This document shows positions 1-64,000 of a stretch of 64,000 nucleotides of DNA, piece after piece. The stretch comes from Actinomycetes bacterium (lineage in GTDB: Bacteria > Bacillota > Sulfobacillia > Sulfobacillales > JAIMBI01). The stretch covers positions 1 through 64,000 of the forward strand of contig JAIMBI010000011.1 in the NCBI GenBank assembly GCA_023565505.1. The letters run 5' to 3'. The position numbers and the translations under genes were made by a program. Position 1 is the stretch's first letter; each line of letters begins with the position of its first letter. The notes beneath the pieces were generated by a model. That model saw nothing but the letters and a program-made list of their open reading frames with translations. It searched no databases and was not told the DNA's origin.

Positions 1-48
1 GATCAGCTCGGCCTGCGTGCCTGCCCCTGCGGTGATCTGCTGCATCAT
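1..48 (-). CDS. 5' end of an unidentified gene (truncated by window edge)
   Basis: The complement begins with two consecutive ATG codons (46-48 and 43-45) preceded by a good ribosome binding site (ACGGAGGCGC on the minus strand), and stays open to the window edge, encoding MMQQITAGAGTQAELI. Only 16 residues are visible, so no family can be named. It lies just downstream of the propeller gene on the same strand and could be co-transcribed with it. Confidence 0.45.
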   Translation of the reverse strand, partial: MMQQITAGAGTQAELI

Positions 49-164
49 GCGCCTCCGTAGCTGAGCGGGCAGCGGCCAGCTATGCGCTGGTGCCCCTGAC
101 CGCGCCGGGTTAGCGCTATGGTAGCACGCCGGTGCAGCCGGCACCAGAGGACACGGCCGGCGCG

Positions 165-1922
165 CTAGCCGGGGAGCTCGTACTCCAGCACGAGGGGTCC
201 GGCAGCGATGACCAGACGGCGTGCTTGCTCGTCCACATAGAGCGCAGCCATGCCGGTCAGGACGGTGTCTCCCGCAGGCGCAAGGAGCTGGCGTTCGAAC
301 GCGCCATTTTTGTCGTATTGCAGAATGCGTCCGCGCTCAGGCTCGGCCAGATAGAGCGCCCGACTCTCCGGCGACGTAAAGAGGATGGTTGCCCGGACCA
401 GCGCCGGGAGCGCTGCGCCGAGCGCGAACGGCTGCTGCCGTCCACCGCGGAAGCGCAGCACCTGCTGGCCACCGACCAGCACCCAGATGTCGCCATCGAT
501 AGCCATGCCCGTCGCTGCGGCCAGGTCGATCGACTGCCCGGTGGCGATGTAGGGCTGGGGCGCTGCGTCGAACCCGCCGCCGGCGGGCAGGTAGCGTAGG
601 ATCTGGCCCTGGTCGGGATCGAGGACATACAGGTTGGCGGCAAATGTTGCTACTGCCACGGGACGGCGCCATGTGTTGGCGCCGCGCAGCGGCAGGGCAC
701 GCGGCGGGCCATCCGGCGGCAGTAACACGAGGCGGCGCTCCCGATCGAGCACGTAGGCGCCGCCCGCTGGCCTGGTCACCAGCAGCCACGGCTCGCCGAG
801 CGTCAGGCTGCCTGCCCGGTCACCAGGACTGAGCGCAACGCTCACCTGCTCGCCCTGGAGGCGCAGGATACGGCGGCTCTCTGTCTCCAGCACGAACAGG
901 GTCTCCCGGCTGACCGCCAGCGCGCCGGCGCGAGCGGAGTCCCCGGCCACGGGACGCAGGTCGAGCAGCGTGCGCGGCGGCCCGAGCCTGACCGTCTGGG
1001 TGCGGCGATCGCGTTCGCCCTCGATCTCAGCGCGCAGAGCGGTTGCCCGCTCGGCCTCGGCCGGCGACAGGCGGCTGCCGGGCGCCGGCAGCAGGCTGCC
1101 AGCCTCATCAAGGAGGCGCAATGCCTCCGCGGGCTCCGCGGCGAGCCGCGCCCGCTCCAGCGTTGCCACAGCCAGATCGTAGGTGCGTGGCGCGGGACCG
1201 CGCAGCGCGCCACCCTGCGCCGGGGGAAGCAGGAGCCCGACCAGCAGCGCGAGCAGCGCGGCAGTGCCCGCGGCTCCAAGCAGGAAGAGCAACCAGCCGG
1301 GGTAGGGGGCGCGGCGGCTCACCGGCTGGGCGCGCAGCTCGAGACCGAGTGCCGGAGCAGGAACCAGGGCCGCGGCAGCCCGCGCTGCGCGCCTTACCGG
1401 CTGCGGCGCTGCACTCTGGCGCCCAGTCTCGCTGCTGTGGGTCTCCAGCGCCGGCACCCTGGCGCCGCGTGGCCAGCCGGAAGACACTCCGGCTGCCAGG
1501 CCCAGCAGCGCGCGGCGCACGTGCCCGGCGAACGCTCGCACGCGCGGCGACAGTACAGCAGGCAGACGGCCAGGACCACGCGAACCCCAGAGCAAGCCTG
1601 GTGCGCTGGCCTGGAGGGCGCGGGCCAGCCCCTCCAGCCCCGCTGCATACGCCTCCTTGGAGTTCTCCCGCCACCACGGGGCCACTTGGTCCTTCTGCCG
1701 GTTCCACTCCCGCCGCAGGGCGGGGAGGGTCCACGGCACCTCCGCGGCCTCGCCCCGCGCCCGGGCGTCGAGGCGCGCCTTGACGAGCGCCAGCCCCCAG
1801 TTGAAGGCGAAGCGCCGCGCCCCGACATGGGAGGCCAGCGCCCGCTCGGCCCGGGGGGACGGGTCGAGCGCGAAGCGGTACGCCTGCGTCACCCGGACGC
1901 GCGCCGCTCCGGCCATCCCCAT
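165..1922 (-). CDS. Chimeric ORF: TnpB N-terminus joined to a membrane-anchored beta-propeller protein
   Basis: One open frame joins two unrelated proteins. The first ~100 residues match the N-terminal domain of IS605-family TnpB; from about nt 1613 the sequence changes to a linker, one transmembrane segment (starting GWLLFLLGAAG, near nt 1290-1220), a short helical region (YDLAVATLERARLA) and a repetitive beta-rich domain with NHL/propeller-like units (such as ANLYVLDPDQGQILRYLPAG and GDIWVLVGGQQVLRF). The C-terminal half resembles the extracytoplasmic sensor region that follows PP2C-type phosphatase domains in some Chloroflexota proteins; that comparison is from memory. No phosphatase domain is present. 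The start at 1922 follows a G-rich stretch, and 1916 is equally possible. Function of the fused product is doubtful. Confidence 0.6.
   Translation of the reverse strand: MGMAGAARVRVTQAYRFALDPSPRAERALASHVGARRFAFNWGLALVKARLDARARGEAAEVPWTLPALRREWNRQKDQVAPWWRENSKEAYAAGLEGLARALQASAPGLLWGSRGPGRLPAVLSPRVRAFAGHVRRALLGLAAGVSSGWPRGARVPALETHSSETGRQSAAPQPVRRAARAAAALVPAPALGLELRAQPVSRRAPYPGWLLFLLGAAGTAALLALLVGLLLPPAQGGALRGPAPRTYDLAVATLERARLAAEPAEALRLLDEAGSLLPAPGSRLSPAEAERATALRAEIEGERDRRTQTVRLGPPRTLLDLRPVAGDSARAGALAVSRETLFVLETESRRILRLQGEQVSVALSPGDRAGSLTLGEPWLLVTRPAGGAYVLDRERRLVLLPPDGPPRALPLRGANTWRRPVAVATFAANLYVLDPDQGQILRYLPAGGGFDAAPQPYIATGQSIDLAAATGMAIDGDIWVLVGGQQVLRFRGGRQQPFALGAALPALVRATILFTSPESRALYLAEPERGRILQYDKNGAFERQLLAPAGDTVLTGMAALYVDEQARRLVIAAGPLVLEYELPG
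1611..1922 (-). pseudogene. tnpB: TnpB N-terminal fragment (IS200/IS605 family)
   Basis: Residues such as VTQAYRFALDPSPRAERAL, FAFNWGLALVKARL and PWTLPALRREWN are characteristic of the N-terminal domain of TnpB/OrfB RNA-guided nucleases. The similarity stops after SKEAYAAGLEGLARALQ, where a full TnpB would continue into the GRRKG-x-VGFPRFK region; the RuvC-like and zinc-finger parts (about 300 residues) are absent. No TnpA, right end or omega-RNA-like region is visible. It is a remnant. Confidence 0.7.
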
Positions 1923-2265
1923 CCCCCCGATCCGGTCCCGTCGATGGCCAGCATAGCCCAGGGCGGGGGATCGCGCCAACCATGCCGGGCCGGGCCGGGA
2001 CGGCGACCGCCCTGGGCAGCCGGGCGGCCGTTCGGGAAGCGGATGCCCCGGATGGGCATGATGGGCCATGAAATCGCCAGCAGTTGCAAACCCCCACGGG
2101 GCCGGTCGCCCCCCTCGGAGTGTCCCTGAATGCAGCGGGTTCTGTGCCCTCTCCGTGGAATGACACCCCGCGCGGGTGTCGCTCGCTGCATTGTCAGGCC
2201 ATAGACCATTAGGCCGGCAAACTGCCGAATAGCCGGTACCGAGTTATACTACGAACAAAGGGAAG
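1923..2265. other. Intergenic region with hairpin and a weak promoter
   Basis: This 343-base stretch separates the TnpB fragment from the toxin-antitoxin pair. It contains a perfect hairpin at 2162-2180 (GACACCC, five-base loop, GGGTGTC), which could be a subterminal hairpin of the lost IS605-type element, and an 8-bp palindrome CGGTACCG at 2234-2241 just upstream of a TATACT box. No gene is evident. Confidence 0.4.
2222..2250 (+). promoter_or_regulatory. Possible promoter/operator of the toxin-antitoxin pair
   Basis: CTGCCG (2222-2227), a 17-base spacer and TATACT (2245-2250) form a weak sigma-A-like promoter. The palindrome CGGTACCG sits inside the spacer, where an AbrB-type antitoxin could repress its own promoter, as is usual for such operons. 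The -35 match is poor. Confidence 0.35.
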
Positions 2266-2535
2266 GTGGATGTAGTGGCTATTGTACGGCTTCAGCGTCG
2301 AGGGATGCTGACTCTACCCCGGGCGATCCGTCATCAATTGCAACTGACGACGGGCCAAGCCTTGGTGGTCCGAATCCAAGACGGGCGACGTATCGTGTTG
2401 GAGGCCTTGCCAGCCTTGAGCCCCGATGACCTTTTTGACCGCTATCCGATTTCGGGCGCGGTGACCCCCGAGACCACGCGCGCGATGATCGCCGAGGCCG
2501 TCGCCGTCGAACAAGAGGGCCGCGATCGTGGTTGA
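2266..2535 (+). CDS. AbrB/MazE-type antitoxin (VapB-like)
   Basis: The product is 89 residues from GTG 2266 or 86 from GTG 2275. The second start has better spacing from the AAGGGAAGG site at about 2257-2265. The N-terminal half (AIVRLQRRGMLTLPRAIRHQLQL) is the swapped-hairpin SpoVT/AbrB DNA-binding fold; the C-terminal tail (VTPETTRAMIAEAVAVEQEG) is the acidic part expected to wrap the toxin. Its end overlaps the PIN toxin gene by 8 bases, a standard translationally coupled antitoxin-toxin order. It should neutralise the toxin and repress the operon. Confidence 0.8.
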   Translation: MDVVAIVRLQRRGMLTLPRAIRHQLQLTTGQALVVRIQDGRRIVLEALPALSPDDLFDRYPISGAVTPETTRAMIAEAVAVEQEGRDRG

Positions 2536-2935
2536 TGGCTACATCGATACGAACGTGTTCCTCCACGCGCAGGCCCACGATGAGCACACCGCCGCGTGCC
2601 GGACTCTCCTGCGGGCGGTCGGTTCAGGGCAGGTGACGGCATGGGTGGACCCGCTGGTCCTCCATGAGCTCACCTACGTGCTGCCTCGCTACGTGCAGGG
2701 AATGACGCGGTCGGACGTGGCGTTGTATCTGCGCACGGTCCTGAGTTGGCCTGGCACCGTATTGGACGACAAGGCATTCTGGGTCGATGTCGTGGACTTG
2801 TGGGAAGTCGACGCCCGGCTGAGCTGGACCGACGCGGTTCTCATTCGGCGGGCCCAGCGTACCGGGCGAGGCATTTGGACCCGCAACGTGCGGGATTTTG
2901 CTCGGCACGACATGGCTGCGCCACTGTGGCCTTGA
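2528..2935 (+). CDS. PIN-domain toxin (VapC-like ribonuclease)
   Basis: The 135-residue product has PIN-domain features: DTN near residue 7, a conserved Glu in PLVLHELTYVL near residue 46, the third acidic position in LSWTDAVL near residue 99, and a C-terminal RNVRDFARHD motif. These acidic residues coordinate Mg in VapC toxins, which cut tRNA or rRNA to arrest growth. The GTG start lies inside the end of the antitoxin gene. The length is normal and all acidic positions appear present, so it may be active. The target RNA cannot be predicted. Confidence 0.82.
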   Translation: MVDGYIDTNVFLHAQAHDEHTAACRTLLRAVGSGQVTAWVDPLVLHELTYVLPRYVQGMTRSDVALYLRTVLSWPGTVLDDKAFWVDVVDLWEVDARLSWTDAVLIRRAQRTGRGIWTRNVRDFARHDMAAPLWP

Positions 2936-3053
2936 GAAGGCGACGCCGGATCGCATGGGGCGGCTCCCCTGGCCTCCTCCCGCCCTGACCGGGACAGAAG
3001 GTCGGTCCCCAAGCCGAGGAAGCACTCCACGACGGCAACGGCGCGATGCTCCC

Positions 3054-3539
3054 GGCGATGTCGCCAGCATCCTGGCCGAAATCGGGGACAGCACGTATTT
3101 CCCCGCCGACGACCAGGTCGCCCCATTCGCCGGCCTGACCTGGCCCTAGGACGACTCGAGGCAGCACACGGGCGACGACACGCCCTGGGCCCGGACCGGC
3201 AACGCCCATCTCTGCCACTATCTGGTCGAGGCCGCGAACCGCGTCCGGCGGCACGACGCCCTGTACGCGGCCTACTATCAGCGCAAGTTGGCCGAAGGCA
3301 CCCAGCCCGCGCATCATCGCGCGCTGGTGCTGACCGCGGGGACGTGGACACGCCTGCTCTTGGCTCTGCTGCGCGACGACCGGGCGTACGACCCGGCGCA
3401 CGTCCGGTGCGGCCGCGTCGTCACGGCTCCTCGCCTCCGCGGCGACGAACAGGGTCCGGACACCCCAGATCCTGCCAATCGCAACCCGATCGGGGGCCTA
3501 CCGGGGTTTTCGTGTGCCTCACATCCAGACCGAAATTAG
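3054..3539 (+). pseudogene. Broken IS110-family transposase (C-terminal remnant)
   Basis: The frame encodes GDVASILAEIGD, FPADDQVAPFAGL, then after an in-frame TAG at 3147-3149 continues with ARTGNAHLCHYLVEAANRVR, RRHDALYAAYYQRKL and LLLALLRDDRAYDP. These follow the order of the Transposase_20 domain of IS110 elements, including the helix-hairpin-helix-like GD-x-S-x-x-LAEIGD segment. The N-terminal DEDD nuclease domain is absent. The element is therefore dead through 5' truncation and a nonsense codon. It marks past insertion at the edge of the catabolic cluster. Confidence 0.75.
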
Positions 3540-3783
3540 GGCTCGACATCTACACCCCCCTCTTCTTTAAACCTTCCCCAGACCTTGCCCTGGCGGCCGA
3601 GACCTCCCGGAACGGGTACCGCGGCATCCCCGCCGGCGAGGCAGACCCTCTCATCCCTGGCGTGCGTGAAAAGCTCATACCCCCGGCGCATGTGGCATCA
3701 GGCGTGGACAGTCGGAGTGTTCAGGCTAGTCGACGGTCGTCGGGCGAGCAGCACAGCCGACGGAAGTTGTTAACGAGAGACCA
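3540..3783. other. Intergenic region before the catabolic cluster
   Basis: No convincing gene is seen between the transposase remnant and the promoter at 3784. Base composition is lower in GC than the flanking genes. Short open frames here lack ribosome binding sites and recognisable motifs. Confidence 0.5.
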
Positions 3784-3812
3784 TTGACGCGGGCGGGGGC
3801 TCTCTTTATCTT
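3784..3812 (+). promoter_or_regulatory. Sigma-A-type promoter of the catabolic cluster
   Basis: TTGACG (3784-3789), a spacer of exactly 17 bases and TATCTT (3807-3812) match the housekeeping consensus well. Transcription would start near 3819, giving a leader of about 40 bases before the ATG at 3859. This argues against the upstream GTG at 3820 as the translation start. Confidence 0.65.
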
Positions 3813-3815
3813 TTA

Positions 3816-3832
3816 ATGTGTGAACTCCACAT
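3816..3832. promoter_or_regulatory. Candidate operator at the transcription start
   Basis: ATGTG (3816-3820) and CACAT (3828-3832) form an inverted repeat with a 7-base spacer, centred just downstream of the predicted transcription start. This is a typical repressor position. The IclR regulator encoded at 6280 in the same cluster is the nearest candidate. This is positional inference only. Confidence 0.35.
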
Positions 3833-3858
3833 ATGAAATACGAAACGAGAGGTTGGGC

Positions 3859-4635
3859 ATGGACCTTCAGCTCAAGGATCGCCGGGTTGTGGTGACCGGC
3901 GGATCGCGAGGTATCGGCTACGCGATTTGTGAGCGGTTCCTGGCTGAAGGCGCCAGGGTGGTTTTGACGGCGCGGCGCGCGCAGGAACTGCACGACGCCG
4001 CCGACCGCTTGCGGGCGGTGGCCGCGCACCCGCAGCACGTCGTGGCACTTGTGGGCGACGTGACGGACGCGGCGGCGCTGGACGAAGTGGCCCGGCTCGT
4101 GACGGCACAATGGGGTGGACTCGACATCCTGGTCAACAACGCCGGCGTCGTCGTGGAAGGTCTGTATGCGGACATGCCGGACGACGTGATCCAGCGGGTG
4201 TTGGCCGTCAACGTGCACGCCGTCATGCAATGGTCGCAACGCCTGGGGGCCATCATCCGGACCAGTCGAGACGACGGATCCTGGGGCAAGATCATCAACA
4301 TTGCCTCGATGGACGGGATCATCGGGACCCGACGGTTGGTGGTCTACGGCACCAGCAAGGGCGCGGTGATCCAGTTCAGCCGGGGACTCGCCGTCGAATG
4401 GGCGCGCGACCGGGTCACGGTGAACGCCGTATGCCCGGGATACGTAGCGACCGACGTCAACGCCGAGGTTCTCCGTAATCCTCAGCTGCGCGAGAAGATC
4501 TTGAGCCGCATTCCCGTCCGCCGGGTGGGAGAGCCGGCCGAGGTCGCGGCCCTGGTCGCTTATCTGGCTTCGCCGTGGGGTGACTTCGTCACCGGCCAGG
4601 CCTTCGTGATCGACGGGGGGGAGACCGCCCACTGA
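3859..4635 (+). CDS. Short-chain dehydrogenase/reductase (SDR)
   Basis: A 258-residue classical [11 protein letters not shown] cofactor motif near residue 13, NNAG near residue 93, and the catalytic Ser (NIASMDG) with YGTSK. It ends in [10 protein letters not shown]. These proteins oxidise or reduce hydroxy/oxo groups with NAD(P)H; here a hydroxyacyl-CoA or alicyclic alcohol is likely from the neighbourhood. ATG 3859 is chosen because it follows AGAGG and lies about 40 bases after the predicted transcription start. It is the first gene of the cluster, 58 bases before the ligase. Its precise substrate is unknown; a second SDR (16890) is a closer BadH match. Confidence 0.85.
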
Positions 4636-4693
4636 CTCGTCCCCCGGGGTGCGGCGCATGTTTGGGCGGAGAAAGGGGAGCAGGACGATCAGG

Positions 4694-6279
<1,586 letters not shown>

Positions 6280-6283
<4 letters not shown>

Positions 6284-7155
6284 CGTCACGGGAGGGCCGG
6301 AACCGCAGTCGCCCCGCGTCGGACCGAGAGGGCGTGGGGGCTCGCCCGCCGCTGGCGGTCGGGTTGGAGACCGCCAAGAGCCCGGATCGCAGCCGGTACT
6401 TGGTACCGTCGCTGCAGTCGGCCGTCCGGATTCTCCAGTACCTCAGTCAGGCCCGACACCGGGAGTCCAACCTGACCCAAATCGCGCGGGACCTGGGGCT
6501 GAACCGGAGCACCGCCTATCGGATCGTCCTGACGCTCCAGTCGGCGGGCATGGTGGAGTACGACGACACCAGCCGCACCTACCGACTCGGCCCGGAACTG
6601 GCCGTGCTCGGGGCGCGGGCGATCACGCTGAACGAGTTCCTGCGGCGCGCCCAGGAGGTGGTCACGCAGGTCATGGAGCTGACCCGCGCGACCACGCTCC
6701 TCGTGCAGCGGATCGCGTTCGACAAGATGGCCTACGTCCTCAAGGCGACGCCGGAGGCCTCGCTCCACATCACGGCCAACGTGGGCCAGGTCTTCCCCAT
6801 CACGGCCGGCTCGCACGGCAAGGTGTTTCTGGCCTACATGGACCCCGAGGAGCGGGACACGATCCTGGCCAAGACGGGTTATCCCGCATACACCCCGTAT
6901 ACCATCCAGGGCCGTGAAAACCTCCTCGCCGAACTGGAACGCGTCAGGCAGGAAGGGATGGCCGTCAGCTGGCAGGAGCACGTCTTGGGGGTGGTCGGGG
7001 TGGCCGTGCCCATCTTCCGCACGGGAACCCAGCGGGTGGCGGCATGCCTCTCGGTCATCGCTCTGAGCGCGGCGGTGAGTCCGGACCAGGCCCGCGAATG
7101 GGGGCGGGCCATGCAGCACATCGTCCGGCAGGAACTGGTGGTCACGCCGAGCTGA
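6280..7155 (+). CDS. IclR-family transcriptional regulator
   Basis: A 291-residue protein with an N-terminal winged helix (VRILQYLSQA, LTQIARDLGLNRSTAYRIV around residues 45-85) and a C-terminal effector-binding domain (ITAGSHGKVFLAYM, then VVGVAVPIF). IclR proteins commonly control aromatic and alicyclic acid catabolism, and the gene sits inside the operon it probably controls, overlapping the ligase stop by ATGA. The N-terminal ~40 residues are an Arg/Gly-rich extension of unknown role. The effector may be a pathway acid or its CoA ester. Confidence 0.88.
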
Positions 7156-7190
7156 CCGCCATCATCGAGGGATCGAAAGGAGCTGGGGCG

Positions 7191-8087
7191 ATGGCGGACA
7201 CGCGGGCGACGAACGGCGGCCAGGACGCGATCGGCGTCGTCGGAGCCGGGACGATGGGATCGGGCATCGCGGTGGTGGCGCTGCGGGCCGGATTCCCCAC
7301 CTGGGTGTGCGAAACCGACGCGGAGAACCTGGACGCCGGGATCGGACGCATCCGGGCGTTTCTCGACGGAAGCGTCCGGCGCGGCAAAATCACGGCGGCC
7401 GAACGCGACGAGATGCTGACGCGGCTGCACGGCACGACGGTGCTGGAGGACCTCGCATCCTGCCGCTACGTCATCGAGGCGGTCTACGAGGACGTCGAGG
7501 TCAAGCGCGCCCTCTTCCGACGCCTGCACGCGGTAGCGGCGCCGGACGCCCTGTTCTTGACGAATACGTCGACCTTGTCCGTGACGTCCATTGCGGCGTC
7601 CACCGGTCACGAGGAACGGGTCGTCGGCATGCATTTCTGCAATCCGGCGCCGCTCATGGCGCTGGTCGAGATCAGCCCGGGACTCCGCACGAGTCCCGCG
7701 GCGTTGGAGGAAGCCCAGGCGCTTGCCGGCCGGTTGGGCAAGACGTACGTCGTGACCCACGACACGCCCGGATTCATCTTGAACTACTTCCTGATTCCCT
7801 TCGAGAACGATTGCATCCGGGCGCTCGAGGAAGGCCTAGCGAGCGTGGAGGACATCGATCGGGCCGTCAAACTCGGGCTCGGCTATCCCATGGGGACGTT
7901 CGAGCTGTTGGACACGGTCGGCCTGGACGTCCATTACGCGGTCTCGATGCGCCTGTACGAGCAGCTGCACGACCCGCGGTTCGCGCCGCCGCCGCTGGTG
8001 CGGCGGATGATCGACGCGAATCGGCTGGGGCGCAAGACCGGACACGGCTTCTATCGCTACGAAAAAGGGAGGGTCTTCGGTGCCTGA
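7191..8087 (+). CDS. 3-hydroxyacyl-CoA dehydrogenase (first copy)
   Basis: About 298 residues with the NAD-binding GAGTMGSGIA motif near residue 16, the conserved HFCNPAPLMALVEI segment carrying the catalytic His, and the C-terminal domain ending in RKTGHGFYRY. It oxidises L-3-hydroxyacyl-CoA to 3-oxoacyl-CoA with NAD. ATG 7191 has a GAAAGGAG site. It overlaps the next, paralogous gene by 8 bases. As a stand-alone short-form enzyme it would serve beta-oxidation of ring-opened dicarboxyl-CoA or the ring hydroxyacyl-CoA. Confidence 0.9.
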   Translation: MADTRATNGGQDAIGVVGAGTMGSGIAVVALRAGFPTWVCETDAENLDAGIGRIRAFLDGSVRRGKITAAERDEMLTRLHGTTVLEDLASCRYVIEAVYEDVEVKRALFRRLHAVAAPDALFLTNTSTLSVTSIAASTGHEERVVGMHFCNPAPLMALVEISPGLRTSPAALEEAQALAGRLGKTYVVTHDTPGFILNYFLIPFENDCIRALEEGLASVEDIDRAVKLGLGYPMGTFELLDTVGLDVHYAVSMRLYEQLHDPRFAPPPLVRRMIDANRLGRKTGHGFYRYEKGRVFGA

Positions 8088-8982
8088 GTCCGAAACCCGC
8101 AACACTTCCCGAACGACCTGGCTCGTCGGCGTCGTGGGTCTGGGAACCATGGGGAGCGGCATCGCCCAGGTGGCGGCCGCGGCGGGCTTCCCGGTCGTCG
8201 GCGTGGAGACGTCGCGGGAGCGCGCCGAGGCGGGGCATCGACGCATCGCGGCCTTCCTCGAGCGCGGGATGGCGCGGGGGCGGGGGACGCCGGAAGAACG
8301 CGACCGCATCCTGAGCGCGATCACGACCACCGATCGGCTGACGGATCTTCGGCGCGCGGACATTGTCATCGAAGCGATCTACGAGGATCTCGCGGCCAAA
8401 CAGGCGCTCTTTCGCGAGCTGGACGCCGTTCTGCCGCGGGAAGCCTTGTTGGCCACCAACACGTCCGGGTTGACGGTTCACGCCATAGCCGGACCCCTCC
8501 TGCGGGTCCGCCGGATCGTCGGCCTGCACTTCTTCAACCCGGCCCCGCTGATGCCGCTCGTGGAGGTGGTTCGGCCCGCCGGGGCGGATCCCGAGACGGT
8601 AGCGGAAGCCGTGGCCTTCTGCCGGGCCCTCGGCAAGGAACCCGTCGTGGTCAAGGATCGGCCGGGATTTCTGGTCAACCGCCTGTTGATTCCGTACCTG
8701 AATCAGGCGGCCGATGCTTATGACCACGGTCTGGCCAGCCGGGAGGACCTCGACACGGCGGTGGAATTGGGCTTGGGCTACCCGATGGGACCCCTGAAGC
8801 TCCTGGACCGCATCGGCCTGGACGTGCATCTGGCGGCGACCGAGGCCATCTACGCCCAGACGTACCGGCCGGAATTCCGCCCGCCCGCCATCCTGCGGGA
8901 ACTGGTAGCACGGGGGTCGACCGGCAAGAAGAGCGGCTCGGGATTCTACGCGTACGACGGTCCGCCCGCAGGCGAAGCCTGA
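8080..8982 (+). CDS. 3-hydroxyacyl-CoA dehydrogenase (second copy)
   Basis: A 300-residue paralogue of the preceding protein, with GLGTMGSGIAQ, HFFNPAPLMPLVEVV and a C-terminal KKSGSGFYAY. Start GTG 8080 lies within the end of the first copy, so the two are translationally coupled. Tandem, clearly diverged copies suggest two different hydroxyacyl-CoA substrates in the same pathway, or a hetero-oligomer. Both have the catalytic His region and the full C-terminal domain. Confidence 0.9.
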   Translation: MPESETRNTSRTTWLVGVVGLGTMGSGIAQVAAAAGFPVVGVETSRERAEAGHRRIAAFLERGMARGRGTPEERDRILSAITTTDRLTDLRRADIVIEAIYEDLAAKQALFRELDAVLPREALLATNTSGLTVHAIAGPLLRVRRIVGLHFFNPAPLMPLVEVVRPAGADPETVAEAVAFCRALGKEPVVVKDRPGFLVNRLLIPYLNQAADAYDHGLASREDLDTAVELGLGYPMGPLKLLDRIGLDVHLAATEAIYAQTYRPEFRPPAILRELVARGSTGKKSGSGFYAYDGPPAGEA

Positions 8983-9167
8983 CACCGTTGCGGGATGCGA
9001 GGGCCACCGCGCGTTCTGGGGCCCCTCCCGGGTGCGAGGTCCCCCGCCGGGGGATCCGGGGATGCCCGCCCCTTGGCGGTGGCGGGGGATGCCCTAGGGG
9101 GCTTCGTGCGGGGGCGACGCCGGCGGGTCGAGGGCGGCGACAGGAAAGACGGCAAAGGAGAATCCAC

Positions 9168-10385
9168 GTGGCTCCGCGACCGTTGTCGGGCTTGACGGTA
9201 GTCGATATATCCACATCGTATGCCGGGCCGTTCTGTTCCTTGATGCTGGCGGATCTGGGGGCCGACGTCATCAAGGTCGAGAAGCCCGGGGGCGACGATG
9301 CGCGGACCTGGGGGCCGCCGTTCATCGCGGGCGAATCGGCGTGGTTTCTCAGTGTCAACCGGAACAAGCGCAGCCTCTGTCTGGACTTCTCCGTGCCGGA
9401 AGGCCGGGCCATCCTGGACCGCATCCTGGCTCGGAGCGACGTCCTGGTCGAGAATCTGAAGCCCGGCTCGCTGGCGAAGTTCGGACTGGACTACGAGACC
9501 GTCCACGCCCGGCATCCCCACCTCGTCTATGCCGCCATCTCGGGGTTCGGGTTGACGGGTCCCGAGGCCCATCGCACGGGCTACGACCTCATCGCGCAGG
9601 CCCTCTCCGGACTGATGAGCGTGACCGGAGGTCCGGACGGTGAGCCGCAGCGGGTCGGGACCGCCTTGTCGGATATCGTGACGGGCATCGTGGCGGCCCT
9701 GGGGGTGACGGCGCTGTTGGTGGCCCGGGGACGCCACGGCGAGGGCGGGCTGGTGGACGCCAGTCTGTTGGACGTGGATGTGGCCCTGATGACCCCCCGG
9801 ATTGTGAGCTATCTGGCGTCGGGCGTGGTCCCGGTGCCGACGGGCGGGACCGATTCGGTGATCGCGCTGTACCAGAAGGTGCGCACAGCCGACGAACCCA
9901 TCGTGCTCGCGACGGGCACTCCGGTGCTGTGGGACCGGTTCAAAAAAGCCCTGGGTTCGCCGCCGAGCCTGGAACGGCCGGAGTACGCGACCAATGCGGG
10001 GCGGCAGACGCATCGGGCCGCCCTGGTGGACGAGGTGGAGCGGTTGCTCGCGCAGCACCCGGCCGCCTACTGGGTGGACCGCTTCCGGGCGTTCGGCGTG
10101 CCCTGCGCCCGCATCAACTACTTGGACGGGGTGGTGCGCGAAGCGCAGCTCCTCGCCCGGGACATGTTTCCCACGGTGTCCCATCCGGTCGCCGGGACGG
10201 TCAAGCTGGTCGGATCGCCGCTCCACCTGGACGGGAGCGCGTTGCCGATCCGGCGGCCGCCGCCGCTGTTGGGCCAGCATTCGGTTGAGGTACTTCAGGA
10301 GTGCGGGTTCGCCCGGGAGGAGATCGAAGGCTGGCTGGCGCGGGGGATCGTGTACCAGAACAATCGCCCCGAGCCGGCGTCCTGA
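9168..10385 (+). CDS. Class III CoA-transferase (CaiB/BaiF family)
   Basis: A 405-residue protein opening with LSGLTVVDISTSYAGPFCS and LADLGADVIKVEKPGGDDARTW, the hallmarks of the family, followed by NRNKRSLCLDFS and ARSDVLVENLKPGSLAKFGL. Such enzymes move CoA between acids through acyl-aspartyl and glutamyl anhydride intermediates. GTG 9168 is preceded by AAAGGAG at ideal spacing; the frame is open further upstream but without a better start. It may activate the substrate acid using CoA from an intermediate, in parallel to the ligase. Confidence 0.88.
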   Translation: MAPRPLSGLTVVDISTSYAGPFCSLMLADLGADVIKVEKPGGDDARTWGPPFIAGESAWFLSVNRNKRSLCLDFSVPEGRAILDRILARSDVLVENLKPGSLAKFGLDYETVHARHPHLVYAAISGFGLTGPEAHRTGYDLIAQALSGLMSVTGGPDGEPQRVGTALSDIVTGIVAALGVTALLVARGRHGEGGLVDASLLDVDVALMTPRIVSYLASGVVPVPTGGTDSVIALYQKVRTADEPIVLATGTPVLWDRFKKALGSPPSLERPEYATNAGRQTHRAALVDEVERLLAQHPAAYWVDRFRAFGVPCARINYLDGVVREAQLLARDMFPTVSHPVAGTVKLVGSPLHLDGSALPIRRPPPLLGQHSVEVLQECGFAREEIEGWLARGIVYQNNRPEPAS

Positions 10386-10436
10386 ACCCGCCGCGGCAAC
10401 GGCGGGAGGGCAGATGACGAGGAGGGTCGGAAGTCC

Positions 10437-11279
10437 GTGGCTGCGGAGTGGGTCGGGTGCGAAGACCACGGGGTCGTCCGGATCGTGCGCATCGAACGGC
10501 CGGACCGTCTGAACGCCCTGAACGAGGCGGTGCTGCAGGCCTTGGGAGAGGCCCTCGACGGGGCGGTCCGGGACGGCGTGCGCGCCCTCGTGGTGACGGG
10601 GGCCGGGGACCGGGCGTTCTCCGCCGGAGCCGATCTGGACGAGTGGGAGAACATCAGCTTCGCGGACGCTTACCGACGCCTGGAGCTCGGACAGCGTGTG
10701 TTCCAGCGTCTGGCGGCCGGGCCGATCCCGGCCGTCGCGGCGGTCAACGGTTATGCCTTGGGCGGCGGCATGGAACTGGCGCTCGCCTGTCACGTGCGGC
10801 TGGCGAGCCGCCGGGCGGCGTTCGGCCTCCCGGAGCCGCGACTGGGCATGATTCCGGGTTTCGGCGGCACGCAACGGCTGCCCCGCGTGGTTGGGTGGGG
10901 GCGCGCGGCCGAGATCCTCCTCACGGGCCGACGGGTGCCGGCCGAAGAGGCCTTGGCCATCGGCCTCGTCACGGCCGTCCACGAGGAAGACGCCCTGCTG
11001 CCGGAAGCCCTCGCCCTGGCGCAGCACATCGCCGAACAAAGCCCGGTCTCCTTACGCATGATCCTGACCGCGCTGTATGGGGGGAGCGACCTGCCGGTGG
11101 AACGCGGACTGCTGGTGGAGCGTCTGGTCGGCGCGGCGGCCGCCAGCAGTGCCGACCAACGCGAGGGCGTGGCGGCGTTCCGCGCCCGTCGGCCGCCGCG
11201 TTTCGGCCCGGCTGACGGTGCGGCGACGGATCCGAGCGGACAGGCCCAACCGTCGGGCGGGAAAGAAGGTGAGGGATAG
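10437..11279 (+). CDS. Enoyl-CoA hydratase/isomerase (BadK-like candidate)
   Basis: A 280-residue crotonase-fold protein. FSAGADLDEW supplies part of the oxyanion hole; GYALGGGMELALAC and FGLPEPRLGMIPGFGGTQRL carry the two Glu residues used for water addition. It hydrates 2-enoyl-CoA, and in this cluster could act on cyclohex-1-ene-1-carboxyl-CoA (BadK role) or on linear enoyl-CoA. The C-terminus has a Pro/Gly-rich tail of about 20 residues beyond the usual end. GTG start with GAGGAGGG. The next gene begins directly at its stop. Confidence 0.85.
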   Translation: MAAEWVGCEDHGVVRIVRIERPDRLNALNEAVLQALGEALDGAVRDGVRALVVTGAGDRAFSAGADLDEWENISFADAYRRLELGQRVFQRLAAGPIPAVAAVNGYALGGGMELALACHVRLASRRAAFGLPEPRLGMIPGFGGTQRLPRVVGWGRAAEILLTGRRVPAEEALAIGLVTAVHEEDALLPEALALAQHIAEQSPVSLRMILTALYGGSDLPVERGLLVERLVGAAAASSADQREGVAAFRARRPPRFGPADGAATDPSGQAQPSGGKEGEG

Positions 11280-12461
11280 GTGAACCCGGAATCGCTGACA
11301 CCCTTGGCGGATCTCGATCTGACGGACGAGGAGCGGATGGTCCGCGACGTCGTCCGCAAGGTTGTGGCCGCGGAAATCCAGCCCCGAGCCATCGAACTCG
11401 ACGAGACCGAAGGGTTCCCGTGGCCCCAGATGCAGGCCCTGAGCCGGCAGGGGCTGATGGGACTGCTGACGCCCGAAGCCGACGGCGGTCAGGGGGCCCG
11501 GCACCTCTTGTACGTGGCCGTCGTGGAGGAGATTGCCCGGGCCTGTGCGGCCACGGCCCTGGTCTACTTCACCAACACCCACGGACAACTCCCGCTGCTG
11601 TTCGCCGGGACGTCGGAACAAAAGCGGCGCTATCTGCCCCGGCTGGCGTCTGGCGAGTGGCTGGGCGCGATCGCGATTACGGAGCCGGACCACGGATCCG
11701 ACGTGGCCCATCTCCGGACGCGGGCCGAGCGCGTGGCCGGCGGCTATGTGTTGGACGGGGAAAAGATCTTTATCACGACTGGGGACAAGGCGGATTTGCT
11801 CACGGTGTTCGCCCGCACCGGGCCGGATCCCGGGGCGCGCGGCATCTCGGCGTTCCTGGTCGAGAAAGGCACCCCGGGGCTGGTGGTCGTCCGCACGGAG
11901 CGGAAGATGGGCGTGCGGGGCTCCAGCACGGCGGCGCTGCGGTTTGACCGCTGTTTTGTGGCCGAGGCGCAGCGGCTGGGCGAGGAGAACCAAGCGTTCC
12001 CTCTGCTCATGCGGGTCTTTGACGTCACACGGCTGAGCACGGCGGCGCAGGCAGTCGGCATCGCGCAGGGCGCGTACGACATCGCCCTCGCCTACAGTCT
12101 GGAACGGCGGCAGTTCGGCCAGCGCATCTACGACTTCCAGGCGGTGCAGTTCCGTTTGGCCAACATGCTGACCGAGATCACGGCGGGGCGCCTCCTGCTG
12201 TACCAGGCCGCGCGCCTGGCGGACCAGGGGCGGCGGTTTACGGCCGAGGCGTCCATGGCGAAGCTCTGGTGCTCCGAAATGGCCGGCCGCGTCACGAACG
12301 AGGCGGTGCAGACCCTGGGCGGCTACGGGTATATCCGGGACTACGGCGTCGAACGGATGATGCGCGACGCCAAAATCACCCAGATCTACGACGGCACGAA
12401 CGACATCCAGCGGCTCATCATCGCCCGGCAGGTGTTGGTGGCCGCCTCGGGAGGCAGCTGA
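11280..12461 (+). CDS. Acyl-CoA dehydrogenase with Asp at the usual catalytic Glu position
   Basis: A 393-residue FAD acyl-CoA dehydrogenase: ITEPDHGSDVAH and KIFITTGDKAD flavin motifs, RRQFGQRIYDFQAVQF, and GGYGYIRDYGVERMMRDAKITQIYDGTNDIQR. The catalytic base in most members is the Glu of IYEGT; here it reads IYDGT. An alicyclic acyl-CoA substrate (AliB-like) is plausible given the cluster. The GTG start immediately follows the hydratase stop, indicating coupling. FAD and electron-transfer flavoprotein would be the electron acceptors. Confidence 0.88.
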   Translation: MNPESLTPLADLDLTDEERMVRDVVRKVVAAEIQPRAIELDETEGFPWPQMQALSRQGLMGLLTPEADGGQGARHLLYVAVVEEIARACAATALVYFTNTHGQLPLLFAGTSEQKRRYLPRLASGEWLGAIAITEPDHGSDVAHLRTRAERVAGGYVLDGEKIFITTGDKADLLTVFARTGPDPGARGISAFLVEKGTPGLVVVRTERKMGVRGSSTAALRFDRCFVAEAQRLGEENQAFPLLMRVFDVTRLSTAAQAVGIAQGAYDIALAYSLERRQFGQRIYDFQAVQFRLANMLTEITAGRLLLYQAARLADQGRRFTAEASMAKLWCSEMAGRVTNEAVQTLGGYGYIRDYGVERMMRDAKITQIYDGTNDIQRLIIARQVLVAASGGS

Positions 12462-12524
12462 TCCGTCCGCGGAGACGTGACCGGCGCGGACAGGACGATT
12501 TTGACGCGTGGAGGAACGTGAGCC

Positions 12525-13484
12525 GTGGCCCTGACGACGCGTGTGACCCAAATCCTGGGCATCCGGTATCCGATTATCCAAGGGGGGCTGGCCCACATCG
12601 CCACCGGTGCCTTCGCGGCGGCGGTGTCCAACGCCGGGGCCCTGGGGCAGATCACGGCGACCTCGTTGGAGAATCCCGCCGATCTGCGCCGCGAGGTGGC
12701 GATGGCCCGTGAACGGACCTCTCGACCCTTCGGGATCAACCTGGCCATCGGCCATCGCCCGTTGGACCCGTTTCTCGACGTGGCTCTGGAGCTGCGCCCC
12801 GCCGCCATTTCCTTGACCGGCGGGAATCCGGCCCCGTTCATCCCCCGCATCAAAGCGGCGGGTATCACGGTGATGGTGCTGGTCGGGAGTGCCCGCCAGG
12901 CCATGAAGGCGGAGGAACTCGGAGCCGACATCGTCATCGCCGTCGGCTACGAGGGCGGCGGTCACCTCGGCCGGGACGATGTCGGCAGCCTGGTGCTGAC
13001 GCGGCGGGTGGTGGAATCGGTCCGCGTGCCGGTGGTGGCCTCGGGAGGGTTCGCCGACGGATACGGGTTGCTGGCCGCGCTGACGCTGGGCGCGGAGGGG
13101 GTCGAAATGGGGACCCGGTTCCTGGCTACGGAGGAGTGCCCGATCCACCCCCGCTACAAGGAAGCGCTGCTGCAAGCGGCGGAAAACCAGACGACCCTGA
13201 TCGGACGCAGCATCGGCGCACCGGGGCGGGTGTTGCCGGGGCGGTTGGTGGAGGAGATCCAGCGGCGCGAGCAGGCGGGGGCCACCCTGGACGAGTTGCT
13301 GCCGCTGATTGCCGGACATCGGAACCGGTTGGGGGCGCTGTCCGGCGACCTTGACGGCGGATACGTCTGGGCCGGGCAGGGCGTGGGGCTTATCCGGGAC
13401 GTCCCCACGGTCGCGGCCTTGGTGGAAAGGTTGGTCAGCGAGGCCCAGTCACGTTACGAGGATCTGCAGCGGGCATGGCAATGA
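12525..13484 (+). CDS. Nitronate monooxygenase / FabK-like flavoprotein
   Basis: A 319-residue FMN TIM-barrel protein. RYPIIQGGLAHIAT at the N-terminus and GYEGGGHLGRDDVGS (FMN phosphate region with the conserved His) are shared by nitronate monooxygenases and FabK enoyl-ACP reductases. EMGTRFLATEECP is also typical. In a CoA-ester catabolic operon it might act as an enoyl-CoA reductase, or detoxify nitronates; the sequence does not decide. GTG start; last gene before a hairpin and the next promoter. Confidence 0.8.
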   Translation: MALTTRVTQILGIRYPIIQGGLAHIATGAFAAAVSNAGALGQITATSLENPADLRREVAMARERTSRPFGINLAIGHRPLDPFLDVALELRPAAISLTGGNPAPFIPRIKAAGITVMVLVGSARQAMKAEELGADIVIAVGYEGGGHLGRDDVGSLVLTRRVVESVRVPVVASGGFADGYGLLAALTLGAEGVEMGTRFLATEECPIHPRYKEALLQAAENQTTLIGRSIGAPGRVLPGRLVEEIQRREQAGATLDELLPLIAGHRNRLGALSGDLDGGYVWAGQGVGLIRDVPTVAALVERLVSEAQSRYEDLQRAWQ

Positions 13485-13503
13485 AAAGGAGCCAGGTCGC
13501 TCA

Positions 13504-13533
13504 ACCTTCGTCGTCCCTGATGACGCGTAAGGT
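13504..13533 (+). terminator. Hairpin after the first catabolic operon
   Basis: ACCTTCGTCGTC (13504-13515) pairs with GATGACG (13519-13525) and, after a three-base bulge, AAGGT (13529-13533), with one G-U pair and a three-base loop. It begins 20 bases after the stop of the FabK-like gene. There is no U-tract, so termination may be weak or factor-dependent. Confidence 0.4.
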
Positions 13534-13684
13534 CGGAGCAGAACCGACAGGGTATGGAAGACGCTCGGAAACCAGTGTTGTCGGGACACCGACTATTGCG
13601 GCGGAAGTCCTGTTCCTGGGGATGAAATCTTCTCCAACGATTGCGGTCCAACCGCACAAGATAGACAAATAGCACTTAAGCGCC

Positions 13685-13714
13685 TTGACAGAACCGATGA
13701 TGACTGGCTAAGCT
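13685..13714 (+). promoter_or_regulatory. Second promoter of the catabolic cluster
   Basis: A perfect TTGACA (13685-13690), an 18-base spacer and TAAGCT (13709-13714). Transcription would start near 13721, about 43 bases before the ATG at 13764. The -10 box is only half consensus, so an activator may help. Confidence 0.55.
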
Positions 13715-13729
13715 GGGCGCGGGGCGGTA

Positions 13730-13743
13730 AGTGACCATTCACT
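13730..13743. promoter_or_regulatory. Candidate operator in the leader
   Basis: AGTGA (13730-13734) and TCACT (13739-13743) form a perfect inverted repeat with a 4-base spacer, 9 bases after the predicted transcription start. A repressor bound here would block elongation or initiation. The TetR regulator (22300) and the IclR regulator (6280) are both candidates. Confidence 0.4.
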
Positions 13744-13763
13744 CACGAAGGGATCGGCGGCAC

Positions 13764-14849
13764 ATGGAGCGTGCTTTAGAGGGCGTTCGCGTTCTGGACA
13801 TGACCCGGTTGTTCCCCGGAGGCTACTTGACGACGGTCCTGGCCCAACTGGGGGCCGAGGTGGTGAAGCTCGAGCCCCCGGGAGGCGATCCGGCTCGGGA
13901 GGAAGAGCCGCGCCGGCAAGGGGAGAGCTATTATCATTGGGCCATCAACCGGGGCAAGAAGAGCATCGTCATTGATTTGAAACAGGAGCCGGGACGGGAC
14001 GTCGTCTTGTCCCTGGTCCGGCAGGCGGACGTCTTCCTGGAAAACTTCCGCCCCGGAGTGGCCGAGCGTTTGGGCGTGGACGCCGAACGCTTGCGGCGCG
14101 TCAATCCTCAGCTGATCTACGTTTCGCTGAACGGCTTTCCGGAAGATGACCACCGCAGTGCGCGGGGGAGCCACGACTTGAACTATCTGGCCGACACGGG
14201 GGTCCTGGACCTGCTTGGGCCGGAGCACGGGGCCCCGGCGCTGCTTCTGAGCGACTTGGCCGGCTCGATGTGGGGCCTGGTGACCATTCTGAGCCTGCTT
14301 TACCAGCGCCGCGTCGCGGGTCACCCCGGACAACCCGCTCGGGTCGTCTTTGCCGAAGCCATCAGGCACTGGGCGGTGTTGCAGGACGCGCTGTTTCGCT
14401 TTGCCGGGGAAACCCGGTTCCCCATTCTGACATGGCCGTCGTATCACGTGTACCGCGCCGCCGACGGCGAGTACCTCGCGGTGGCCGCGTTGGAGCCGCA
14501 GTTCTGGGAACGGTTCTGCACCACGATGGGACGACCAGACTGGCTGTCTCGCCGGCGTGATCCCGCTTGGGTGCCGGTTGTCCAAGAGGTCATCGGCGGG
14601 CGGCCGAGTGCGTACTGGGAGGATCTGTTCGCCCCGGTCGACGCCTGTGTGACGGTGGTGCGGCGGTGGGCTGATGCCGCGCGCCGTCGGCCCGATCCGG
14701 ACCTGCCTCGCCCGAACCAGTGGCCGACCGCGGTGCCGGAGACCCTGGCGCCGCCAGGACTCGGCGAGCACACGGCCGAGCTGCTGGCCCGGGCGGGCTG
14801 GGATGCGGAGGGGCGTCGCCGGTTGCGCGAGACGGGGGCCGTGGGGTAG
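13764..14849 (+). CDS. Class III CoA-transferase (CaiB/BaiF family)
   Basis: A 361-residue protein starting ALEGVRVLDMTRLFPGGYLTT, with LAQLGAEVVKLEPPGGDPAR, NRGKKSIVIDL and ADVFLENFRPGVAERLG. It is somewhat shorter than the copy at 9168 and diverged from it. ATG 13764 has GAAGGGATCGG upstream and lies 43 bases after the predicted transcription start; the GTG at 13731 would fall inside the operator. It opens the second operon, six bases before an acyl-CoA dehydrogenase. It may transfer CoA to a pathway acid, or act as a racemase-type family member. Confidence 0.85.
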   Translation: MERALEGVRVLDMTRLFPGGYLTTVLAQLGAEVVKLEPPGGDPAREEEPRRQGESYYHWAINRGKKSIVIDLKQEPGRDVVLSLVRQADVFLENFRPGVAERLGVDAERLRRVNPQLIYVSLNGFPEDDHRSARGSHDLNYLADTGVLDLLGPEHGAPALLLSDLAGSMWGLVTILSLLYQRRVAGHPGQPARVVFAEAIRHWAVLQDALFRFAGETRFPILTWPSYHVYRAADGEYLAVAALEPQFWERFCTTMGRPDWLSRRRDPAWVPVVQEVIGGRPSAYWEDLFAPVDACVTVVRRWADAARRRPDPDLPRPNQWPTAVPETLAPPGLGEHTAELLARAGWDAEGRRRLRETGAVG

Positions 14850-14854
14850 GAGGC

Positions 14855-16018
14855 ATGGCAGACATGGTCGATGTGACCGTCGTGGAGGCTGTCCGGCAGC
14901 TGGTGAAATCTGCAATCGCGCCGCGGGCGTCGATGATTGAGCGCGAGGATCAATTCCCCCACGACGTGCTGCAGGCCTATCGGGCGGCGGGTCTGCTCAC
15001 GCTGGCGTTCGACGAGGAGGCGAGAGGGGTCGGGGCGACACTGCCGACCATGTGCGCGGTCATCAGGGAGATCGCGCGAACGTCGCCGGCCTGCGCGACG
15101 ATTCTGCTGGGCCATACGACCGCCTGTCTGGCCATGCGCATGGCGGGGGCCGCCGGGGCGCTCGAAGCCGTGGCGAAGCAGTTCCCCAACCGGCCGGCGT
15201 TCCTGGGGATCTGCATCACGGAGCCCGAATCCGGGTCCGATGTGGCCTCCATTCGGACCGCCGCCGACCCGGACGGCGCGGGGTGGATTCTCCGCGGACA
15301 GAAACGGTTCGTCACCAACGGCCCCGAGGCGGACGCCTTCGTCGTGTTGGCCCGAACCGCCCCCCGGGACCAGGAGCTCCACCACCTGAGTCTCTTCCTC
15401 GTCGACCGGCGGGCCGAGGGGGTGTCGGTGGGCCGTCCGGAGAGGAAGCTCGGGTTGCGGGGATCCTCCACGGCCGACGTGACGTTCACCGACGTCCGGG
15501 TTCCGCCCCATCACCTGATCGGCGAAGCCGGGAGCGGGTTCGGTTACGTGATGAAGACGCTGGACCGCACGCGCACGATCGTGGCGGCATTGGCGGTCGG
15601 CATCGCCGAAGGCGCCTTGGACCAGGCCGTCCGGTACAGTCAGGTCCGCAAGCAGTTCGGACGCCCGATCGGGGAGTTCCAGGGAATCCGCTTCGCGCTC
15701 GCCGACATGGCGGCGCGGGTGGCGGCGGCCGCGGCCCTCACCCGGGAGGCCGCCGAAGCCGTGGAAGGACAGGTCCCCACCGCGTCGCTGTTCGCGTCGA
15801 TGGCCAAGTTGTGCGCGACGGAAACGGCCAGTCGGGTCGCGGCGGATGCCGTCCAGGTCCTCGGGGGTTACGGGGTCATGGCCGACTACGGCGTGGAGCG
15901 GTTCATGCGCGATGCCAAGGTCACGGAGATTTACGAGGGCACCAACCAGATCCAGCGCGTGATCATCGCGCGCGAACTGATGGCACTGGTGGCCGAGGGA
16001 ACCGCGGTCGCCTTTTAG
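14855..16018 (+). CDS. Acyl-CoA dehydrogenase
   Basis: A 387-residue FAD enzyme with ITEPESGSDVASIR, KRFVTNGPEAD, RKQFGRPIGEFQGIRF and MRDAKVTEIYEGTNQIQR. Unlike the copy at 11280, it retains the canonical catalytic Glu. ATG 14855 follows a TAGGAGGC site that overlaps the preceding stop. Immediately upstream of the BadI-like gene, it could dehydrogenate the cyclic acyl-CoA (AliB role) or pimeloyl-CoA after ring opening (PimC/PimD role). Confidence 0.9.
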   Translation: MADMVDVTVVEAVRQLVKSAIAPRASMIEREDQFPHDVLQAYRAAGLLTLAFDEEARGVGATLPTMCAVIREIARTSPACATILLGHTTACLAMRMAGAAGALEAVAKQFPNRPAFLGICITEPESGSDVASIRTAADPDGAGWILRGQKRFVTNGPEADAFVVLARTAPRDQELHHLSLFLVDRRAEGVSVGRPERKLGLRGSSTADVTFTDVRVPPHHLIGEAGSGFGYVMKTLDRTRTIVAALAVGIAEGALDQAVRYSQVRKQFGRPIGEFQGIRFALADMAARVAAAAALTREAAEAVEGQVPTASLFASMAKLCATETASRVAADAVQVLGGYGVMADYGVERFMRDAKVTEIYEGTNQIQRVIIARELMALVAEGTAVAF

Positions 16019-16042
16019 TTTTCCATCCGAGGAGGGGTCGAC

Positions 16043-16897
16043 ATGGATCTGCGGGAGATTGTTTACGAAAAGTACAACCAGCGAGCCAAGATCACGATCA
16101 ACCGGCCGCATAAACTGAACGCCCTGACGCCGCGCACCCTGGCCGAGATGCTGTGGGCCTTGGAAGACGCGTGGGCGGACGACGACGTCGGGGCGGTGAT
16201 TCTAACGGGAGCGGGCGATCGGGCCTTCTGTGTCGGCGGTGACCAGTCCATTCGGGAGAAGGGCGGTTACACCTACGACGACGTCGGCGACGGTCCCCTG
16301 GCGCGGATGCCGCTGCCGACGCTGCACTCGCTGCTCCTTCAGACCATTCGCAACATCCCCAAGCCGGTCGTGGCCATGGTGAACGGCTACGCCATCGGGG
16401 GAGGCCATGTGTTGCACGTGGTGTGCGACCTGACGGTGGCGAGCGAGACGGCACGGTTCGGTCAAGTGGGACCGAGAGTCGGAAGCTTTGACGCCGGCTA
16501 CGGTTCGGCGTATTTGGCCCGGGTCGTGGGCGAGAAGAAGGCGCGGGAAATCTGGTTCCTCTGTGAACAATATTCCGCCCAGGAAGCCTTGGAAATGGGC
16601 CTCGTGAACTGGGTCGTCCCGCCGCAACGCCTTGTCGAGAAGACGGAAGCGGTGTGTGACGCCCTCATCGCCAAGAGCCCGACCGCCCTGGCGGCGCTGA
16701 AGGCCTCGTTCAACGCCGACAGCGACTCCGTCTGGGGCATCCACCAAGTCGCCGGGGTGGCCCTGAACCTTTATTACGGCACCGACGAGGCGTTGGAGGG
16801 ACGGAACGCGTTCCTGGAAAAGCGGGCGCCCAACTTCCGGGCGGCCAGGCGTTCCCGGACGCAAGAGCAGAAGTCAGGAGGGAACGACGATGTTTGA
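16043..16897 (+). CDS. badI: BadI-like 2-ketocyclohexanecarboxyl-CoA hydrolase (MenB-type crotonase)
   Basis: A 284-residue crotonase-superfamily protein of the MenB branch. [47 protein letters not shown] and [14 protein letters not shown] match the pattern remembered for Rhodopseudomonas BadI, which hydrolytically opens 2-oxocyclohexanecarboxyl-CoA to pimeloyl-CoA. MenB (naphthoate synthase) is the main alternative, but there are no menaquinone genes nearby and a BadH-like gene overlaps its end by 8 bases. Residues near the end ([19 protein letters not shown]) are an unusual polar tail. Start ATG 16043 follows GAGGAGGGG. Confidence 0.75.
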
Positions 16898-17636
16898 GTT
16901 GACGGGCAAGATTGCCCTGGTGACGGGGGCGGCCCAGGGGATCGGGCGCGGGATCAGCGAGGCGCTGGCCCGCCAGGGGGCGACTGTCGTCCTGGCCGAC
17001 ATTCAGGAAGAGAAGGCGGCCGAGGCCGCGCGCGAAATCGGCGGCAACGCCTGGGCCGTCCGGGTGGACGTCACGGACTCGGCCAGCGTGCGCTCGATGG
17101 TCGACGCCGTCCAGCGACGGCACAACCGGCTGGACATCGTGGTCAACAACGCTGGATGGGACCGTATCGCCCCGTTTCTGGAATTCGACGAGGCGGAATG
17201 GGACAAGGTCCTGCGGATCAATCTCTACGGACCGCTGTACGTGCTGAAGGCCGCCCTGCCCTTGATGGTGGCCCAGCAGTCGGGGTCGGTCGTCAACATC
17301 GGCTCCGATGCCGGTCGGGTGGGATCCAGCGGCGAGGCCGTGTATTCCGCGGCGAAGGGCGGCGTGATTGCCATCACGAAAACCCTGGCGCGCGAGCTCG
17401 CGCGGTACGGGATCACCGTCAATGCCGTCTGTCCCGGCCCGGCCGACACGCCGCTATTTGCGGAGGTCCGGCGCCAGAATCCGCGGTTGGCCGAGGCCCT
17501 GGTGCGGGCGATCCCGCTGCGGCGGTTGGCGCGTCCCAGCGACATCGCTGCCGCCGTGGCGTTCCTGGTGTCCGACGAGGCGTCGTACATCACCGGGCAG
17601 ACCCTGAGCGTGAGCGGCGGCCTCACCATGGTCTGA
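16890..17636 (+). CDS. badH: BadH-like 2-hydroxycyclohexanecarboxyl-CoA dehydrogenase (SDR)
   Basis: A 248-residue [40 protein letters not shown] (with Ser/Tyr/Lys catalytic residues) and a terminal [10 protein letters not shown]. The NNAGWD, SDA[11 protein letters not shown], VCPGPADT and SGGLTM signatures are those of BadH rather than of generic FabG. It would oxidise 2-hydroxycyclohexanecarboxyl-CoA to the 2-oxo compound that BadI cleaves. Its ATG is inside the end of the BadI-like gene, so the pair is translationally coupled. Confidence 0.78.
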
Positions 17637-17686
17637 GCCGGCGGACGGGCGTACGGCGGGTGGCTTGATCCGGGAGGACGGTTGCG

Positions 17687-19405
17687 ATGCTTCGACCGAG
17701 TGCCTTCAGGTTTGAACAGATCAAGCGATCCCAGGCCCTGGGAGGACGCCACCTGGACGTCGTGCAATGGGACCTCCTCGCCCGGAACGCCAGGCTGTAC
17801 GGCGGGCGGGAAGCCCTGGTCGACATGCTCCACGGCGACGCACGATCGCTGTGGCGCCGGCGCACGTGGGCGGAGGCCTACCATGAGGTCAATACCCTGA
17901 TTTTCAACTTGCTGGACCGCGGCATGCGCCGCGGAGGACTGGTCGTCTCGCATCTCCCCAATTGTCTGGAGAGCATCTACCTTGACTGGGCCACCTCGAA
18001 GCTGGGCGCCATGCATTGCGGGCTGAACGTGGACCTCGGGCCGGCAGAGACGTTGGGAGTGCTGGAAAAGGTCCAACCGGACGTGGCAATCATTGTCGCC
18101 GAGTGGCACGGACGCGATCTGGCGGGTTGGTACCGCCGGGCTCGAGAGAAATTGCCCGGCATGGACGTCTACGTCGTCGCGACGGGCCGAACCGGGGGTG
18201 GCGTCGACGACATGGCCTCCGCCGACGAACTCTTCGACGAGGCCGTGTGGAACCGGTACGACGAGCGCGACCTGAACTACCTGCGGACCGATCCGCTCAG
18301 CGTACACGAACTCCTGCCTACAGCGGGGACGACCAGCATCCCGAAGATCTCGTGCCGTACGTCGCTGGACTGGTTGCACGTCCATGGGCACGCGGTCGCC
18401 GAACGGGCGGGTCACACCGTCTACGACACCCGCCTGGTCATCGGTCCGGTGGCCGGCGGATCGGGTCGCGTCTGGGCCGTGCACACGCCGCTCATCACCG
18501 GGGGCCGTACGCTGCTGCCGTTGGAGTTCGACGAGGCCCAGGTCTGTCGCCTGACGGAAGAGGAAGGGGTCACCCTTTGGGTCTGGAATCCGGCGTTGAT
18601 CACCCGGGTCGTCACCTCGCCGGCCTTCGAGGCCCACCGGCTGCCGAGTCTCCGGCAGGTGGCGTCGTCGGGGGCCCCGATGCCCGAGCAGGTGACCGCT
18701 CGTCTGATGGAACGGGGAATCGTGCCGTTCAACTTGTACGGCACGTCCGAGGTGGGCGGCTGCATGTGCCCCATCCTGCCGGGCGTGAGGGAGGAGCACC
18801 TGCGGCAGGGGGCCGGCGTGCCCCTCGAGGGATACGACGTCGTCGTCGTGGGGGCCGATGGACAGCCCCTCCCGCCCGGGGAGGTGGGGGAGATCCTCAT
18901 CTGGAACATCCACCACGGCTACTTCGACGCCCCGGACGAGACGGCTTTGGCGTTCGGCGACACCGAGTACGGCGGCCGTTGGGAGGGCTACCAGCACACC
19001 GGCGACCTCGGCGTCTACGACGAGCACGGGTACCTCCGCGTCGTGGGGCGGAAGAAGGACATGATCCTGCGCGGCGGCCAGAACATCTTCCCCAAGGAGA
19101 TCGAGGACGTGCTGAGCCAGCACCCGATGGTGCGGGACATCGCCATCGTGGCGATGCCGGATCCCGTGCTGGGGGAGCGGGCGTGCGCCTTCGTGGTGCC
19201 CCGGGAGGGCGCCCGGCCCACGGTGGAAGACTTCGCGGCCTTCCTCGAGGCCCGGGGCGTGGCGAAGTTCAAGTGGCCGGAACGGGTGGAACTCCTCGAC
19301 GCGATGCCGCTGGGACCGGGAGGGAAGATCCTCAAGGCGGAGCTGAGGGCGCGGATCGCCGCGAAGCTGCGGGCGACCGAACCGGAGCCACCGGCTGTGC
19401 GATAG
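17687..19405 (+). CDS. Second acyl-CoA ligase with an altered P-loop
   Basis: A 572-residue ANL-superfamily ligase. The phosphate-binding loop reads PTAGTTSIPKIS instead of the usual TSGTTGxPKG, keeping the Lys; NLYGTSEVGG, HTGDLGVYDEHGYLRVVGRKKDMILRGG (split motifs A7/A8) and LGPGGKILKAEL with the adenylating Lys are intact. It probably activates an aromatic or alicyclic acid (2,3-dihydroxybenzoate-AMP-ligase-like branch). ATG 17687 follows GGGAGGACGG. Two ligases in one cluster suggest different entry substrates. Confidence 0.82.
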   Translation: MLRPSAFRFEQIKRSQALGGRHLDVVQWDLLARNARLYGGREALVDMLHGDARSLWRRRTWAEAYHEVNTLIFNLLDRGMRRGGLVVSHLPNCLESIYLDWATSKLGAMHCGLNVDLGPAETLGVLEKVQPDVAIIVAEWHGRDLAGWYRRAREKLPGMDVYVVATGRTGGGVDDMASADELFDEAVWNRYDERDLNYLRTDPLSVHELLPTAGTTSIPKISCRTSLDWLHVHGHAVAERAGHTVYDTRLVIGPVAGGSGRVWAVHTPLITGGRTLLPLEFDEAQVCRLTEEEGVTLWVWNPALITRVVTSPAFEAHRLPSLRQVASSGAPMPEQVTARLMERGIVPFNLYGTSEVGGCMCPILPGVREEHLRQGAGVPLEGYDVVVVGADGQPLPPGEVGEILIWNIHHGYFDAPDETALAFGDTEYGGRWEGYQHTGDLGVYDEHGYLRVVGRKKDMILRGGQNIFPKEIEDVLSQHPMVRDIAIVAMPDPVLGERACAFVVPREGARPTVEDFAAFLEARGVAKFKWPERVELLDAMPLGPGGKILKAELRARIAAKLRATEPEPPAVR

Positions 19406-19466
19406 TTTCCGAAGAAAGTGCTGGATCCGACAGAGATCGTTCATCCGTGACTCGTGGGCCAGTTGT

Positions 19467-19472
19467 ATACTA
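19467..19472 (+). promoter_or_regulatory. Possible -10 box upstream of the transporter
   Basis: TATACT preceded by TTG lies 70 bases upstream of the transporter start in a 136-base gap that is lower in GC than its surroundings. No clear -35 element is present at 16-18 bases, so this is at most an activator-dependent or weak internal promoter. Confidence 0.3.
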
Positions 19473-19541
19473 TCGGACGAAACCGCATTCATGTAGCGGT
19501 TACCCGAAGGGAAGGCACCAAACGAAGGGAGGAGCGGAGAC

Positions 19542-20867
19542 ATGAGCGGTGCCGCAACCGTCGCCGCGGGCCAGGAGCGCAGTCCGGAAGGGATCAGGAG
19601 AACGGTGTGGGGCGCCTTCTGGAGCCTCCTCATCGACATGTACGACATCTACCTGCCCGTCGTCGCGCTGGCTCCGGCCATCGTCTACTTCGAACCGAAG
19701 AACCTGCCGGCATCGACCACCGCTACGCTGTTCTATCTCGTCTTCGCGGCCACGTTGGTCGGGCGCCCGCTGGGGGCGTTCATCTTCGGCCACCTCGGTG
19801 ATCGCTGGGGCCGCAAGGTCACCACGATGATCGCCATCAGCGGGTTCGGGATCGCCACGCTGCTCATCGCCTTGCTGCCCGGCTACCAGCAGTGGGGCCT
19901 GGCGGCGATGTACGTCCTCACGCTGTTGCGGTTCATCGACGGCATCTTTCTCGGCGGGCAGTACACCGCCGCCATCCCGCTGGCCATGGAGTATGCGCCC
20001 AAGGCGAAGCGGGGCCTGTACGGCGGCGCCATCCAGTCGGCGTTCCCGCTGGCCTACGTGCTGATCTCGCTGTTCACGTCGCTGGTGTTCGTCTTCTCGC
20101 CGCCGGGGACCGCGAGTGCGCCGTACGTCCAGTGGGGTTGGCGGATTCCGTTCCTTGTCGGGGCCCTGGGGTCGGCCATCGTGGTGTGGTTCTACAGCCG
20201 CTCCGTGCCGGAGTCCGAGTTGTGGCGTCAGAGTCCCAAGACCCGGTCGCCGCTGCGGGAACTCTTCTCCGGTGAGAGTTTCCGGAATCTGGCGCAGGTG
20301 TTCATCCTGCAGTCGGGGGCCTGGTTTCTGGTCAACTCCGTGATCAGCACGCTCCCGGCCGTGCTCATCACCGTCCTGAAGCTGCCGTCCGTCACGGTGA
20401 CGCACGAGTTGCTCATCGCCTACGTCGTGTTGGCGGCCGGTTTCGTCACCGCCGGGGCCGTGAGTCAGATCGTCGGCCGGCGCCGGCTGTACGCCATCAT
20501 GGGGCTGCTCAGCGCGGTCGTGGCGCCGGTCTTGTACTACCTGATCGTGGCGACGCCCAAGGTCGGGTTCGGGGCCCAGACGGTCCTGGCCAGCGTGCTG
20601 CTGCTCATCACCATCGGGATGTGGGGCATGGTGGTGTCCTACATCAGCGAACGCTTCCGGACCTCGGTCCGCTCGGCCGGATACGGTATCGGTTACAGTC
20701 TGGCGGTGATCATCCCGTCGTTCTACTCGTTCTACATGCTGGGATTGGCGCACTTCATGCCCTACGCCTACACCCAGATCGTGCTGGTGGTCATCGGCGG
20801 TATCCTGGTCCTGGTGGGCGCGCTGATGGGCCCGGAGACCAAGGACATCGACTTCGTGGCGGACTGA
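19542..20867 (+). CDS. MFS transporter, metabolite:H+ symporter (MHS) type
   Basis: A 441-residue membrane protein with about 12 predicted helices. GHLGDRWGRKVTTM is the MFS signature between helices 2 and 3; GWRIPFLVGALGS and RFIDGIFLGGQYTAAIPLAMEYAPKAKRG are typical of MHS-family carriers for carboxylates. It probably imports the acid degraded by the cluster. Start ATG 19542 has GGGAGGAGCGG. A strong hairpin lies 20 bases beyond its stop. Confidence 0.87.
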   Translation: MSGAATVAAGQERSPEGIRRTVWGAFWSLLIDMYDIYLPVVALAPAIVYFEPKNLPASTTATLFYLVFAATLVGRPLGAFIFGHLGDRWGRKVTTMIAISGFGIATLLIALLPGYQQWGLAAMYVLTLLRFIDGIFLGGQYTAAIPLAMEYAPKAKRGLYGGAIQSAFPLAYVLISLFTSLVFVFSPPGTASAPYVQWGWRIPFLVGALGSAIVVWFYSRSVPESELWRQSPKTRSPLRELFSGESFRNLAQVFILQSGAWFLVNSVISTLPAVLITVLKLPSVTVTHELLIAYVVLAAGFVTAGAVSQIVGRRRLYAIMGLLSAVVAPVLYYLIVATPKVGFGAQTVLASVLLLITIGMWGMVVSYISERFRTSVRSAGYGIGYSLAVIIPSFYSFYMLGLAHFMPYAYTQIVLVVIGGILVLVGALMGPETKDIDFVAD

Positions 20868-20887
20868 GCCGACGCGTCTCGGGGAAC

Positions 20888-20917
20888 GGGCGCGGAGGGA
20901 GCCGGTCCCTCCCGCCC
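20888..20917 (+). terminator. Hairpin at the end of the catabolic cluster
   Basis: GGGCG-C-GGAGGGA (20888-20900) pairs with TCCCTCC-CGCCC (20906-20917) around a five-base loop, with one bulged C. It lies 20 bases after the transporter stop. No U-tract follows, so strength is uncertain. Confidence 0.45.
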
Positions 20918-20994
20918 GTGGTCCGGGCCGGGACAGCGTGCCTCCGGGGCGAGAGACGGACCCTACGACGCGAGGCCAAAAGGGGTGGAGCGAC

Positions 20995-21786
20995 ATGGTG
21001 GAGATATCGCCGTTGCGTACAGGCGCGGACGTGCGGGCGGCCGCCCGGGCGGGGGAGTTGACCGGGGTCACGGCGGGACTGGCCCCCGGATATGTGCAGG
21101 CCAATCTGGTGATGATGCCGGCAGCCTATGCGCTGGAGTTCCTCGCTTTCTGCATCCGCAATCCGAAGCCGTGCCCCGTGCTCGAGGTCTGCGAGCCCGG
21201 TGATCCGGAACCGCGGCGGTTGGCGCCCGGTGCGGACCTGCGGACCGACCTGCCGGCCTACCGGGTGTACCGGGACGGCCGCCTGGTCGAGCGCCGGACC
21301 GACGTCACCGAGCTTTGGACGGACGACATGGTGTCCATCCTCATCGGGTGCAGCTTCACGTTCGAGTGGGCCCTCAGCCAGCACGGGATTCGACTGGCCC
21401 ACATCGAGCAAGGCCGGAACGTCTCGATGTACATCACCAACCGGGAGTGCGTCCCCGCCGGGCGGTTTCACGGGCCGATGGTCGTGAGCATGCGTCCGTT
21501 TCCGCCGGATGTCGTCCCCCAGGTGGCCGCCATCACCGAACGGTTTCCGGGCATGCACGGGGCCCCCGTATGGATCGGCGACCCCAAGGGTCTGGGGATC
21601 GAGGACCTCGGGCGTCCCGACTTCGGGGACGTGCTGGACTTCGGCCCCGGTGACGTCCCGGTGTTCTGGGCCTGCGGGGTGACCCCCCAGGCGGTGGCTC
21701 TGGCCTCCGGCGTCCCGTTGATGATCACCCACGATCCCGGACACATGTTCGTCACGGACGCGCCCCACGCGGCCTACCAGGTCTGA
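20995..21786 (+). CDS. DUF1445 family protein (putative hydro-lyase, D-glutamate cyclase-like)
   Basis: A 263-residue protein matching the DUF1445/YcsI family: LAPGYVQANLVMMPAAYA near the N-terminus, DMVSILIGCSFTFEWAL, and PVFWACGVTPQAVAL with a terminal ITHDPGHMFVTD. Length is normal. One eukaryotic relative is a D-glutamate cyclase; bacterial members are mostly uncharacterised. ATG 20995 follows AAAAGGGGTGGAG. It lies between the transporter and the TetR gene, so it may belong to acid metabolism, but no reaction can be assigned. Confidence 0.8.
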   Translation: MVEISPLRTGADVRAAARAGELTGVTAGLAPGYVQANLVMMPAAYALEFLAFCIRNPKPCPVLEVCEPGDPEPRRLAPGADLRTDLPAYRVYRDGRLVERRTDVTELWTDDMVSILIGCSFTFEWALSQHGIRLAHIEQGRNVSMYITNRECVPAGRFHGPMVVSMRPFPPDVVPQVAAITERFPGMHGAPVWIGDPKGLGIEDLGRPDFGDVLDFGPGDVPVFWACGVTPQAVALASGVPLMITHDPGHMFVTDAPHAAYQV

Positions 21787-22299
21787 CACCGATTCGAGCG
21801 GCCGTGGAGGCCGCAGCGCATGGCGTGGTGGGGGGCGGCGACGCGCCCGTGGTGGACGGGGAAGACGCGCACGCGTTACCCCGACATCATCGGAGGGATC
21901 CTGGAGGCGCAGAGGGCAGGCGAGGTGGGAACGCGCCGGCGGAGGCCTGCTGGAGCACGTCGTACACCGGACAACCCTGTTAATCAACGTGCCGGCAAAG
22001 CGGCGGGGCGTCCGGGTGTGCTCGTCAGCACCCGTGGTTTCCGCGACCTTGGCGAGACCGGGCGGATCAACCGGCCTGACGCCCTCAACTTCCGCTTCCG
22101 CAAACACGAACCGGTCGTGCCGCGTCGGGACCGGATCGAGGTGCGGGAGCGTTGTCTATGGGACGGGAGGAAGGCGCCCCGGCGACGGGGAAGTCCGGCG
22201 GTGGGTTCGGGCGTTCAGGGCGCTGCGGGGATCGTCCCGGAGCGCCCCGCCGCCCGGCAGGCCGAGACCACGGAGGCCATGGGAGGCGAGGACCTGGTC
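21787..22299. other. 513-base gap before the TetR gene
   Basis: The frame of the TetR gene is open through much of this region, but the translated sequence is Arg/Pro-rich without motifs and no ribosome binding site supports an upstream start. No clear promoter or RNA structure was recognised. Confidence 0.5.
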
Positions 22300-22926
22300 A
22301 TGACAGCCAATGATAGCCCGGTAGCACAAATCAAGTCCCGGATCGACGCCCCGACGCTGTTGGCTTGGCGCCGCCGGCAGCTGGTGGAGGCCGCCACGGC
22401 GCTGTTCGACGAACGAGGGTTCGCGGGAACCCGTCTGGAAGACATCGCCGCGCGGGTGGGTCTGTCCTCGGGGGCCTTGTACCGCTACATCGGGCGCAAG
22501 GAGGATCTGCTGCTTCTCATCCTGGACGACCTGTTCAAGGCGTACGAGCGCGCGCTGGCGGTGGATCCCGGCGATTGTCTCCGCCGGCTCAAAGAGGCCA
22601 TCAGCCGCTACTATACCGTGGTCCACACGGAGCAGCGGAAGGTGTTGGTCGGCTACCGCGAGTCCAAGCACCTGCAGCCCACGGAGCGCGAGTGGGCGAA
22701 GCAGCGGGAGCTCGCGACGAACCTGGGGTTCCAGCAGATCATCGCGGAGGGGATCGCTGCCGGGGTGTTCCGGGACGGCGATCCATCCGTTGCCGCCTTC
22801 AGCATCGTGATGGGTGCCCACATGTGGGCACTCAAGAACTGGTACTTCCGGGAGCGGTGGACCATCGAGGCGTACATCGCCGCCCAGACGGATTTGCTCC
22901 TGGAGGGATTGGTCCGCCGTGCGTGA
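22300..22926 (+). CDS. TetR-family transcriptional regulator
   Basis: A 208-residue TetR protein. The N-terminal helix-turn-helix covers RRQLVEAATALFDERGFAG and LEDIAARVGLSSGALYRYIG (residues ~25-65); the C-terminal half (YRESKHLQPTEREWAK) resembles the ligand-binding domain of acyl-CoA responsive regulators of the FadR/PaaR kind. ATG 22300 is chosen because GGAGGCGAGG ends nine bases upstream. Likely ligands are CoA esters from the neighbouring pathways. Confidence 0.87.
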   Translation: MTANDSPVAQIKSRIDAPTLLAWRRRQLVEAATALFDERGFAGTRLEDIAARVGLSSGALYRYIGRKEDLLLLILDDLFKAYERALAVDPGDCLRRLKEAISRYYTVVHTEQRKVLVGYRESKHLQPTEREWAKQRELATNLGFQQIIAEGIAAGVFRDGDPSVAAFSIVMGAHMWALKNWYFRERWTIEAYIAAQTDLLLEGLVRRA

Positions 22927-23164
22927 GCTGTCGACCGGCAGCCGGGTCGCATGCGGTGGGTCGGCCGCGGACCTGGTCGGGGAGGTCCTCTTCTGGTCCC
23001 CTGTCGGTCGGCCAGTGGGTGGTGGACACGGGCGGCGGTCCTGAGGGCCTTTCCGTCGCATCCGGTCGGTCGGGTTGGCCCCGCGGCATGTGCGGCCGCG
23101 GGCGGCCGGACATGCCGGATCGGCTCACCATCGTGAACGCGTCGCCAAAGGGGGCGGCATCGCC

Positions 23165-24565
23165 GTGGGTGGGTTCGGCGCAACGGACGTGGTGGTCGCG
23201 GGGGGCGGGATGGCGGGCCTGTGCGCCGCCATTGCGGCCCTGGAAGCCGGCGCCCGCGTCCTCCTGGTGGAGAAGGGGACCCGCCTCGGCGGGTCGATGG
23301 CGTTGTCGGGCGGCATCGTCTGGACCTTCGAGGACCGTCGCAGTCTGCACGCCTGGATCCCCGACGGCGATGCGACGCTCAAGGACCTCGTCTAGGAGGA
23401 ATATCCGGCGGCGTTGGAGTGGCTTCGCGGGCTCGGCGTCTCGATCAGCGAGCCGCGTCCCTTCATGGCTTATGGACGCGGCCGGACGGTGGATCCGGCT
23501 GCGATGACGGCGACGCTGGGCAACCAAGTCGCCCGGCGCGGGGGGACCATCCACCTGCGCACGGCGCTCGTCGAGCTGCTGACGGACGAAGGCGGAGCCG
23601 TGGTCGGAGCCCGGGTGGGGGGGACGAACGGGCTCTGTCCCATCGCGGCGCGGGCCGTGATCCTGGCGACCGGCGGATTCCAGGGCAATCCGGATCTCTT
23701 GAGCCGCTACGGCATCCCGAACGGCGGCTCCCTCTACCTGCGCAGCAACCCGTGGAGCACCGGCGACGGCTTGCGGGCGGCGGACGCGGTCGGTGCCGCG
23801 TTGACCCCTTGGCTGGACAGTTTCTACGGTCACGCCTTGCCGGCGCCGCCGGCCCGTTTCGGCCCGGACGACTTCTTCGCCCTGGCTCAGCGTTACGGGC
23901 CCGTGGCGGTCGCCCTGAATCTGGCGGGCGAGCGGTTCGTGGACGAGTCGGCGGGAACCGGCGAAGAGACCCTCAACTGGGCCGTGGCCCGCCAGCCGGG
24001 GGCGACGGCGGCCTATATCGTGGACGCGGCGACGGCGCGACGGGCCTACTACGGATTTGTGCCTGAGGTCGCGATAGACCGGGCGGAGGCCAGCGGAGGG
24101 CCCGTGGTCCGGGCGGAGACTCTGGACGACCTGTGTACGGCCTTGGCGCGATGGGGCATCCCAGCGGGAACGGCCCGCCGGACCCTGGAGGGCTACAATC
24201 GGGCGCTCTTGGGCCATCCGGACGCCGACTTGCATCCCCCGCGGAAGGGGAACCGGTACCCGTTGGCGGAGCCGCCTTACACGGCCGTGCTGGTCCGCGC
24301 GGCAATCACCTTTACCGGCGGAGGCATCGCCGTGGATCCGCACATGAGGGTTCTCCGGCGGGCCACGAGCAGTTCCCTGCTGCCGACGGCGCAGGCAGCC
24401 GCCGGGGAGCTGGTCCGCCACGCCATTCCCGGCCTGTACGCGGCCGGTGCCGACATCGGCGGGATCAACACCTACGGCTACCTGGGGGGACTGGCCGCGG
24501 CCCTGGTGACCGGGCGGCGGGCCGGCCGGCAGGCGGCCGCGTGGGCCGGCGCGGCGGCCGGCTGA
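23165..24565 (+). pseudogene. FAD-binding fumarate-reductase-type flavoprotein split by an in-frame amber codon
   Basis: The reading frame encodes a FAD_binding_2 protein of about 466 residues: Rossmann motif [15 protein letters not shown] with [16 protein letters not shown], then VILATGGFQGNPDLL, GDGLRAADAVGA and the C-terminal GLYAAGADIGGINTYGYLGG. It is interrupted once, by TAG at 23393-23395, with perfect continuity of frame and homology on both sides (DLV, stop, EEYPAALEWLRGLG). AGGAGGA overlaps the stop and a TTG follows at 23414, so reinitiation is possible. Relatives reduce or oxidise carbon-carbon bonds in ketosteroids, fumarate or tricarballylate. Start GTG 23165 follows AAAGGGGG. 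Confidence 0.78.
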
Positions 24566-24634
24566 GCGGGCGGGGCGAGGGCCTCCGTCGGCCGGCGATT
24601 GTCCGGCGAGGTTTTGCGGCGAGGAGGGATCACC

Positions 24635-25582
24635 ATGCGACCGATACAGCTCGGGGGCGTCATTCCGGCCAATCTCATGCCGTTTCGGGACGATTATGCC
24701 ATCGACGAGGCCGCCTACCGACGCCACCTGGAATGGCTGCTGGGGGTGGAGGGCGTGGGCGGCGTGACCTGCAACGGCCACGCCGCCGAGGTGGCGACCT
24801 TGTCGCGCGACGAGCGGCGGCGGGCGGTGGCCATCGCCGTCGAGGTGGCCGCCCAGCGCGTGCCGGTCATCGCCGGCATCTATGCGGAAGGGGCCCGGGA
24901 CGCGGTGGAGTTGGCGCGCGATGCCGCGCGGGAAGGGGCGGACGCCCTGTTGCTGTTTCCGCTGAACACGCTCGTCTTCGGCGGGACGGACGAGATGGTC
25001 TACCGGCACTTCGCCGCCGTCGCCGAGGCGGTCGACTTGCCCATCGTCCTGTTCCTGTACCCGGCCTGGACGCGGATGCAGTACGCCCCCGCCCTGCTGG
25101 AGCGCCTCCTGCACGAGATTCCCCACATCGTCGCGATTAAGGAATGGAGTCTGGACCTCAACGTCTATGAAAGGACGCTCGGTCTGGTGCGGAGCCTGAC
25201 CCGTCCCGTCTCGCTGCTGTCGAGCTTCAGCACGCATCTGCTGCCGAGCCTGCTCATCGGCGCCGACGGGATCCTGTCGGGGCACGGCAGTGTGGTCGCC
25301 GATCTGCACGCGAGCATCTGGCGGCATGTCCAGGCGGGGGAGTGGGACGCGGCGCGCCGGGTGTACGGGCGGCTGCAGGAGCTCACGCGAGCGGTCTACC
25401 GCGAACCCTTCGCCCAGATGTACGCCCGCATGAAGGCCCAACTGGTCATGTTGGGCCGACTGCCGCGGGCCGTCAGTCGCCCCCCGATCCTCCCCGTGGC
25501 GGCCGACGAGGAGCGATCCCTGCGGGAGGCTTTGGTGCGGGCCGGGCTCATGGAAGCGGTCGTCGCGCCGCACGCGCCCTGA
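24635..25582 (+). CDS. Dihydrodipicolinate synthase family aldolase (first copy)
   Basis: A 315-residue TIM-barrel class I aldolase. LFLYPAW carries the conserved Tyr and IVAIKEWS the Schiff-base Lys near residue 169; GVTCNGHAAEVATLSRDER replaces the usual GTTGE region with NGHAAE. These enzymes cleave or form bonds between pyruvate and an aldehyde. It is co-directional with the flavoprotein and the iron dehydrogenase. Substrate unknown; DapA itself is unlikely because the neighbours are catabolic. ATG 24635 follows GAGGAGGG. Confidence 0.85.
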   Translation: MRPIQLGGVIPANLMPFRDDYAIDEAAYRRHLEWLLGVEGVGGVTCNGHAAEVATLSRDERRRAVAIAVEVAAQRVPVIAGIYAEGARDAVELARDAAREGADALLLFPLNTLVFGGTDEMVYRHFAAVAEAVDLPIVLFLYPAWTRMQYAPALLERLLHEIPHIVAIKEWSLDLNVYERTLGLVRSLTRPVSLLSSFSTHLLPSLLIGADGILSGHGSVVADLHASIWRHVQAGEWDAARRVYGRLQELTRAVYREPFAQMYARMKAQLVMLGRLPRAVSRPPILPVAADEERSLREALVRAGLMEAVVAPHAP

Positions 25583-25830
25583 CGAGGGACCGGAAGGGAC
25601 CACAGACCGGCACCTCTGCGACAGCCGGGACGACGCGGGCCGCAGCGGGGGATCCCGCCGCGGGGACTCCGAGCGTCGGGCAAGGGCGCCCGACCCGCCT
25701 GCGGAATCCGGTCGGGAGGGGCGACCGGGGTCCGCCGTCCACCGGGCTTCACGGGACGCCGGGCGTGGGCCCCGATGGGCTCGGCCAGGGCACGGTCCGG
25801 GGTTCTAACGCGCTAGAGGGGAGCAGCACG
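25583..25830. other. Intergenic region with hairpin
   Basis: A 248-base gap between aldolase and iron dehydrogenase contains a perfect 7-bp hairpin at 25675-25694 (GTCGGGC, six-base loop, GCCCGAC). No gene or clear promoter is seen. Confidence 0.35.
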
Positions 25831-26973
25831 ATGAAACCGATGGATTTCGACTTGCCGACCCGTGTCGTCTTCGGTGCCGGCCGACTGCGCGACCTCGGCG
25901 CCGTCCTGGACCCGTTCGACGGGCGCCGCGTGTTCGTCGTGACGGACAAGGCCATCGCGCGGACGGGATTGGTGCAGGAGCTGACGGACCTGTTGGCCCG
26001 GGCCGGGCGGGAGGCCGTGGTGTTCGACGAGGTCGAGCCGGAGCCGACGCTCGCGCTGGTGGATCGGGCGGCGGACCTCCGGGCGGCCGCGCAGGCGGAC
26101 ACCATCGTGGCCCTGGGCGGCGGCAGCGTCATAGACGTGGCCAAGGGCGTGGCCCTGCTCGGCCGGAATCCGGGTCGGATCGCCGACTACGTCGGGGCGG
26201 GCCGTGTGGCGCACGACCCCCTGCCGCTGGTGGCCGTGCCGACGACGGCCGGGACGGGGAGCGAGGTGTCCATGGCCGCCGTGCTCGCGGACGGGGCGTC
26301 GCACCTGAAGAAACCCATCCACAGCCCGCGGATCCGGCCCCGGGTGGCCCTGCTCGACCCGCTCGTGCTCCGCCATCTGCCGCGGCACGTGGCCATCGAC
26401 GCGGGGATGGACGCCCTCACGCATTTGATCGAAGGCTACGTGTCACGCGGTGCGACGCCGTTCACCGACACCTTGGCCCTGGACGGCATCCGCCGGATCG
26501 GGCGCTATCTCCTGCCCTTCGTGGCCGACCGGTCCCATGTCGAAGCCGCGGGCCAGATGCAGTACGCCGCGCTCCTGGGCGGGATCGTGCTGACCCATGC
26601 CCGGACCGGCCTCGCGCATACGTTGACCCGGCCCCTCGGGGGTCGGCTGCCGCACGGGCGGGCCAACGCCATCGTGCTCCCGTCCGTGATGGAGTACAAC
26701 CTCAGCGCCGCCCCGGAGAAGTTCCGCGCCATCGCCGTCGCCCTGGGGGAGTCCGTGGAAGGCGGGACGCTGGCGGGGGCCCGGCGGGCGATCGAAGCGG
26801 TCCGGCAACTCTGCGCGGTGTTGGACATCCCGCGCTCGTTGTCCGAGGCCGGTGTGGTCCTCGACGATCCGGCGGCCCTGGCCGAGGCGGCCTACGCCCA
26901 GGATTTGTCCAAGCTGAATCCCCGGACGTTCACCGTCGAAGATATCCGGCGTCTGTACGAACAGGTCGCCTAA
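25831..26973 (+). CDS. Iron-containing alcohol dehydrogenase
   Basis: A 380-residue group III alcohol dehydrogenase. VALGGGSVIDVAKG binds NAD, PTTAGTGSEVS follows, and the metal ligands are visible as Asp and His in DAGMDALTHLIEGYVS and the two His in GLAHTLTRPLGG-x-LPHGRANAI. All four ligands are intact. It would interconvert an alcohol or hydroxyacid and the carbonyl compound; maleylacetate-reductase-like activity is also possible. ATG 25831 follows GAGGGGAGC. It sits between two aldolase genes, suggesting it handles the aldehyde they release. Confidence 0.87.
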   Translation: MKPMDFDLPTRVVFGAGRLRDLGAVLDPFDGRRVFVVTDKAIARTGLVQELTDLLARAGREAVVFDEVEPEPTLALVDRAADLRAAAQADTIVALGGGSVIDVAKGVALLGRNPGRIADYVGAGRVAHDPLPLVAVPTTAGTGSEVSMAAVLADGASHLKKPIHSPRIRPRVALLDPLVLRHLPRHVAIDAGMDALTHLIEGYVSRGATPFTDTLALDGIRRIGRYLLPFVADRSHVEAAGQMQYAALLGGIVLTHARTGLAHTLTRPLGGRLPHGRANAIVLPSVMEYNLSAAPEKFRAIAVALGESVEGGTLAGARRAIEAVRQLCAVLDIPRSLSEAGVVLDDPAALAEAAYAQDLSKLNPRTFTVEDIRRLYEQVA

Positions 26974-27099
26974 GCCGGTTGGTCCCGCCCGCCGGCCGAG
27001 CGCCGCGGCGGGTGCCGGCGCGGCGTCGGGCGAGGGGCCTCGCGGTGCGGAGGCCGTGTGGGCGGCGGGCAAGCAGGCAGGCGGAAGGGAGCGACAAGT

Positions 27100-28005
27100 G
27101 TGGCGGAGCGTGCTGCGAACCGCGAAGTGGGACTCATCGTCCCGGTGTTGACGGCCTTCGACGCCGACGGCGGGTTGGATTGGGCCGCTATGGCCGAGGA
27201 GGTCGAATACCTGGTCGAGGTCGTGCGCCCGACGATGATCGCGCTGGCCGCGGTGGAAGTGTCGGAGTACCAATACCTGACGGAAGCCGAGCGCGGCGAG
27301 CTCATCCGCCGTCTCGCCCGGTACGTCGACGGGCGGGTGCCCGTGCTGGTGGGGATCTCGCACCCCGCCCCGCGTGTGGCCCGGACCTGGGCGGACCTGG
27401 CCGCGTCGGTCGGCGCGTCGGGCGTGCAGCTCCTGTTGCCCCGCCGGGCGTCCGGCGGCAACCCGTCCCTCCGCGAGCTGGTGGACTATGTGCGTCAAGT
27501 GGCCGCCGGCCTGTCCCTGCCGCTGTTCCTCTATCACAATCCGGGGCCGGGTACCGAGGTCGGCCCCGAAGCCCTGGCGGAGTTGGCCCGAATCGAAGGC
27601 GTGCGCGGAATCAAGGAGAGCTCGCGCAACCTCAGGCACATCGGATTGGCCTTGCGCCTGCTCCCGGATCACGTCGCCTACTTCACGACGATGGAGGTCA
27701 TGACGGCCAGCCTAGTCCTGGGGGCCAAAGGCGTCACCATGCCGCCCCCGGCCGCCCTGGTCGGCCGCCGGTTGGCCGACGCCGTCGGACGGGGGGACTG
27801 GGAGGAGGCCCACCGGTTGCAGGCGGTGTTCGCCGAGTTCCCCGCCCGCTGGATGCACCACGGCCTGACGGCGGTCATGAAGGCGGCGATGGCGGTGGTG
27901 GGCGTCCCCATCGGGGACCCCTATCCGCCCTACGCCCGGCTGAGTGCACCGGAACGGGAGGCGCTCGCCGCCTACCTGGCGGACCACCCGGCGTTCCGAC
28001 CGTAG
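27100..28005 (+). CDS. Dihydrodipicolinate synthase family aldolase (second copy)
   Basis: A 301-residue DapA-fold protein. LFLYHNPGPGTEVG carries the conserved Tyr and GVRGIKESSRN the Schiff-base Lys near residue 171. The substrate loop (ALAAVEVSEYQYLTEAER) differs from the TTGE-type loop of true DapA and from the copy at 24635, so the acceptor aldehyde is probably different. GTG 27100 is preceded by GGAAGGAGC. It precedes a 2-hydroxyacid dehydrogenase by 195 bases. Confidence 0.84.
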   Translation: MAERAANREVGLIVPVLTAFDADGGLDWAAMAEEVEYLVEVVRPTMIALAAVEVSEYQYLTEAERGELIRRLARYVDGRVPVLVGISHPAPRVARTWADLAASVGASGVQLLLPRRASGGNPSLRELVDYVRQVAAGLSLPLFLYHNPGPGTEVGPEALAELARIEGVRGIKESSRNLRHIGLALRLLPDHVAYFTTMEVMTASLVLGAKGVTMPPPAALVGRRLADAVGRGDWEEAHRLQAVFAEFPARWMHHGLTAVMKAAMAVVGVPIGDPYPPYARLSAPEREALAAYLADHPAFRP

Positions 28006-28200
28006 GCGGAGCCGGTCCGCCGGCGGCCGGGCGAACAGCCGGCGCTCCGGACCAGGCCGAGCCGGGGGACCGGGGTGGGGAACCTCAAGGCCGACGGCCG
28101 GGGCGGGGACCCGACCTGCCCCGGCAGGAGGCCGGGCGCGAGACGGCGAACCCCGGTCGTGCGGGACGATGCGCGGTCGGAAAGGAGTGGGTTCCCCCAG

Positions 28201-29160
28201 ATGTTGCGCTGCGCGATCCTCGACGACTACCAGCGGGTCGCCCTTTCCATGGCCGACTGGACGCGCCTGGCGGGCCGGGTCGACGTGACCGTCTTCCACG
28301 AGCACTTCGGCAGCGAGGACGAGCTGGTCGACGCGCTCCAGCCGTTCGCGATCGTGGTGGCGATGCGGGAGCGGACCGCGTTTCCGGCCGCCGTGTTGGA
28401 GCGGCTGCCCCACCTGCGCCTTCTGGTGACCACGGGCATGCGGAACGCGGCCATCGACGTGGAGGCCGCCCGGCGGCGCGGCATCGTGGTCGCGGGGACG
28501 CGCGGCCGTTCCGAGCACACGGTCGAGTTGACGTGGGCCCTCATCCTCGCCTGGGCCCGCCACATCGTTCGGGAGAACGAGGCGTTTAGGACCGGCGGGC
28601 CGTGGCAGCAGACCGTCGGGGTGGACCTTCACGGGAAGCGCCTGGGCATCGTGGGGCTCGGGCGCATCGGCAGCCGGGTGGCGCGGGTGGGACTCGCCTT
28701 CGGGATGGACGTGGTGGCCTGGAGTCCTCATCTGACGCCGGAGCGGGCGGCCGAGGCCGGGGTGCGGCCGGTCGCCAAGGACGAACTGTTCGCGACCAGC
28801 GACTTCGTGACCATCCACCTGGTGCTCGGACCCACGACCCGCGGCCTCGTCGGCGCGGCGGACCTGCGCCGGATGCGGCCGACCGCCTTCCTGGTCAACA
28901 CCTCCCGGGGGCCCATCGTCGACAGCGCCGCCCTCGTCCGGGCGCTCCGGGAGGGGTGGATCGCCGGCGCGGGACTGGATGTCTACGACGTCGAACCCTT
29001 GCCCCGCGACCACGTTCTGAGGACCTTGCCCAACGTCCTGGGCACGCCCCACCTGGGGTACGTGACGGAGGCGACGTACCGCCAGTTCTACGGCGACGTG
29101 GTGGAGGACATCGAGGCCTTCCTGGAGGGCCGGCCCATCCGCCTGGTCCCCGCCGACTAG
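28201..29160 (+). CDS. D-isomer-specific 2-hydroxyacid dehydrogenase
   Basis: A 319-residue NAD-dependent enzyme with the GLGRIGSRVA cofactor motif near residue 150 and the catalytic Arg (NTSRGPIVD), Glu (DVYDVEPLP) and His (GTPHLGYV). It reduces 2-oxoacids or oxidises D-2-hydroxyacids. Coupled with the neighbouring aldolases, it may reduce a released 2-oxoacid such as pyruvate or hydroxypyruvate. ATG 28201 has AAAGGAGTGGG upstream. Confidence 0.88.
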   Translation: MLRCAILDDYQRVALSMADWTRLAGRVDVTVFHEHFGSEDELVDALQPFAIVVAMRERTAFPAAVLERLPHLRLLVTTGMRNAAIDVEAARRRGIVVAGTRGRSEHTVELTWALILAWARHIVRENEAFRTGGPWQQTVGVDLHGKRLGIVGLGRIGSRVARVGLAFGMDVVAWSPHLTPERAAEAGVRPVAKDELFATSDFVTIHLVLGPTTRGLVGAADLRRMRPTAFLVNTSRGPIVDSAALVRALREGWIAGAGLDVYDVEPLPRDHVLRTLPNVLGTPHLGYVTEATYRQFYGDVVEDIEAFLEGRPIRLVPAD

Positions 29161-29164
29161 CCGT

Positions 29165-29179
29165 GCCCCGGCCTGGGGC
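29165..29179. terminator. Small hairpin between convergent genes
   Basis: GCCCC-GGCCT-GGGGC forms a 5-bp stem just after the dehydrogenase stop and between convergent genes. It may serve as a weak bidirectional terminator; there is no U-tract. Confidence 0.25.
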
Positions 29180-29230
29180 CTTGCGCCCGCCCGCGGCCGT
29201 CTCGTCCTCTCCGCGTGGACGCCTCTGGGG

Positions 29231-30265
29231 CTAGCGGGAAGGACGGGCGATGCCGTCGCCCGCGGGCCGCGGGGGCGGTGGGGCGGTGGCCTCCACGAAC
29301 GCCAGGACTTCGTCCGCCAGGGCTTCCGGGACGTCCGCGGTGAGGCTGTGCCACGCGTCCGGGAACTCCCGCAGCCGGACGGGCACCGTGACGGCCCCGA
29401 GCACGGCCCGCGTCGCGGCGTTGTCGACCACGCGGTCCTGGCCGGCGAGCAGGACGCACAGCGGGCAGGTGATGTCCGCCGCCGCCGGGAGGGCCGCCTC
29501 CTGGGCGGCCAGGAGCTCCGCCAGGAATTTCAGGGTGTAGCGTCGGTTCACGAGGGGGTCGGTGTCCACGAGGCGGGGCAGGCCCGGCCACTGGGCGACG
29601 CCGGCCACCCCCATGGGACGGAGAGGCCGCAGGAGCGGGAGGAACCGGGCGGCCTGGGTGATGAGCCGCCGCTGCCGGGGACTGAGGGACGCCTTGAGAG
29701 CGAAGGCCGGCGAACTCAAGACGAGGCCGCCGAGCCCGCCTGCGCCTGTGGCCGCGGCCAGGAAGGCGACGAGGCCCCCGAAGCTCTCCCCGCCCAGGTA
29801 GAGCGGCAGATCCGGCCAGGTCCGGCGGAAGGCCGCGACCACCCGGGTCAGGTCGGCCGTATAGGTCGGATAACGTCCCACGGTGCCCCGGGTGCCCCCC
29901 GAGCGGCCGTGCCCGCGGAGGTCGGGGAGCCAGACCGCGATCCCCCGCTGCGCGAGGGTGAGGCCCCACGCCAGGTAGTATTCGGAATGGACGAGCGACC
30001 CGTGGAGGAAGATGAGGCCCGCCCGGGGCCTCCGGGCTTCCAGGCGCCGGACGAAGAGCGCGAGACCGCCGGGGTCCCCGGTGGGGACGAAGTCGGCCGT
30101 CAGGTCGACGGGGTGGGCTTCGCGGGTCATGGGCACGCGCAGAGCGGACCCGGACTCCGACGGCTCGCCGGGACCGGCTTGTCGGGCCGGGGCGGGGGCG
30201 CGCCGCGGTCCTCGGGTCGCAGTCGCGGCGGGCAGGTCGTCGTGGCGGTCACCGTCCTCTGTCAT
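29231..30265 (-). CDS. Alpha/beta hydrolase, lysophospholipase/monoacylglycerol-lipase type
   Basis: A 344-residue (or longer) hydrolase of the Hydrolase_4 family. LIFLHGSLVHSEYY, LPDLRGHGRSGG, the nucleophile elbow GGESFGG, the acid in AGQDRVVDN and the catalytic His in DAWHSLT form a complete triad. It probably hydrolyses fatty-acid esters of glycerol or lysophospholipids. The start is uncertain: 30265, 30313 or 30385 are possible, the extra N-terminus being Pro/Ala/Arg-rich without signal peptide. It is transcribed against its neighbours. Confidence 0.8.
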   Translation of the reverse strand: MTEDGDRHDDLPAATATRGPRRAPAPARQAGPGEPSESGSALRVPMTREAHPVDLTADFVPTGDPGGLALFVRRLEARRPRAGLIFLHGSLVHSEYYLAWGLTLAQRGIAVWLPDLRGHGRSGGTRGTVGRYPTYTADLTRVVAAFRRTWPDLPLYLGGESFGGLVAFLAAATGAGGLGGLVLSSPAFALKASLSPRQRRLITQAARFLPLLRPLRPMGVAGVAQWPGLPRLVDTDPLVNRRYTLKFLAELLAAQEAALPAAADITCPLCVLLAGQDRVVDNAATRAVLGAVTVPVRLREFPDAWHSLTADVPEALADEVLAFVEATAPPPPRPAGDGIARPSR

Positions 30266-30414
30266 CGCTGTCTCGCCACCGATTCCAGGATTTCGCCCTT
30301 CCCCCGCGTTCATCCTGCTGCCCGTCCGCCTGCGGTCGGCGGGGGACCCCGGTTCGGGGGAGGAGTGAAAAACGACGCGGGCCACCGGGTCCGACCGTCG
30401 AGGAGGGAGAGCCG

Positions 30415-31107
30415 ATGTCGTTCGAGGGACGGGGCGCCCTGGCCATCTGGTGCGACATTCCCGCGCGCTACGAGGCGGCCTTCAACGCCTGGTACACGCA
30501 CGAACACGTGCCGGAACGCGTGGCCGTGCCGGGGTTCCGTCGGGCCCGGCGCTACGTGGCCGCCGGCCGCCATGCCAGCCAGAAGTACTTCACGCTGTAC
30601 GAAGTGGATTCTCCGGCTGTCCTGGCTTCCGCGCCCTACTTGGAGCGGCTGGAGCGTCCCACCGAGGCCACGCGGCGCATGGTGGCCCGCTTCGAGCGCA
30701 ACGTGCGGGCCGTCTTCCGCGTCGCGGGCAGCTGGGGCCGGGGCGTCGGCGGATGGCTCCTGACGGCGGCCGTGACCGGCGTGGGCGGCGGAGACCCGCC
30801 CGACCGGACCGCCGACGCCGCGGGGCTGCTCGGATGGGACGAGGTCGTGGGGGTCCATCTGCTCGAGGCGGACCCGGAGACGGCCCGGGCCAAGGACCGG
30901 ACGGCCGAGGGGCGGATTGCGGCCGGCGAGGCGAGCGCCCCGTCCTGGGTCCTGCTCGTGGAGACGGCCTCCGGTGCGGCCCTTCCCCGGCTGGAGCAGG
31001 CCTTGGCCGAAGGACGCCTCCCCTGGCGCCTGCCGACTCCGGCCGGCCCGGCCGTGGGCCGTTACCGGCTGATGTACCTGCTCCAACCCGACGGCACGTC
31101 GGGCTGA
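30415..31107 (+). CDS. EthD-like dimeric alpha-beta barrel protein
   Basis: A 230-residue protein. WCDIPARYEAAFNAWYTHEHVPERVAVPGFRRARRY is the first ferredoxin-like repeat, with the HVPER motif of EthD/DUF-type proteins found near catabolic genes; a second, diverged half follows. The role is unknown, often in stabilising or isomerising pathway intermediates. ATG 30415 follows GAGGAGGGAG. It ends 40 bases before a strong hairpin, so it may be transcribed alone. Confidence 0.65.
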   Translation: MSFEGRGALAIWCDIPARYEAAFNAWYTHEHVPERVAVPGFRRARRYVAAGRHASQKYFTLYEVDSPAVLASAPYLERLERPTEATRRMVARFERNVRAVFRVAGSWGRGVGGWLLTAAVTGVGGGDPPDRTADAAGLLGWDEVVGVHLLEADPETARAKDRTAEGRIAAGEASAPSWVLLVETASGAALPRLEQALAEGRLPWRLPTPAGPAVGRYRLMYLLQPDGTSG

Positions 31108-31145
31108 GGCCCCGACCGGTCGTCCGGGTTCCGGTTGCTCGACGT

Positions 31146-31182
31146 TCGCGCGAGCCGCGTCGCCATGATGCGGCTCGCGCGA
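31146..31182 (+). terminator. Perfect 13-bp hairpin after the EthD-like gene
   Basis: TCGCGCGAGCCGC (31146-31158) pairs perfectly with GCGGCTCGCGCGA (31170-31182) around an 11-base loop. A short ACTGTTT follows. It lies 38 bases after the stop of the preceding gene and probably acts as an intrinsic-like terminator. Confidence 0.55.
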
Positions 31183-31402
31183 CTGTTTGGGGACGGATCC
31201 GGCCGACCCGCGGCGCGGGGACGGGGGAGCGCCGGCGACCTCGCGGACGGAGAGATTCCGTGGGACGAGACACGCGGGTTGGCGGACGGCAGGAAATCTC
31301 CCGCCGCGGCCGGTATCAGCAGACGACGTAAGGTGTCGCACAAGAGAGACAGATGGGTGAGTTCGGAATCGAAGGGGAATCGGTTTGTCGGGAGGTGACC
31401 CT

Positions 31403-32785
31403 ATGACCGCTGCTTCGAGCACCGCGGGGGAGATCGCCGCGCGCATCGACCGCCTGCCGCTGACCTGGGTCCAGTGGCGCCTTGCGCTCATCACCCAGCT
31501 GGCGTGGGGGGTCATCATCGCCCTGGACGGGATGCCCGCCACCCTCTATCCGTACGTGTGGGGACCGGCGCATGCCTTCGGTCCGGCGGAGTTCTCGCTA
31601 CTCCTGTCGTTCCAGTTCGGCATCGGGATCCTGGCGGGCGAGTACGTGATGGGCTATCTGGGCGACCGTCTGGGCCGCCGGACGGCGATGATCATCTCCG
31701 CCCTGGCCGTGAGCCTGCTCATCTGGCCCACGGCCCTGACCGACAACTTCGGCCTGCTCCTCCTGTTCTTCGCCCTCGGCTCGCTCGGCATGGGCGGCGT
31801 CCTGGCCGCCAACGTCGTGTACATGACCGAGATCGCGCCCCCGCACATCCGCGGACGGTTGAACCAGGGGGCGCAGACGCTCGCCGTGCTGGCCGCGGCG
31901 GTCCTCCGCAACGTGCCGGCCATCTTCCTGCTGCCCCACGCCTACCGTCTCTACATCTACCTCGAGGCCGCGTTCCCGCTGATCATCCTGCTGCCGTTCC
32001 TCATCTGGGGCCTGCCGGAGTCGCCGCGCTGGCTCGAGGCCCGCGGACGGCGGGCGGAGGCGGAGGCGGTCATGGCCCGGCTGGAGCGCCAAGTGGCGCG
32101 CTATGCGGGGGAGCTGCCGCCGCCGGACGTGTCGCGCCATCGCGTGGAGACGGTCGAGCATGTCCCGGTGCGGGAGATCTTCTCGGGGATCTACCTGCGC
32201 CGCACCATCGTGCTGATGATCTCGTGGACCCTCGGCTACGCGGGCATCGTCTACGGCCAGGCGGGCTTCGCGCCGCTCTTCCTCGCGGCGCACCACTTCA
32301 CCGCCGGCATGACGTTCACCACCCTGCTCTGGACGGGCATCGTCGGCGGCATGGGGGCGCTCTTCGTCGGGTCGTTGACCGGCGAACGGTTCGAACGGCG
32401 GGGGCTCATCCTCACGGGTGGCGTGCTCGGCCTGCTGACGGCCGTCGTGCTGTACACCTGGACCACGCCTACCGGCCTCGTCGTCGGGGCTCTGTTGGGC
32501 AACGCCGGTCTCAACTTCTGGCTCTTCAACATGTACAACTACACGGCCGCCGCCTACCCCACCCGGCTCCGCTCGGTGGGCACAGGCTGGACCGACGGTC
32601 TGGGCCACGTGGGGTCCGTCTTCGGCCCCATCGTCGCCGGCTCCCTCTTCGCGGCCACGGCCGCCCAGGGATTCGTCGGCTGGCTGGCCTGGTTCGCCAT
32701 CCCCGGCGGACTGGTGCCGGGGCTGTTGGTGTACTTCCTCGGATTCAACCAGAAGAAGGCCGTCCTCGAACAGATCTCCGCCTGA
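31403..32785 (+). CDS. MFS transporter (sugar/organic-acid porter type)
   Basis: A 460-residue MFS carrier with about 12 helices: YLGDRLGRRTAM between helices 2 and 3, PESPRWLEARGR after helix 6, and a cytoplasmic loop before the second half. The PESPRWL motif places it with sugar and aromatic-acid:H+ symporters. It follows the aldolase/dehydrogenase genes and could import their substrate. ATG 31403 has GGGAGGTGACC; a strong terminator follows. Confidence 0.85.
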   Translation: MTAASSTAGEIAARIDRLPLTWVQWRLALITQLAWGVIIALDGMPATLYPYVWGPAHAFGPAEFSLLLSFQFGIGILAGEYVMGYLGDRLGRRTAMIISALAVSLLIWPTALTDNFGLLLLFFALGSLGMGGVLAANVVYMTEIAPPHIRGRLNQGAQTLAVLAAAVLRNVPAIFLLPHAYRLYIYLEAAFPLIILLPFLIWGLPESPRWLEARGRRAEAEAVMARLERQVARYAGELPPPDVSRHRVETVEHVPVREIFSGIYLRRTIVLMISWTLGYAGIVYGQAGFAPLFLAAHHFTAGMTFTTLLWTGIVGGMGALFVGSLTGERFERRGLILTGGVLGLLTAVVLYTWTTPTGLVVGALLGNAGLNFWLFNMYNYTAAAYPTRLRSVGTGWTDGLGHVGSVFGPIVAGSLFAATAAQGFVGWLAWFAIPGGLVPGLLVYFLGFNQKKAVLEQISA

Positions 32786-32803
32786 GCGCGAGGGCGCGGA
32801 CCG

Positions 32804-32845
32804 CGGCCGCGGGTCGGGACAGGACCCGCGGCCGTCCGCCGTCTT
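32804..32845 (+). terminator. Strong intrinsic terminator
   Basis: CGGCCGCGGGTC (32804-32815) pairs perfectly with GACCCGCGGCCG (32823-32834) around a 7-base loop; GCGGA/TCCGC can extend the stem past a bulge. A short T-run (TCTTT, 32842 onward) follows. It lies 19 bases after the transporter stop and before a convergent gene. Confidence 0.75.
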
Positions 32846-32901
32846 TAGCGTCAATCCCGATCCGGGGAGCGGCCGGAGACGCCCGTTCCGGGTTCCGGCG
32901 A

Positions 32902-34032
32902 CTACCGTACGGGAGCCGGGTACACGCGGCGCCAGTGCCGCCCGCCGTCGGTCGTCCGGAGGATGCCTCCCGGTCCGGGGCCCCCGACCACCCCGAACCC
33001 GACCGTGCGGGAGACGAAGGCGACGGCGGACAGGATGGCCGGTCCGGGCAAGGCCCGGCGGACGTGGCTGCCGGCGTCGCTCTGGAGGATGGCGCCCCGG
33101 CCGTAGGAGGAGCCGGCGTAGACCACCGTCCCGTCCGGCGCCACCGCCAGCGGTCCCGGGGCCGTACCGGGACCGGCCGGCGCGGTGACGCCGGCGGCGC
33201 CGAGATGGGTGTAGGGCTCCTCGACGTCGGCCTGCCAGCTCCGCCCTCCGTCGCGGGACACGAAGGCCACGTAGGGGAAGTGCCCGAGACCGCCCTGGTC
33301 CAGGTCAGTCCAGTCGGCGACCACGGTGGCGCCGCGGCAGAGCACCACCGCGGCGGGAGCGTCGCGCACCCGGAGCGGAGCCTCGAACACCGGGGCGAGG
33401 GGCGCGCCGGCAGCGAGGCGCCAGACCGTCAAGCCGGCGACGGCGTAGGCGGTCGCGGGCGAGGCGGCGCACACGGCCTGGACGGAGCCGATGAGGGCTA
33501 CCCGGGTCCACCGGCGACCCGCGTCGGCCGTAGCCCAGAGCGTACCGCCGGCAGGGGGGACGGGCGTCCCGAAGACCTCGACCACGCCGGCGCGCCGGGC
33601 CGCCGGCAGGGCGACGGCATAGCCGTGAGCCGCGTCCGCCCAGGCCATGCTCACCACGCGTTGCCCAGCGGGCGTCGGGGCCGACGTCCACCGCCGGCCG
33701 CCGTCGGTGGTCCGGAGCACGCGCCCGTCCCCCACCGCCACCGCGACGTCGGGGGTCGGCGCGAGGAGCTCTAGGATGGGTCGGCGTCCCCGCCGGACGA
33801 CCTGCCATGACGCGCCGCCGTCGGTCGTGCGCAGGATGACGCCGGTCCCGGCGGCCCAGCCGACCCGCCTGTCGGCGAAGGCCACGGCGTCGAGAGAAAA
33901 TCCGCCCCCCGGACGGGTCGGTCCGGCGGATGTGGCCGACCTGGGGACGGTCGGGCGGCATCCAGCCAGGAGGACGGCCCCCAGGGCCAGGAGCAGGGGT
34001 TTGCCGAGCCGGGCGGCGACGTGGTGGCGCAT
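32902..34032 (-). CDS. Lipoprotein with YCF48/BNR-like beta-propeller
   Basis: A 376-residue exported protein. The N-terminus (RLGKPLLLALGAVLLAGC) is a lipoprotein signal with a lipobox ending LLAGC. At least four repeats of the form ILRTTDGGASW, VLRTTDGGRRW, SRDGGRSW and ILRTTDGGRHW follow, typical of the photosystem-II-assembly YCF48/sialidase-like propeller. It is presumably anchored outside the membrane; a role is not known. ATG 34032 is chosen because GCGAGGAGG lies just upstream; the GTG at 34053 would place that site inside the gene. Confidence 0.8.
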   Translation of the reverse strand: MRHHVAARLGKPLLLALGAVLLAGCRPTVPRSATSAGPTRPGGGFSLDAVAFADRRVGWAAGTGVILRTTDGGASWQVVRRGRRPILELLAPTPDVAVAVGDGRVLRTTDGGRRWTSAPTPAGQRVVSMAWADAAHGYAVALPAARRAGVVEVFGTPVPPAGGTLWATADAGRRWTRVALIGSVQAVCAASPATAYAVAGLTVWRLAAGAPLAPVFEAPLRVRDAPAAVVLCRGATVVADWTDLDQGGLGHFPYVAFVSRDGGRSWQADVEEPYTHLGAAGVTAPAGPGTAPGPLAVAPDGTVVYAGSSYGRGAILQSDAGSHVRRALPGPAILSAVAFVSRTVGFGVVGGPGPGGILRTTDGGRHWRRVYPAPVR

Positions 34033-34145
34033 GGGAGGAACCCCTCCTCGCACCGCCGGCGCGGTGCGTTGCTCGACAGAACCAACGTCGGGGCGGGGCT
34101 GCCCGTTGCAGCCCCGGGTCGGCCTCGAGCCGCGTCACCCGCCTC

Positions 34146-34174
34146 TTGACCAGCCGTTTCCACCAGGTGATAAT
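34146..34174 (+). promoter_or_regulatory. Sigma-A-type promoter upstream of the ferredoxin-NADP reductase
   Basis: TTGACC (34146-34151), a 17-base spacer and GATAAT (34169-34174) match the consensus at ten of twelve positions. Transcription would start near 34181, leaving a leader of about 200 bases. Confidence 0.55.
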
Positions 34175-34180
34175 CTCACC
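34166..34180. promoter_or_regulatory. Candidate operator overlapping the -10 box
   Basis: GGTGA (34166-34170) and TCACC (34176-34180) flank a 5-base centre as a perfect inverted repeat that covers the GATAAT box. A bound protein would block RNA polymerase. The regulator is unknown. Confidence 0.4.
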
Positions 34181-34383
34181 AATTCCCTTGATCATCTGTC
34201 CCCCACCGTATCTCGGTAGGCCGTCGGTCCGGCACGGGGTGCGCGGGCCGCGTCGGCTCCGGGCGGCCCGCACATGCTATCGCCGGCGCGACCGTCGGGC
34301 ACGGGAGTGCAGGCGCGTGTCCCACGGGCGGACGGGGGGCGGGATGCGGCGGCGACGGGCGCCCCGGAAGGAGGACGACGGGA

Positions 34384-35388
34384 CTGGACGACGTCATCGT
34401 GGTGGGGGGCGGCCCCGTCGGTTTGTTCGCCGCCACGCTGCTCCGGCTGCACGGCTTTTCCGTGCGGCTCGTGGAGAGCCTCCCGGTGCTGGGGGGCCAG
34501 GCGGCGGTGTTGTACCCGGACAAAGCCGTCTACGACGTGGCCGGCTTTCCCGAGGTCTCGGGCCGGGACCTGGCCGAGGCCCTGGTGCGCCAAGCGTCGG
34601 GCTACGCCCCGGAGGTCGTGCTGGGGGCCGAAGCGGTGGCCATCGAGGGCGACCCCCGCTCCGGCTTCGCCGTCGCCACGGCCGCGGGGACGTTTAGAGG
34701 CCGCGTGGTGCTGCTGACCATCGGCATCGGCGCGTTTACGCCGCGGCGGCTGGCCGCCGAGGGGGCCGCGGAACTCGAGGGGCGGCGGATACATTACCTC
34801 CTGCCGCCCGCGGACGCGGTGCGCGGCCGCCGGGTGGTGGTGGTGGGGGGCGGCGACACCGCGGTCGACTGGGTGCTCGCGCTCGCGCCCCTGGCCCGCG
34901 AAGTCGTCCTGGTCCACCGCCGGACCGCATTCCGCGCCCAGGGGGAGATGCTCCGGCGGGCCAAGGCCCTGGGCCCGGTGCGGGTGGTCACCCCCTACGA
35001 GGTGCGGCGCATCGCCGAGCGGCCCGACGGGGCGCTGGCGGTGACCCTGGAGGGCCGGCAGGGGGCGGAGCCGCTCGAGGTGGCGGCGGACGTGGTCGTC
35101 GGCGGGCTCGGGTACCAGGCGGATCCGGGGCCGGCCCGGCACTGGGACGTCGGCGTCGAGGGCGCCGTGATCCCCGTGGATCCCGCCACCATGGAGACGC
35201 GGCGGACCGGGATCTACGCCGCCGGCGACGTGGCGGCCTACCCCGGGAAGGTGCGGTTGCTGGCGACCGGCTTCGGGGAGGTGGGCATCGCCGCCGCTGC
35301 CATCCGCCGTCGGCTCCGGCCGGAGACGTCGGCCCACCTGCCGCACAGCACTTCCGTGCGGGGGCGGCCGGCCCCGGTGGACGCCTGA
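34384..35388 (+). CDS. Ferredoxin-NADP reductase, thioredoxin-reductase-like, probable CTG start
   Basis: A 334-residue flavoprotein: FAD motif VVGGGPVGLFAATLL at the N-terminus, NADPH motif VVVVGGGDTAVDW near residue 155, and GIYAAGDVAAYPGKVRLLATGFGE at the C-terminal FAD site. It lacks the CxxC of thioredoxin reductase, as in B. subtilis YumC-type FNR, and passes electrons between NADPH and ferredoxin. AAGGAGG (34368-34374) lies 9 bases before CTG 34384, in frame; the first conventional start, GTG 34399, would be 24 bases from that site and would cut into the first beta strand. Confidence 0.82.
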   Translation: MDDVIVVGGGPVGLFAATLLRLHGFSVRLVESLPVLGGQAAVLYPDKAVYDVAGFPEVSGRDLAEALVRQASGYAPEVVLGAEAVAIEGDPRSGFAVATAAGTFRGRVVLLTIGIGAFTPRRLAAEGAAELEGRRIHYLLPPADAVRGRRVVVVGGGDTAVDWVLALAPLAREVVLVHRRTAFRAQGEMLRRAKALGPVRVVTPYEVRRIAERPDGALAVTLEGRQGAEPLEVAADVVVGGLGYQADPGPARHWDVGVEGAVIPVDPATMETRRTGIYAAGDVAAYPGKVRLLATGFGEVGIAAAAIRRRLRPETSAHLPHSTSVRGRPAPVDA

Positions 35389-35410
35389 GGACGTCCCACG
35401 GGTCGGATGG

Positions 35411-35500
35411 GCCGAACGGCGGACCGCCGGCCGGCGGCAAACGAGCCGTTCGGACCGGCCGAACGGCCGTCGCGGGCCGGGGGGGACCGAAGGGTATGAT
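35411..35500 (+). promoter_or_regulatory. Control region of the cyd operon
   Basis: The 9-mer CCGAACGGC occurs at 35412-35420 and 35459-35467 and its complement GCCGTTCGG at 35445-35453, the last two forming a 9-bp inverted repeat with a 5-base centre. A TATGAT box lies at 35495-35500, about 95 bases before cydA, without a recognisable -35. The arrangement suits activator binding centred near -51. The inverted repeat could instead be the terminator of the reductase gene. Confidence 0.45.
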
Positions 35501-35595
35501 ACGCGTGTCGGCGGGGCTCGGGCCGGGCGCGCGGTTCGGTCGGATTCCGACAGGATGTGGCAGGGGTCCCGTCCGGCACGGGAGGTACACGCACC

Positions 35596-36972
35596 ATGAC
35601 GGAACTCGGGTTGGCACGGCTGCAGTTCGGCGTGACGACCGTCTACCACTTCCTGTTCGTGCCGCTCACCATCGGTCTGTCCTTTCTCCTGGCCATCCTC
35701 GAGACGGTCTACGTCAAGACCCAGGATCCCGCCTACAAGAAACTGGTGGACTTCTTCGGACGGCTGTTCCTCATCAACTTCGCCGTCGGCGTGGTCACGG
35801 GCATCCTCCAGGAGTTCCAGTTCGGCATGAACTGGTCCAACTACTCGCGCTTCGTGGGCGACGTGTTCGGCGCCCCGCTGGCGGTCGAGGCGCTATTGGC
35901 GTTCTTCCTGGAATCGACCTTCCTCGGCGTGTGGATCTTCGGCTGGGATCGCCTCTCGCCCCGCGCCCACGCCTGGTCGATGTGGCTCGTGGCCATCGGC
36001 ACGAGCATCTCCGCGTTCTGGATCCTGGTCGCCAACTCCTTCATGCAGGAGCCGGTCGGGTACGCGCTCCGCTCGGGCCACGCCGAGATGGTGAACTTCT
36101 TCGCCCTCCTGGGCAACCCCCAGCTGTGGGTGGAGTTCCCCCACGTGTGGCTCGGCTCGCTCGCCACCGGGGCGTTCTTCATGACCGGCGTGAGCGCCTA
36201 CTACCTGGTCCGGGGCCGGCATCCGGAGCTGTTCGACAAGACGTTCCGCCTGGGAGCGGTGGCCGCGCTGGTGGCGAGCGTGCTGGTGTTCGTCGTCGGG
36301 CACGACCAGGCGCAGCACCTGGTGACGGCGCAGCCGATGAAGATCGCGGCGTCGGAGGCGCTCTGGCACACGAGCCCGGAGCGGGCCCCGTGGACGCTGG
36401 TGGCCAATATCGACACCGCCCACCAGCGGACCACCGACGCGGTCCAGATCCCGGATCTGCTGAGCATCCTCGCCTACAACCACACCACCGGCCGGGTCAC
36501 CGGCATCGACGAGCTCCAGGCCCAGTATGTCAAGCGCTACGGACCGGGAGACTACGTTCCGCCGGTCGTGCCGACGTTCTGGAGCTTCCGCCTGATGATC
36601 CTGGCGGGGACGCTCATGATCCTGGCGGCGGCCTGGGCCGTGTGGCTCATCGTGGAGGAGCGGCACCAGCGGCGCCCGCGCTTCCTCAAGGCCATGGTGT
36701 GGGCCATCGGGCTGCCCTACCTGGCCGAGATCATGGGCTGGATCATGACCGAGGTGGGTCGGCAGCCGTGGGTGGTCTTCGGCCTGGAGACGACGGCCAA
36801 CGGGGTGTCGCCCACGGTCTCGGCGACCGAGGTGTGGATCACCTTGGTGGGGTTCGGCCTCCTCTACGGTGCCATGGCTGTGGCCGACGTCTACCTGCTC
36901 CTGAAGTACATCCGGCTGGGGCCCGACGTCGGCGAGCCGGACGAGCCGCGGCTTGAGGCCGATCTGATCTAG
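35596..36972 (+). CDS. cydA: Cytochrome bd ubiquinol/menaquinol oxidase subunit I
   Basis: A 458-residue membrane subunit with a short Q-loop. His18 (TTVYHFLFVPLTIGLSF) is the heme b595/d-region ligand; MKIAASEALWHT corresponds to the quinol-binding Q-loop segment; TFWSFRLMIL provides the heme b558 Met region and EVGRQPWVVFG the conserved GRQPW. The enzyme reduces oxygen to water at the membrane. ATG 35596 follows GGGAGGTACACGCACC. It heads a cydABDC operon in Bacillus order; the Gram-positive short Q-loop fits. Confidence 0.95.
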   Translation: MTELGLARLQFGVTTVYHFLFVPLTIGLSFLLAILETVYVKTQDPAYKKLVDFFGRLFLINFAVGVVTGILQEFQFGMNWSNYSRFVGDVFGAPLAVEALLAFFLESTFLGVWIFGWDRLSPRAHAWSMWLVAIGTSISAFWILVANSFMQEPVGYALRSGHAEMVNFFALLGNPQLWVEFPHVWLGSLATGAFFMTGVSAYYLVRGRHPELFDKTFRLGAVAALVASVLVFVVGHDQAQHLVTAQPMKIAASEALWHTSPERAPWTLVANIDTAHQRTTDAVQIPDLLSILAYNHTTGRVTGIDELQAQYVKRYGPGDYVPPVVPTFWSFRLMILAGTLMILAAAWAVWLIVEERHQRRPRFLKAMVWAIGLPYLAEIMGWIMTEVGRQPWVVFGLETTANGVSPTVSATEVWITLVGFGLLYGAMAVADVYLLLKYIRLGPDVGEPDEPRLEADLI

Positions 36973-36984
36973 GAGGCGGGAACG

Positions 36985-37998
36985 GTGAGCCTCAACACCA
37001 TCTGGTTTGTCCTGGTGGCCGTGCTGTTCGTGGGGTACTTCTTCCTGGAGGGCTTCGACTACGGGGTGGGCATGCTCATGCCCTTCGTGGGCCGGACGGA
37101 CCGGGAGCGGCGGGCGGTGCTGGCCACCATCGGACCGGTGTGGGACGCCAACGAGGTCTGGCTCATCACTGCGGGCGGCGCCATCTTCGCGGCCTTCCCG
37201 AACTGGTACGCCACCCTCTTCAGCGGCTTCTACCTCGCGTTGGCCCTGCTGTTGGCCGCGCTCATCGTGCGCGGCGTGGCGTTCGAGTTCCGCAGCAAGG
37301 ACGCCCATCCCCGCTGGCGGAGCCTGTGGGACGCGCTGGTGGTCGTCGGAAGCGCCGTTCCCCCGGTCGTCTGGGGGATCGCCATGGGCAACCTCCTCCG
37401 CGGCATCCCCATCGACGCGCACATGAACTACGTCGGCAACTTCTGGGAGCTGTTGAACCCCTACGCGCTGGTCGGCGGACTGGCGGCCGTCCTCATCTTC
37501 GCCCTGCACGGCGCGCTGTACCTCACCCTCAAGACCACGGACACGCTCCAGGCGCGGGCCCGGCAGGCGGCCTTCCGGGTGGGCGGGACGGCCACGGCCC
37601 TGTTCTTCCTGTTCGTGGTGCTGTCGTACTTCTACACGTCGTTCCCGGCCCGTCTCGGGGTGGACCCGGGGGTGGTGCCCATCCTCGCCGGCCTGGCGAT
37701 GGTGAGCGTGCGCTTCTTGCTCCAGCGCAACCTCTACGGCTGGGCCTTCGCCATGAACGGCGCAGCCATCGTGCTCTCCGTGGGGACCGTCTTCACCACC
37801 ATCTACCCGGACCTGCTCATCTCGAGCCTCAACCCGCACTGGAGCCTCACCGTGTTCAACGCGGCCTCCAACGCGTACAGCCTGCGCGTCATGACCCTGG
37901 TGGCCGTCTCGGCCCTGCCCTTCGTGTTGGCCTACCAGGCGTGGACGTACTGGGTGTTCCGCCAGCGGGTGACGCTCAAGCAGACGTTCCACTACTGA
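36985..37998 (+). CDS. cydB: Cytochrome bd oxidase subunit II
   Basis: A 337-residue integral membrane protein with FFLEGFDYGVGMLMPFVGRTDRE near the start and GPVWDANEVWLITAGGAIFAAFP, both diagnostic of CydB/CbdB. It forms the heterodimer with CydA, stabilising heme binding. GTG 36985 is preceded by TAGGAGGCGGG, whose TAG is the CydA stop. It has the usual length and eight or so helices. Confidence 0.95.
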   Translation: MSLNTIWFVLVAVLFVGYFFLEGFDYGVGMLMPFVGRTDRERRAVLATIGPVWDANEVWLITAGGAIFAAFPNWYATLFSGFYLALALLLAALIVRGVAFEFRSKDAHPRWRSLWDALVVVGSAVPPVVWGIAMGNLLRGIPIDAHMNYVGNFWELLNPYALVGGLAAVLIFALHGALYLTLKTTDTLQARARQAAFRVGGTATALFFLFVVLSYFYTSFPARLGVDPGVVPILAGLAMVSVRFLLQRNLYGWAFAMNGAAIVLSVGTVFTTIYPDLLISSLNPHWSLTVFNAASNAYSLRVMTLVAVSALPFVLAYQAWTYWVFRQRVTLKQTFHY

Positions 37999-38056
37999 GC
38001 GGTCACCGCGCGCCGCGCGGCGGCCACCACCCGAGGCACCCAGGGAGGAGGCAGCC

Positions 38057-39790
38057 ATGAGGGAGGATGCCGTCTCCGGCACGGGCGGGGGGGCGTCGCG
38101 GGGCGGCCCCCTCGGGGCCGCGTGGGCCGCCGCGCGGCCCTTGCTCGCCCTGGTCCCCGGAGGACGCGGGCTCCTGGTCGCGGCCGTGGCGGCGAGCGTG
38201 GCGGCCGGCGGCCTGACCGTGGTCACGGCCGTGCTGCTCAGCCGCGCCGTGGCCGCCGTGTTTCTCGGCGGGGCCGGACCGGCGGCCGTCCTGCCGCTCC
38301 TCGCGGCCGGGGGGGCGGTCGCCCTGGGCCGGGCCGGCGCGGAGGCGGCGAGCCGCGCCCTGGCGGCGGAGCTGGCCTACCGCGCGAAGCGGGCGGTGCG
38401 GGCCCGGATCCTCGCGCGGCTGTTCGCCGTCGGCCCCGCCTGGCAGGAGATCCACGACACCGGCACGACGGTCCAGACCGTTCTGGATGGGGTCGACGCG
38501 CTGGGGACGCTGGTCTCGACCTACGTGCCCCAGCTGGCGGTGGCGGGAGCCGTGCCGGTCCTGGTGCTGGTGGCCGTGGGGCTCGAGTTCTGGCTCGCGG
38601 GGGTCATCCTGCTGGTCACCGGACCGCTCATCCCGGTGTTCATGGTGCTCATCGGGCGGGCGGCCGAGGCCCGTACCGCCCGGCAGTGGGAGACGCTCAC
38701 CCGCCTGGGCCGCCACTTCCTGGACGTGCTCGGCGGCCTGCCGACGCTCATCCTGGCGCATCAGGTCGACCGGCAACTCGACATCATCCGACGCGTGAGC
38801 GACGACTACCGCCGGGCGGTGATGGCCACGCTCCGGCTGGCGCTGTTGTCCGCCCTGGTGCTGGAACTGTTCGCGGCCGTGGCCACGGCCCTCGTCGCCG
38901 TGGCGGTGGGGCTGGCGCTGGTGGACGGCCGCGTGGCTTTCGCCCCGGCGCTGGCCGTGCTCATGCTGGCGCCCGAGTTCTACCTGCCCCAGCGGACGCT
39001 GGGATCCGCGTTCCACCAGGCGATGGAGGGCGTGACGGCGGCCACGGCGGTGCTGTCCCTCCTGGACACGCCGGTGGTCCGGCCGGCCGGCGGCCGTCGC
39101 GTGCCCACCCGCCCCGGCCCCTGGACGGTGGAGTGGTCCGGCGTGTCCCTTCGTTTCGCCGGACGCCCCCCGCTGCTGGAGGATTTCTCCGTGGCCGTCG
39201 GGGCTGGGGAGCACGTGGCCCTCGTGGGTCCGAGCGGCAGCGGCAAGACGACGCTGCTGCACCTGCTGCTGGGGTATCTCCGCCCCGAGCGGGGGACGGT
39301 GGCCGTCGGGGGCATCCCCCTCGAGACCCTGGATCTCGACTGGTGGCGCCGCCAGGTCGCCTATCTGCCGCAATGGCCCTACCTGGTCTTCGGGTCGGTG
39401 CGGGACAACCTGGTGGTGGCCCGGCCCGACGCCGACGACCGGCGGCTGTGGGCGGCGCTCGAGGCGGCGGATGCCGCCGCGTTCGTCGCGCGCCTGCCCG
39501 GGGGGCTGGACGCGCCCGTCGGGGACCGCGGGCTCATGCTGTCCGGCGGGCAGGCGCAGCGCCTGGCGCTCGCGCGGTTGTTCCTGCGGGACGCCCCGGT
39601 AGTGCTGCTAGACGAGCCGACGGACCATCTCGATCCCACCAGCCGGGAACGGGTGTGGACCGCGTTGGAGCATCACTGCCGCGACCGGACGCTCGTCGTC
39701 GTGACCCACCGGGCCGAGGAGGCGGCCCGGGTCGGACGCCGCGTCGGCCTCGGGGCAGCGGCCGCGCCGCCGGCGGTGATCTCGGGATGA
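38057..39790 (+). CDS. cydD: Cytochrome bd assembly ABC exporter, subunit CydD
   Basis: A 577-residue half-transporter: six-helix membrane domain in residues ~30-330, then an ATPase with Walker A GPSGSGKTTLL near residue 390, signature LSGGQAQRLALARLF and Walker B VVLLDEPTDHLDP. CydDC exports cysteine and glutathione needed for cytochrome bd maturation in E. coli; that function is inferred from order and homology. ATG 38057 has GGGAGGAGGC. The stop overlaps cydC by ATGA. Confidence 0.9.
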   Translation: MREDAVSGTGGGASRGGPLGAAWAAARPLLALVPGGRGLLVAAVAASVAAGGLTVVTAVLLSRAVAAVFLGGAGPAAVLPLLAAGGAVALGRAGAEAASRALAAELAYRAKRAVRARILARLFAVGPAWQEIHDTGTTVQTVLDGVDALGTLVSTYVPQLAVAGAVPVLVLVAVGLEFWLAGVILLVTGPLIPVFMVLIGRAAEARTARQWETLTRLGRHFLDVLGGLPTLILAHQVDRQLDIIRRVSDDYRRAVMATLRLALLSALVLELFAAVATALVAVAVGLALVDGRVAFAPALAVLMLAPEFYLPQRTLGSAFHQAMEGVTAATAVLSLLDTPVVRPAGGRRVPTRPGPWTVEWSGVSLRFAGRPPLLEDFSVAVGAGEHVALVGPSGSGKTTLLHLLLGYLRPERGTVAVGGIPLETLDLDWWRRQVAYLPQWPYLVFGSVRDNLVVARPDADDRRLWAALEAADAAAFVARLPGGLDAPVGDRGLMLSGGQAQRLALARLFLRDAPVVLLDEPTDHLDPTSRERVWTALEHHCRDRTLVVVTHRAEEAARVGRRVGLGAAAAPPAVISG

Positions 39791-41445
39791 GGGGCCTCGG
39801 GGATCTCCTGCGGCCCGCCGGACGGGCCGTCGCCTGGGCCAGCCTGGGCGGCACGGTGACGGTGTTGGCCGGCGTCGGCCTCATGGCCACCTCGGCCTAC
39901 CTCATCAGCCGGGCGGCGCTGCACCCGCCCACGCTGCTCCTGCTCCTGGCACCCATCGCCGGTGTGCGGTTCTTCTCGGCGCTCCGGGCCGTGGCGCGCT
40001 ACGGAGAGCGGGTGATGACCCACGACGCCACCTTCCGCGTCCTGGCGCGTCTGAAGGTGCGCATCTTCGCCCGGATGGCCCAGGCGCCCCCGCCCGTCCT
40101 TCTCGGCGCCGCCGGCGGTGACTGGCTCCGGCGGGTGTCGGCGGACGTGGACCGGCTCGAGCGCCTGTATGCGGACGGAATCGGACCCGTGGTGGTGCTG
40201 TTCGCGGTGGCCGGCGGCCTCGGCCTGTGGCTGGCGACGGCGGGGGGGCGTCTGGCCGGCCTGGCCGTGGCCCTGCTCCTGGCCACGGGCGGCCTCGTCC
40301 CGTTCGTCGCCTGGCGGCTCGGCGCCCGGAGCGGCGCCGCCCTGGTGGTCGCCGAGGCGGGATGGGCGGCGCGGCTCGTGGATACCGTGCGCGGCCTGGC
40401 GGACCTGCTCAGCGGAGCCGAGGCCGAGCGGGTCCGGGACGAGCTGGTCGCGGCGGGGGACGCGGTGACGGGGCAGCGGCGCCGGCTGGACCGGATCGGC
40501 GCGGTCACCGTGGGGTTGATGACCCTGGGGGCGCAGGCCGCCGGCTGGGTGATGCTGGGGGCGGCGGCGGCCGCGGTCCGGCAGGGGTGGCTGCGCGGCG
40601 TGGAGCTGGCGGCGGTGGTGCTGGCGGTGGTGGCGGCGTTCGAGAGCGTGCGGCCGCTGGCGACGGCGTTTCCGACCCTGGGCGAGAGCGCGGCGGCCGG
40701 GCGGCGCCTCTTGGCGGTGCCCGACACGCCGCGCCGGGGCGGGTCGGGGCGCCGTCCGGCGGGGGCCGACATCCGGGTGGAAGGTCTCGGCGTCCGGTAT
40801 GGGGCCGACCGTCCCTGGGTGTTGGAGGACGTCCACTTGGCCGTCCCCCAAGGGGCCCACGTGGCCGTCTTCGGGCCGTCGGGCGGCGGCAAGAGCACCC
40901 TGGTCGCGGTCCTGGCCGGCCTGGTGCCGTACCAGCGGGGCCAGGTCCGACTCGGAGGCGAGGAACTGTCCGCCCTCGACGAGGCGGCGCTCCGGGCGCA
41001 CCTCGCCGTCCTGCTCCAGCGCCCCTACGTGTTCGCCGCGTCGCTCCGCGACAATGTCCGCCTCGCGCGCCGGGAGGCCGACGACGCCGAGATCCTGGCG
41101 GCGCTGGAGGCCGTCGGGCTGGGCCCACTGGTGGCCGGGCTGCCCCAAGGCCTCGACACGCCCGTCGGCGAACTGGGCCGCCATCTGTCGGGGGGCGAGC
41201 GCCGCCGACTCGCGCTGGCCCGCGTGGTGCTCTCCCGGGCCCCCGTGTGGCTTTTGGACGAACCGTTCGCCGGTCTGGACGCCCCCACCGCGGAAGCGGT
41301 GGCAGGCCGGTTGGCGGCGTTGGCCGCCGGGCGCACGGTGCTCGTCGTGACCCACGATCCCGTGCCCGGTTGGCGCTTCGACCAGGTGTGGCGCGTGGAC
41401 GCGGGGCGGCTTACGGCCGTCGCCCGGCCGGGGCCGGCCGGTTGA
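39787..41445 (+). CDS. cydC: Cytochrome bd assembly ABC exporter, subunit CydC
   Basis: A 552-residue half-transporter. The membrane domain opens with LLRPAGRAVAWASLGGTVTVLAGVG; the ATPase has Walker A GPSGGGKSTLV near residue 365, LSGGERRRLALARVV and VWLLDEPFAGLD. It pairs with CydD. The ATG overlaps the CydD stop, so subunit synthesis is coupled. The extended upstream frame is a shadow of cydD and is excluded. Confidence 0.9.
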   Translation: MRGLGDLLRPAGRAVAWASLGGTVTVLAGVGLMATSAYLISRAALHPPTLLLLLAPIAGVRFFSALRAVARYGERVMTHDATFRVLARLKVRIFARMAQAPPPVLLGAAGGDWLRRVSADVDRLERLYADGIGPVVVLFAVAGGLGLWLATAGGRLAGLAVALLLATGGLVPFVAWRLGARSGAALVVAEAGWAARLVDTVRGLADLLSGAEAERVRDELVAAGDAVTGQRRRLDRIGAVTVGLMTLGAQAAGWVMLGAAAAAVRQGWLRGVELAAVVLAVVAAFESVRPLATAFPTLGESAAAGRRLLAVPDTPRRGGSGRRPAGADIRVEGLGVRYGADRPWVLEDVHLAVPQGAHVAVFGPSGGGKSTLVAVLAGLVPYQRGQVRLGGEELSALDEAALRAHLAVLLQRPYVFAASLRDNVRLARREADDAEILAALEAVGLGPLVAGLPQGLDTPVGELGRHLSGGERRRLALARVVLSRAPVWLLDEPFAGLDAPTAEAVAGRLAALAAGRTVLVVTHDPVPGWRFDQVWRVDAGRLTAVARPGPAG

Positions 41446-41467
41446 CGACGGAGGGCGGCGGTGTTAC

Positions 41468-41477
41468 GACAATTGTC
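41468..41477. promoter_or_regulatory. Candidate autoregulatory palindrome of the GntR gene
   Basis: GACAATTGTC is a perfect 10-bp palindrome 60 bases upstream of the regulator; a second GCGACAATCG half site lies at 41502-41511. FadR-subfamily regulators bind sites with a GT-AC core of this kind and often control their own genes. Confidence 0.4.
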
Positions 41478-41537
41478 AGTAATGTGGGGCCGCTGGGAAA
41501 CGCGACAATCGACCGGACGACGTGAAGGAGGTGCGCG

Positions 41538-42284
41538 GTGGCCCCCGCGTTTCGGCAGAACCGCGCCCAGGAGATTGCCGACGCCCTCATGGTCCGCGCG
41601 CAGCGGAGCGCGCCCGGGGCCTACCTCGGCGGGCTGGCGGAACTGGCCCGGGAGTACGACGTCAGTCTGACGACCATCCGCGAAGTCGTCCGCATCCTCC
41701 AAAGCCAGGGCTGCGTGACGGTGCGGCGGGGCAACCGGGGCGGGATCTTCGCCCGGGAGCCGGGCACCGTCCCCGTGGTGAACGGCATGCGCATCGTCCG
41801 GCAGGCGGACGCCGCCGACGACCGGGACCTGCTGGAGTTCCGCGAAGGGCTCGAAGCGCTGGCGGCCGAGATGGCGGCGGCCAAGCGCACCCCGGCCGAC
41901 GTCGCGGCGCTCCGGGACTCGGTGACCCGGTACCAGAGCCTCGTCCACGACTTCGAACGCGTCGGCGACCGGGAGCTGGCGGAGGAAAACCTCCGCTTCC
42001 ATCGGTTGGTCGCCCAGGCCGCGCACAACCCGTACCTCACGCGGGTGTTCTCCGGGGTCCAGGATCTGGTGGAGGAGATCACCCGGCGGCCCCGGTACAC
42101 CACGGCCGTGCTCATGGACGTGGCGCGGGCCCACGAGCGCATCGTCGACGCCATCGCCAACGGACAGCCGGAGGCGGCCAAGCGGCGGATGAAGGCCCAT
42201 CTGCGCGCGTTCAGCGAGTACTCCGCCCGCCAGGGCGCCGGCTCGGCGACGCGTCCCGTGGGCGTGGGGCCGTCCCTTCGGTGA
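41538..42284 (+). CDS. GntR-family transcriptional regulator, FadR subfamily
   Basis: A 248-residue regulator with an N-terminal winged helix (GGLAELAREYDVSLTTIREVVRILQSQGCVTVRRG, residues ~30-70) and a helical FCD effector domain containing LLEFREGLEALAAEMA, ENLRFHRLVAQAAHNPYL and ARAHERIVDAI, where the His residues bind a metal. FCD regulators usually sense carboxylic acids. GTG 41538 follows AAGGAGGTG. It may govern the convergent CoA-transferase or more distant genes rather than cyd. Confidence 0.87.
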   Translation: MAPAFRQNRAQEIADALMVRAQRSAPGAYLGGLAELAREYDVSLTTIREVVRILQSQGCVTVRRGNRGGIFAREPGTVPVVNGMRIVRQADAADDRDLLEFREGLEALAAEMAAAKRTPADVAALRDSVTRYQSLVHDFERVGDRELAEENLRFHRLVAQAAHNPYLTRVFSGVQDLVEEITRRPRYTTAVLMDVARAHERIVDAIANGQPEAAKRRMKAHLRAFSEYSARQGAGSATRPVGVGPSLR

Positions 42285-42296
42285 CCGCGCGGCGGC

Positions 42297-43493
42297 TCAA
42301 CCCGTCCGGATGACGCCCTCCGCCGCCAGCTGGGCCAACGCCGCGTCCGACAACCCCAGGCGCGCCCGGAGCACCGCGGCGGTGTCCCGGCCCACGACGG
42401 GGGCCGCCGCCGGGGGGACCGGATCGGCGGCCGAGAGGCGGACGGGATTGCCGAAAGCCATCACGTCCCCGAAGACGGGATGGGGGACATGGGCCAGCAT
42501 GCCGCGGGCGGCCACGTGGGGATCCGCGAGGACCTCGCCGAGAGAAGCGACCGGCGCCGCCGGGACGTGTTCCGCCGTCAGGATCCGTACCACCTCCTCC
42601 CGCGAACGCGGGCGGGTCCAGGCCTCCACCAGGGCGTCGACCTCCTCCATGCGCCGGGCCCGGTCCCCCATCGTGCGCCAGTCGGGATGGTCCGCCAGCT
42701 CCGGCCGCCCGATCACCCGGGCCACGGCCTGCCAGTGGCGGTCGGTCACGGCCAGCACGGCCACCCAGCCGTCGCGGCAGGCGTAGGTGTTGTACGGGGC
42801 GATGGCCAGGCCGCCGTGGCGGTTGCCGGTGCGTTCCGGCAGGGTGCCGCCGGAGGCGAGATACCCGCCCAGGTTGGAGGCCAGGGTGGGGATCACCGCG
42901 TCCTGCATCGCCACCTCGACGACCTGCCCGGTGCCGGTGCGCTCGCGCTGGAACAGCGCGAGCAGGATTCCGTAGGCCAGGTGGACGCCGGCCAGGAAGT
43001 CGACGAAGGCCACGCCGGCCTTCACCGGGGGCTGGTCGGGGAAGCCTGTGCTCGCCATGATGCCCGTGAGCGCCTGGACCGTGAGATCCATGGCCGGGTA
43101 GTGGGCGTGGGGACCGCTGGTGCCGAACCCCTTGCCCGTGGCCACGACGACGCGGGGGTTGACCTGACGGAGGACATCGACCCCGAGTCCCAGCCGGTCC
43201 ATCGTGCCCACCGCGAAGTTCTCCACCACGACGTCCGCCTGGCGCACGAGGTCGAGGAAGAGGGCGCGGCCCTGGGGATGCTTCAGATCCAGGGCCACGC
43301 TCTTCTTGTTGCCGTTGAGCAGGAGGAAGGGGTGGGGCGGCTCGCCGGGCGGCGTCTGCCGCCGGAGCGCCTCGCCCTCCGGCGGCTCGATCTTGATGAT
43401 CTCCGCCCCGGCGTAGGCCAGGAGGAGGCTCGCGTAGGGGGCGTTGTAGATCTGACCGAGGTCCAGGACGACGATGTCCTCGAGGGGACGCAT
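42297..43493 (-). CDS. Class III CoA-transferase (CaiB/BaiF family)
   Basis: A 398-residue family III enzyme: LEDIVVLDLGQIYNAPYAS, LAYAGAEIIKIEPPEGEALR, NGNKKSVALDLKHPQGR and ADVVVENFAVGTMDRLG, with the catalytic-Asp region around PAMDLTVQALTG. It would transfer CoA between carboxylic acids. It is a single-gene unit on the minus strand, converging with the GntR regulator only 12 bases away, with its own promoter about 130 bases upstream. Confidence 0.87.
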   Translation of the reverse strand: MRPLEDIVVLDLGQIYNAPYASLLLAYAGAEIIKIEPPEGEALRRQTPPGEPPHPFLLLNGNKKSVALDLKHPQGRALFLDLVRQADVVVENFAVGTMDRLGLGVDVLRQVNPRVVVATGKGFGTSGPHAHYPAMDLTVQALTGIMASTGFPDQPPVKAGVAFVDFLAGVHLAYGILLALFQRERTGTGQVVEVAMQDAVIPTLASNLGGYLASGGTLPERTGNRHGGLAIAPYNTYACRDGWVAVLAVTDRHWQAVARVIGRPELADHPDWRTMGDRARRMEEVDALVEAWTRPRSREEVVRILTAEHVPAAPVASLGEVLADPHVAARGMLAHVPHPVFGDVMAFGNPVRLSAADPVPPAAAPVVGRDTAAVLRARLGLSDAALAQLAAEGVIRTG

Positions 43494-43620
43494 GCCTCAT
43501 CCCTCCTGCGGCCGGCCCCGGGGCGGCGCGCCGGTCCGCGGGCCGGGACGGACCCCTCCGGACGAGGCCCCGAAACGCGCCCGTGCCGACTCGAACCGCC
43601 GGGCCCGTGCGTATAGGGAC

Positions 43621-43648
43621 ATGATAACCCGCGATCGGGGCGGATCAA
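43621..43648 (-). promoter_or_regulatory. Promoter of the minus-strand CoA-transferase
   Basis: On the minus strand TTGATC (43648-43643), a 16-base spacer and TATCAT (43626-43621) resemble a sigma-A promoter. Transcription would start near 43613, about 120 bases upstream of the gene. Confidence 0.5.
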
Positions 43649-43676
43649 CGCGGCGGAGTGGCGAACGCGGTCCCCG

Positions 43677-43694
43677 CCGGCGGATTTCCGCCGG
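43677..43694 (-). terminator. Compact hairpin downstream of the membrane protein gene
   Basis: CCGGCGGA and TCCGCCGG form an 8-bp stem with a two-base loop, 54 bases past the stop of the minus-strand membrane protein gene. No U-tract is seen. Confidence 0.35.
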
Positions 43695-43747
43695 GTGAAC
43701 CGGGCGGGGCCGGGGAGCGAGCCGGCCGGCGGGACGAGGACGCGCGG

Positions 43748-44692
43748 CTAGGCCGAGCGCGCGGCGGCGGAAAGACTCCGGGCCGTGCGGGCGGGTGCGC
43801 GGGCGACGGCGTGGAGGTAGCCGGGCCACATCAGGAGGGCCCACAGCGGCGCGGCGTTGGGGTCCGTCCCCATGCCGGTGAGGATCATCCCGAAGCCCTG
43901 GCCGAACACCCAGACTCCGGCGAGGAAGGCCCAGCCGAGCCAGAACGCCCACGGACGCGCCAGGGGCCCCAGGGTGAACAGGCCGACCGCGGTCATCACC
44001 GCGATGATAAGCGCATTCAGCAGCACCGGGGCATGCGCCGCCAGGGCGACCACCGGGGCGATGAGGCCGGCCAGCCAGGCCGGCTGCATGGAGGCGTTGC
44101 TCTGAAACACAGAGGACAGGGCGAGCCCCGTCCAGTACCCGCCCGTCGCCTGGGCCGCGGCGGCCAGCAACCACAGGGCGGCGGCGCCGTCGCGCACCCA
44201 GGTGTAGGGGGCCGACCAGCTCCACCGGGCGTCCGGGAGGAGCAGCACGAGGCCCAACCACACGTAGAGAACGACGGAACCCGGCGCGCCCGTGAGCATG
44301 GTGGCGGACCCGGTGAGAATGCCGCCGAGGCCTTCGCCGAACACCCACACCAACAGGCCCCACACGACGGAGACGACGAGACCGGCGCGCACTGCGCGGG
44401 GACGGCCGGACAGCAGCAGGAAGGCGATGACGAACTGGATGCCGGCGAAGCCCCAGTTCCACCAGCCGACGTGGGGACTCACCCAGCGGATGGACCAGGC
44501 GATGAGGTGCGCCAGCCAGGCCGGCTGACCCTGCAGCGTGGGCTGCATGATGGTGGAGATCATGTCCATGGTGAACATGCCCGGCTGCATCTGCAGGAAG
44601 CTGTCCAGCAGCCAGAGCCCGCCCAGCACCGGGACCAGGGTGCGCCGGATGCGGGCGACAACGGGGTCGACGGCGACGGCGCCGTTAGCCAT
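43748..44692 (-). CDS. Internally duplicated multi-pass membrane protein of unknown function
   Basis: A 314-residue hydrophobic protein with about eight membrane segments. Its two halves repeat one another: LLVWVFGEGLGGILTGSAT with QGQPAWLAHLIAW in the first, and GVWVFGQGFGMILTGMGTD with SMQPAWLAGLIAP in the second. The shared VFG-x-G-x-G-x-ILTG motif lies at a helix end and contains conserved Gly and Thr but few charges. I do not recognise the family. ATG 44692 follows GGAGGGAGGACAG on the minus strand. It is transcribed divergently from the cupin gene. Confidence 0.78.
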   Translation of the reverse strand: MANGAVAVDPVVARIRRTLVPVLGGLWLLDSFLQMQPGMFTMDMISTIMQPTLQGQPAWLAHLIAWSIRWVSPHVGWWNWGFAGIQFVIAFLLLSGRPRAVRAGLVVSVVWGLLVWVFGEGLGGILTGSATMLTGAPGSVVLYVWLGLVLLLPDARWSWSAPYTWVRDGAAALWLLAAAAQATGGYWTGLALSSVFQSNASMQPAWLAGLIAPVVALAAHAPVLLNALIIAVMTAVGLFTLGPLARPWAFWLGWAFLAGVWVFGQGFGMILTGMGTDPNAAPLWALLMWPGYLHAVARAPARTARSLSAAARSA

Positions 44693-45047
44693 GGGGACCT
44701 GTCCTCCCTCCAAGACAGTCCGACGCGGTCGTCCGCTCTTGCCGTCCATGCGGTGTGAGGGAAGCGCCGCACGGCCCACGGCACCGGCGGTGGGGGTCCA
44801 CCGCCATCCCCGCTCCGTCCCGAGGACGCCGACGACCGCGTCTGCCTTCACCTTACGGAGGCGCGGCCACCGCCGCATCGTCCATCCGGACCGCATCCCG
44901 TGGGCCGTTGGGGCCGTCCGGGGGGATCCGATGGGACTTGACGCGGGGGCGGAGGGCGGATCGCCTCTCGTCCGACCGGCCGTCGTGCCGTATCATGAGG
45001 CCGGGACGCGGCCCAAGGGCCGCGCCGGGATCGTGGGACGAGGAGGG
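44693..45047. other. Divergent region between membrane protein and cupin genes
   Basis: This 355-base gap contains a perfect inverted repeat at 44786-44805 (GGCGGTGG, 4-base centre, CCACCGCC) on the membrane-protein side and a TATCAT box with a downstream palindrome on the cupin side. No gene is evident. Confidence 0.45.
44991..45024 (+). promoter_or_regulatory. Possible promoter and operator of the cupin operon
   Basis: TATCAT (44991-44996) would place transcription near 45003. Immediately downstream CGCGGCCC (45007-45014) and GGGCCGCG (45017-45024) form an 8-bp inverted repeat with a two-base centre, at about +4 to +22, a typical repressor site. No good -35 is visible. Confidence 0.4.
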
Positions 45048-45506
45048 ATGGCCGTGGCCGTTCAGGTGCCGACGCGCGAGGGACAGCACTACCGGGCGGC
45101 GGACGTGGGACCGTGGGAGATGTTGGGGCAGTACGAACTCGACCCGCCTCTCCGGGGGCGGGGCAAGTTGTTCCTGCGGGAGATTCTGGGACTGACGGGC
45201 ATGGAGGTGTCCCTCAACCGGCTCGGCGCGGGGAAGTCGGTCACCTTCCGGCACCGGCACCGCGAGCACGAGGAACTCTACATCTTCGTCAAGGGCCGCG
45301 GGCAGTTCCAGGTGGACGGCGAGGTCTTCGACGTCCAGGAGGGGACGGTGGTGCGGGTGGACCCCGCGGGCGACCGGGTGTGGCGCAACCACTCCGACGA
45401 GCCGCTGTACTTCGTCGTCGTCCAGGCCAGGGCCGGCAGCCTCGACGCCAAGCGGGGCGAGGACGGCATCCCCTCGGAGGGGCCGGTGGTCTGGCCCGAG
45501 GCGTGA
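45048..45506 (+). CDS. Cupin-domain protein
   Basis: A 152-residue single-domain cupin. Motif 1 is SVTFRHRHREHEELYIFVKGRGQFQVDG with three His and a Glu as metal ligands; motif 2 is VVRVDPAGDRVWRNHSDEPL with a shifted His. Such proteins bind a divalent metal and may be isomerases, decarboxylases or dioxygenase-like. GAGGAGG is only one base from ATG 45048 but six from GTG 45054, so the real start may be the GTG. It leads an operon with the decarboxylase, 33 bases downstream. Confidence 0.8.
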   Translation: MAVAVQVPTREGQHYRAADVGPWEMLGQYELDPPLRGRGKLFLREILGLTGMEVSLNRLGAGKSVTFRHRHREHEELYIFVKGRGQFQVDGEVFDVQEGTVVRVDPAGDRVWRNHSDEPLYFVVVQARAGSLDAKRGEDGIPSEGPVVWPEA

Positions 45507-45539
45507 CCCGATCCATCCGGAGGGGAGGCGGACGGCTCG

Positions 45540-47198
45540 ATGACGCGACGCGGGCGCGACGTGGTGTTCGAGTGTCTTAAGGATCAGGGTATCGATGTCC
45601 TGTTCGGCAATCCCGGGACGACGGAGCTGCCCCTCATGGACGGGCTCGCCGCCCATCCCGAGATCCGGTACATCTTGGCGCTGCACGAGGACGTGGCGGT
45701 CGCGGCGGCGATGGGCTGGGCGGTGGGCACCGGGCGCCCGGGCGTAGTCAACCTGCACGTGGCCCCCGGACTCGCCCACGGCCTCGGCAACGTGTACAAC
45801 GCGTGGCGCAGCCGGATCCCGCTGGTCGTGACGGCCGGCCAGCACGAACGCCGTTACGTGCACCAGGAACCGGTGCTGTGGGGCGACCTGGTGGCCATGG
45901 CCCGGCCCGTCACCAAGTGGAGCGGGGAGCCGTCCTCGCCGGAGGAGTTGGCCGTGCTCCTGCCCCGGGCGCTCAAGGTGGCCCGCACTCCGCCCGAAGG
46001 TCCGGTGTTCCTGGCGCTGCCGCACGACGTGCTGTGGGCCGAGACGGCGGTGCGCCCGGGGTCGGTCACGGCCCTCCCCGCGTGGGGGCCCGGGGACGCG
46101 GACGCCCGGGCCGCCTTCGTGCGGACCCTGGCGGCGGCGCGCCGGCCGCTCGTGGTCGCCGGGGACGCGGTCAGCCGGGCGGATGCCGTCGACGCGCTGG
46201 TGGCGTTCGCCGAAGCCGCCGGGACCGCGGTCGTCAACGAGCCGTTGCCGGCCGCCATGAACTTTCCCACCACGCACCCCCTCTACGCCGGCCCTCTGCC
46301 CTCGGGGCGGGCGGCGCTCCGCGACGCGGTCGAGGACGCCGACCTCCTCGTGCTCGTGGGCGTCGTCAACCCGGCGCCGCACGCAGGCTACTACGGGACC
46401 CGGGACGCGTGGCCGCCGGGGGTGCCCGTCCTGCAGCTGCACGACGATCCGCACGAGGTGGGGAAGTTCCTGCCGGTCGCGGTTCCGCTCCTGGCGGATC
46501 TGCGCGGGGGGCTTGGGGCGCTGGCGGCGGCGTGGGCCGACCTCGGGGCCGCGGGGGAGGCGGCCCGGGAGGAGCACCGCCGCTTCGCGGCGGCGCGTCG
46601 CGAGCGGTGGCTCGCGGAGCGGGGCCGCCGCCTCGGCCGGGACGACCGGCTCACGCCGGCGGCCGCCGTGGCGGCGCTGGGGTCCGTGCTCCCGGCGGAC
46701 GCGGTGGTGGTCAACGAAGCGGTCTCGGCCAGCGGGATGGTGCAGGACCTGCTGGACTTCACCCGGCCCGGCGCGTTCTTCGGTGCCAAGGGCGGCGGCT
46801 TGGGGCACAGTCTCGGCGCCGCCGTGGGCCTGAAGCTGGCCCGCCCGGACCGGCCGGTGGTGGCAGTGACCGGCGACGGGGCGGCGCTGTACTACCCGCA
46901 GGCGGTCTGGACGGCGGCGCACCACGACGTGCCGGTGGTCTTCGTGATCCTCAACAACACGTCCTACCGCATCCTGAAGCAGAACTTCCACGCCCTCGGC
47001 GCCCCCAGCGCCGCGGCGGGCGTCTATCCGGCGATGGACCTCGACGCGCCCGCGCCGGACTTCGTCGCCCTGGCTCAAGCCCTCGGCGTGGCGGGCGTGC
47101 GCGTGGACCGTGCCGCCGACGTCCGCGACGCGGTGCGCGAGGCGCTGGGGGCTGGCGCCCCGCGCGTGGTCGAGGTGCGGGTGACCAAGGACCTCTGA
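45540..47198 (+). CDS. Thiamine-diphosphate enzyme, benzoylformate-decarboxylase-like
   Basis: A 552-residue ThDP enzyme. FGNPGTTELPLMDGL and LHEDVAVAAAMGWA (with the cofactor-activating Glu) are close to benzoylformate decarboxylase; the ThDP/Mg motif is GDGAALYYPQAVW to VILNNTSYRILK. It would decarboxylate an arylglyoxylate or related 2-oxoacid to an aldehyde. Assigning benzoylformate itself is inference: acetolactate synthase and oxalyl-CoA decarboxylase differ in the GNPGTTE region. The ATG follows GGAGGGGAGGCGG. A strong terminator follows. Confidence 0.82.
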   Translation: MTRRGRDVVFECLKDQGIDVLFGNPGTTELPLMDGLAAHPEIRYILALHEDVAVAAAMGWAVGTGRPGVVNLHVAPGLAHGLGNVYNAWRSRIPLVVTAGQHERRYVHQEPVLWGDLVAMARPVTKWSGEPSSPEELAVLLPRALKVARTPPEGPVFLALPHDVLWAETAVRPGSVTALPAWGPGDADARAAFVRTLAAARRPLVVAGDAVSRADAVDALVAFAEAAGTAVVNEPLPAAMNFPTTHPLYAGPLPSGRAALRDAVEDADLLVLVGVVNPAPHAGYYGTRDAWPPGVPVLQLHDDPHEVGKFLPVAVPLLADLRGGLGALAAAWADLGAAGEAAREEHRRFAAARRERWLAERGRRLGRDDRLTPAAAVAALGSVLPADAVVVNEAVSASGMVQDLLDFTRPGAFFGAKGGGLGHSLGAAVGLKLARPDRPVVAVTGDGAALYYPQAVWTAAHHDVPVVFVILNNTSYRILKQNFHALGAPSAAAGVYPAMDLDAPAPDFVALAQALGVAGVRVDRAADVRDAVREALGAGAPRVVEVRVTKDL

Positions 47199-47205
47199 GT
47201 CGTGC

Positions 47206-47240
47206 GGCCGGCGCGGGTCCTGGGCCGACCCGCGCCGGCC
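47206..47240. terminator. Bidirectional terminator
   Basis: GGCCGGCGCGGGTC (47206-47219) pairs perfectly with GACCCGCGCCGGCC (47227-47240) around a 7-base loop, in the 46-base gap between the convergent decarboxylase and hydroxyacid dehydrogenase genes. The 14-bp GC stem should stop transcription in both directions, although a U-tract is lacking. Confidence 0.6.
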
Positions 47241-47244
47241 GGGC

Positions 47245-48126
47245 TCAGCGGGCGTCCTTGGCCCTAAGCGCCGCCAGCACCGTCTCCCACGCGGCCGGCA
47301 CCTCGTTCTGGAAGTGCGTCTTCAGGTCGTGGCGGACATCCTCGGCGAAGCGGCGCGCGACGCCCTCGATGGCGAGCGGCTCCACCCCGAGTTCGCGCAC
47401 CGTGTCGCGGATCATCCGGACCTCGTCCAGGCGCCGGCCGGCGTGGACGGCGTGGGTGGTGACCAGCATGTTGGCGTGCTCCCGGAAAGTCGTCGCGTCG
47501 TAGGCGTTGGCCACCGAGTCCAGCACCACGTCCGCGATGCCGGCGCGCTCGGCCGCCAGCAGCATCTCCACCAGGAGCGCCTCCATGCCCTTCATGACGA
47601 CGCCCCGGATCATCTTGACGGCCGCGGCCTGGCCCACGTCGCCCCCCAGCACCCGGATCCGGAAGCCGTAGGGGCCGAACCGGTCGGCAAACTCCTGGGC
47701 GTGGGGCCCGGCCGCATAAATGGGGATTCGGTGCCCCTCGAGCTTGATGCTGCCGGCCATGCCGACGTCCACGTAGCGGACCCCCCGCGCCTCGAGCAGC
47801 CGGGCCGCCTCCTGCTTCATCCCCGGGGTGCACGAGTTGACGTCGACGTAGAGTTGGCCGGCGCCGAGGGCGGGGGCCACCGTCCGGGCGGCGGCGACCG
47901 CCTGCTCGGGCGTGACCGCGGAGACCACGACCTCCATCTCGCCCAGGGCGTCCGGGCGGTCCACCAGCGTCACGCCCGTCTCGGCGGCGCGGCGGGCGTA
48001 CACGGCCGCGAAGGGCCCGTGCCGGCCCGGCTCGTAGGCGACGAGCCGGCGCACTCCGCCTTGGCCGAGTCCCCGGGCGAAGGCCGTGGCGGCCTCCCCG
48101 AATCCCACGAATCCGACGCGTTCCAT
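47245..48126 (-). CDS. Beta-hydroxyacid dehydrogenase-like NAD(P)-dependent oxidoreductase
   Basis: A 293-residue protein of the 6-phosphogluconate/3-hydroxyisobutyrate dehydrogenase superfamily: N-terminal GFVGFGEAATAFARGL cofactor motif, YVDVNSCTPGMK in place of the usual DxST region, VGMAGSIKLEGHRIPI, and Lys in AAAVKMIRGVVMKG at the catalytic position. The C-terminal half resembles DUF1932. It would oxidise a 3-hydroxyacid. ATG 48126 is the best start, though GGGGAG is close to it. Divergent from the third aldolase. Confidence 0.78.
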   Translation of the reverse strand: MERVGFVGFGEAATAFARGLGQGGVRRLVAYEPGRHGPFAAVYARRAAETGVTLVDRPDALGEMEVVVSAVTPEQAVAAARTVAPALGAGQLYVDVNSCTPGMKQEAARLLEARGVRYVDVGMAGSIKLEGHRIPIYAAGPHAQEFADRFGPYGFRIRVLGGDVGQAAAVKMIRGVVMKGMEALLVEMLLAAERAGIADVVLDSVANAYDATTFREHANMLVTTHAVHAGRRLDEVRMIRDTVRELGVEPLAIEGVARRFAEDVRHDLKTHFQNEVPAAWETVLAALRAKDAR

Positions 48127-48453
48127 CTCCCCGTGTGGCGGCGCGGTCCTCCGGCGTCCCGGGGACGCGGAGGCGCGCCGCTCCCTCCCTTCTGCCTCGC
48201 GCACTCAGGTCCGGACGCCCGCGGCCCCGGCCTGGACCTCCGCCCGGCCGGGTCGGGCTCCGGGGCCCGGCCGCGGGCGGCGTCCGTCCCTCCGAGCTTT
48301 GGCCAACGGCCGCCGAATTCCTGCCGGCGGCAGGAATCGCCGGGCTCACATCCGAACTCTGCCCCGACGAGCGGCCGCCTGCCGGGCCGGCGGGGTGCGG
48401 CCGCGCCGAGGAAGACGGTCCGGCGGTGCCGGGCTTGCGGGGAGGGAGCGCGT
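48127..48453. other. Divergent control region with a strong inverted repeat
   Basis: This 327-base gap lies between divergent genes. Apart from the 9-bp inverted repeat at 48317-48337, I see no gene and no convincing -35/-10 pair on either strand. Confidence 0.5.
48317..48337. promoter_or_regulatory. Candidate operator, perfect 9-bp inverted repeat
   Basis: ATTCCTGCC (48317-48325) and GGCAGGAAT (48329-48337) are perfect inverted arms around GGC, in an otherwise GC-rich divergent intergenic region. The A/T ends make it stand out from chance GC palindromes. A GntR or LacI dimer could bind here to control the aldolase operon and the divergent dehydrogenase. Confidence 0.5.
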
Positions 48454-49374
48454 ATGGGCCGGGATCCGACGACGTGGGCGGGGATCATCCCGCCGATGGT
48501 GACACCGTTTCGCGCCGAGGACGAGACCGTCGACCAGCGCGCGCTCGCCGGCGAGGTGGAATACCTCATCGCGGCGGGCGTGCAGGGGATCTGCGTGACG
48601 GGATCGACCGGGGAGGGGGCCACCGTCACGGTGGCCGAGGCGGCGGCGATCGCACGGGTGGCGGTGGCGCAGGCGCGCGGGCGCGTGCCGGTCATCGCGG
48701 GCATCATCCAGAACTCCACCCGCCTGGTGCGGGAATACGGCGAGGCGGTGCGGGCCGCGGGAGTGGACGGGCTGCAGGTCACCCCGGTGCACTACCTCTT
48801 CGCCCCCGACGCCGACGCCACGGTGGACTACTACCGGTCCGTCGCGGCGCTGGGGCTGCCCGTCATCATTTACAACGTGATCCCCTGGGCGTTTTTGGAG
48901 CCGCCGGTGCTGGTGCGGGTGATGGAGAGCGTCGACGCGGTCGTGGGCGTCAAGCAGAGCGGCGGGGACCTGCACAAACTGGCCGACCTGCTGGTCGCGG
49001 CGCCGCCGGACAAGGCCATCTTCTCGGCCGTCGACGACCTCCTGTACCCCTCGTTCGTCCTGGGGGCCCGGGGATCGATCTCCGCCATCGTCTCGGTCCT
49101 GCCGCGCACGGCGCTCAAGCTATGGGAGGCCGTCCGGGCCGGCCGTCACGACGAGGCCCTGGCGCTGCACCGCCTGATGCTTCGGGTGTGGCGGGCGGTC
49201 GAAGGCCCCAACATGCCCGCCCGGATCAAGGTCGCGCTGGAGTATCAAGGTCGGCCGGCGGGGGTGGCCAGGTCCCCTTCGGCCCGGGTGACGGAGGCCG
49301 ACCGGGCGGCCATCGCGGAGGCGTTGGAGGCCGTGCGGCCGGTGGAAGGCTTCGCCGCGGTGGCTCGTGCCTGA
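48454..49374 (+). CDS. Dihydrodipicolinate synthase family aldolase (third copy)
   Basis: A 306-residue class I aldolase with GIIPPMVTPFRAEDETVD, the canonical substrate loop VTGSTGEGATVTVAEA, Tyr in VIIYNVIPW and the Schiff-base Lys in VVGVKQSGGD near residue 167. The GSTGE loop is closest of the three copies to true DapA, KDG aldolase or N-acetylneuraminate lyase. Followed by sugar-type dehydrogenases, a 2-keto-3-deoxy sugar acid aldolase role is plausible. ATG 48454 follows GGGGAGGGAG. Confidence 0.85.
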   Translation: MGRDPTTWAGIIPPMVTPFRAEDETVDQRALAGEVEYLIAAGVQGICVTGSTGEGATVTVAEAAAIARVAVAQARGRVPVIAGIIQNSTRLVREYGEAVRAAGVDGLQVTPVHYLFAPDADATVDYYRSVAALGLPVIIYNVIPWAFLEPPVLVRVMESVDAVVGVKQSGGDLHKLADLLVAAPPDKAIFSAVDDLLYPSFVLGARGSISAIVSVLPRTALKLWEAVRAGRHDEALALHRLMLRVWRAVEGPNMPARIKVALEYQGRPAGVARSPSARVTEADRAAIAEALEAVRPVEGFAAVARA

Positions 49375-49402
49375 CCGGCCGAGCGGACGGAGTGGGTCGA
49401 CG

Positions 49403-50386
49403 ATGCAGACGGTGGTGTTGGAGGAGCCGGGCCGGCTCGCGCTGCGCGAGGCGGACCGGCCGGCGGCCGGCGACGGTCAGGTCGCGGTCCGCATCCGCCG
49501 GGTGGGCGTGTGCGGCACCGACTTCCATGCGGTCGAGGGCGTGCAGCCGTTCTTCAGCTACCCGCGCGTCCTCGGTCACGAGCTCGCCGGGGAGGTCGAC
49601 GGCCGGCCGGTGGCCGTCCTGCCGTACCTGGAGTGCGGCCGGTGCCAGGCGTGCCGGCGGGGGAAGCCCAACTGCTGCGAGCGCCTCAGCGTGCTCGGGG
49701 TGCACCAGGACGGCGGCATGACGGAATGGCTGACGGTGCCGGCGGATCACGTGCTGCCCGCGGACGGGCTGACGCTGGACCAAGTGGTGGTGGTGGAGCC
49801 GCTCAGCATCGGTGCCCACGCCGTCCGGCGGGCCGGGATCGAGCCCGGGGAGCGGGTGCTGGTGCTCGGCGCGGGGCCCATCGGGCTGGCGGTGACGCGC
49901 TTCGCCAAGCTCGCCGGGGCCGAGGTGGCCGTCACCGACGTCGCCCCGGCGCGCCTCGCGTTCTGCCGGGAGTGGGCCGGCGCCGACGCCGTGCTGCCCA
50001 TGGACGCGACCTTCCCCGACACCGTGGCGCGGTGGGCGGGCGACCGCTGGCCCACGGCGGTGTTCGACGCCACCGGTCATGTCGGCTCCATGAACCAGGC
50101 GCCCCGCTGGACCGCCCACGGCGGCCGTGTCGTCTTCGTGGGCTTGGTGCAGGCGGCCCTGACCCTGGACGATCCCCTCCTGCACCAGCGGGAGCTGACG
50201 CTCTACGCCAGCCGCAACGCGACCCGGGACGACTTCCGGCGGGTGATGGACGCCATCGCCGCCGGGGCGGTGGACGCCGACCGGTTCATCTCCCGCCGGG
50301 CGCCGTTGGGCGAGGTCCCCGCGGTCCTGCCGACGTGGCTCAAGGACCGGGCCGACCTCATCAAGGCCGTCGTGGAGGTGGCGTGA
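49403..50386 (+). CDS. Zinc-containing alcohol dehydrogenase (sorbitol/threonine dehydrogenase type)
   Basis: A 327-residue MDR dehydrogenase. Catalytic zinc ligands are in GVCGTDFHAVEG and GHELAGEV; four structural-zinc Cys are in ECGRCQACRRGKPNCC; the NAD(P) motif is VLGAGPIGLAVT. It oxidises a polyol or sugar acid. It sits 28 bases after the aldolase and 37 before the UxaB-like gene, suggesting one operon for a sugar acid. L-galactonate or L-gulonate-5-dehydrogenase-like activity would fit the uxaB neighbour; that is inference. Confidence 0.87.
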   Translation: MQTVVLEEPGRLALREADRPAAGDGQVAVRIRRVGVCGTDFHAVEGVQPFFSYPRVLGHELAGEVDGRPVAVLPYLECGRCQACRRGKPNCCERLSVLGVHQDGGMTEWLTVPADHVLPADGLTLDQVVVVEPLSIGAHAVRRAGIEPGERVLVLGAGPIGLAVTRFAKLAGAEVAVTDVAPARLAFCREWAGADAVLPMDATFPDTVARWAGDRWPTAVFDATGHVGSMNQAPRWTAHGGRVVFVGLVQAALTLDDPLLHQRELTLYASRNATRDDFRRVMDAIAAGAVDADRFISRRAPLGEVPAVLPTWLKDRADLIKAVVEVA

Positions 50387-50423
50387 CGGCCGACGGCCGA
50401 TCCCGGACGGAGGAGGAGACCGC

Positions 50424-51851
50424 ATGCAGCCCTTGACGCGCGCCGCGCTGGAACGGGAGCGCCCCGTGCCCCGGAGGCCGCCCCGGGTGCTCCAGGTCGG
50501 CGAGGGCAACTTCATCCGGGCTTTCGTGGACTGGATGATCCACCGCATGAACCGCCGGGGGGTCTTCGACGGCTCGGTGGTGCTGACGCCCGCCCGCGCC
50601 CAGGGACGGGAGAAGATCGCGGGGCTTCAGGCCCAGGACGGGCTCTTCACGGTGTGGCTCGCGGGTCCCGACCGGGGTCGCATCGTGGACGCGCCCGAAA
50701 TCGTGGAGAGCGTCCAGGCCTGCGCCGACCCGTTCACGGACTGGGAGGGGTTTCTGGCGCTGGCGGAGGCGGCGGACCTCGACGTGGTGGTGTCGAACAC
50801 CACCGAAGTGGGGCTCGCCTACGAGCCGGTCCCTTATCCCGCCGACGCCGCCCCGCCGGGGTATCCCGCCCGGCTCGCGGCGTACCTCTACCGCCGGTAC
50901 CGGGCGTTCGCAGGGGCGCCGGAGCGGGGGGTCGTCGTGCTCCCCTGCGAACTGGTGCCAGAGAACGGCCGCCGGTTGCGGACGGCCGTCCTGGCCCACG
51001 CGGCCGACTGGGGACTCGAAGACGGCTTTGCGCGCTGGATCACGGACCACACGGTGTTTGCGGACACGCTGGTCGACCGCATCGTCACCGGGTTTCCGGC
51101 GGACGCCCCGGCGCGGTTCGCCCAGCTCGGCTACAGCGACCGGTTCCTCACGGTGGCGGAGCCGTTCCATCTCTGGGCCGTCGCGGCGCCCGAGGCGGTC
51201 CGGGAGCGACTTCCCTTCGACCGCGCCGGCCTCAACGTGGTGTTCGCCGACGACATCGCCCCGTACTGGACGCGGAAGCTCTACGTCCTCAACGGGACCC
51301 ACACGTTCCTCGCGCCCCTCGGGCTGTTGGCGGGCCATCGCACCGTGCGGGCGGCGGTGGAGGACCCGCGCCTCGGGCCGGTTGTCGACCGCGTGGTGCG
51401 CGCGCTGACCATCCCCTACGGGTTCGCCGCGGCGGAGCACCAGGCCGTCACGGCCTACTGGGAGGAGGTGGCCGCCCGCTTCCGCAACCCGTTCGTGGAC
51501 CACGCGCTGTCGGCGATCACCGCCAACCACTTCGCGAAGGTCCGGCTCCGGCTGGGCCCGGTGGCCGAGGCGTTCCGGGCCCGGACGGGGCGGGAGCCCC
51601 GGGTCCTGGCGGCGAGTCTGGCGGCCGCCCTGGCGCTCACACGGCCGGGGGCGCCCCCGGGCTTCGACCCGGCGGTCCGCGAGGCCGTGGCGCCGCGGTG
51701 GACCGAGACCGCCGACCGCGAGACGGCGGTGGGCCGGATCCTGGCCGATTTCGGGCTGGCCTGGACGGCCGACTGGGTCGCGGCGGTCGCGGCCGCGCTG
51801 GCCGCCTACGACCGGGGCGGGTGGCCCGCCTTGCTCGCCGGGGCGGACTGA
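50424..51851 (+). CDS. uxaB: Tagaturonate reductase / mannitol dehydrogenase family protein
   Basis: A 475-residue polyol-specific long-chain dehydrogenase. VLQVGEGNFIRAFVDWMIHRMN at the N-terminus is the signature of altronate oxidoreductase UxaB; VVVSNTTEVG and the catalytic Lys-Asn-His pattern in RKLYVLNGTHTFLAPLG are intact. It would reduce D-tagaturonate to D-altronate in hexuronate use. No UxaA or UxaC is in the window, so another sugar acid is possible. ATG 50424 follows GGAGGAGACC. Confidence 0.83.
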   Translation: MQPLTRAALERERPVPRRPPRVLQVGEGNFIRAFVDWMIHRMNRRGVFDGSVVLTPARAQGREKIAGLQAQDGLFTVWLAGPDRGRIVDAPEIVESVQACADPFTDWEGFLALAEAADLDVVVSNTTEVGLAYEPVPYPADAAPPGYPARLAAYLYRRYRAFAGAPERGVVVLPCELVPENGRRLRTAVLAHAADWGLEDGFARWITDHTVFADTLVDRIVTGFPADAPARFAQLGYSDRFLTVAEPFHLWAVAAPEAVRERLPFDRAGLNVVFADDIAPYWTRKLYVLNGTHTFLAPLGLLAGHRTVRAAVEDPRLGPVVDRVVRALTIPYGFAAAEHQAVTAYWEEVAARFRNPFVDHALSAITANHFAKVRLRLGPVAEAFRARTGREPRVLAASLAAALALTRPGAPPGFDPAVREAVAPRWTETADRETAVGRILADFGLAWTADWVAAVAAALAAYDRGGWPALLAGAD

Positions 51852-51861
51852 CTCCGGCGCC

Positions 51862-53073
51862 TCACCGGCTCTCCGAGGCCTCCGGGGCCACCGCGGCGGA
51901 GCGGCCCGTCCGCCACAGCGCCCAGGCGGACCAGAGGGCGCCGGCCAGACCGGCGGCGGCGGCCAGGTCGAACGCGCTCAAGAGACCGTAGCGGCTCACG
52001 ACCCAGCCGGCGAACGCCGGTCCGCCGACGGTGCCGACGGCGAACAGGGACTGGTAGGTGGCCATGGCCGTCCCCCGCTGGGGCGGCTCCACCTCCGAGA
52101 CGGACAGGATCGTCAGGGACGGACTCAGCATGCCGCGGCCCACGCCCAGCACCGCCTGGGTGAGGTAGAGCCACCAGGCGCGGGGGATGAGCGGGGTGAG
52201 CGCCGTGGCCGCCGCCACGAGGGCGAAGGCCAGCCAGAGCACCCGGAGCAGCGGCCAACGGTGGGCCAGGACGGACCCCGACATCACGGTCATGACGGCG
52301 GTCGGCAGGAGGCTCACCCCGAGGAGCAGCCCCAGGTCCGACCGGCTCAGGCCGATGTGCACCGCCCAGATGGGGACGTAGCCGAACGTGGTGACGAACG
52401 AGGTGATCTGGGAGAAAATGCCCAGCCCCGAGGCGATGCGGAGCGCCCCCGAGGCACGCCAGACGACCCGGGGAGACGGCGGCGGGACCGATGCCCGGGA
52501 AGGGGCCGGGGGTTCTTCGCGGACGCCCAGGGCGCACAGGAGGCCCAGGGCGGCCAGGACGGCGGCGGCCTGGAAGGGCGCCGACCAGCCGACGGCCTGG
52601 GCCAGCAGGCCGCCCAGATAGGTGGAGGAGATCTGGCCCAGCACGTAGGCCAAGTTGGCGAAGCCGATGGCGTCGGCCGCGCGGTCGCGGGGGAAGAGGC
52701 CCATGTACAGCACGGTGAAGAGCGCCCAGGTGCTGGCCGCCACGCCGGCCAGGAAACGCCAGAGCACGAAGGCGGCGGGCCGCGGGAACCACCACATGCC
52801 CAGTACGCTCGCCAGGGCCGCGCCGAGGCCGAGGTAGACGAAGGGCTTGTGCCGGCCGACGCGGTCCGCCCACACCGCCAGGGGGAGGCGCAGCGTGAGC
52901 TGGGGGACGCCGTAGGCGGCGACCACGAGCCCGACCAGGCCGAGGCTCCCGCCCTGATGCACGACGTAGGGGGAGAGGATGGGGACATAGAGGTACACGG
53001 CCATCCAATAGAGGGCGATGGACGCGATGAGGAGGCGCGCGGACCAGGTCGTGGCCCGCCGGGTGTCCGTCGT
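51862..53073 (-). CDS. MFS transporter (drug/metabolite exporter type), probable ACG start
   Basis: An MFS carrier of about 403 residues. [16 protein letters not shown] is the signature loop and [16 protein letters not shown] belongs to the second half. The first ATG/GTG in frame is 53004, but starting there would cut the first helix ([21 protein letters not shown]) in two. Upstream the frame stays open to AAGGAGG (53088-53082), exactly eight bases before an in-frame ACG at 53073. I infer initiation at ACG, or a T-to-C change in an ATG. It converges with uxaB, leaving ten bases between the genes. Confidence 0.75.
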
Positions 53074-53167
53074 ACCGTCCCCCTCCTTCCGGATCCGGGC
53101 TCGCGCCGACGGCGGGGCCTGCCTTCACCGTAGCACATCGAGCGCCGGCGGCGTCCGCCGGGACAGG

Positions 53168-53173
53168 TATAAT
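53168..53173 (+). promoter_or_regulatory. Consensus -10 box of the acyl-CoA carboxylase operon
   Basis: A perfect TATAAT lies 43 bases before the first gene of the operon. No -35 element is visible at any usual spacing, so the promoter is probably activator-dependent or read by another sigma factor. Confidence 0.45.
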
Positions 53174-53216
53174 CGTGACGAGTCGGCCGGCGGCACCCGG
53201 CAGGGAGGCGAGGCGG

Positions 53217-54359
53217 ATGGACTTCGATCTGACGCCGGAGCAGGCGATGATCCGCGACACGGTGCGGGCGTTCGCGCAGGAGGTGGTCGCCCCCGGGGCG
53301 GCCGAACGGGACGAGACGGGGGAGATGCCCTTCGCCATCATGCGCCAGATGGGGGCGATGGGCCTGTTCGGCATCCCCTTCCCCGAGGAGGTGGGCGGCT
53401 CCGGCGGCGACACCGTGAGCTACGCCCTGGCGGTGGAGGAGATTGGACGGGTGGACGCCTCGCTCGGTCTGGGGTACGCCGCCCACGTCTCGCTCGGGTG
53501 CGCGCCGCTGGCCCTCTTCGGTACCCCCGCGCAGCAGCAGCGCTACCTCCTGCCGGCCATCCGGGGCGACTACCTGGCGGCCTTCGGCCTGACCGAGCCG
53601 GAGGCGGGATCCGACGCGGGGAGCACCCGGACGCGGGCCGAACGGGTCGAGGGGGGCTTCGTTCTCACCGGCACGAAGGTGTTCATCACCAACGCGGGCC
53701 ATGCCGGCTACATCGTCACCACGGCCCGGTACGGCGGCGGCCGGGGCATCTCCGCCTTCATCGTCCCCGCGGGGGTGGCGGGGCTCCAGGTCGTCTGCGC
53801 CTACAAGAAGCTCGGCATGCGTTCGTCCGAGACCTGCGAGGTACGCCTGGACGGCGTGCGCGTGGACGAGGACCACCTGCTGGGGCAGCCGGGGCAGGGG
53901 TTCGCGCAGTTCCTGGCGGTCCTGGACGGCGGGCGGATCAGCATCGGGGCGCTCGGCGTGGGCGTCGCCCAGGCGGCTCTCGACGCGGCGCTGGCCTATG
54001 CCGCCGAGCGGCGGCAGTTCGGGCGCCGCATCGCGGACTTCGAGGCCATCCAGTTCAAGCTGGCGGACATGGCGCTGGAGGTGGAGCTGGCCCGCACCAT
54101 GGTGCTCAAGGCCGCGTGGCTGAAGGACCAGCACCGGCCGTTCGGCACCGAGGCGGCCATGGCCAAGCTCTTCGCCTCGGAGGCCGCGGTACGCGCCGCG
54201 CTCCAGGCGATCCAGATCCACGGCGGCAACGGCTACATGCGGGACTTCCCGGTGGAGCGCTACCTGCGGGACGCCAAGCTGCTGGAGATCGGGGAGGGGA
54301 CGTCCGAGATCCAGCGGCTGGTGATCGCCCGGCGGCTCCTGGAGCGGTTGCCGACGTGA
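53217..54359 (+). CDS. Acyl-CoA dehydrogenase (isovaleryl/short-branched type)
   Basis: A 380-residue FAD dehydrogenase: [47 protein letters not shown], and [20 protein letters not shown] with the catalytic Glu. This is the position of yngJ in the Bacillus leucine-degradation-type operon. It probably oxidises a short or branched acyl-CoA, passing electrons to ETF. ATG 53217 follows GGGAGGCGAGG. Its stop overlaps the next GTG. Confidence 0.9.
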
Positions 54360-55291
54360 CGATCCTGGCCTACCTGGCCCGCCGGCCGGCGGGACACCCG
54401 GCGGCGCGGCTGTGGCAGGCGGCCCGGGCCCGCTGGGCGGTCCTGGCCGGGGCGGCGGAGCCGGTCCCGGTCTCCCGCGCCGATCCCGTGCTGTGGGTCG
54501 CGGCGTGGCTGGCGGGCCGGCCCGTGCGGTGGAGCCCCGCGGCCGGCCTGGGCGGTCTCGCGCCCTCGGCCCCGGCGGCCGGCGCCCCTCCGGGCGCGGA
54601 TCCCGCCGCGGCGGCGGTCGTCTGGCCGGCGGGCGTGGGCGAGCGGGTCTTCTCCCACGAGGCGGTGTGGGCGGCCATCGAGGACATTCACGCCCTCGGG
54701 GCCGCCGGCCGGGGACTGGCCGGCCCCGCCGGCTTCGTGCAGGCCGCGGCGGCGTGGCTGGCCGACCGACCGTTCGGATGGGGGGGCCGGCTCCGGCCGG
54801 AGGCGGAGGGCCTCTACACCGACGGGCAACGGCGCTTCCGCGCGGCGGATGCGCTGTTGGGCGTCTTCGCCCGGGAGGAGGCGGGCGCCTGGGTCACCGG
54901 TCCCCATACCCACTGGGACGCCGGGCGGGTGAAGAGCCGCCGGCTCTTCGACGGATGGTATCGGGCGGGAGGCGTGGAACCCGCCCGGTTCGAGGGTGGT
55001 TACTGGCGATACGAGCCGGACTCCGGGCCCGGGGCGGCGCCGGAGGCGGTCGACGGGAAGGAGCGAGGGACGAGGACGATGCAGGCCATCGTGGCGAGTC
55101 TGGCGGGAACCGTGTTCAAGGTGCTGGTCAAGCCCGGCGACACGGTGACGCCCGGGCAGGAAGTGGTGCGGCTGGAGTCCATGAAGATGGAGATCCCCGT
55201 GGAGGCGGAGGTCGGCGGGACCGTCCAGGAGGTCCTGGTCAGCGAGGGGGCCTTCGTCAACGAGGGCGACCCGCTCGTCATGCTCGGCTGA
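54356..55291 (+). CDS. Unknown N-terminal domain fused in frame to a biotin carboxyl carrier domain
   Basis: A 311-residue product from GTG 54356, which overlaps the preceding TGA. Residues 1-240 match no family I know; they contain an Ala/Gly-rich segment and a compact conserved-looking region ([59 protein letters not shown]). Residues 242-311 are a complete biotinyl domain with the ESMKMEIP acceptor Lys. There is no stop between them. In the corresponding Bacillus operon a biotin carboxylase occupies this place; no ATP-grasp motif is present here. Translation of the carrier alone from an internal ATG is also likely. Confidence 0.65.
55079..55291 (+). CDS. Biotin carboxyl carrier protein, internal start
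   Basis: The internal ATG 55079 is preceded by GGAAGGAGCGAGG and would yield a free 70-residue carrier, the size of stand-alone BCCPs such as Bacillus YngHB. The biotin Lys lies in [10 protein letters not shown]; the hairpin folds continue through [22 protein letters not shown]. The carrier ferries carboxybiotin to the carboxyltransferase encoded 13 bases downstream. It shares frame with the longer product above. Confidence 0.75.
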   Translation: MQAIVASLAGTVFKVLVKPGDTVTPGQEVVRLESMKMEIPVEAEVGGTVQEVLVSEGAFVNEGDPLVMLG

Positions 55292-55304
55292 CCGGAGGCG
55301 CCGC

Positions 55305-56822
55305 ATGGACCCGAAGGCACTCGCCGCCGCGCGGGCGCGGGCGGAGGCGGGCGGACCGGCCCGCTACCACGCGAAGCTCCGGGAGGAGCAGAAGCTCCCG
55401 GTGCGGGAGCGGCTTTCGCTGCTGCTGGACCCGGGGTGGGTCGAGGACGGTCTCTTGGCGAGGAACGACGACCCGGAGCTGGCGGCCGACGGCGTGGTGA
55501 CGGTCGCGGGGACCATCGAGGGTCGGCCGGTGGTGGTGATGGCCAACGACCCCACGGTGAAGGCGGGGTCGTGGGGACCGCACACGGTGGAGAAGATCCT
55601 GCGCATTCAGGAGCGGGCCCTGGCCCACAACGTGCCCATCTTCTACCTGGTCGACTCGGCCGGGGCGCGCATCACCGACCAGGTGGCCATGTTCCCGGGC
55701 CGGCGGGGGGCGGGGCGCATCTTCTACAACCAAGTGAAGCTCTCCGGCCGGGTGCCCCAGATCTGCATCCTGTTCGGCCCCTCGGCGGCGGGCGGCGCGT
55801 ACATCCCGGCCTTCTGCGACGTGGTGATCATGGTCGAGGGCCATGCCTCCATGTACCTGGGGTCGCCCCGGATGGCGGAGATGGTCATCGGGGAGAAGGT
55901 CACGCTGGAGGAGATGGGCGGGGCGCGGATGCACTGCACCGTGAGCGGGTCGGGGGACCTGTTGGCGCCGGACGAGCCGACGGCGATCCGCTGGGCGCGG
56001 GAGTACTTCCGGTACATGCCCGACCACTGGGAGGCTGAGCCGCCGCGGACGGACTGGGCGCCGCCCGAGCCGGTGGACTGGGAGGGACTCATCCCGGCCA
56101 ACCAGAACGTGCCCTTCGACATCAAGACGCTCATCCGGGCGGTGGTGGACCGGGACTCGTTCTTCGAACTCAAGCCGCTCTGGGCCCCGGAGTTGGTGAT
56201 TGGGTTGGCGCGGCTCGAGGGGCAGGCGGTCGGGATCGTCGCGAACCAGTCGAAGGTCAAGGGCGGGGTGCTGTTCGTCGACTCGGCGGACAAGGCGGCG
56301 CGGTTCATCACGCTGTGCGACGCGTTCAACCTGCCGCTGGTGTTTTTGGCGGACGTGCCGGGGTTCATGATCGGGACCAAGGTGGAACGGGCGGGCATCA
56401 TCCGGCATGGGGCGAAGATGGTGGCCGCGGTGGCGACGGCGACGGTGCCGAAGATCTGCGTCGTGGTGCGCAAGGCATACGGGGCGGGGCTGTACGCGAT
56501 GGCGGGGCCGGCGTTCGAGCCGGACGCGGTGCTGGCGCTGCCGACGGCGCAGATTGCGGTGATGGGGCCGGAGGCGGCGGTCAACGCGGTGTACTACCAC
56601 CGCATCCAGGAGCTGGAGGGGGAGGCCCGGGCGGCGTTCGTCCGGCAGCGGCAGGAGGCGTACCGGCGGGACATCGACATCCTGCGGCTCGCGGCGGAGT
56701 TGGTGGTGGACGAGGTCATCCCGCCGGAACGGCTCCGGACCGAGTTGGTGACCCGGATCCGGTTGGCGCGGCACAAGAGCCGCGAATTCAGCCGACGGCG
56801 CCAGCCGGTGACGCCGGTCTGA
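55305..56822 (+). CDS. Acyl-CoA carboxylase, carboxyltransferase subunit
   Basis: A 505-residue fused alpha-beta carboxyltransferase of the propionyl-/methylcrotonyl-CoA type. The N-terminal crotonase-fold half has YLVDSAGARI and FGPSAAGGAYIPAFCD; the C-terminal half has ANQSKVKGGVLFVDSADKAARF, LADVPGFMIGTKVE and AYGAGLYAMAGPAFEP. It carboxylates an acyl-CoA from carboxybiotin. MVEGHASMYLGSP suggests substrates similar to methylcrotonyl-CoA, but specificity cannot be read reliably. The partner biotin carboxylase is missing from this operon. Confidence 0.9.
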   Translation: MDPKALAAARARAEAGGPARYHAKLREEQKLPVRERLSLLLDPGWVEDGLLARNDDPELAADGVVTVAGTIEGRPVVVMANDPTVKAGSWGPHTVEKILRIQERALAHNVPIFYLVDSAGARITDQVAMFPGRRGAGRIFYNQVKLSGRVPQICILFGPSAAGGAYIPAFCDVVIMVEGHASMYLGSPRMAEMVIGEKVTLEEMGGARMHCTVSGSGDLLAPDEPTAIRWAREYFRYMPDHWEAEPPRTDWAPPEPVDWEGLIPANQNVPFDIKTLIRAVVDRDSFFELKPLWAPELVIGLARLEGQAVGIVANQSKVKGGVLFVDSADKAARFITLCDAFNLPLVFLADVPGFMIGTKVERAGIIRHGAKMVAAVATATVPKICVVVRKAYGAGLYAMAGPAFEPDAVLALPTAQIAVMGPEAAVNAVYYHRIQELEGEARAAFVRQRQEAYRRDIDILRLAAELVVDEVIPPERLRTELVTRIRLARHKSREFSRRRQPVTPV

Positions 56823-56841
56823 ACACGGGAGGCGACGGGAG

Positions 56842-57723
56842 ATGGACTGGCCCGATGCGGTGGTCCTGCGCGACGTGTCGCCCCGCCACGGCCTTGCGGC
56901 CGTGGCCGAGCCGGTGGACACGGCGGTCAAGGCGGCGCTGGTGGACGGCCTGGCCCAGGCGGGCCTGGGGCGGGTCGAGGTCACCGGGTTCGTCGACCCC
57001 GCCCGCTACCCCCAGTTCGCCGACGCGGCGGACCTGATGGCCCGGATCCCCCGCCGCTCCCACACCACCTACTCCGCCTGGGTGCTCGACGCGGCCGGGG
57101 CGGAGCGGGCGTTCGCCCTGCGGCTCGACGAGGTGACGGTGGGGCTTGGGGCCACCGAGACGTACCAGCGCGGTCTCGGCGCCGCGGGTCTCGCGGAGGC
57201 GTTGGTGGCGCTGGAGGGCATCATCCAGGCGGGGCGCGCGCGGTCGGTGCCGGTCGGCGTCCGGCTGGCCTGCGCGTTCTCGTGCCCCTACGAGGGCCAC
57301 GTAGCCGAGGCCACGGTCATGGAGCTGGCCTGGCGGCTCTACGGCATCGGGGTGCGGGAGATCACCCTGGACGACACCACCGGGCGGGCGGAGCCCGGGG
57401 CCGTCCAGAGCCGCGTGCGCATGCTCCGGACCAACCTGCCGGGGCTGCTCGTGGGGCTGTCGCTGCGCGACACCTACGGCACCGCGCTGGCGAACATGCT
57501 CGCCGGCCTGGACGCCGGGGTCAGCCACTTCGACGTCGCCCTGGGCGGCATCGGCCCCCAGGGCGGCGTCCTGGCCACCGAAGACGCGGTGTTCCTCCTG
57601 CGGGCCATGGGGGTCAGCACGCGGATCGACTTCGACCACGTGCTCGCGGTGGGGGATGTGCTGGAGCGCGAGGTCCAACCCCTGCCCTCGCGGGCGCGGC
57701 GGGCGCACCGCTGCTCAGGGTAG
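56842..57723 (+). CDS. HMG-CoA lyase homologue lacking the metal ligands
   Basis: A 293-residue TIM-barrel protein aligned along its length with 3-hydroxy-3-methylglutaryl-CoA lyase (VEVTGFVDPARYPQFADA, CAFSCPYEGHV, LRDTYGTALANMLAGLDAGVSHFDVALGG, VLATEDAVFLLRAMG). Key residues are changed: PRDGLQ is PRHGLA, HCHDTYG is SLRDTYG, and GGCPYAxGASGNLATED is shortened to GGIGPQGGVLATED, losing the catalytic Cys and the ligand Asn. It is therefore unlikely to perform the normal lyase reaction. ATG 56842 follows GGGAGGCGACGGGAG. Confidence 0.75.
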   Translation: MDWPDAVVLRDVSPRHGLAAVAEPVDTAVKAALVDGLAQAGLGRVEVTGFVDPARYPQFADAADLMARIPRRSHTTYSAWVLDAAGAERAFALRLDEVTVGLGATETYQRGLGAAGLAEALVALEGIIQAGRARSVPVGVRLACAFSCPYEGHVAEATVMELAWRLYGIGVREITLDDTTGRAEPGAVQSRVRMLRTNLPGLLVGLSLRDTYGTALANMLAGLDAGVSHFDVALGGIGPQGGVLATEDAVFLLRAMGVSTRIDFDHVLAVGDVLEREVQPLPSRARRAHRCSG

Positions 57724-57756
57724 GGGACGGGCCGGCAGGAGCGGGAGGGAGCGGAC

Positions 57757-59412
57757 GTGGAACCGATCTGGATGCGCTATTGGCCCCAGGGGGTACCGAC
57801 CACGCTGGTCGTGCCGGACCGGACGGTGGCGGCCGCCGTGTCCGACCGGGGGCGGGCGGACCCCGACCGCCCCGCGGTGATCTATTACGGGCGGCGCATC
57901 ACGTACGGCGAGCTGGCCGAGCAGGTGGAGCGGGCGGCGGGAGCGCTCGCGGCCCAGGGCGTCGCGCCGGGGGACCGCGTGCTACTCTTCATGGGCAACA
58001 CGCCCGCCTTCGTCGTCGGCTACCTCGCCGCCCACGCGCTCGGGGCCGTCGTGGTGGCCGCCAACCCCATGTTCAAGGCCGACGAGTTGGCCCACGAACT
58101 GGACGACAGCGGCGCCCGGGTCCTGGTGGCCGACGCGGGGCTCGCCCCGGTCGCCGAGGCCGTGCTGGCGGAGCGGCCGGGCGTCTTCGCGGTCTACGCC
58201 GACCTGCGGGCGTTCCTGCCGCCGACCCCCTTCCCGCGCCCGCACCCGGACATGCTGCGCTCGGCCGCCATCCCGCCGGGCCGGCCGGACTTTGCGGCGT
58301 GGATCGCGCGGGCGGACCGGCTCCGCCCGCGGCCTGTGGACGTGGAACGCACGGTGGCCCTGATCCAGTACACGTCCGGCACCACCGGGGTGCCCAAAGG
58401 GGCCGTCATCCTCCAGCGGAGCCTCCTGGCCAACGTGGAGGGGTCCCGCCTCTGGACCCGGGCCGGCCCCGAGTCGGTGCACCTCGCGGTGTTGCCGCTC
58501 TTCCACGTCACCGGCATGGTCCACTCGTTCCTCATGCCCCTCCTGGCGGGCGGGACGATGGTGCTCCTGACGCGATTCGAGACCGACACGTTCATCGAGG
58601 CGCTCCAGCACTGGCGGGCGACCCATTGGGTGGGGATCGCGACGATGAACGTCGCGGTGGTCAACCACCCCCGCATCCGCGACTACCGCCTTGACTCGCT
58701 CGCATTCGCCATGTCCGGCGGCGCGCCCATCCCGGTCCCGGTGCTGGAGCGTTTCCGCGAGCTGACGGGGGTCACGCTGGTCGAGGGTTACGGTCTCAGC
58801 GAGACCATCTCCCAGGTGACCGTCAACCCGCCGGACCGGCCCAAGCTCGGGTCGGTGGGGATCCCGGTCCACGGCGTGGATCTGCGCATCACCGCCGTGG
58901 GCCGGTTCGACGAGGAGCTTCCGGTGGGCAGCACCGGCGAGATCTGGGTGCGGGGGCCGCAGGTCATGCAGGGCTACTTCGGCCGCCCGGAGGCGACCCG
59001 GGAGGTCCTGCGGCCGGACGGGTGGTTCGACACCGGCGACCTGGGCTTCGTAGACGAAGAGGGGTACCTCCACATAGCCGGGCGGAGCAAGGAACTCATC
59101 AAGGCCTCGGGCTACTCCGTGTTCCCCGCGGAGGTGGAGAACCTGCTCTACCGCCATCCCGCCGTCGCCGAGGCGGCGGTCATCGGGGTGCCGGATCCCT
59201 ACCGCGGGGAGACGGTCAAGGCGGTGGTGGTACTCAAACCCGGGGCGGCCGTCACCCCGGAGGACCTCGTGGCCTGGGCGCACGCCAACATGGCGGCGTA
59301 CAAGGCGCCCCGGATCGTGGAGATTCGCGAGGCGCTCCCCAAGACCGCCTCCGGCAAGATCCTCAAACGCATCCTGATCGAGGAGGAGCGCAGGCGGGCG
59401 GGGCTCGCGTGA
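57757..59412 (+). CDS. Acyl-CoA ligase (FadD/YngI-like)
   Basis: A 551-residue ANL ligase with intact motifs: QYTSGTTGVPKGAVI, EGYGLSETISQV, FDTGDLGFVDEEGYLHIAGRSKELIKASGYSVFP and the terminal TASGKILKRIL with the adenylating Lys. It activates a medium-chain or branched fatty acid and corresponds by place to yngI. GTG 57757 follows GGGAGGGAGCG. It probably feeds the acyl-CoA dehydrogenase and carboxylase encoded upstream. Confidence 0.88.
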   Translation: MEPIWMRYWPQGVPTTLVVPDRTVAAAVSDRGRADPDRPAVIYYGRRITYGELAEQVERAAGALAAQGVAPGDRVLLFMGNTPAFVVGYLAAHALGAVVVAANPMFKADELAHELDDSGARVLVADAGLAPVAEAVLAERPGVFAVYADLRAFLPPTPFPRPHPDMLRSAAIPPGRPDFAAWIARADRLRPRPVDVERTVALIQYTSGTTGVPKGAVILQRSLLANVEGSRLWTRAGPESVHLAVLPLFHVTGMVHSFLMPLLAGGTMVLLTRFETDTFIEALQHWRATHWVGIATMNVAVVNHPRIRDYRLDSLAFAMSGGAPIPVPVLERFRELTGVTLVEGYGLSETISQVTVNPPDRPKLGSVGIPVHGVDLRITAVGRFDEELPVGSTGEIWVRGPQVMQGYFGRPEATREVLRPDGWFDTGDLGFVDEEGYLHIAGRSKELIKASGYSVFPAEVENLLYRHPAVAEAAVIGVPDPYRGETVKAVVVLKPGAAVTPEDLVAWAHANMAAYKAPRIVEIREALPKTASGKILKRILIEEERRRAGLA

Positions 59413-59483
59413 CGAGCCCGGGCTGGATGACACCAGACGGGAAGGGAGGCCGGGCCGGCGCCGCGGGCGACCGGCCGTGACGC

Positions 59484-61079
59484 ATGTGGACCTTGGTACG
59501 GGGGACCATTCTGACGTTGGAACCGGGGGCTCCGGAGGCCGAGTGGATGCTCGTCTTCGGCGACCGCGTCGCGGCCGTCGGCCGCGGCGACCCGCCGCCC
59601 TGGCCGGTGCCGCTCGCGGCCACCTGGGACTTCCGGCCGCACGCCGTCCTGCCGGGTTTCCACGACGCCCACAACCACCTGCTCGCCTTCGGCCTGAAGC
59701 AACGGGAGGCGGACCTCCGCGGGACGCGCAGCCTCGCGGAGCTGTTCGACCGGATCCGGCGCCACGACCGGGGCCAGCCGGTGGTACGGGCTAACGGCTA
59801 CAACCAGGACGACCTCGCGGAGCGACGCCACCCGACGCGGGCCGAGCTGGACCGAGTCGTCCCCGACCGGCCGCTGGTGGTCGCGCACACCTCGGGGCAC
59901 ATGGTGGTCGTCAACAGCCGGGCCTTGGAGCGCGCAGGCATCGGCCCCGCCACGCCCGACCCGGAGGGCGGGCGCATCGTGCGGGACGCCGCCGGCGTGC
60001 CCACCGGCCTGCTGCAGGAGAACGCCCAGCAGCTGGTCGAGGCGGCGTTGCCCCGCCCCACGCGCGCGGAGATGGCGGCGGCCATCGCCGAGGCCTCGCG
60101 CACCTACGCGGGCTGGGGCCTGGTGGCGACCCAGGAAGCTGGGGTCGGGTGGTACGGCCCGGACGAGCTGGCCGCCTGGCAGGAGGCCCGGGCCACGGGC
60201 GGCTTGGTCACGCGGGCCGTGCTGATGCCCGACGTGCGCACGCTCGACTGGGCGGCCGAGGACCGTCCGCTCCTGTGGCAGGGCTTGGCTAGCGGGTTCG
60301 GGGACCTGAGCCTGGCGCTGGGCCCGGTGAAGATCTTCGCCGACGGGTCGCTCATCGGGCGGACGGCGGCGCTGGAGGAGCCGTTCGAGGGCGCCGGGCC
60401 GGACGCGCGGGGGATGCTGGTCTGGCCCGAGACGGAGCTGGCGCGGATGGTGGCCCGCCTGCACCGCGAAGGCTTCCAGATCGCCGTGCACGCCATCGGC
60501 GACCGGGCCATCCGGGTCGTGCTGGACGCCTACGAGGCGGCCCAGGCCGCGGTCCCCCGGCCCGACCCGCGCCATCGGGTGGAGCACGCCGGCGTGTTGC
60601 CGGACGGGCTGCTGGAGCGCATGCGCCGCCTGGGGGTGATCCCCGTCGGCCAGCAGCACTTCATCGGCGAACTCGGCGACAGCATGCGCGCGGCCGTGGG
60701 CGACCGGCGGATCCGCTGGACGTACCGGCAGAAGAGCATCCTGCGGCAGGGGCTGGTGCTGGCGGGCAGCTCGGACTGCTTCGTGGTGGACGGTCGGCCT
60801 CTTTTGGGCATCCACGACGCGGTGAACCAGACCACCGCGGCGGGGCGGCCCTACGCCCCGGAGGAAGCGCTCACCGTGGAGGAGGCTCTCCGGGCCTACA
60901 CGTGGGGTTCGGCCTACGTCGTCCGGCGGGAGCGGGAGATGGGCACCCTGGAGCCGGGCAAGCTGGCCGACTTCGTCGTGCTCGACCGGAATCCGCTGGC
61001 GGTGGATCCTGCCGCCATCCGGAACCTCCGAGTCCTGGCGACGTTCGTGGGCGGCCGGCCGGTCTTCCGGGCCGACTGA
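59484..61079 (+). CDS. YtcJ-like metal-dependent amidohydrolase
   Basis: A 531-residue amidohydrolase. VLPGFHDAHNHLLAFGL holds the first metal ligands (HxH after the PGF-D-H motif), VKIFADGSLIGR the central acidic site, FQIAVHAIGDRAI and HRVEHAG further His ligands, and LAGSSDCFV the final Asp. The C-terminal ETGTLEPGKLADFVVLD-type segment (EMGTLEPGKLADFVVLD) is standard. It hydrolyses amide or related bonds; substrates of YtcJ homologues are mostly unknown. It may release an acid that the preceding ligase activates. Confidence 0.85.
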   Translation: MWTLVRGTILTLEPGAPEAEWMLVFGDRVAAVGRGDPPPWPVPLAATWDFRPHAVLPGFHDAHNHLLAFGLKQREADLRGTRSLAELFDRIRRHDRGQPVVRANGYNQDDLAERRHPTRAELDRVVPDRPLVVAHTSGHMVVVNSRALERAGIGPATPDPEGGRIVRDAAGVPTGLLQENAQQLVEAALPRPTRAEMAAAIAEASRTYAGWGLVATQEAGVGWYGPDELAAWQEARATGGLVTRAVLMPDVRTLDWAAEDRPLLWQGLASGFGDLSLALGPVKIFADGSLIGRTAALEEPFEGAGPDARGMLVWPETELARMVARLHREGFQIAVHAIGDRAIRVVLDAYEAAQAAVPRPDPRHRVEHAGVLPDGLLERMRRLGVIPVGQQHFIGELGDSMRAAVGDRRIRWTYRQKSILRQGLVLAGSSDCFVVDGRPLLGIHDAVNQTTAAGRPYAPEEALTVEEALRAYTWGSAYVVRREREMGTLEPGKLADFVVLDRNPLAVDPAAIRNLRVLATFVGGRPVFRAD

Positions 61080-61082
61080 GCG

Positions 61083-61109
61083 GGGCGGCCGGCCCCGGAC
61101 CGGCCGCCC
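61083..61109. terminator. Bidirectional terminator hairpin
   Basis: GGGCGGCCGG (61083-61092) pairs perfectly with CCGGCCGCCC (61100-61109) around a 7-base loop, filling the 37-base gap between convergent genes. Confidence 0.5.
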
Positions 61110-61116
61110 GCGGCTC

Positions 61117-62328
<1,212 letters not shown>

Positions 62329-62367
62329 GTGGGCGAACTCCTTTCGTTGCCGGATCGGCGCCGCCCG

Positions 62368-63129
62368 TCAGTGCGCCGAGGCCCCGCCGTCGACGGGGAA
62401 GGCGACGCCGGTGATGAACTGGGCCTCGTCCGAGACCAGGTAGAGCGCCGCGTTGACCACGTCCTCGGGCCGGCCGAGGCGTCTCAGCGGGATGCCCCGG
62501 ACCAAGCGGGCGCGGACGGCCTCGGCGTCGGGTTCCCGCTCGAGCCAGCGGGTGACCATGGGGGTCTCGGTGAACACGGGGCAGACCGCGTTGGCGCGGA
62601 TGCCGTAACGCGCCCCTTCGAGGGCGAGCACCTTGGTGAGCTGGACCACGCCCCCCTTGGAGGCCGCGTACGCCCCCAAAAGGGGGGCGCCGACCAGGCC
62701 GGCGAGGGAGGCGGTGTTGAGGATGACGCCGCCGCCGCGACGCACCAGGTGCGGCCAAGCCGCCTGGCTCCCCAGGAAGACGCCTTTGAGGTTCACCGCG
62801 AGAATCCGGTCGAAGACGTCTTCGGGCAGGTCCGCCAGGGCCCCGCGCACGTCGATGCCGGCGTTGTTGACCATGATGTCCAGTCCGCCGAAGTGATCCG
62901 CGGCCGTCTGGGTCAATCGGACCATGTCCGCCTTGACGGTGACGTCCGCCCGGACGGCCAGCGCCGTCCCGCCCGCCGCCGCGACCGCGGCGGCGACGGC
63001 CCGGACGGCGTCCGCGTCGATGTCGCCCAGGACCAAGCGGGCGCCCTCCCGGGCGAACCGCTCCGCCATGGCCCGTCCCAGGCCGGATCCGGCGCCGGTG
63101 ATGACCGCCACTTTCTCCGAAAGCCGCAT
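62368..63129 (-). CDS. Short-chain dehydrogenase/reductase (SDR)
   Basis: A 253-residue classical SDR: VITGAGSGLGRAMAERF, NNAG near residue 90, ILNTASLAGLVG with catalytic Ser and YAASKGG with Tyr/Lys; terminal FPVDGGASAH. FabG-like or 3-hydroxyacyl-CoA dehydrogenase activity fits its partner acyl-CoA dehydrogenase. ATG 63129 follows GGAGGAGGAGGGG on the minus strand. It is the first gene of the minus-strand pair. Confidence 0.87.
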   Translation of the reverse strand: MRLSEKVAVITGAGSGLGRAMAERFAREGARLVLGDIDADAVRAVAAAVAAAGGTALAVRADVTVKADMVRLTQTAADHFGGLDIMVNNAGIDVRGALADLPEDVFDRILAVNLKGVFLGSQAAWPHLVRRGGGVILNTASLAGLVGAPLLGAYAASKGGVVQLTKVLALEGARYGIRANAVCPVFTETPMVTRWLEREPDAEAVRARLVRGIPLRRLGRPEDVVNAALYLVSDEAQFITGVAFPVDGGASAH

Positions 63130-63912
63130 GCCCCTCCTCCTCCGTCGCCATGCTCCGGCCCGGGCACGCGGCGGCCGCCGGCCGCGGGCGGAACCGGACA
63201 CGGGACGCGGCGAGACTTCGCCCGGCGCGCCGACCTTTCCTGCTGCCGGTCCATCCAGTGGACTGTCGAGGCGGGACGAACCGTCGTTTTGGCCGGGGGC
63301 CGCGGACGCCCGCGTGCGGACGCGAAAGACGGGGCCCGGCGGTGCTCATATTGACACCAGCGGCCGCCGCGAAGTACGATTTTCCCCCGAAGATTTGGGT
63401 TTTTGCCGCCCGGCCGGTATCATAAATGCTAGCAAGGCGGCGCAGGGGCCCGTTCCGTCCACCGGAGACGAACGGGGACGGTCGGTTCGACAGCGGCAGG
63501 CCGGCGTGGTCCGGCCGGGATCATCGGCAACCAAAGCGTGTCGGCGTAGGCGTCAACCATTCGTCGTCGTCCCACCAGCCAGCGGCCCGATCCTCGCGGG
63601 CAAGCCTCGTTCCTCGGGTCACACCCCATCACGCGACGTTCGCGGACTCCCGATCTTTCACCGTTCCTGATCGTCGATGTCCCATCGTCCCATCCAGCGG
63701 CTCGGGAAGGGGCCAGGCGGGGTACCGGATCGGGTACGGGCTCATACCAGTGACTAACCCGGTCCGGCGCCGTCCCGGTCGGCGGAGCGGGCCCCGCACC
63801 CCACCGGCCGGTCCGCCGGGGACGGGCGGGGCCCCGCCCGGACGGGCCGGGTGCCGGCGATCCGACCGCCGCCGCGCGTAGGGTTTCCGTGTTTCGCCAA
63901 GGGGGAGTGGGC
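63130..63912. other. Long non-coding gap before yhbH
   Basis: A 783-base region, the largest gap in the window, with a patch of lower GC around 63350-63740. Frames here encode low-complexity Arg/Pro/Ser sequences without homology signals. It contains one promoter-like sequence at 63395-63423. No tRNA, RNase P, SRP or tmRNA signature was found by eye. Confidence 0.5.
63395..63423 (+). promoter_or_regulatory. Possible promoter in the gap before yhbH
   Basis: TTGGGT (63395-63400), a 17-base spacer and TATCAT (63418-63423) resemble a sigma-A promoter, followed by AT-rich AAATGCTAGC. The next certain gene begins almost 490 bases downstream, so this could drive a long leader or a non-coding RNA. 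Confidence 0.4.
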
Positions 63913-64000
63913 ATGCCGGGGCGCATTCGCGAAGGACCCTGGGATCTCAACCGGAAGGGCTCCATCGACCAGGAACGCCACATGAAGCGGCTCAAGGACG
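63913..64000 (+). CDS. yhbH: YhbH/DUF444 family protein, 5' end (truncated by window edge)
   Basis: The first 29 residues are visible: an N-terminus with PWDLNRKGSIDQERHMKRLKD, which matches the start of the YhbH/YeaH (DUF444) family (B. subtilis has a W-x-LHRKG-x-DQQRH pattern). In B. subtilis YhbH is needed for efficient sporulation and is encoded beside the kinase PrkA and SpoVR. ATG 63913 follows AAGGGGGAGTGG. The rest, including the von Willebrand-like domain, lies outside the window. Confidence 0.7.
   Translation, partial: MPGRIREGPWDLNRKGSIDQERHMKRLKD

Follow-up and report, generated by a model that had tools for sequence, protein, structure and literature searches.

On the forward strand of the window, the whole stretch of 64,000 nucleotides that we analysed, an open reading frame at positions 11280-12461 encodes an acyl-CoA dehydrogenase (ACAD) of 393 residues that starts with a GTG codon, and that we call ACAD1. 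The sequence ITQIYDGTNDIQR is found near its C-terminal end, with an aspartate, Asp371 (codon GAC, 12390-12392), at the position usually held by the catalytic glutamate. In the alignment of its base-motif stretch, DAKITQIYDGTNDIQR, all 30 close homologues have Glu in the column of Asp371. An earlier sequence-only reading had proposed that Asp replaces the catalytic Glu in this protein, and the reading frame, the codon and the alignment confirm it. The preceding residue, Tyr370 (TAC, 12387-12389), is shared with the second dehydrogenase of the cluster, ACAD2, and is replaced by Gly in AliB-like enzymes.

In other respects the protein looks like an ordinary member of its superfamily. The AlphaFold model (pLDDT 92.3, pTM 0.93) predicts a complete three-domain ACAD fold, and its best fold match is rat SCAD (1jqi; Z 57.8, rmsd 1.3 over 383 residues). 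T134, E135, G139, D141, R251 and G372 are invariant in a 28-row alignment, and ACAD1 carries the FAD-binding TEP..GSD stretch, the conserved substrate arginine (Arg251) and a carboxylate base, here Asp371, in the loop that precedes the last helix. ACAD1 has Thr250 at the alternative base site, just ahead of the conserved Arg251, so that of the two base sites only that of Asp371 is occupied by an acid. The best sequence matches are also short-chain enzymes, 2dvl (352 bits) and 5lnx (MmgC, 346 bits), but these two and 1jqi have Glu where ACAD1 has Asp.

ACAD1 lies in a cluster of genes that are all encoded on the forward strand. Upstream are an IclR-type regulator (6283-7155, start codon provisional), two 3-hydroxyacyl-CoA dehydrogenases (7191-8087, start codon inferred, and 8080-8982), a family III CoA-transferase (9186-10385, start codon provisional) and an enoyl-CoA hydratase (10437-11279). 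Downstream are a nitronate monooxygenase or FabK-like flavoprotein (12525-13484), a second family III CoA-transferase (13764-14849, start codon provisional), ACAD2 (14855-16018), a MenB/BadI-like crotonase (16043-16897), a BadH-like short-chain dehydrogenase (16890-17636), an acyl-CoA ligase (17687-19405) and a major facilitator transporter (19542-20867). ACAD2 had been described as a sister enzyme that keeps the Glu. It does read IYEGT, but it is only 43% identical to ACAD1, and is therefore a neighbour rather than a close paralogue.

Part of this cluster is conserved in a metagenome-assembled genome of Sulfobacillus acidophilus, AMDSBA3. The two hydroxyacyl-CoA dehydrogenases, the first CoA-transferase, the hydratase, ACAD1 and the flavoprotein are found there in the same order, the first five with identities of 70, 58, 68, 58 and 70%, the flavoprotein with matching pieces of about 52-74%. 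The flavoprotein orthologue (L112, 2539-3451) appears as three separate match pieces and may be broken or misassembled. The AMDSBA3 block also contains, in between, a crotonase and a pair of genes resembling glutaconate CoA-transferase. This pair matches the structures of glutaconate CoA-transferase or of the 5mzw group better than 6con and 6co6, which we take to be the steroid-ring enzyme IpdAB, and we do not claim a steroid-type ring hydrolase. No close homologues of the BadI-like and BadH-like proteins or of the ligase occur on the AMDSBA3 contig (best identities of 43, 38 and 31% over all but 1,366 of its 118,866 bases). The block of ACAD1 is thus separable from them, and its link with the alicyclic module may be local to the genome of the window. 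Further matches to the window's regulator, short-chain dehydrogenase, crotonases, ACAD, CoA-transferase and ligase are found at about 20000-35200 of G031:C52 (L160), also in AMDSBA3.

The syntenic AMDSBA3 orthologue of ACAD1 (L009) also has Asp at the base position, and its flanking Tyr and Gly use other codons than in ACAD1. Its Asp rules out a sequencing or binning slip as the source of the substitution. Beyond this pair, the residue is rare. Of 398 genomes in the phylum, only that of the window itself matched a DNA pattern for DAK[IVL][TIM][QE]IYDGT, while the Glu version of the pattern had 75 matches, spread over 46 of 101 genomes; such patterns are blind to Asp in a different motif context, such as the IGDGT of AliB. 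When either residue was allowed, 24 places matched in 44 genomes that had been traced through homologous loci, and only one of these places has Asp, the AMDSBA3 gene. Among 61 relatives the Asp version occurs in two, and outside the window's genome it amounts to a single gene, that of AMDSBA3, whose contig is present twice (G031:C52 and G436:C52). The genome of the window has Asp in three of its 27 aligned ACAD-like proteins: ACAD1, an AliB-like protein encoded on contig 40, and a protein encoded on the reverse strand of the window (61117-62328) that reads LADGPDEVH at the base column and that, by this motif, we suspect to be ACAD10/11-like. Among 102 homologues from outside this genome, the base column holds Glu in 63, Gly in 37 and Asp in one (the AMDSBA3 orthologue), and one lacks the column. 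Gly at this column is reported for long-chain and isovaleryl-CoA dehydrogenases in PMC11659651. In the genomes searched, Asp is hence rare in the nearest kin rather than common among linear-chain orthologues of the clade. The variant of ACAD1 is an uncommon one shared with one close relative, but, given the known enzymes that also have Asp there, not a new kind of chemistry.

The substitution does not come alone. ACAD1 and its AMDSBA3 orthologue share 34 residues that are absent from 30 close Glu-type homologues, counting only columns conserved in 85% or more of these homologues, and nine of these differences fall within residues 91-103 (11550-11588), including Tyr96, Phe97, Asn99, Thr100, His101 and Gln103. 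Such a concentration within 13 residues was reached in none of 20,000 random placements, a test that takes no account of substrate-pocket positions varying more than others. These residues belong to a predicted helix (90-109) which, judging from medium-chain ACAD structures, we take to line the acyl pocket. We read the changes as a sign of an altered substrate, and a pocket reworked in this way would probably accept something unlike the short linear acyl-CoAs used by related enzymes.

Could the aspartate nonetheless be the product of neutral drift, tolerated in an ordinary linear short-chain ACAD and without consequence for substrate or chemistry? The change from Glu to Asp takes a single base, the rest of the catalytic motif of ACAD1 is standard, Tyr370 included, and the block around it consists of generic beta-oxidation enzymes. 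However, the residue has been kept in an orthologue that is only 70% identical while the close homologues uniformly hold Glu, the motif occurs in this setting in one genome of the 398, and the clustered changes in the pocket accompany it. We consider drift unlikely.

The same pocket residues can be read in another way. Four polar residues of ACAD1, Asn99, Thr100, His101 and Gln103, correspond to Gln, His, Leu and Ala in close homologues, and His101 with its neighbours might bind the far carboxylate of a ring-opened, dicarboxylic acyl-CoA of the pimelyl-CoA type, released by the BadI-like enzyme. The two hydroxyacyl-CoA dehydrogenases and the CoA-transferase next to ACAD1 would suit such a substrate, and the best model for the CoA-transferase is that of succinate-glutarate CoA-transferase, at 309 bits and below the cut-off of 750. 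Yet the models of pimeloyl-CoA dehydrogenase match ACAD1 weakly, with 77 and 115 bits against cut-offs of 624 and 653, and we regard a substrate of this type as a tentative and somewhat doubtful alternative.

His101 (11580-11582) also bears on the position of the double bond. The sequence-only reading had supposed that ACAD1 might place the double bond of a ring elsewhere than ACAD2 does. The structure 7p98 is 47% identical to ACAD1 and has the same fold (Z 56.4 with the ACAD1 model), and like ACAD1 it has a polar residue in place of the Leu found in all 30 close homologues of ACAD1. But in 7p98 this residue is Asp91, presumably the base for 1,4-chemistry, and the usual base site is Thr, whereas ACAD1 combines His101 with Asp371. 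Tyr370 is informative too: enzymes for alpha-branched or ring substrates have smaller residues before the base, according to PMC11659651, and the Tyr kept in ACAD1 speaks against a ring at the alpha carbon. With His at the column of Asp91 and Tyr370 retained, the supposition was not supported. A ring double bond elsewhere than alpha,beta has no direct support and seems very improbable, and His101 is the sole feature that leaves room for it.

An aspartate base is by no means foreign to the family. Alicyclic acyl-CoA dehydrogenases with a changed base had been invoked from the outset, and they do exist. With the AliB model, TIGR03207, a search of the order around G449 (249 genomes) found hits at E <= 1e-140 in 12 genomes, two of them above the curated cut-off; in 61 relatives it gave five weaker copies at E <= 1e-90 and none above the cut-off. 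The 15 AliB-like copies with a readable base column, out of 17 (L135 and L139 are uncounted), all carry IGDGT; two of them are above the family cut-off, and one is the copy on contig 40 of the genome of the window. The row of L126 in our alignment shows Glu, its best locus match being another ACAD, but its AliB-like copy has IGDGT and is counted as Asp. From these sequences, Asp appears to mark the AliB-like group. We noticed no Asp base for AliB in the literature that we found, although it may be published. Elsewhere in the family, a catalytic Asp whose mutation abolishes activity is described for ACAD10 and ACAD11 in PMC11342911 and PMC12440821, and the title of PDB entry 2r0m names a Glu370Asp variant of glutaryl-CoA dehydrogenase whose structure was solved. 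Asp can therefore act as an ACAD base, and it is an already known solution for ring acids and 4-hydroxy acids.

ACAD1 is nonetheless distinct from each of these groups. Asp371 matches the base column of ACAD10, ACAD11 and LvaC, the 4-phosphoacyl-CoA enzymes that also have Asp for the catalytic Glu, and by analogy with the mutated enzymes of PMC12440821 and PMC11342911 it would serve as the base. These enzymes, however, have an HCMR motif after the conserved Arg, while ACAD1 has LSTAAQ after Arg251, with Thr254 and Gln257 at the positions of the His and the Arg in a register that we infer from the residue numbers in PMC12440821. No kinase family was matched by Pfam among the cluster genes scanned. 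With AliB, ACAD1 shares the Asp and the gene company (BadH-like, BadI-like and CoA-ligase types), but it reads IYDGT and not IGDGT, Tyr370 standing in place of the Gly, and it reaches only 218 bits with TIGR03207 against a cut-off of 575. With NF043006 (cyclohexane-1-carbonyl-CoA dehydrogenase) it reaches 354.6 bits against a cut-off of 650. The search with that model in 398 genomes of the phylum at E <= 1e-140 gave no match and is uninformative, given that the control was silent as well. Scores and key residues together rule out membership of ACAD1 in AliB, in NF043006 or in the 1,4-dehydrogenating family.

The phylogeny tells a similar story, with less certainty as to origins. We built a quick tree of 54 rows, hand-picked from 148 aligned, and a careful tree with 38 of these, from which four long-branch rows and 12 others had been dropped. 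In the careful tree, ACAD1 and its AMDSBA3 orthologue form a clade with full support (100/100), the AliB clade is equally well supported (100/100) and apart from it, and the ACAD1 clade joins, weakly (82/70), a Glu-type group that includes ACAD2. The two Asp clades are apart in the quick tree too, where the placement of ACAD1 is an open fork and Asp must have been gained or lost at least three times. Joining the two clades into one is not rejected by the AU test (p 0.356), so a separate origin of the Asp of ACAD1 is the likelier reading of the sequences rather than an established one; the direction of the change would be from Glu to Asp.

The neighbourhood may give a context to the substrate. 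On contig 40 (L122, G000:C40:90000-109000; 7514-12172), the same genome has a set of bad/ali-like genes with BadI-like, BadH-like and AliB-like (IGDGT) enzymes and a ligase, and the window's module (16043-19405) is made of paralogues of these: 60% identical for the BadI-like protein, 77% for the BadH-like one and 74% for the ligase. Judging from the sequences, these neighbours suggest alicyclic-acid catabolism, and the window would then hold a second alicyclic-acid module, with either ACAD2 or ACAD1 taking the role of AliB. What counts against an alicyclic reading is that none of the three proteins reaches its bad/ali family cut-off: the BadI-like one scores 310 bits with TIGR03210 (cut-off 467.6), the BadH-like one 290 with TIGR03206 (431.2), and the ligase 221 with TIGR03208 (792.3). 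Moreover, the BadI-like protein just passes the cut-off for menB, with 344.0 bits against 342.7 for TIGR01929. Three genes of this genome pass it, on contig 46 (435 bits), on contig 40 (364) and in the window (344), and we took the homologue on contig 46 as the quinone enzyme.

Within such a module, ACAD1 could itself be the functional AliB of the cluster, having gained its Asp separately, and convert a saturated ring acyl-CoA to cyclohex-1-ene-carboxyl-CoA or a substituted analogue, with ACAD2 acting later in beta-oxidation. The constant Asp of the readable AliB-like copies points that way, as does the AliB-like gene that stands between the short-chain dehydrogenase and the ligase on contig 40 and has no counterpart in the window's module, and the separation of the two clades in both trees agrees with a gain of its own. 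But it is ACAD2, not ACAD1, that is directly upstream of the BadI-like gene, Tyr370 is at odds with the Gly of AliB, and the AU test leaves room for one origin of both Asp clades. We deem this role improbable.

Other observations concern the window as a whole. Its G+C content is 0.67-0.70 in positions 1-24000 and 0.72-0.75 in 24001-64000, and the catabolic genes in the first of these regions mostly have a lower third-position G+C. Near the low end there are a match to an IS605-type helix-turn-helix (in 168-2069) and a PIN-domain gene (2528-2935). The first 24 kb are possibly an acquired stretch. In a plasmid search, 256 of 256 records were under 60% identity. A FAD_binding_2 oxidoreductase at 23075-24565 appears split into two reading frames, 23075-23395 and 23414-24565, which are in one frame with a stop between them and both match FAD_binding_2.

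Taken together, the reading that we prefer, with a probability of about 0.62, is that ACAD1 catalyses an alpha,beta-dehydrogenation with Asp371 as its base and with a remodelled pocket, on a substrate that probably differs from the short linear acyl-CoAs taken by related enzymes, and that we infer to be ring-derived or branched. Sequence, clade and synteny are established by the data and the fold by prediction, while the role of Asp371 follows by analogy with other Asp-base enzymes. From its canonical position on the loop, Asp371 would take the alpha proton while the beta hydride passes to FAD; the base would be one methylene shorter than Glu, and the reaction otherwise ordinary. The change is common to a clade of two members, and goes together with the reworked pocket at residues 91-103, His101 included, in an enzyme that belongs to a conserved beta-oxidation block and that here adjoins what may be a second bad/ali-like alicyclic module.

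Asp takes the place of the catalytic Glu in several groups of ACADs, namely the AliB-like enzymes, ACAD10/11 and the clade of ACAD1, and calling these enzymes active by the Glu alone would miss working ones. Two of the Asp groups are found near gene types associated with ring degradation, which raises the question of whether Asp suits bulky or ring substrates. If a ring bond at an unusual position proved true after all, ACAD1 would give nature a second way to carry out unusual ring dehydrogenations.

Follow-up and report, generated by a model that had tools for sequence, protein, structure and literature searches.

An HMG-CoA lyase-like gene in a carboxylase operon

The window analysed here, a stretch of 64,000 nucleotides, contains a gene for an HMG-CoA lyase (HMGL)-like protein that follows acyl-CoA dehydrogenase and carboxylase genes and precedes two further genes on the same strand. 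The features of this locus are as follows.

53217..54359, + strand: acyl-CoA dehydrogenase (ACAD), opening the conserved block, 74-77% identity with orthologues of the family (profile and synteny searches)
54356..55078, + strand: ORF of no assigned family, fast-evolving, in a conserved position and in frame with BCCP without a stop (synteny)
55079..55291, + strand: biotin carboxyl carrier protein (BCCP), 70 aa (ORF, synteny)
55305..56822, + strand: acyl-CoA carboxyltransferase (CT) subunit, 76-78% identical to family orthologues (profile and synteny searches)
56842..57723, + strand: HMGL-like gene without metal ligands, 293 aa (ORF, profile searches, alignment)
57757..59412, + strand: acyl-CoA ligase directly 3' of the HMGL-like gene, absent beside its orthologues (profile and synteny searches)
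59484..61079, + strand: amidohydrolase, downstream, absent from the loci of relatives (profile and synteny searches)

The HMGL-like gene presents an intact reading frame of 293 codons, with an ATG start, a TAG stop and no frameshift, and a GGGAGG-type ribosome-binding site lies immediately 5' of it. Its GC3 (0.966) is like that of its neighbours, and its codon-position GC is normal. The encoded protein matches the HMGL-like TIM barrel (PF00682) over its length with 96.7 bits against a cut-off of 29, and HMG-CoA lyases are its nearest solved structures both by sequence and by fold. With NF004283, the HMG-CoA lyase model of NCBIfam, by contrast, it scores 219.5 bits, below the cut-off of 246, whereas its canonical orthologues reach 341-346 bits.

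The gene order ACAD, uncharacterised ORF, BCCP, CT and HMGL is shared by six of six sampled family members (with ACAD beyond the contig end in one of them), and the same block was detected in the sampled members of the order's other family, where divergence puts the ORF that separates ACAD from BCCP out of reach of tblastn. The acyl-CoA ligase and the amidohydrolase (57757-61079, +) are appended to the operon in this lineage only, and searches with the ligase returned no match at E <= 1e-80 in the family's other genomes.

The ORF that lies between ACAD and BCCP (window 54356-55078, +; L037-L050) evolves fast, occupies a conserved operon position throughout the order and has no Pfam match at E 10. 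A motif in its C-terminal region, VRG..xxDGyW..G...P...GGWF, gives a weak acyl-CoA ligase match (MenE, E 0.05), and profile comparison of this motif with acyl-CoA ligases yields an E of 8e-4 over 32 columns at a probability of only 24%, hinting at a putative degenerate ligase fragment. The ORF and BCCP (54356-55291, +) share one frame with no stop between them, and their translation as a fusion is therefore possible; among the relatives checked, the open frame preceding BCCP extends for no more than 48 codons.

Replacement of the metal site

Residues were mapped by alignment to human HMGCL, in which the catalytic residues are Arg41, Glu72, Tyr167 and Cys266 and the Mg2+ ligands Asp42, His233, His235 and Asn275, with the metal ligands being essential (PMC6941031). 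The D42A/H233A variant serves as an enzyme-dead human mutant (PMC10119270). The alignment located the corresponding elements in the window as follows.

56884..56889, + strand: PRHG, with Arg15 (Arg41) kept and His16 replacing metal ligand Asp42
56977..56979, + strand: Glu46, equivalent of catalytic Glu72, kept
57460..57468, + strand: Ser207-Leu208-Arg209, replacing metal-binding His233-x-His235
57544..57585, + strand: shortened catalytic loop GGIGPQGGVLATED, with a six-residue in-frame deletion and no Cys, and Val243 replacing metal ligand Asn275

All four Mg2+ ligands are hence changed (Asp42 to His16, His233 to Ser207, His235 to Arg209 and Asn275 to Val243). The catalytic loop comprises 14 residues (GGIGPQGGVLATED) in the HMGL-like protein against 20 (GGIGGSPFSPGAGGNLATED) in its orthologues, Cys266 has no equivalent, and Tyr167 is replaced by Arg141. 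The equivalents of Arg41 (R15), Glu72 (E46) and Asp204 (D178) are kept. These results agree with an initial annotation, made from the sequence alone, which had reported the conversion of PRDG to PRHG and of the HxHDTYG pair to SxRDTYG, and the change of every metal ligand in a protein retaining the signatures of the fold. Replacements unmentioned in that annotation affect the equivalents of Q45, S75, N109, K137 and N138, and the residues lost from the former substrate region have mostly given way to small or apolar ones (A19, V21, G49, G103, G111, L112).

With residues that are essential to catalysis in its family missing, the protein qualifies, as judged from its sequence, as a putative pseudoenzyme. 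The retained equivalents of Arg41, Glu72 and Asp204 count against a dead site, since their conservation is not required once all activity is gone. Together with the fold, those of Arg41 and Glu72 could also speak for a protein that is still an ordinary divalent-metal HMG-CoA lyase, but the change of all four ligands and of the catalytic loop, in a family whose characterised members require the metal (PMC6941031), makes this explanation extremely improbable.

The same residues can be read as those of a neofunctionalised, metal-independent enzyme, in which Arg209, His16, Asp177 and Tyr212 would form a new polar site with the retained Arg15, Glu46 and Asp178, and Arg209 would take over the electrostatic role of the metal on a different substrate. 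In line with this proposal, charged or ionisable residues (H16, R209) occupy former metal positions, D177 lies beside D178, R15, E46 and D178 are kept, and a new acyl-CoA ligase and an amidohydrolase are present downstream in this lineage only. The small and apolar replacements in the former substrate region and the shortening of the substrate loop argue against it, as does the fact that this new set of residues was seen in no relative. We consider such an enzyme unlikely, and new chemistry less likely than the retention of a dead enzyme in some other role.

Orthologues and the origin of the loss

The initial annotation had proposed to look for conservation of the altered residues in close relatives. 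Within the order, 28 of 28 homologues sampled (L007-L034) had a complete set of metal ligands. Across a sample of genomes from the order (42), the class (154) and the phylum (399), loss of the metal site was detected in this genome alone, the altered site being read in a single genome of the genus. Searches of these 42, 154 and 399 genomes yielded no closer relative of the HMGL-like protein, and a contig scan for other metal-less relatives returned only one distant canonical enzyme.

The operon HMGLs examined in the order (L007-L034) carry Ser at the position of catalytic Cys266 (loop GGIGGSPFSPGAGGN) and keep all metal ligands, and by their sequences appear to constitute an order-level Cys-less HMGL variant. 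Because Ser already occupies this position in each of the operon orthologues examined in the order, the loss of Cys predates the window gene. The initial description of the glycine loop as shortened and devoid of Cys and Asn is thus accurate for the protein itself, but only the deletion and the loss of the metal ligands are specific to this gene.

The phylogenetic tree places the window protein among the orthologues of its own family (95/96), together with those of the nearest genus (94/89). This grouping, the kept operon position and the canonical homologues therefore indicate a resident gene that changed in place, and the first two rule out horizontal replacement of the resident gene. In-frame alignment throughout and a normal GC3 speak against a frameshifted stretch or assembly artefact as the source of the changes. 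More broadly, the fragmentation of the assembly into 49 contigs and its estimated contamination of 6.6% could suggest an error of sequencing or assembly, or a contig that is a contaminant, but the changes run in frame across the whole gene at a normal GC3, the neighbours show family-level identity, and trees place both the gene and those around it in the family to which the genome belongs, leaving very little probability for such an origin.

Rate and mode of evolution

ACAD, BCCP and CT are 74-80% identical to their family orthologues, much like the orthologues among themselves. The HMGL-like protein, in turn, is 48-52% identical to its family orthologues, against an expected 66-68%. On a fixed tree of the neighbours, the terminal branch measures 1.155 for HMGL versus 0.249 for CT and 0.255 for ACAD. 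Among these neighbours, the acceleration is confined to the HMGL-like gene.

A codon branch model purpose-written for the branch of the HMGL-like gene rejected omega = 1 by 13.3 log units, with a best omega of 0.07; because synonymous sites are saturated, this result covers the whole branch and not its latest part. The corresponding values for two neighbour genes were 0.012 and 0.008. Among positions that are hydrophobic in all orthologues, 93% are still hydrophobic, compared with 72 +/- 4% in a neutral simulation; of the invariant polar positions, 49% are retained, compared with 47 +/- 7%. Neutral evolution over the whole branch is ruled out by the codon branch model and the hydrophobic retention.

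The main rival explanation is early non-functionalisation, in which a redundant lyase would have come under relaxed selection, leaving a functionless gene that drifts to loss. Orthologues in the order examined retain the metal site, as this explanation would have it, and about 100-140 late neutral substitutions would suffice for the observed identity, with a probability of escaping stops of 0.09-0.20. Normal divergence followed by a late neutral phase was simulated and assessed in four tests. These simulations predicted retention of 67-76% of invariant polar positions, and in none of the four did a simulated value fall below the observed 49%; for hydrophobic positions they predicted 84-90% versus the 93% seen (P 0.00-0.17, depending on the starting sequence). 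The hydrophobic excess and the escape from stops are the weaker tests, as the excess is modest at these P values and the escape probability reaches 0.09-0.20.

Location of the losses and predicted structure

On the catalytic face of the barrel, the HMGL-like protein has lost 18 of 27 invariant polar residues, versus 2 of 12 elsewhere (Fisher p = 0.006, an optimistic value because the boundaries of the face, set from the secondary structure of an AlphaFold model, were drawn after the list of changed residues was seen). This concentration argues against a functionless gene drifting to loss, but selection for new chemistry would likewise produce an excess of change there. The AlphaFold model of the HMGL-like protein has a pLDDT of 95.1, against 95.5 for a canonical orthologue, and a TM of 0.96 to the HMG-CoA lyase of B. 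subtilis (1YDO). The loop is modelled as a short ordered turn (block pLDDT 94), compared with a flexible one in the orthologue (block pLDDT 78).

The initial annotation had named canonical orthologues, with this copy merely decaying, as one of two outcomes that would refute its proposal. The orthologues do have a canonical metal site, but decay fits poorly with the intact, unshifted 293-codon frame, the normal ribosome-binding site and codon-position composition, the kept core and the location of the losses.

Other lyase-like genes in the genome

By these searches, five of the six other family genomes encode a single HMGL-like protein, the operon copy, and the genome analysed here encodes two more. 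These two divergent genes lie at 7971-9002 (-) of L052 and at 8113-9039 (+) of L053. L003 (contig C3) is near genes for a class III CoA-transferase and an IclR regulator; its product presents the HxH pair and the Cys loop, with Asp42 changed to Glu and Glu72 to Gln. L004 (contig C40) lies near a GntR gene, ABC-transporter genes and an HpcH/HpaI gene, and its product has the HxH pair and the Asp, a longer loop and Gly in place of the Cys. HpcH/HpaI genes number four in this genome versus 0-3 in its relatives, and in M. tuberculosis the HMG-CoA step of leucine catabolism is the work of an HpcH/HpaI enzyme (PMC6689899). Searches of the genome also found one biotin carboxylase (PF02785) and five carboxyltransferase genes (contigs C5, C9, C17, C30, C40 and C6); one carboxylase subunit may therefore serve several carboxyltransferases.

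Redundancy is thus available in this genome, and the two extra HMGL-like genes possibly permitted the loss in the operon HMGL, for which they or the HpcH/HpaI genes might compensate. The same two HMGL-like genes and four HpcH/HpaI lyases, with the M. tuberculosis precedent, favour early non-functionalisation, which, weighed against the simulations and the focused losses, we regard as a serious but minority possibility.

A candidate pseudoenzyme retained in its operon

The explanation that we moderately favour is that of a catalytically dead pseudoenzyme, with its fold kept, retained in the operon for a non-catalytic role. The vertically inherited operon HMGL of the family would have lost, within the lineage of this genus, its metal centre, its substrate loop and most conserved polar residues of the catalytic face, while the TIM-barrel fold would have remained under selection. 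The protein would still be made from the carboxylase operon and could partner the enzymes encoded there, for instance in a structural or regulatory capacity. If the carboxylated, hydrated product of the operon still needs cleavage, the two HMGL-like and four HpcH/HpaI genes could supply it. Among the alternatives raised in the initial annotation (a pseudoenzyme, a binding subunit or a lyase with another mechanism), the kept fold and the selective loss on the catalytic face favour the pseudoenzyme; the single-genome basis and the saturated synonymous sites count against one that has been kept.

The protein resembles characterised HMG-CoA lyases (HMGCL, LiuE, YngG, MvaB; PDB 1YDO, 2FTP, 2CW6) in fold (TM about 0.95), sequence (30-32% identity), length, the Arg41, Glu72 and Asp204 equivalents and its place in an acyl-CoA dehydrogenase/carboxylase operon. 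It differs from them in its replaced Asp, His-x-His and Asn ligands, the missing catalytic Cys, a loop six residues shorter and a degraded ASETHNxKN motif. The operon HMGLs of the order with Ser for Cys266 are its direct orthologues, with 41-52% identity and the same operon position where context was read, but they keep PRDG, HxHD and GGN, and hence all metal ligands, as well as a full-length loop (SPFSPGAGGN). Loss of ligands in a kept fold is also known from metal-ligand-deficient pseudoenzymes in other families of metalloenzymes, such as inactive metallopeptidase homologues (PMC11266112). A literature search pairing 'hydroxymethylglutaryl-CoA lyase' with 'pseudoenzyme' found no inactive HMG-CoA lyase homologue.

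HMG-CoA lyases, like the synthases and carboxyltransferases related to them, depend on a single metal site. An orthologue that was inherited vertically and from which this whole site is gone, with fold and operon place kept, would represent a natural experiment in the conversion of a metabolic enzyme into a pseudoenzyme. Should the improbable metal-independent enzyme prove true instead, it would be a member of the metal-dependent HMGL family in which Arg and His replace the metal centre. The window gene should not be annotated as an HMG-CoA lyase, and leucine-type degradation by this operon should therefore not be assumed to be complete in this lineage.
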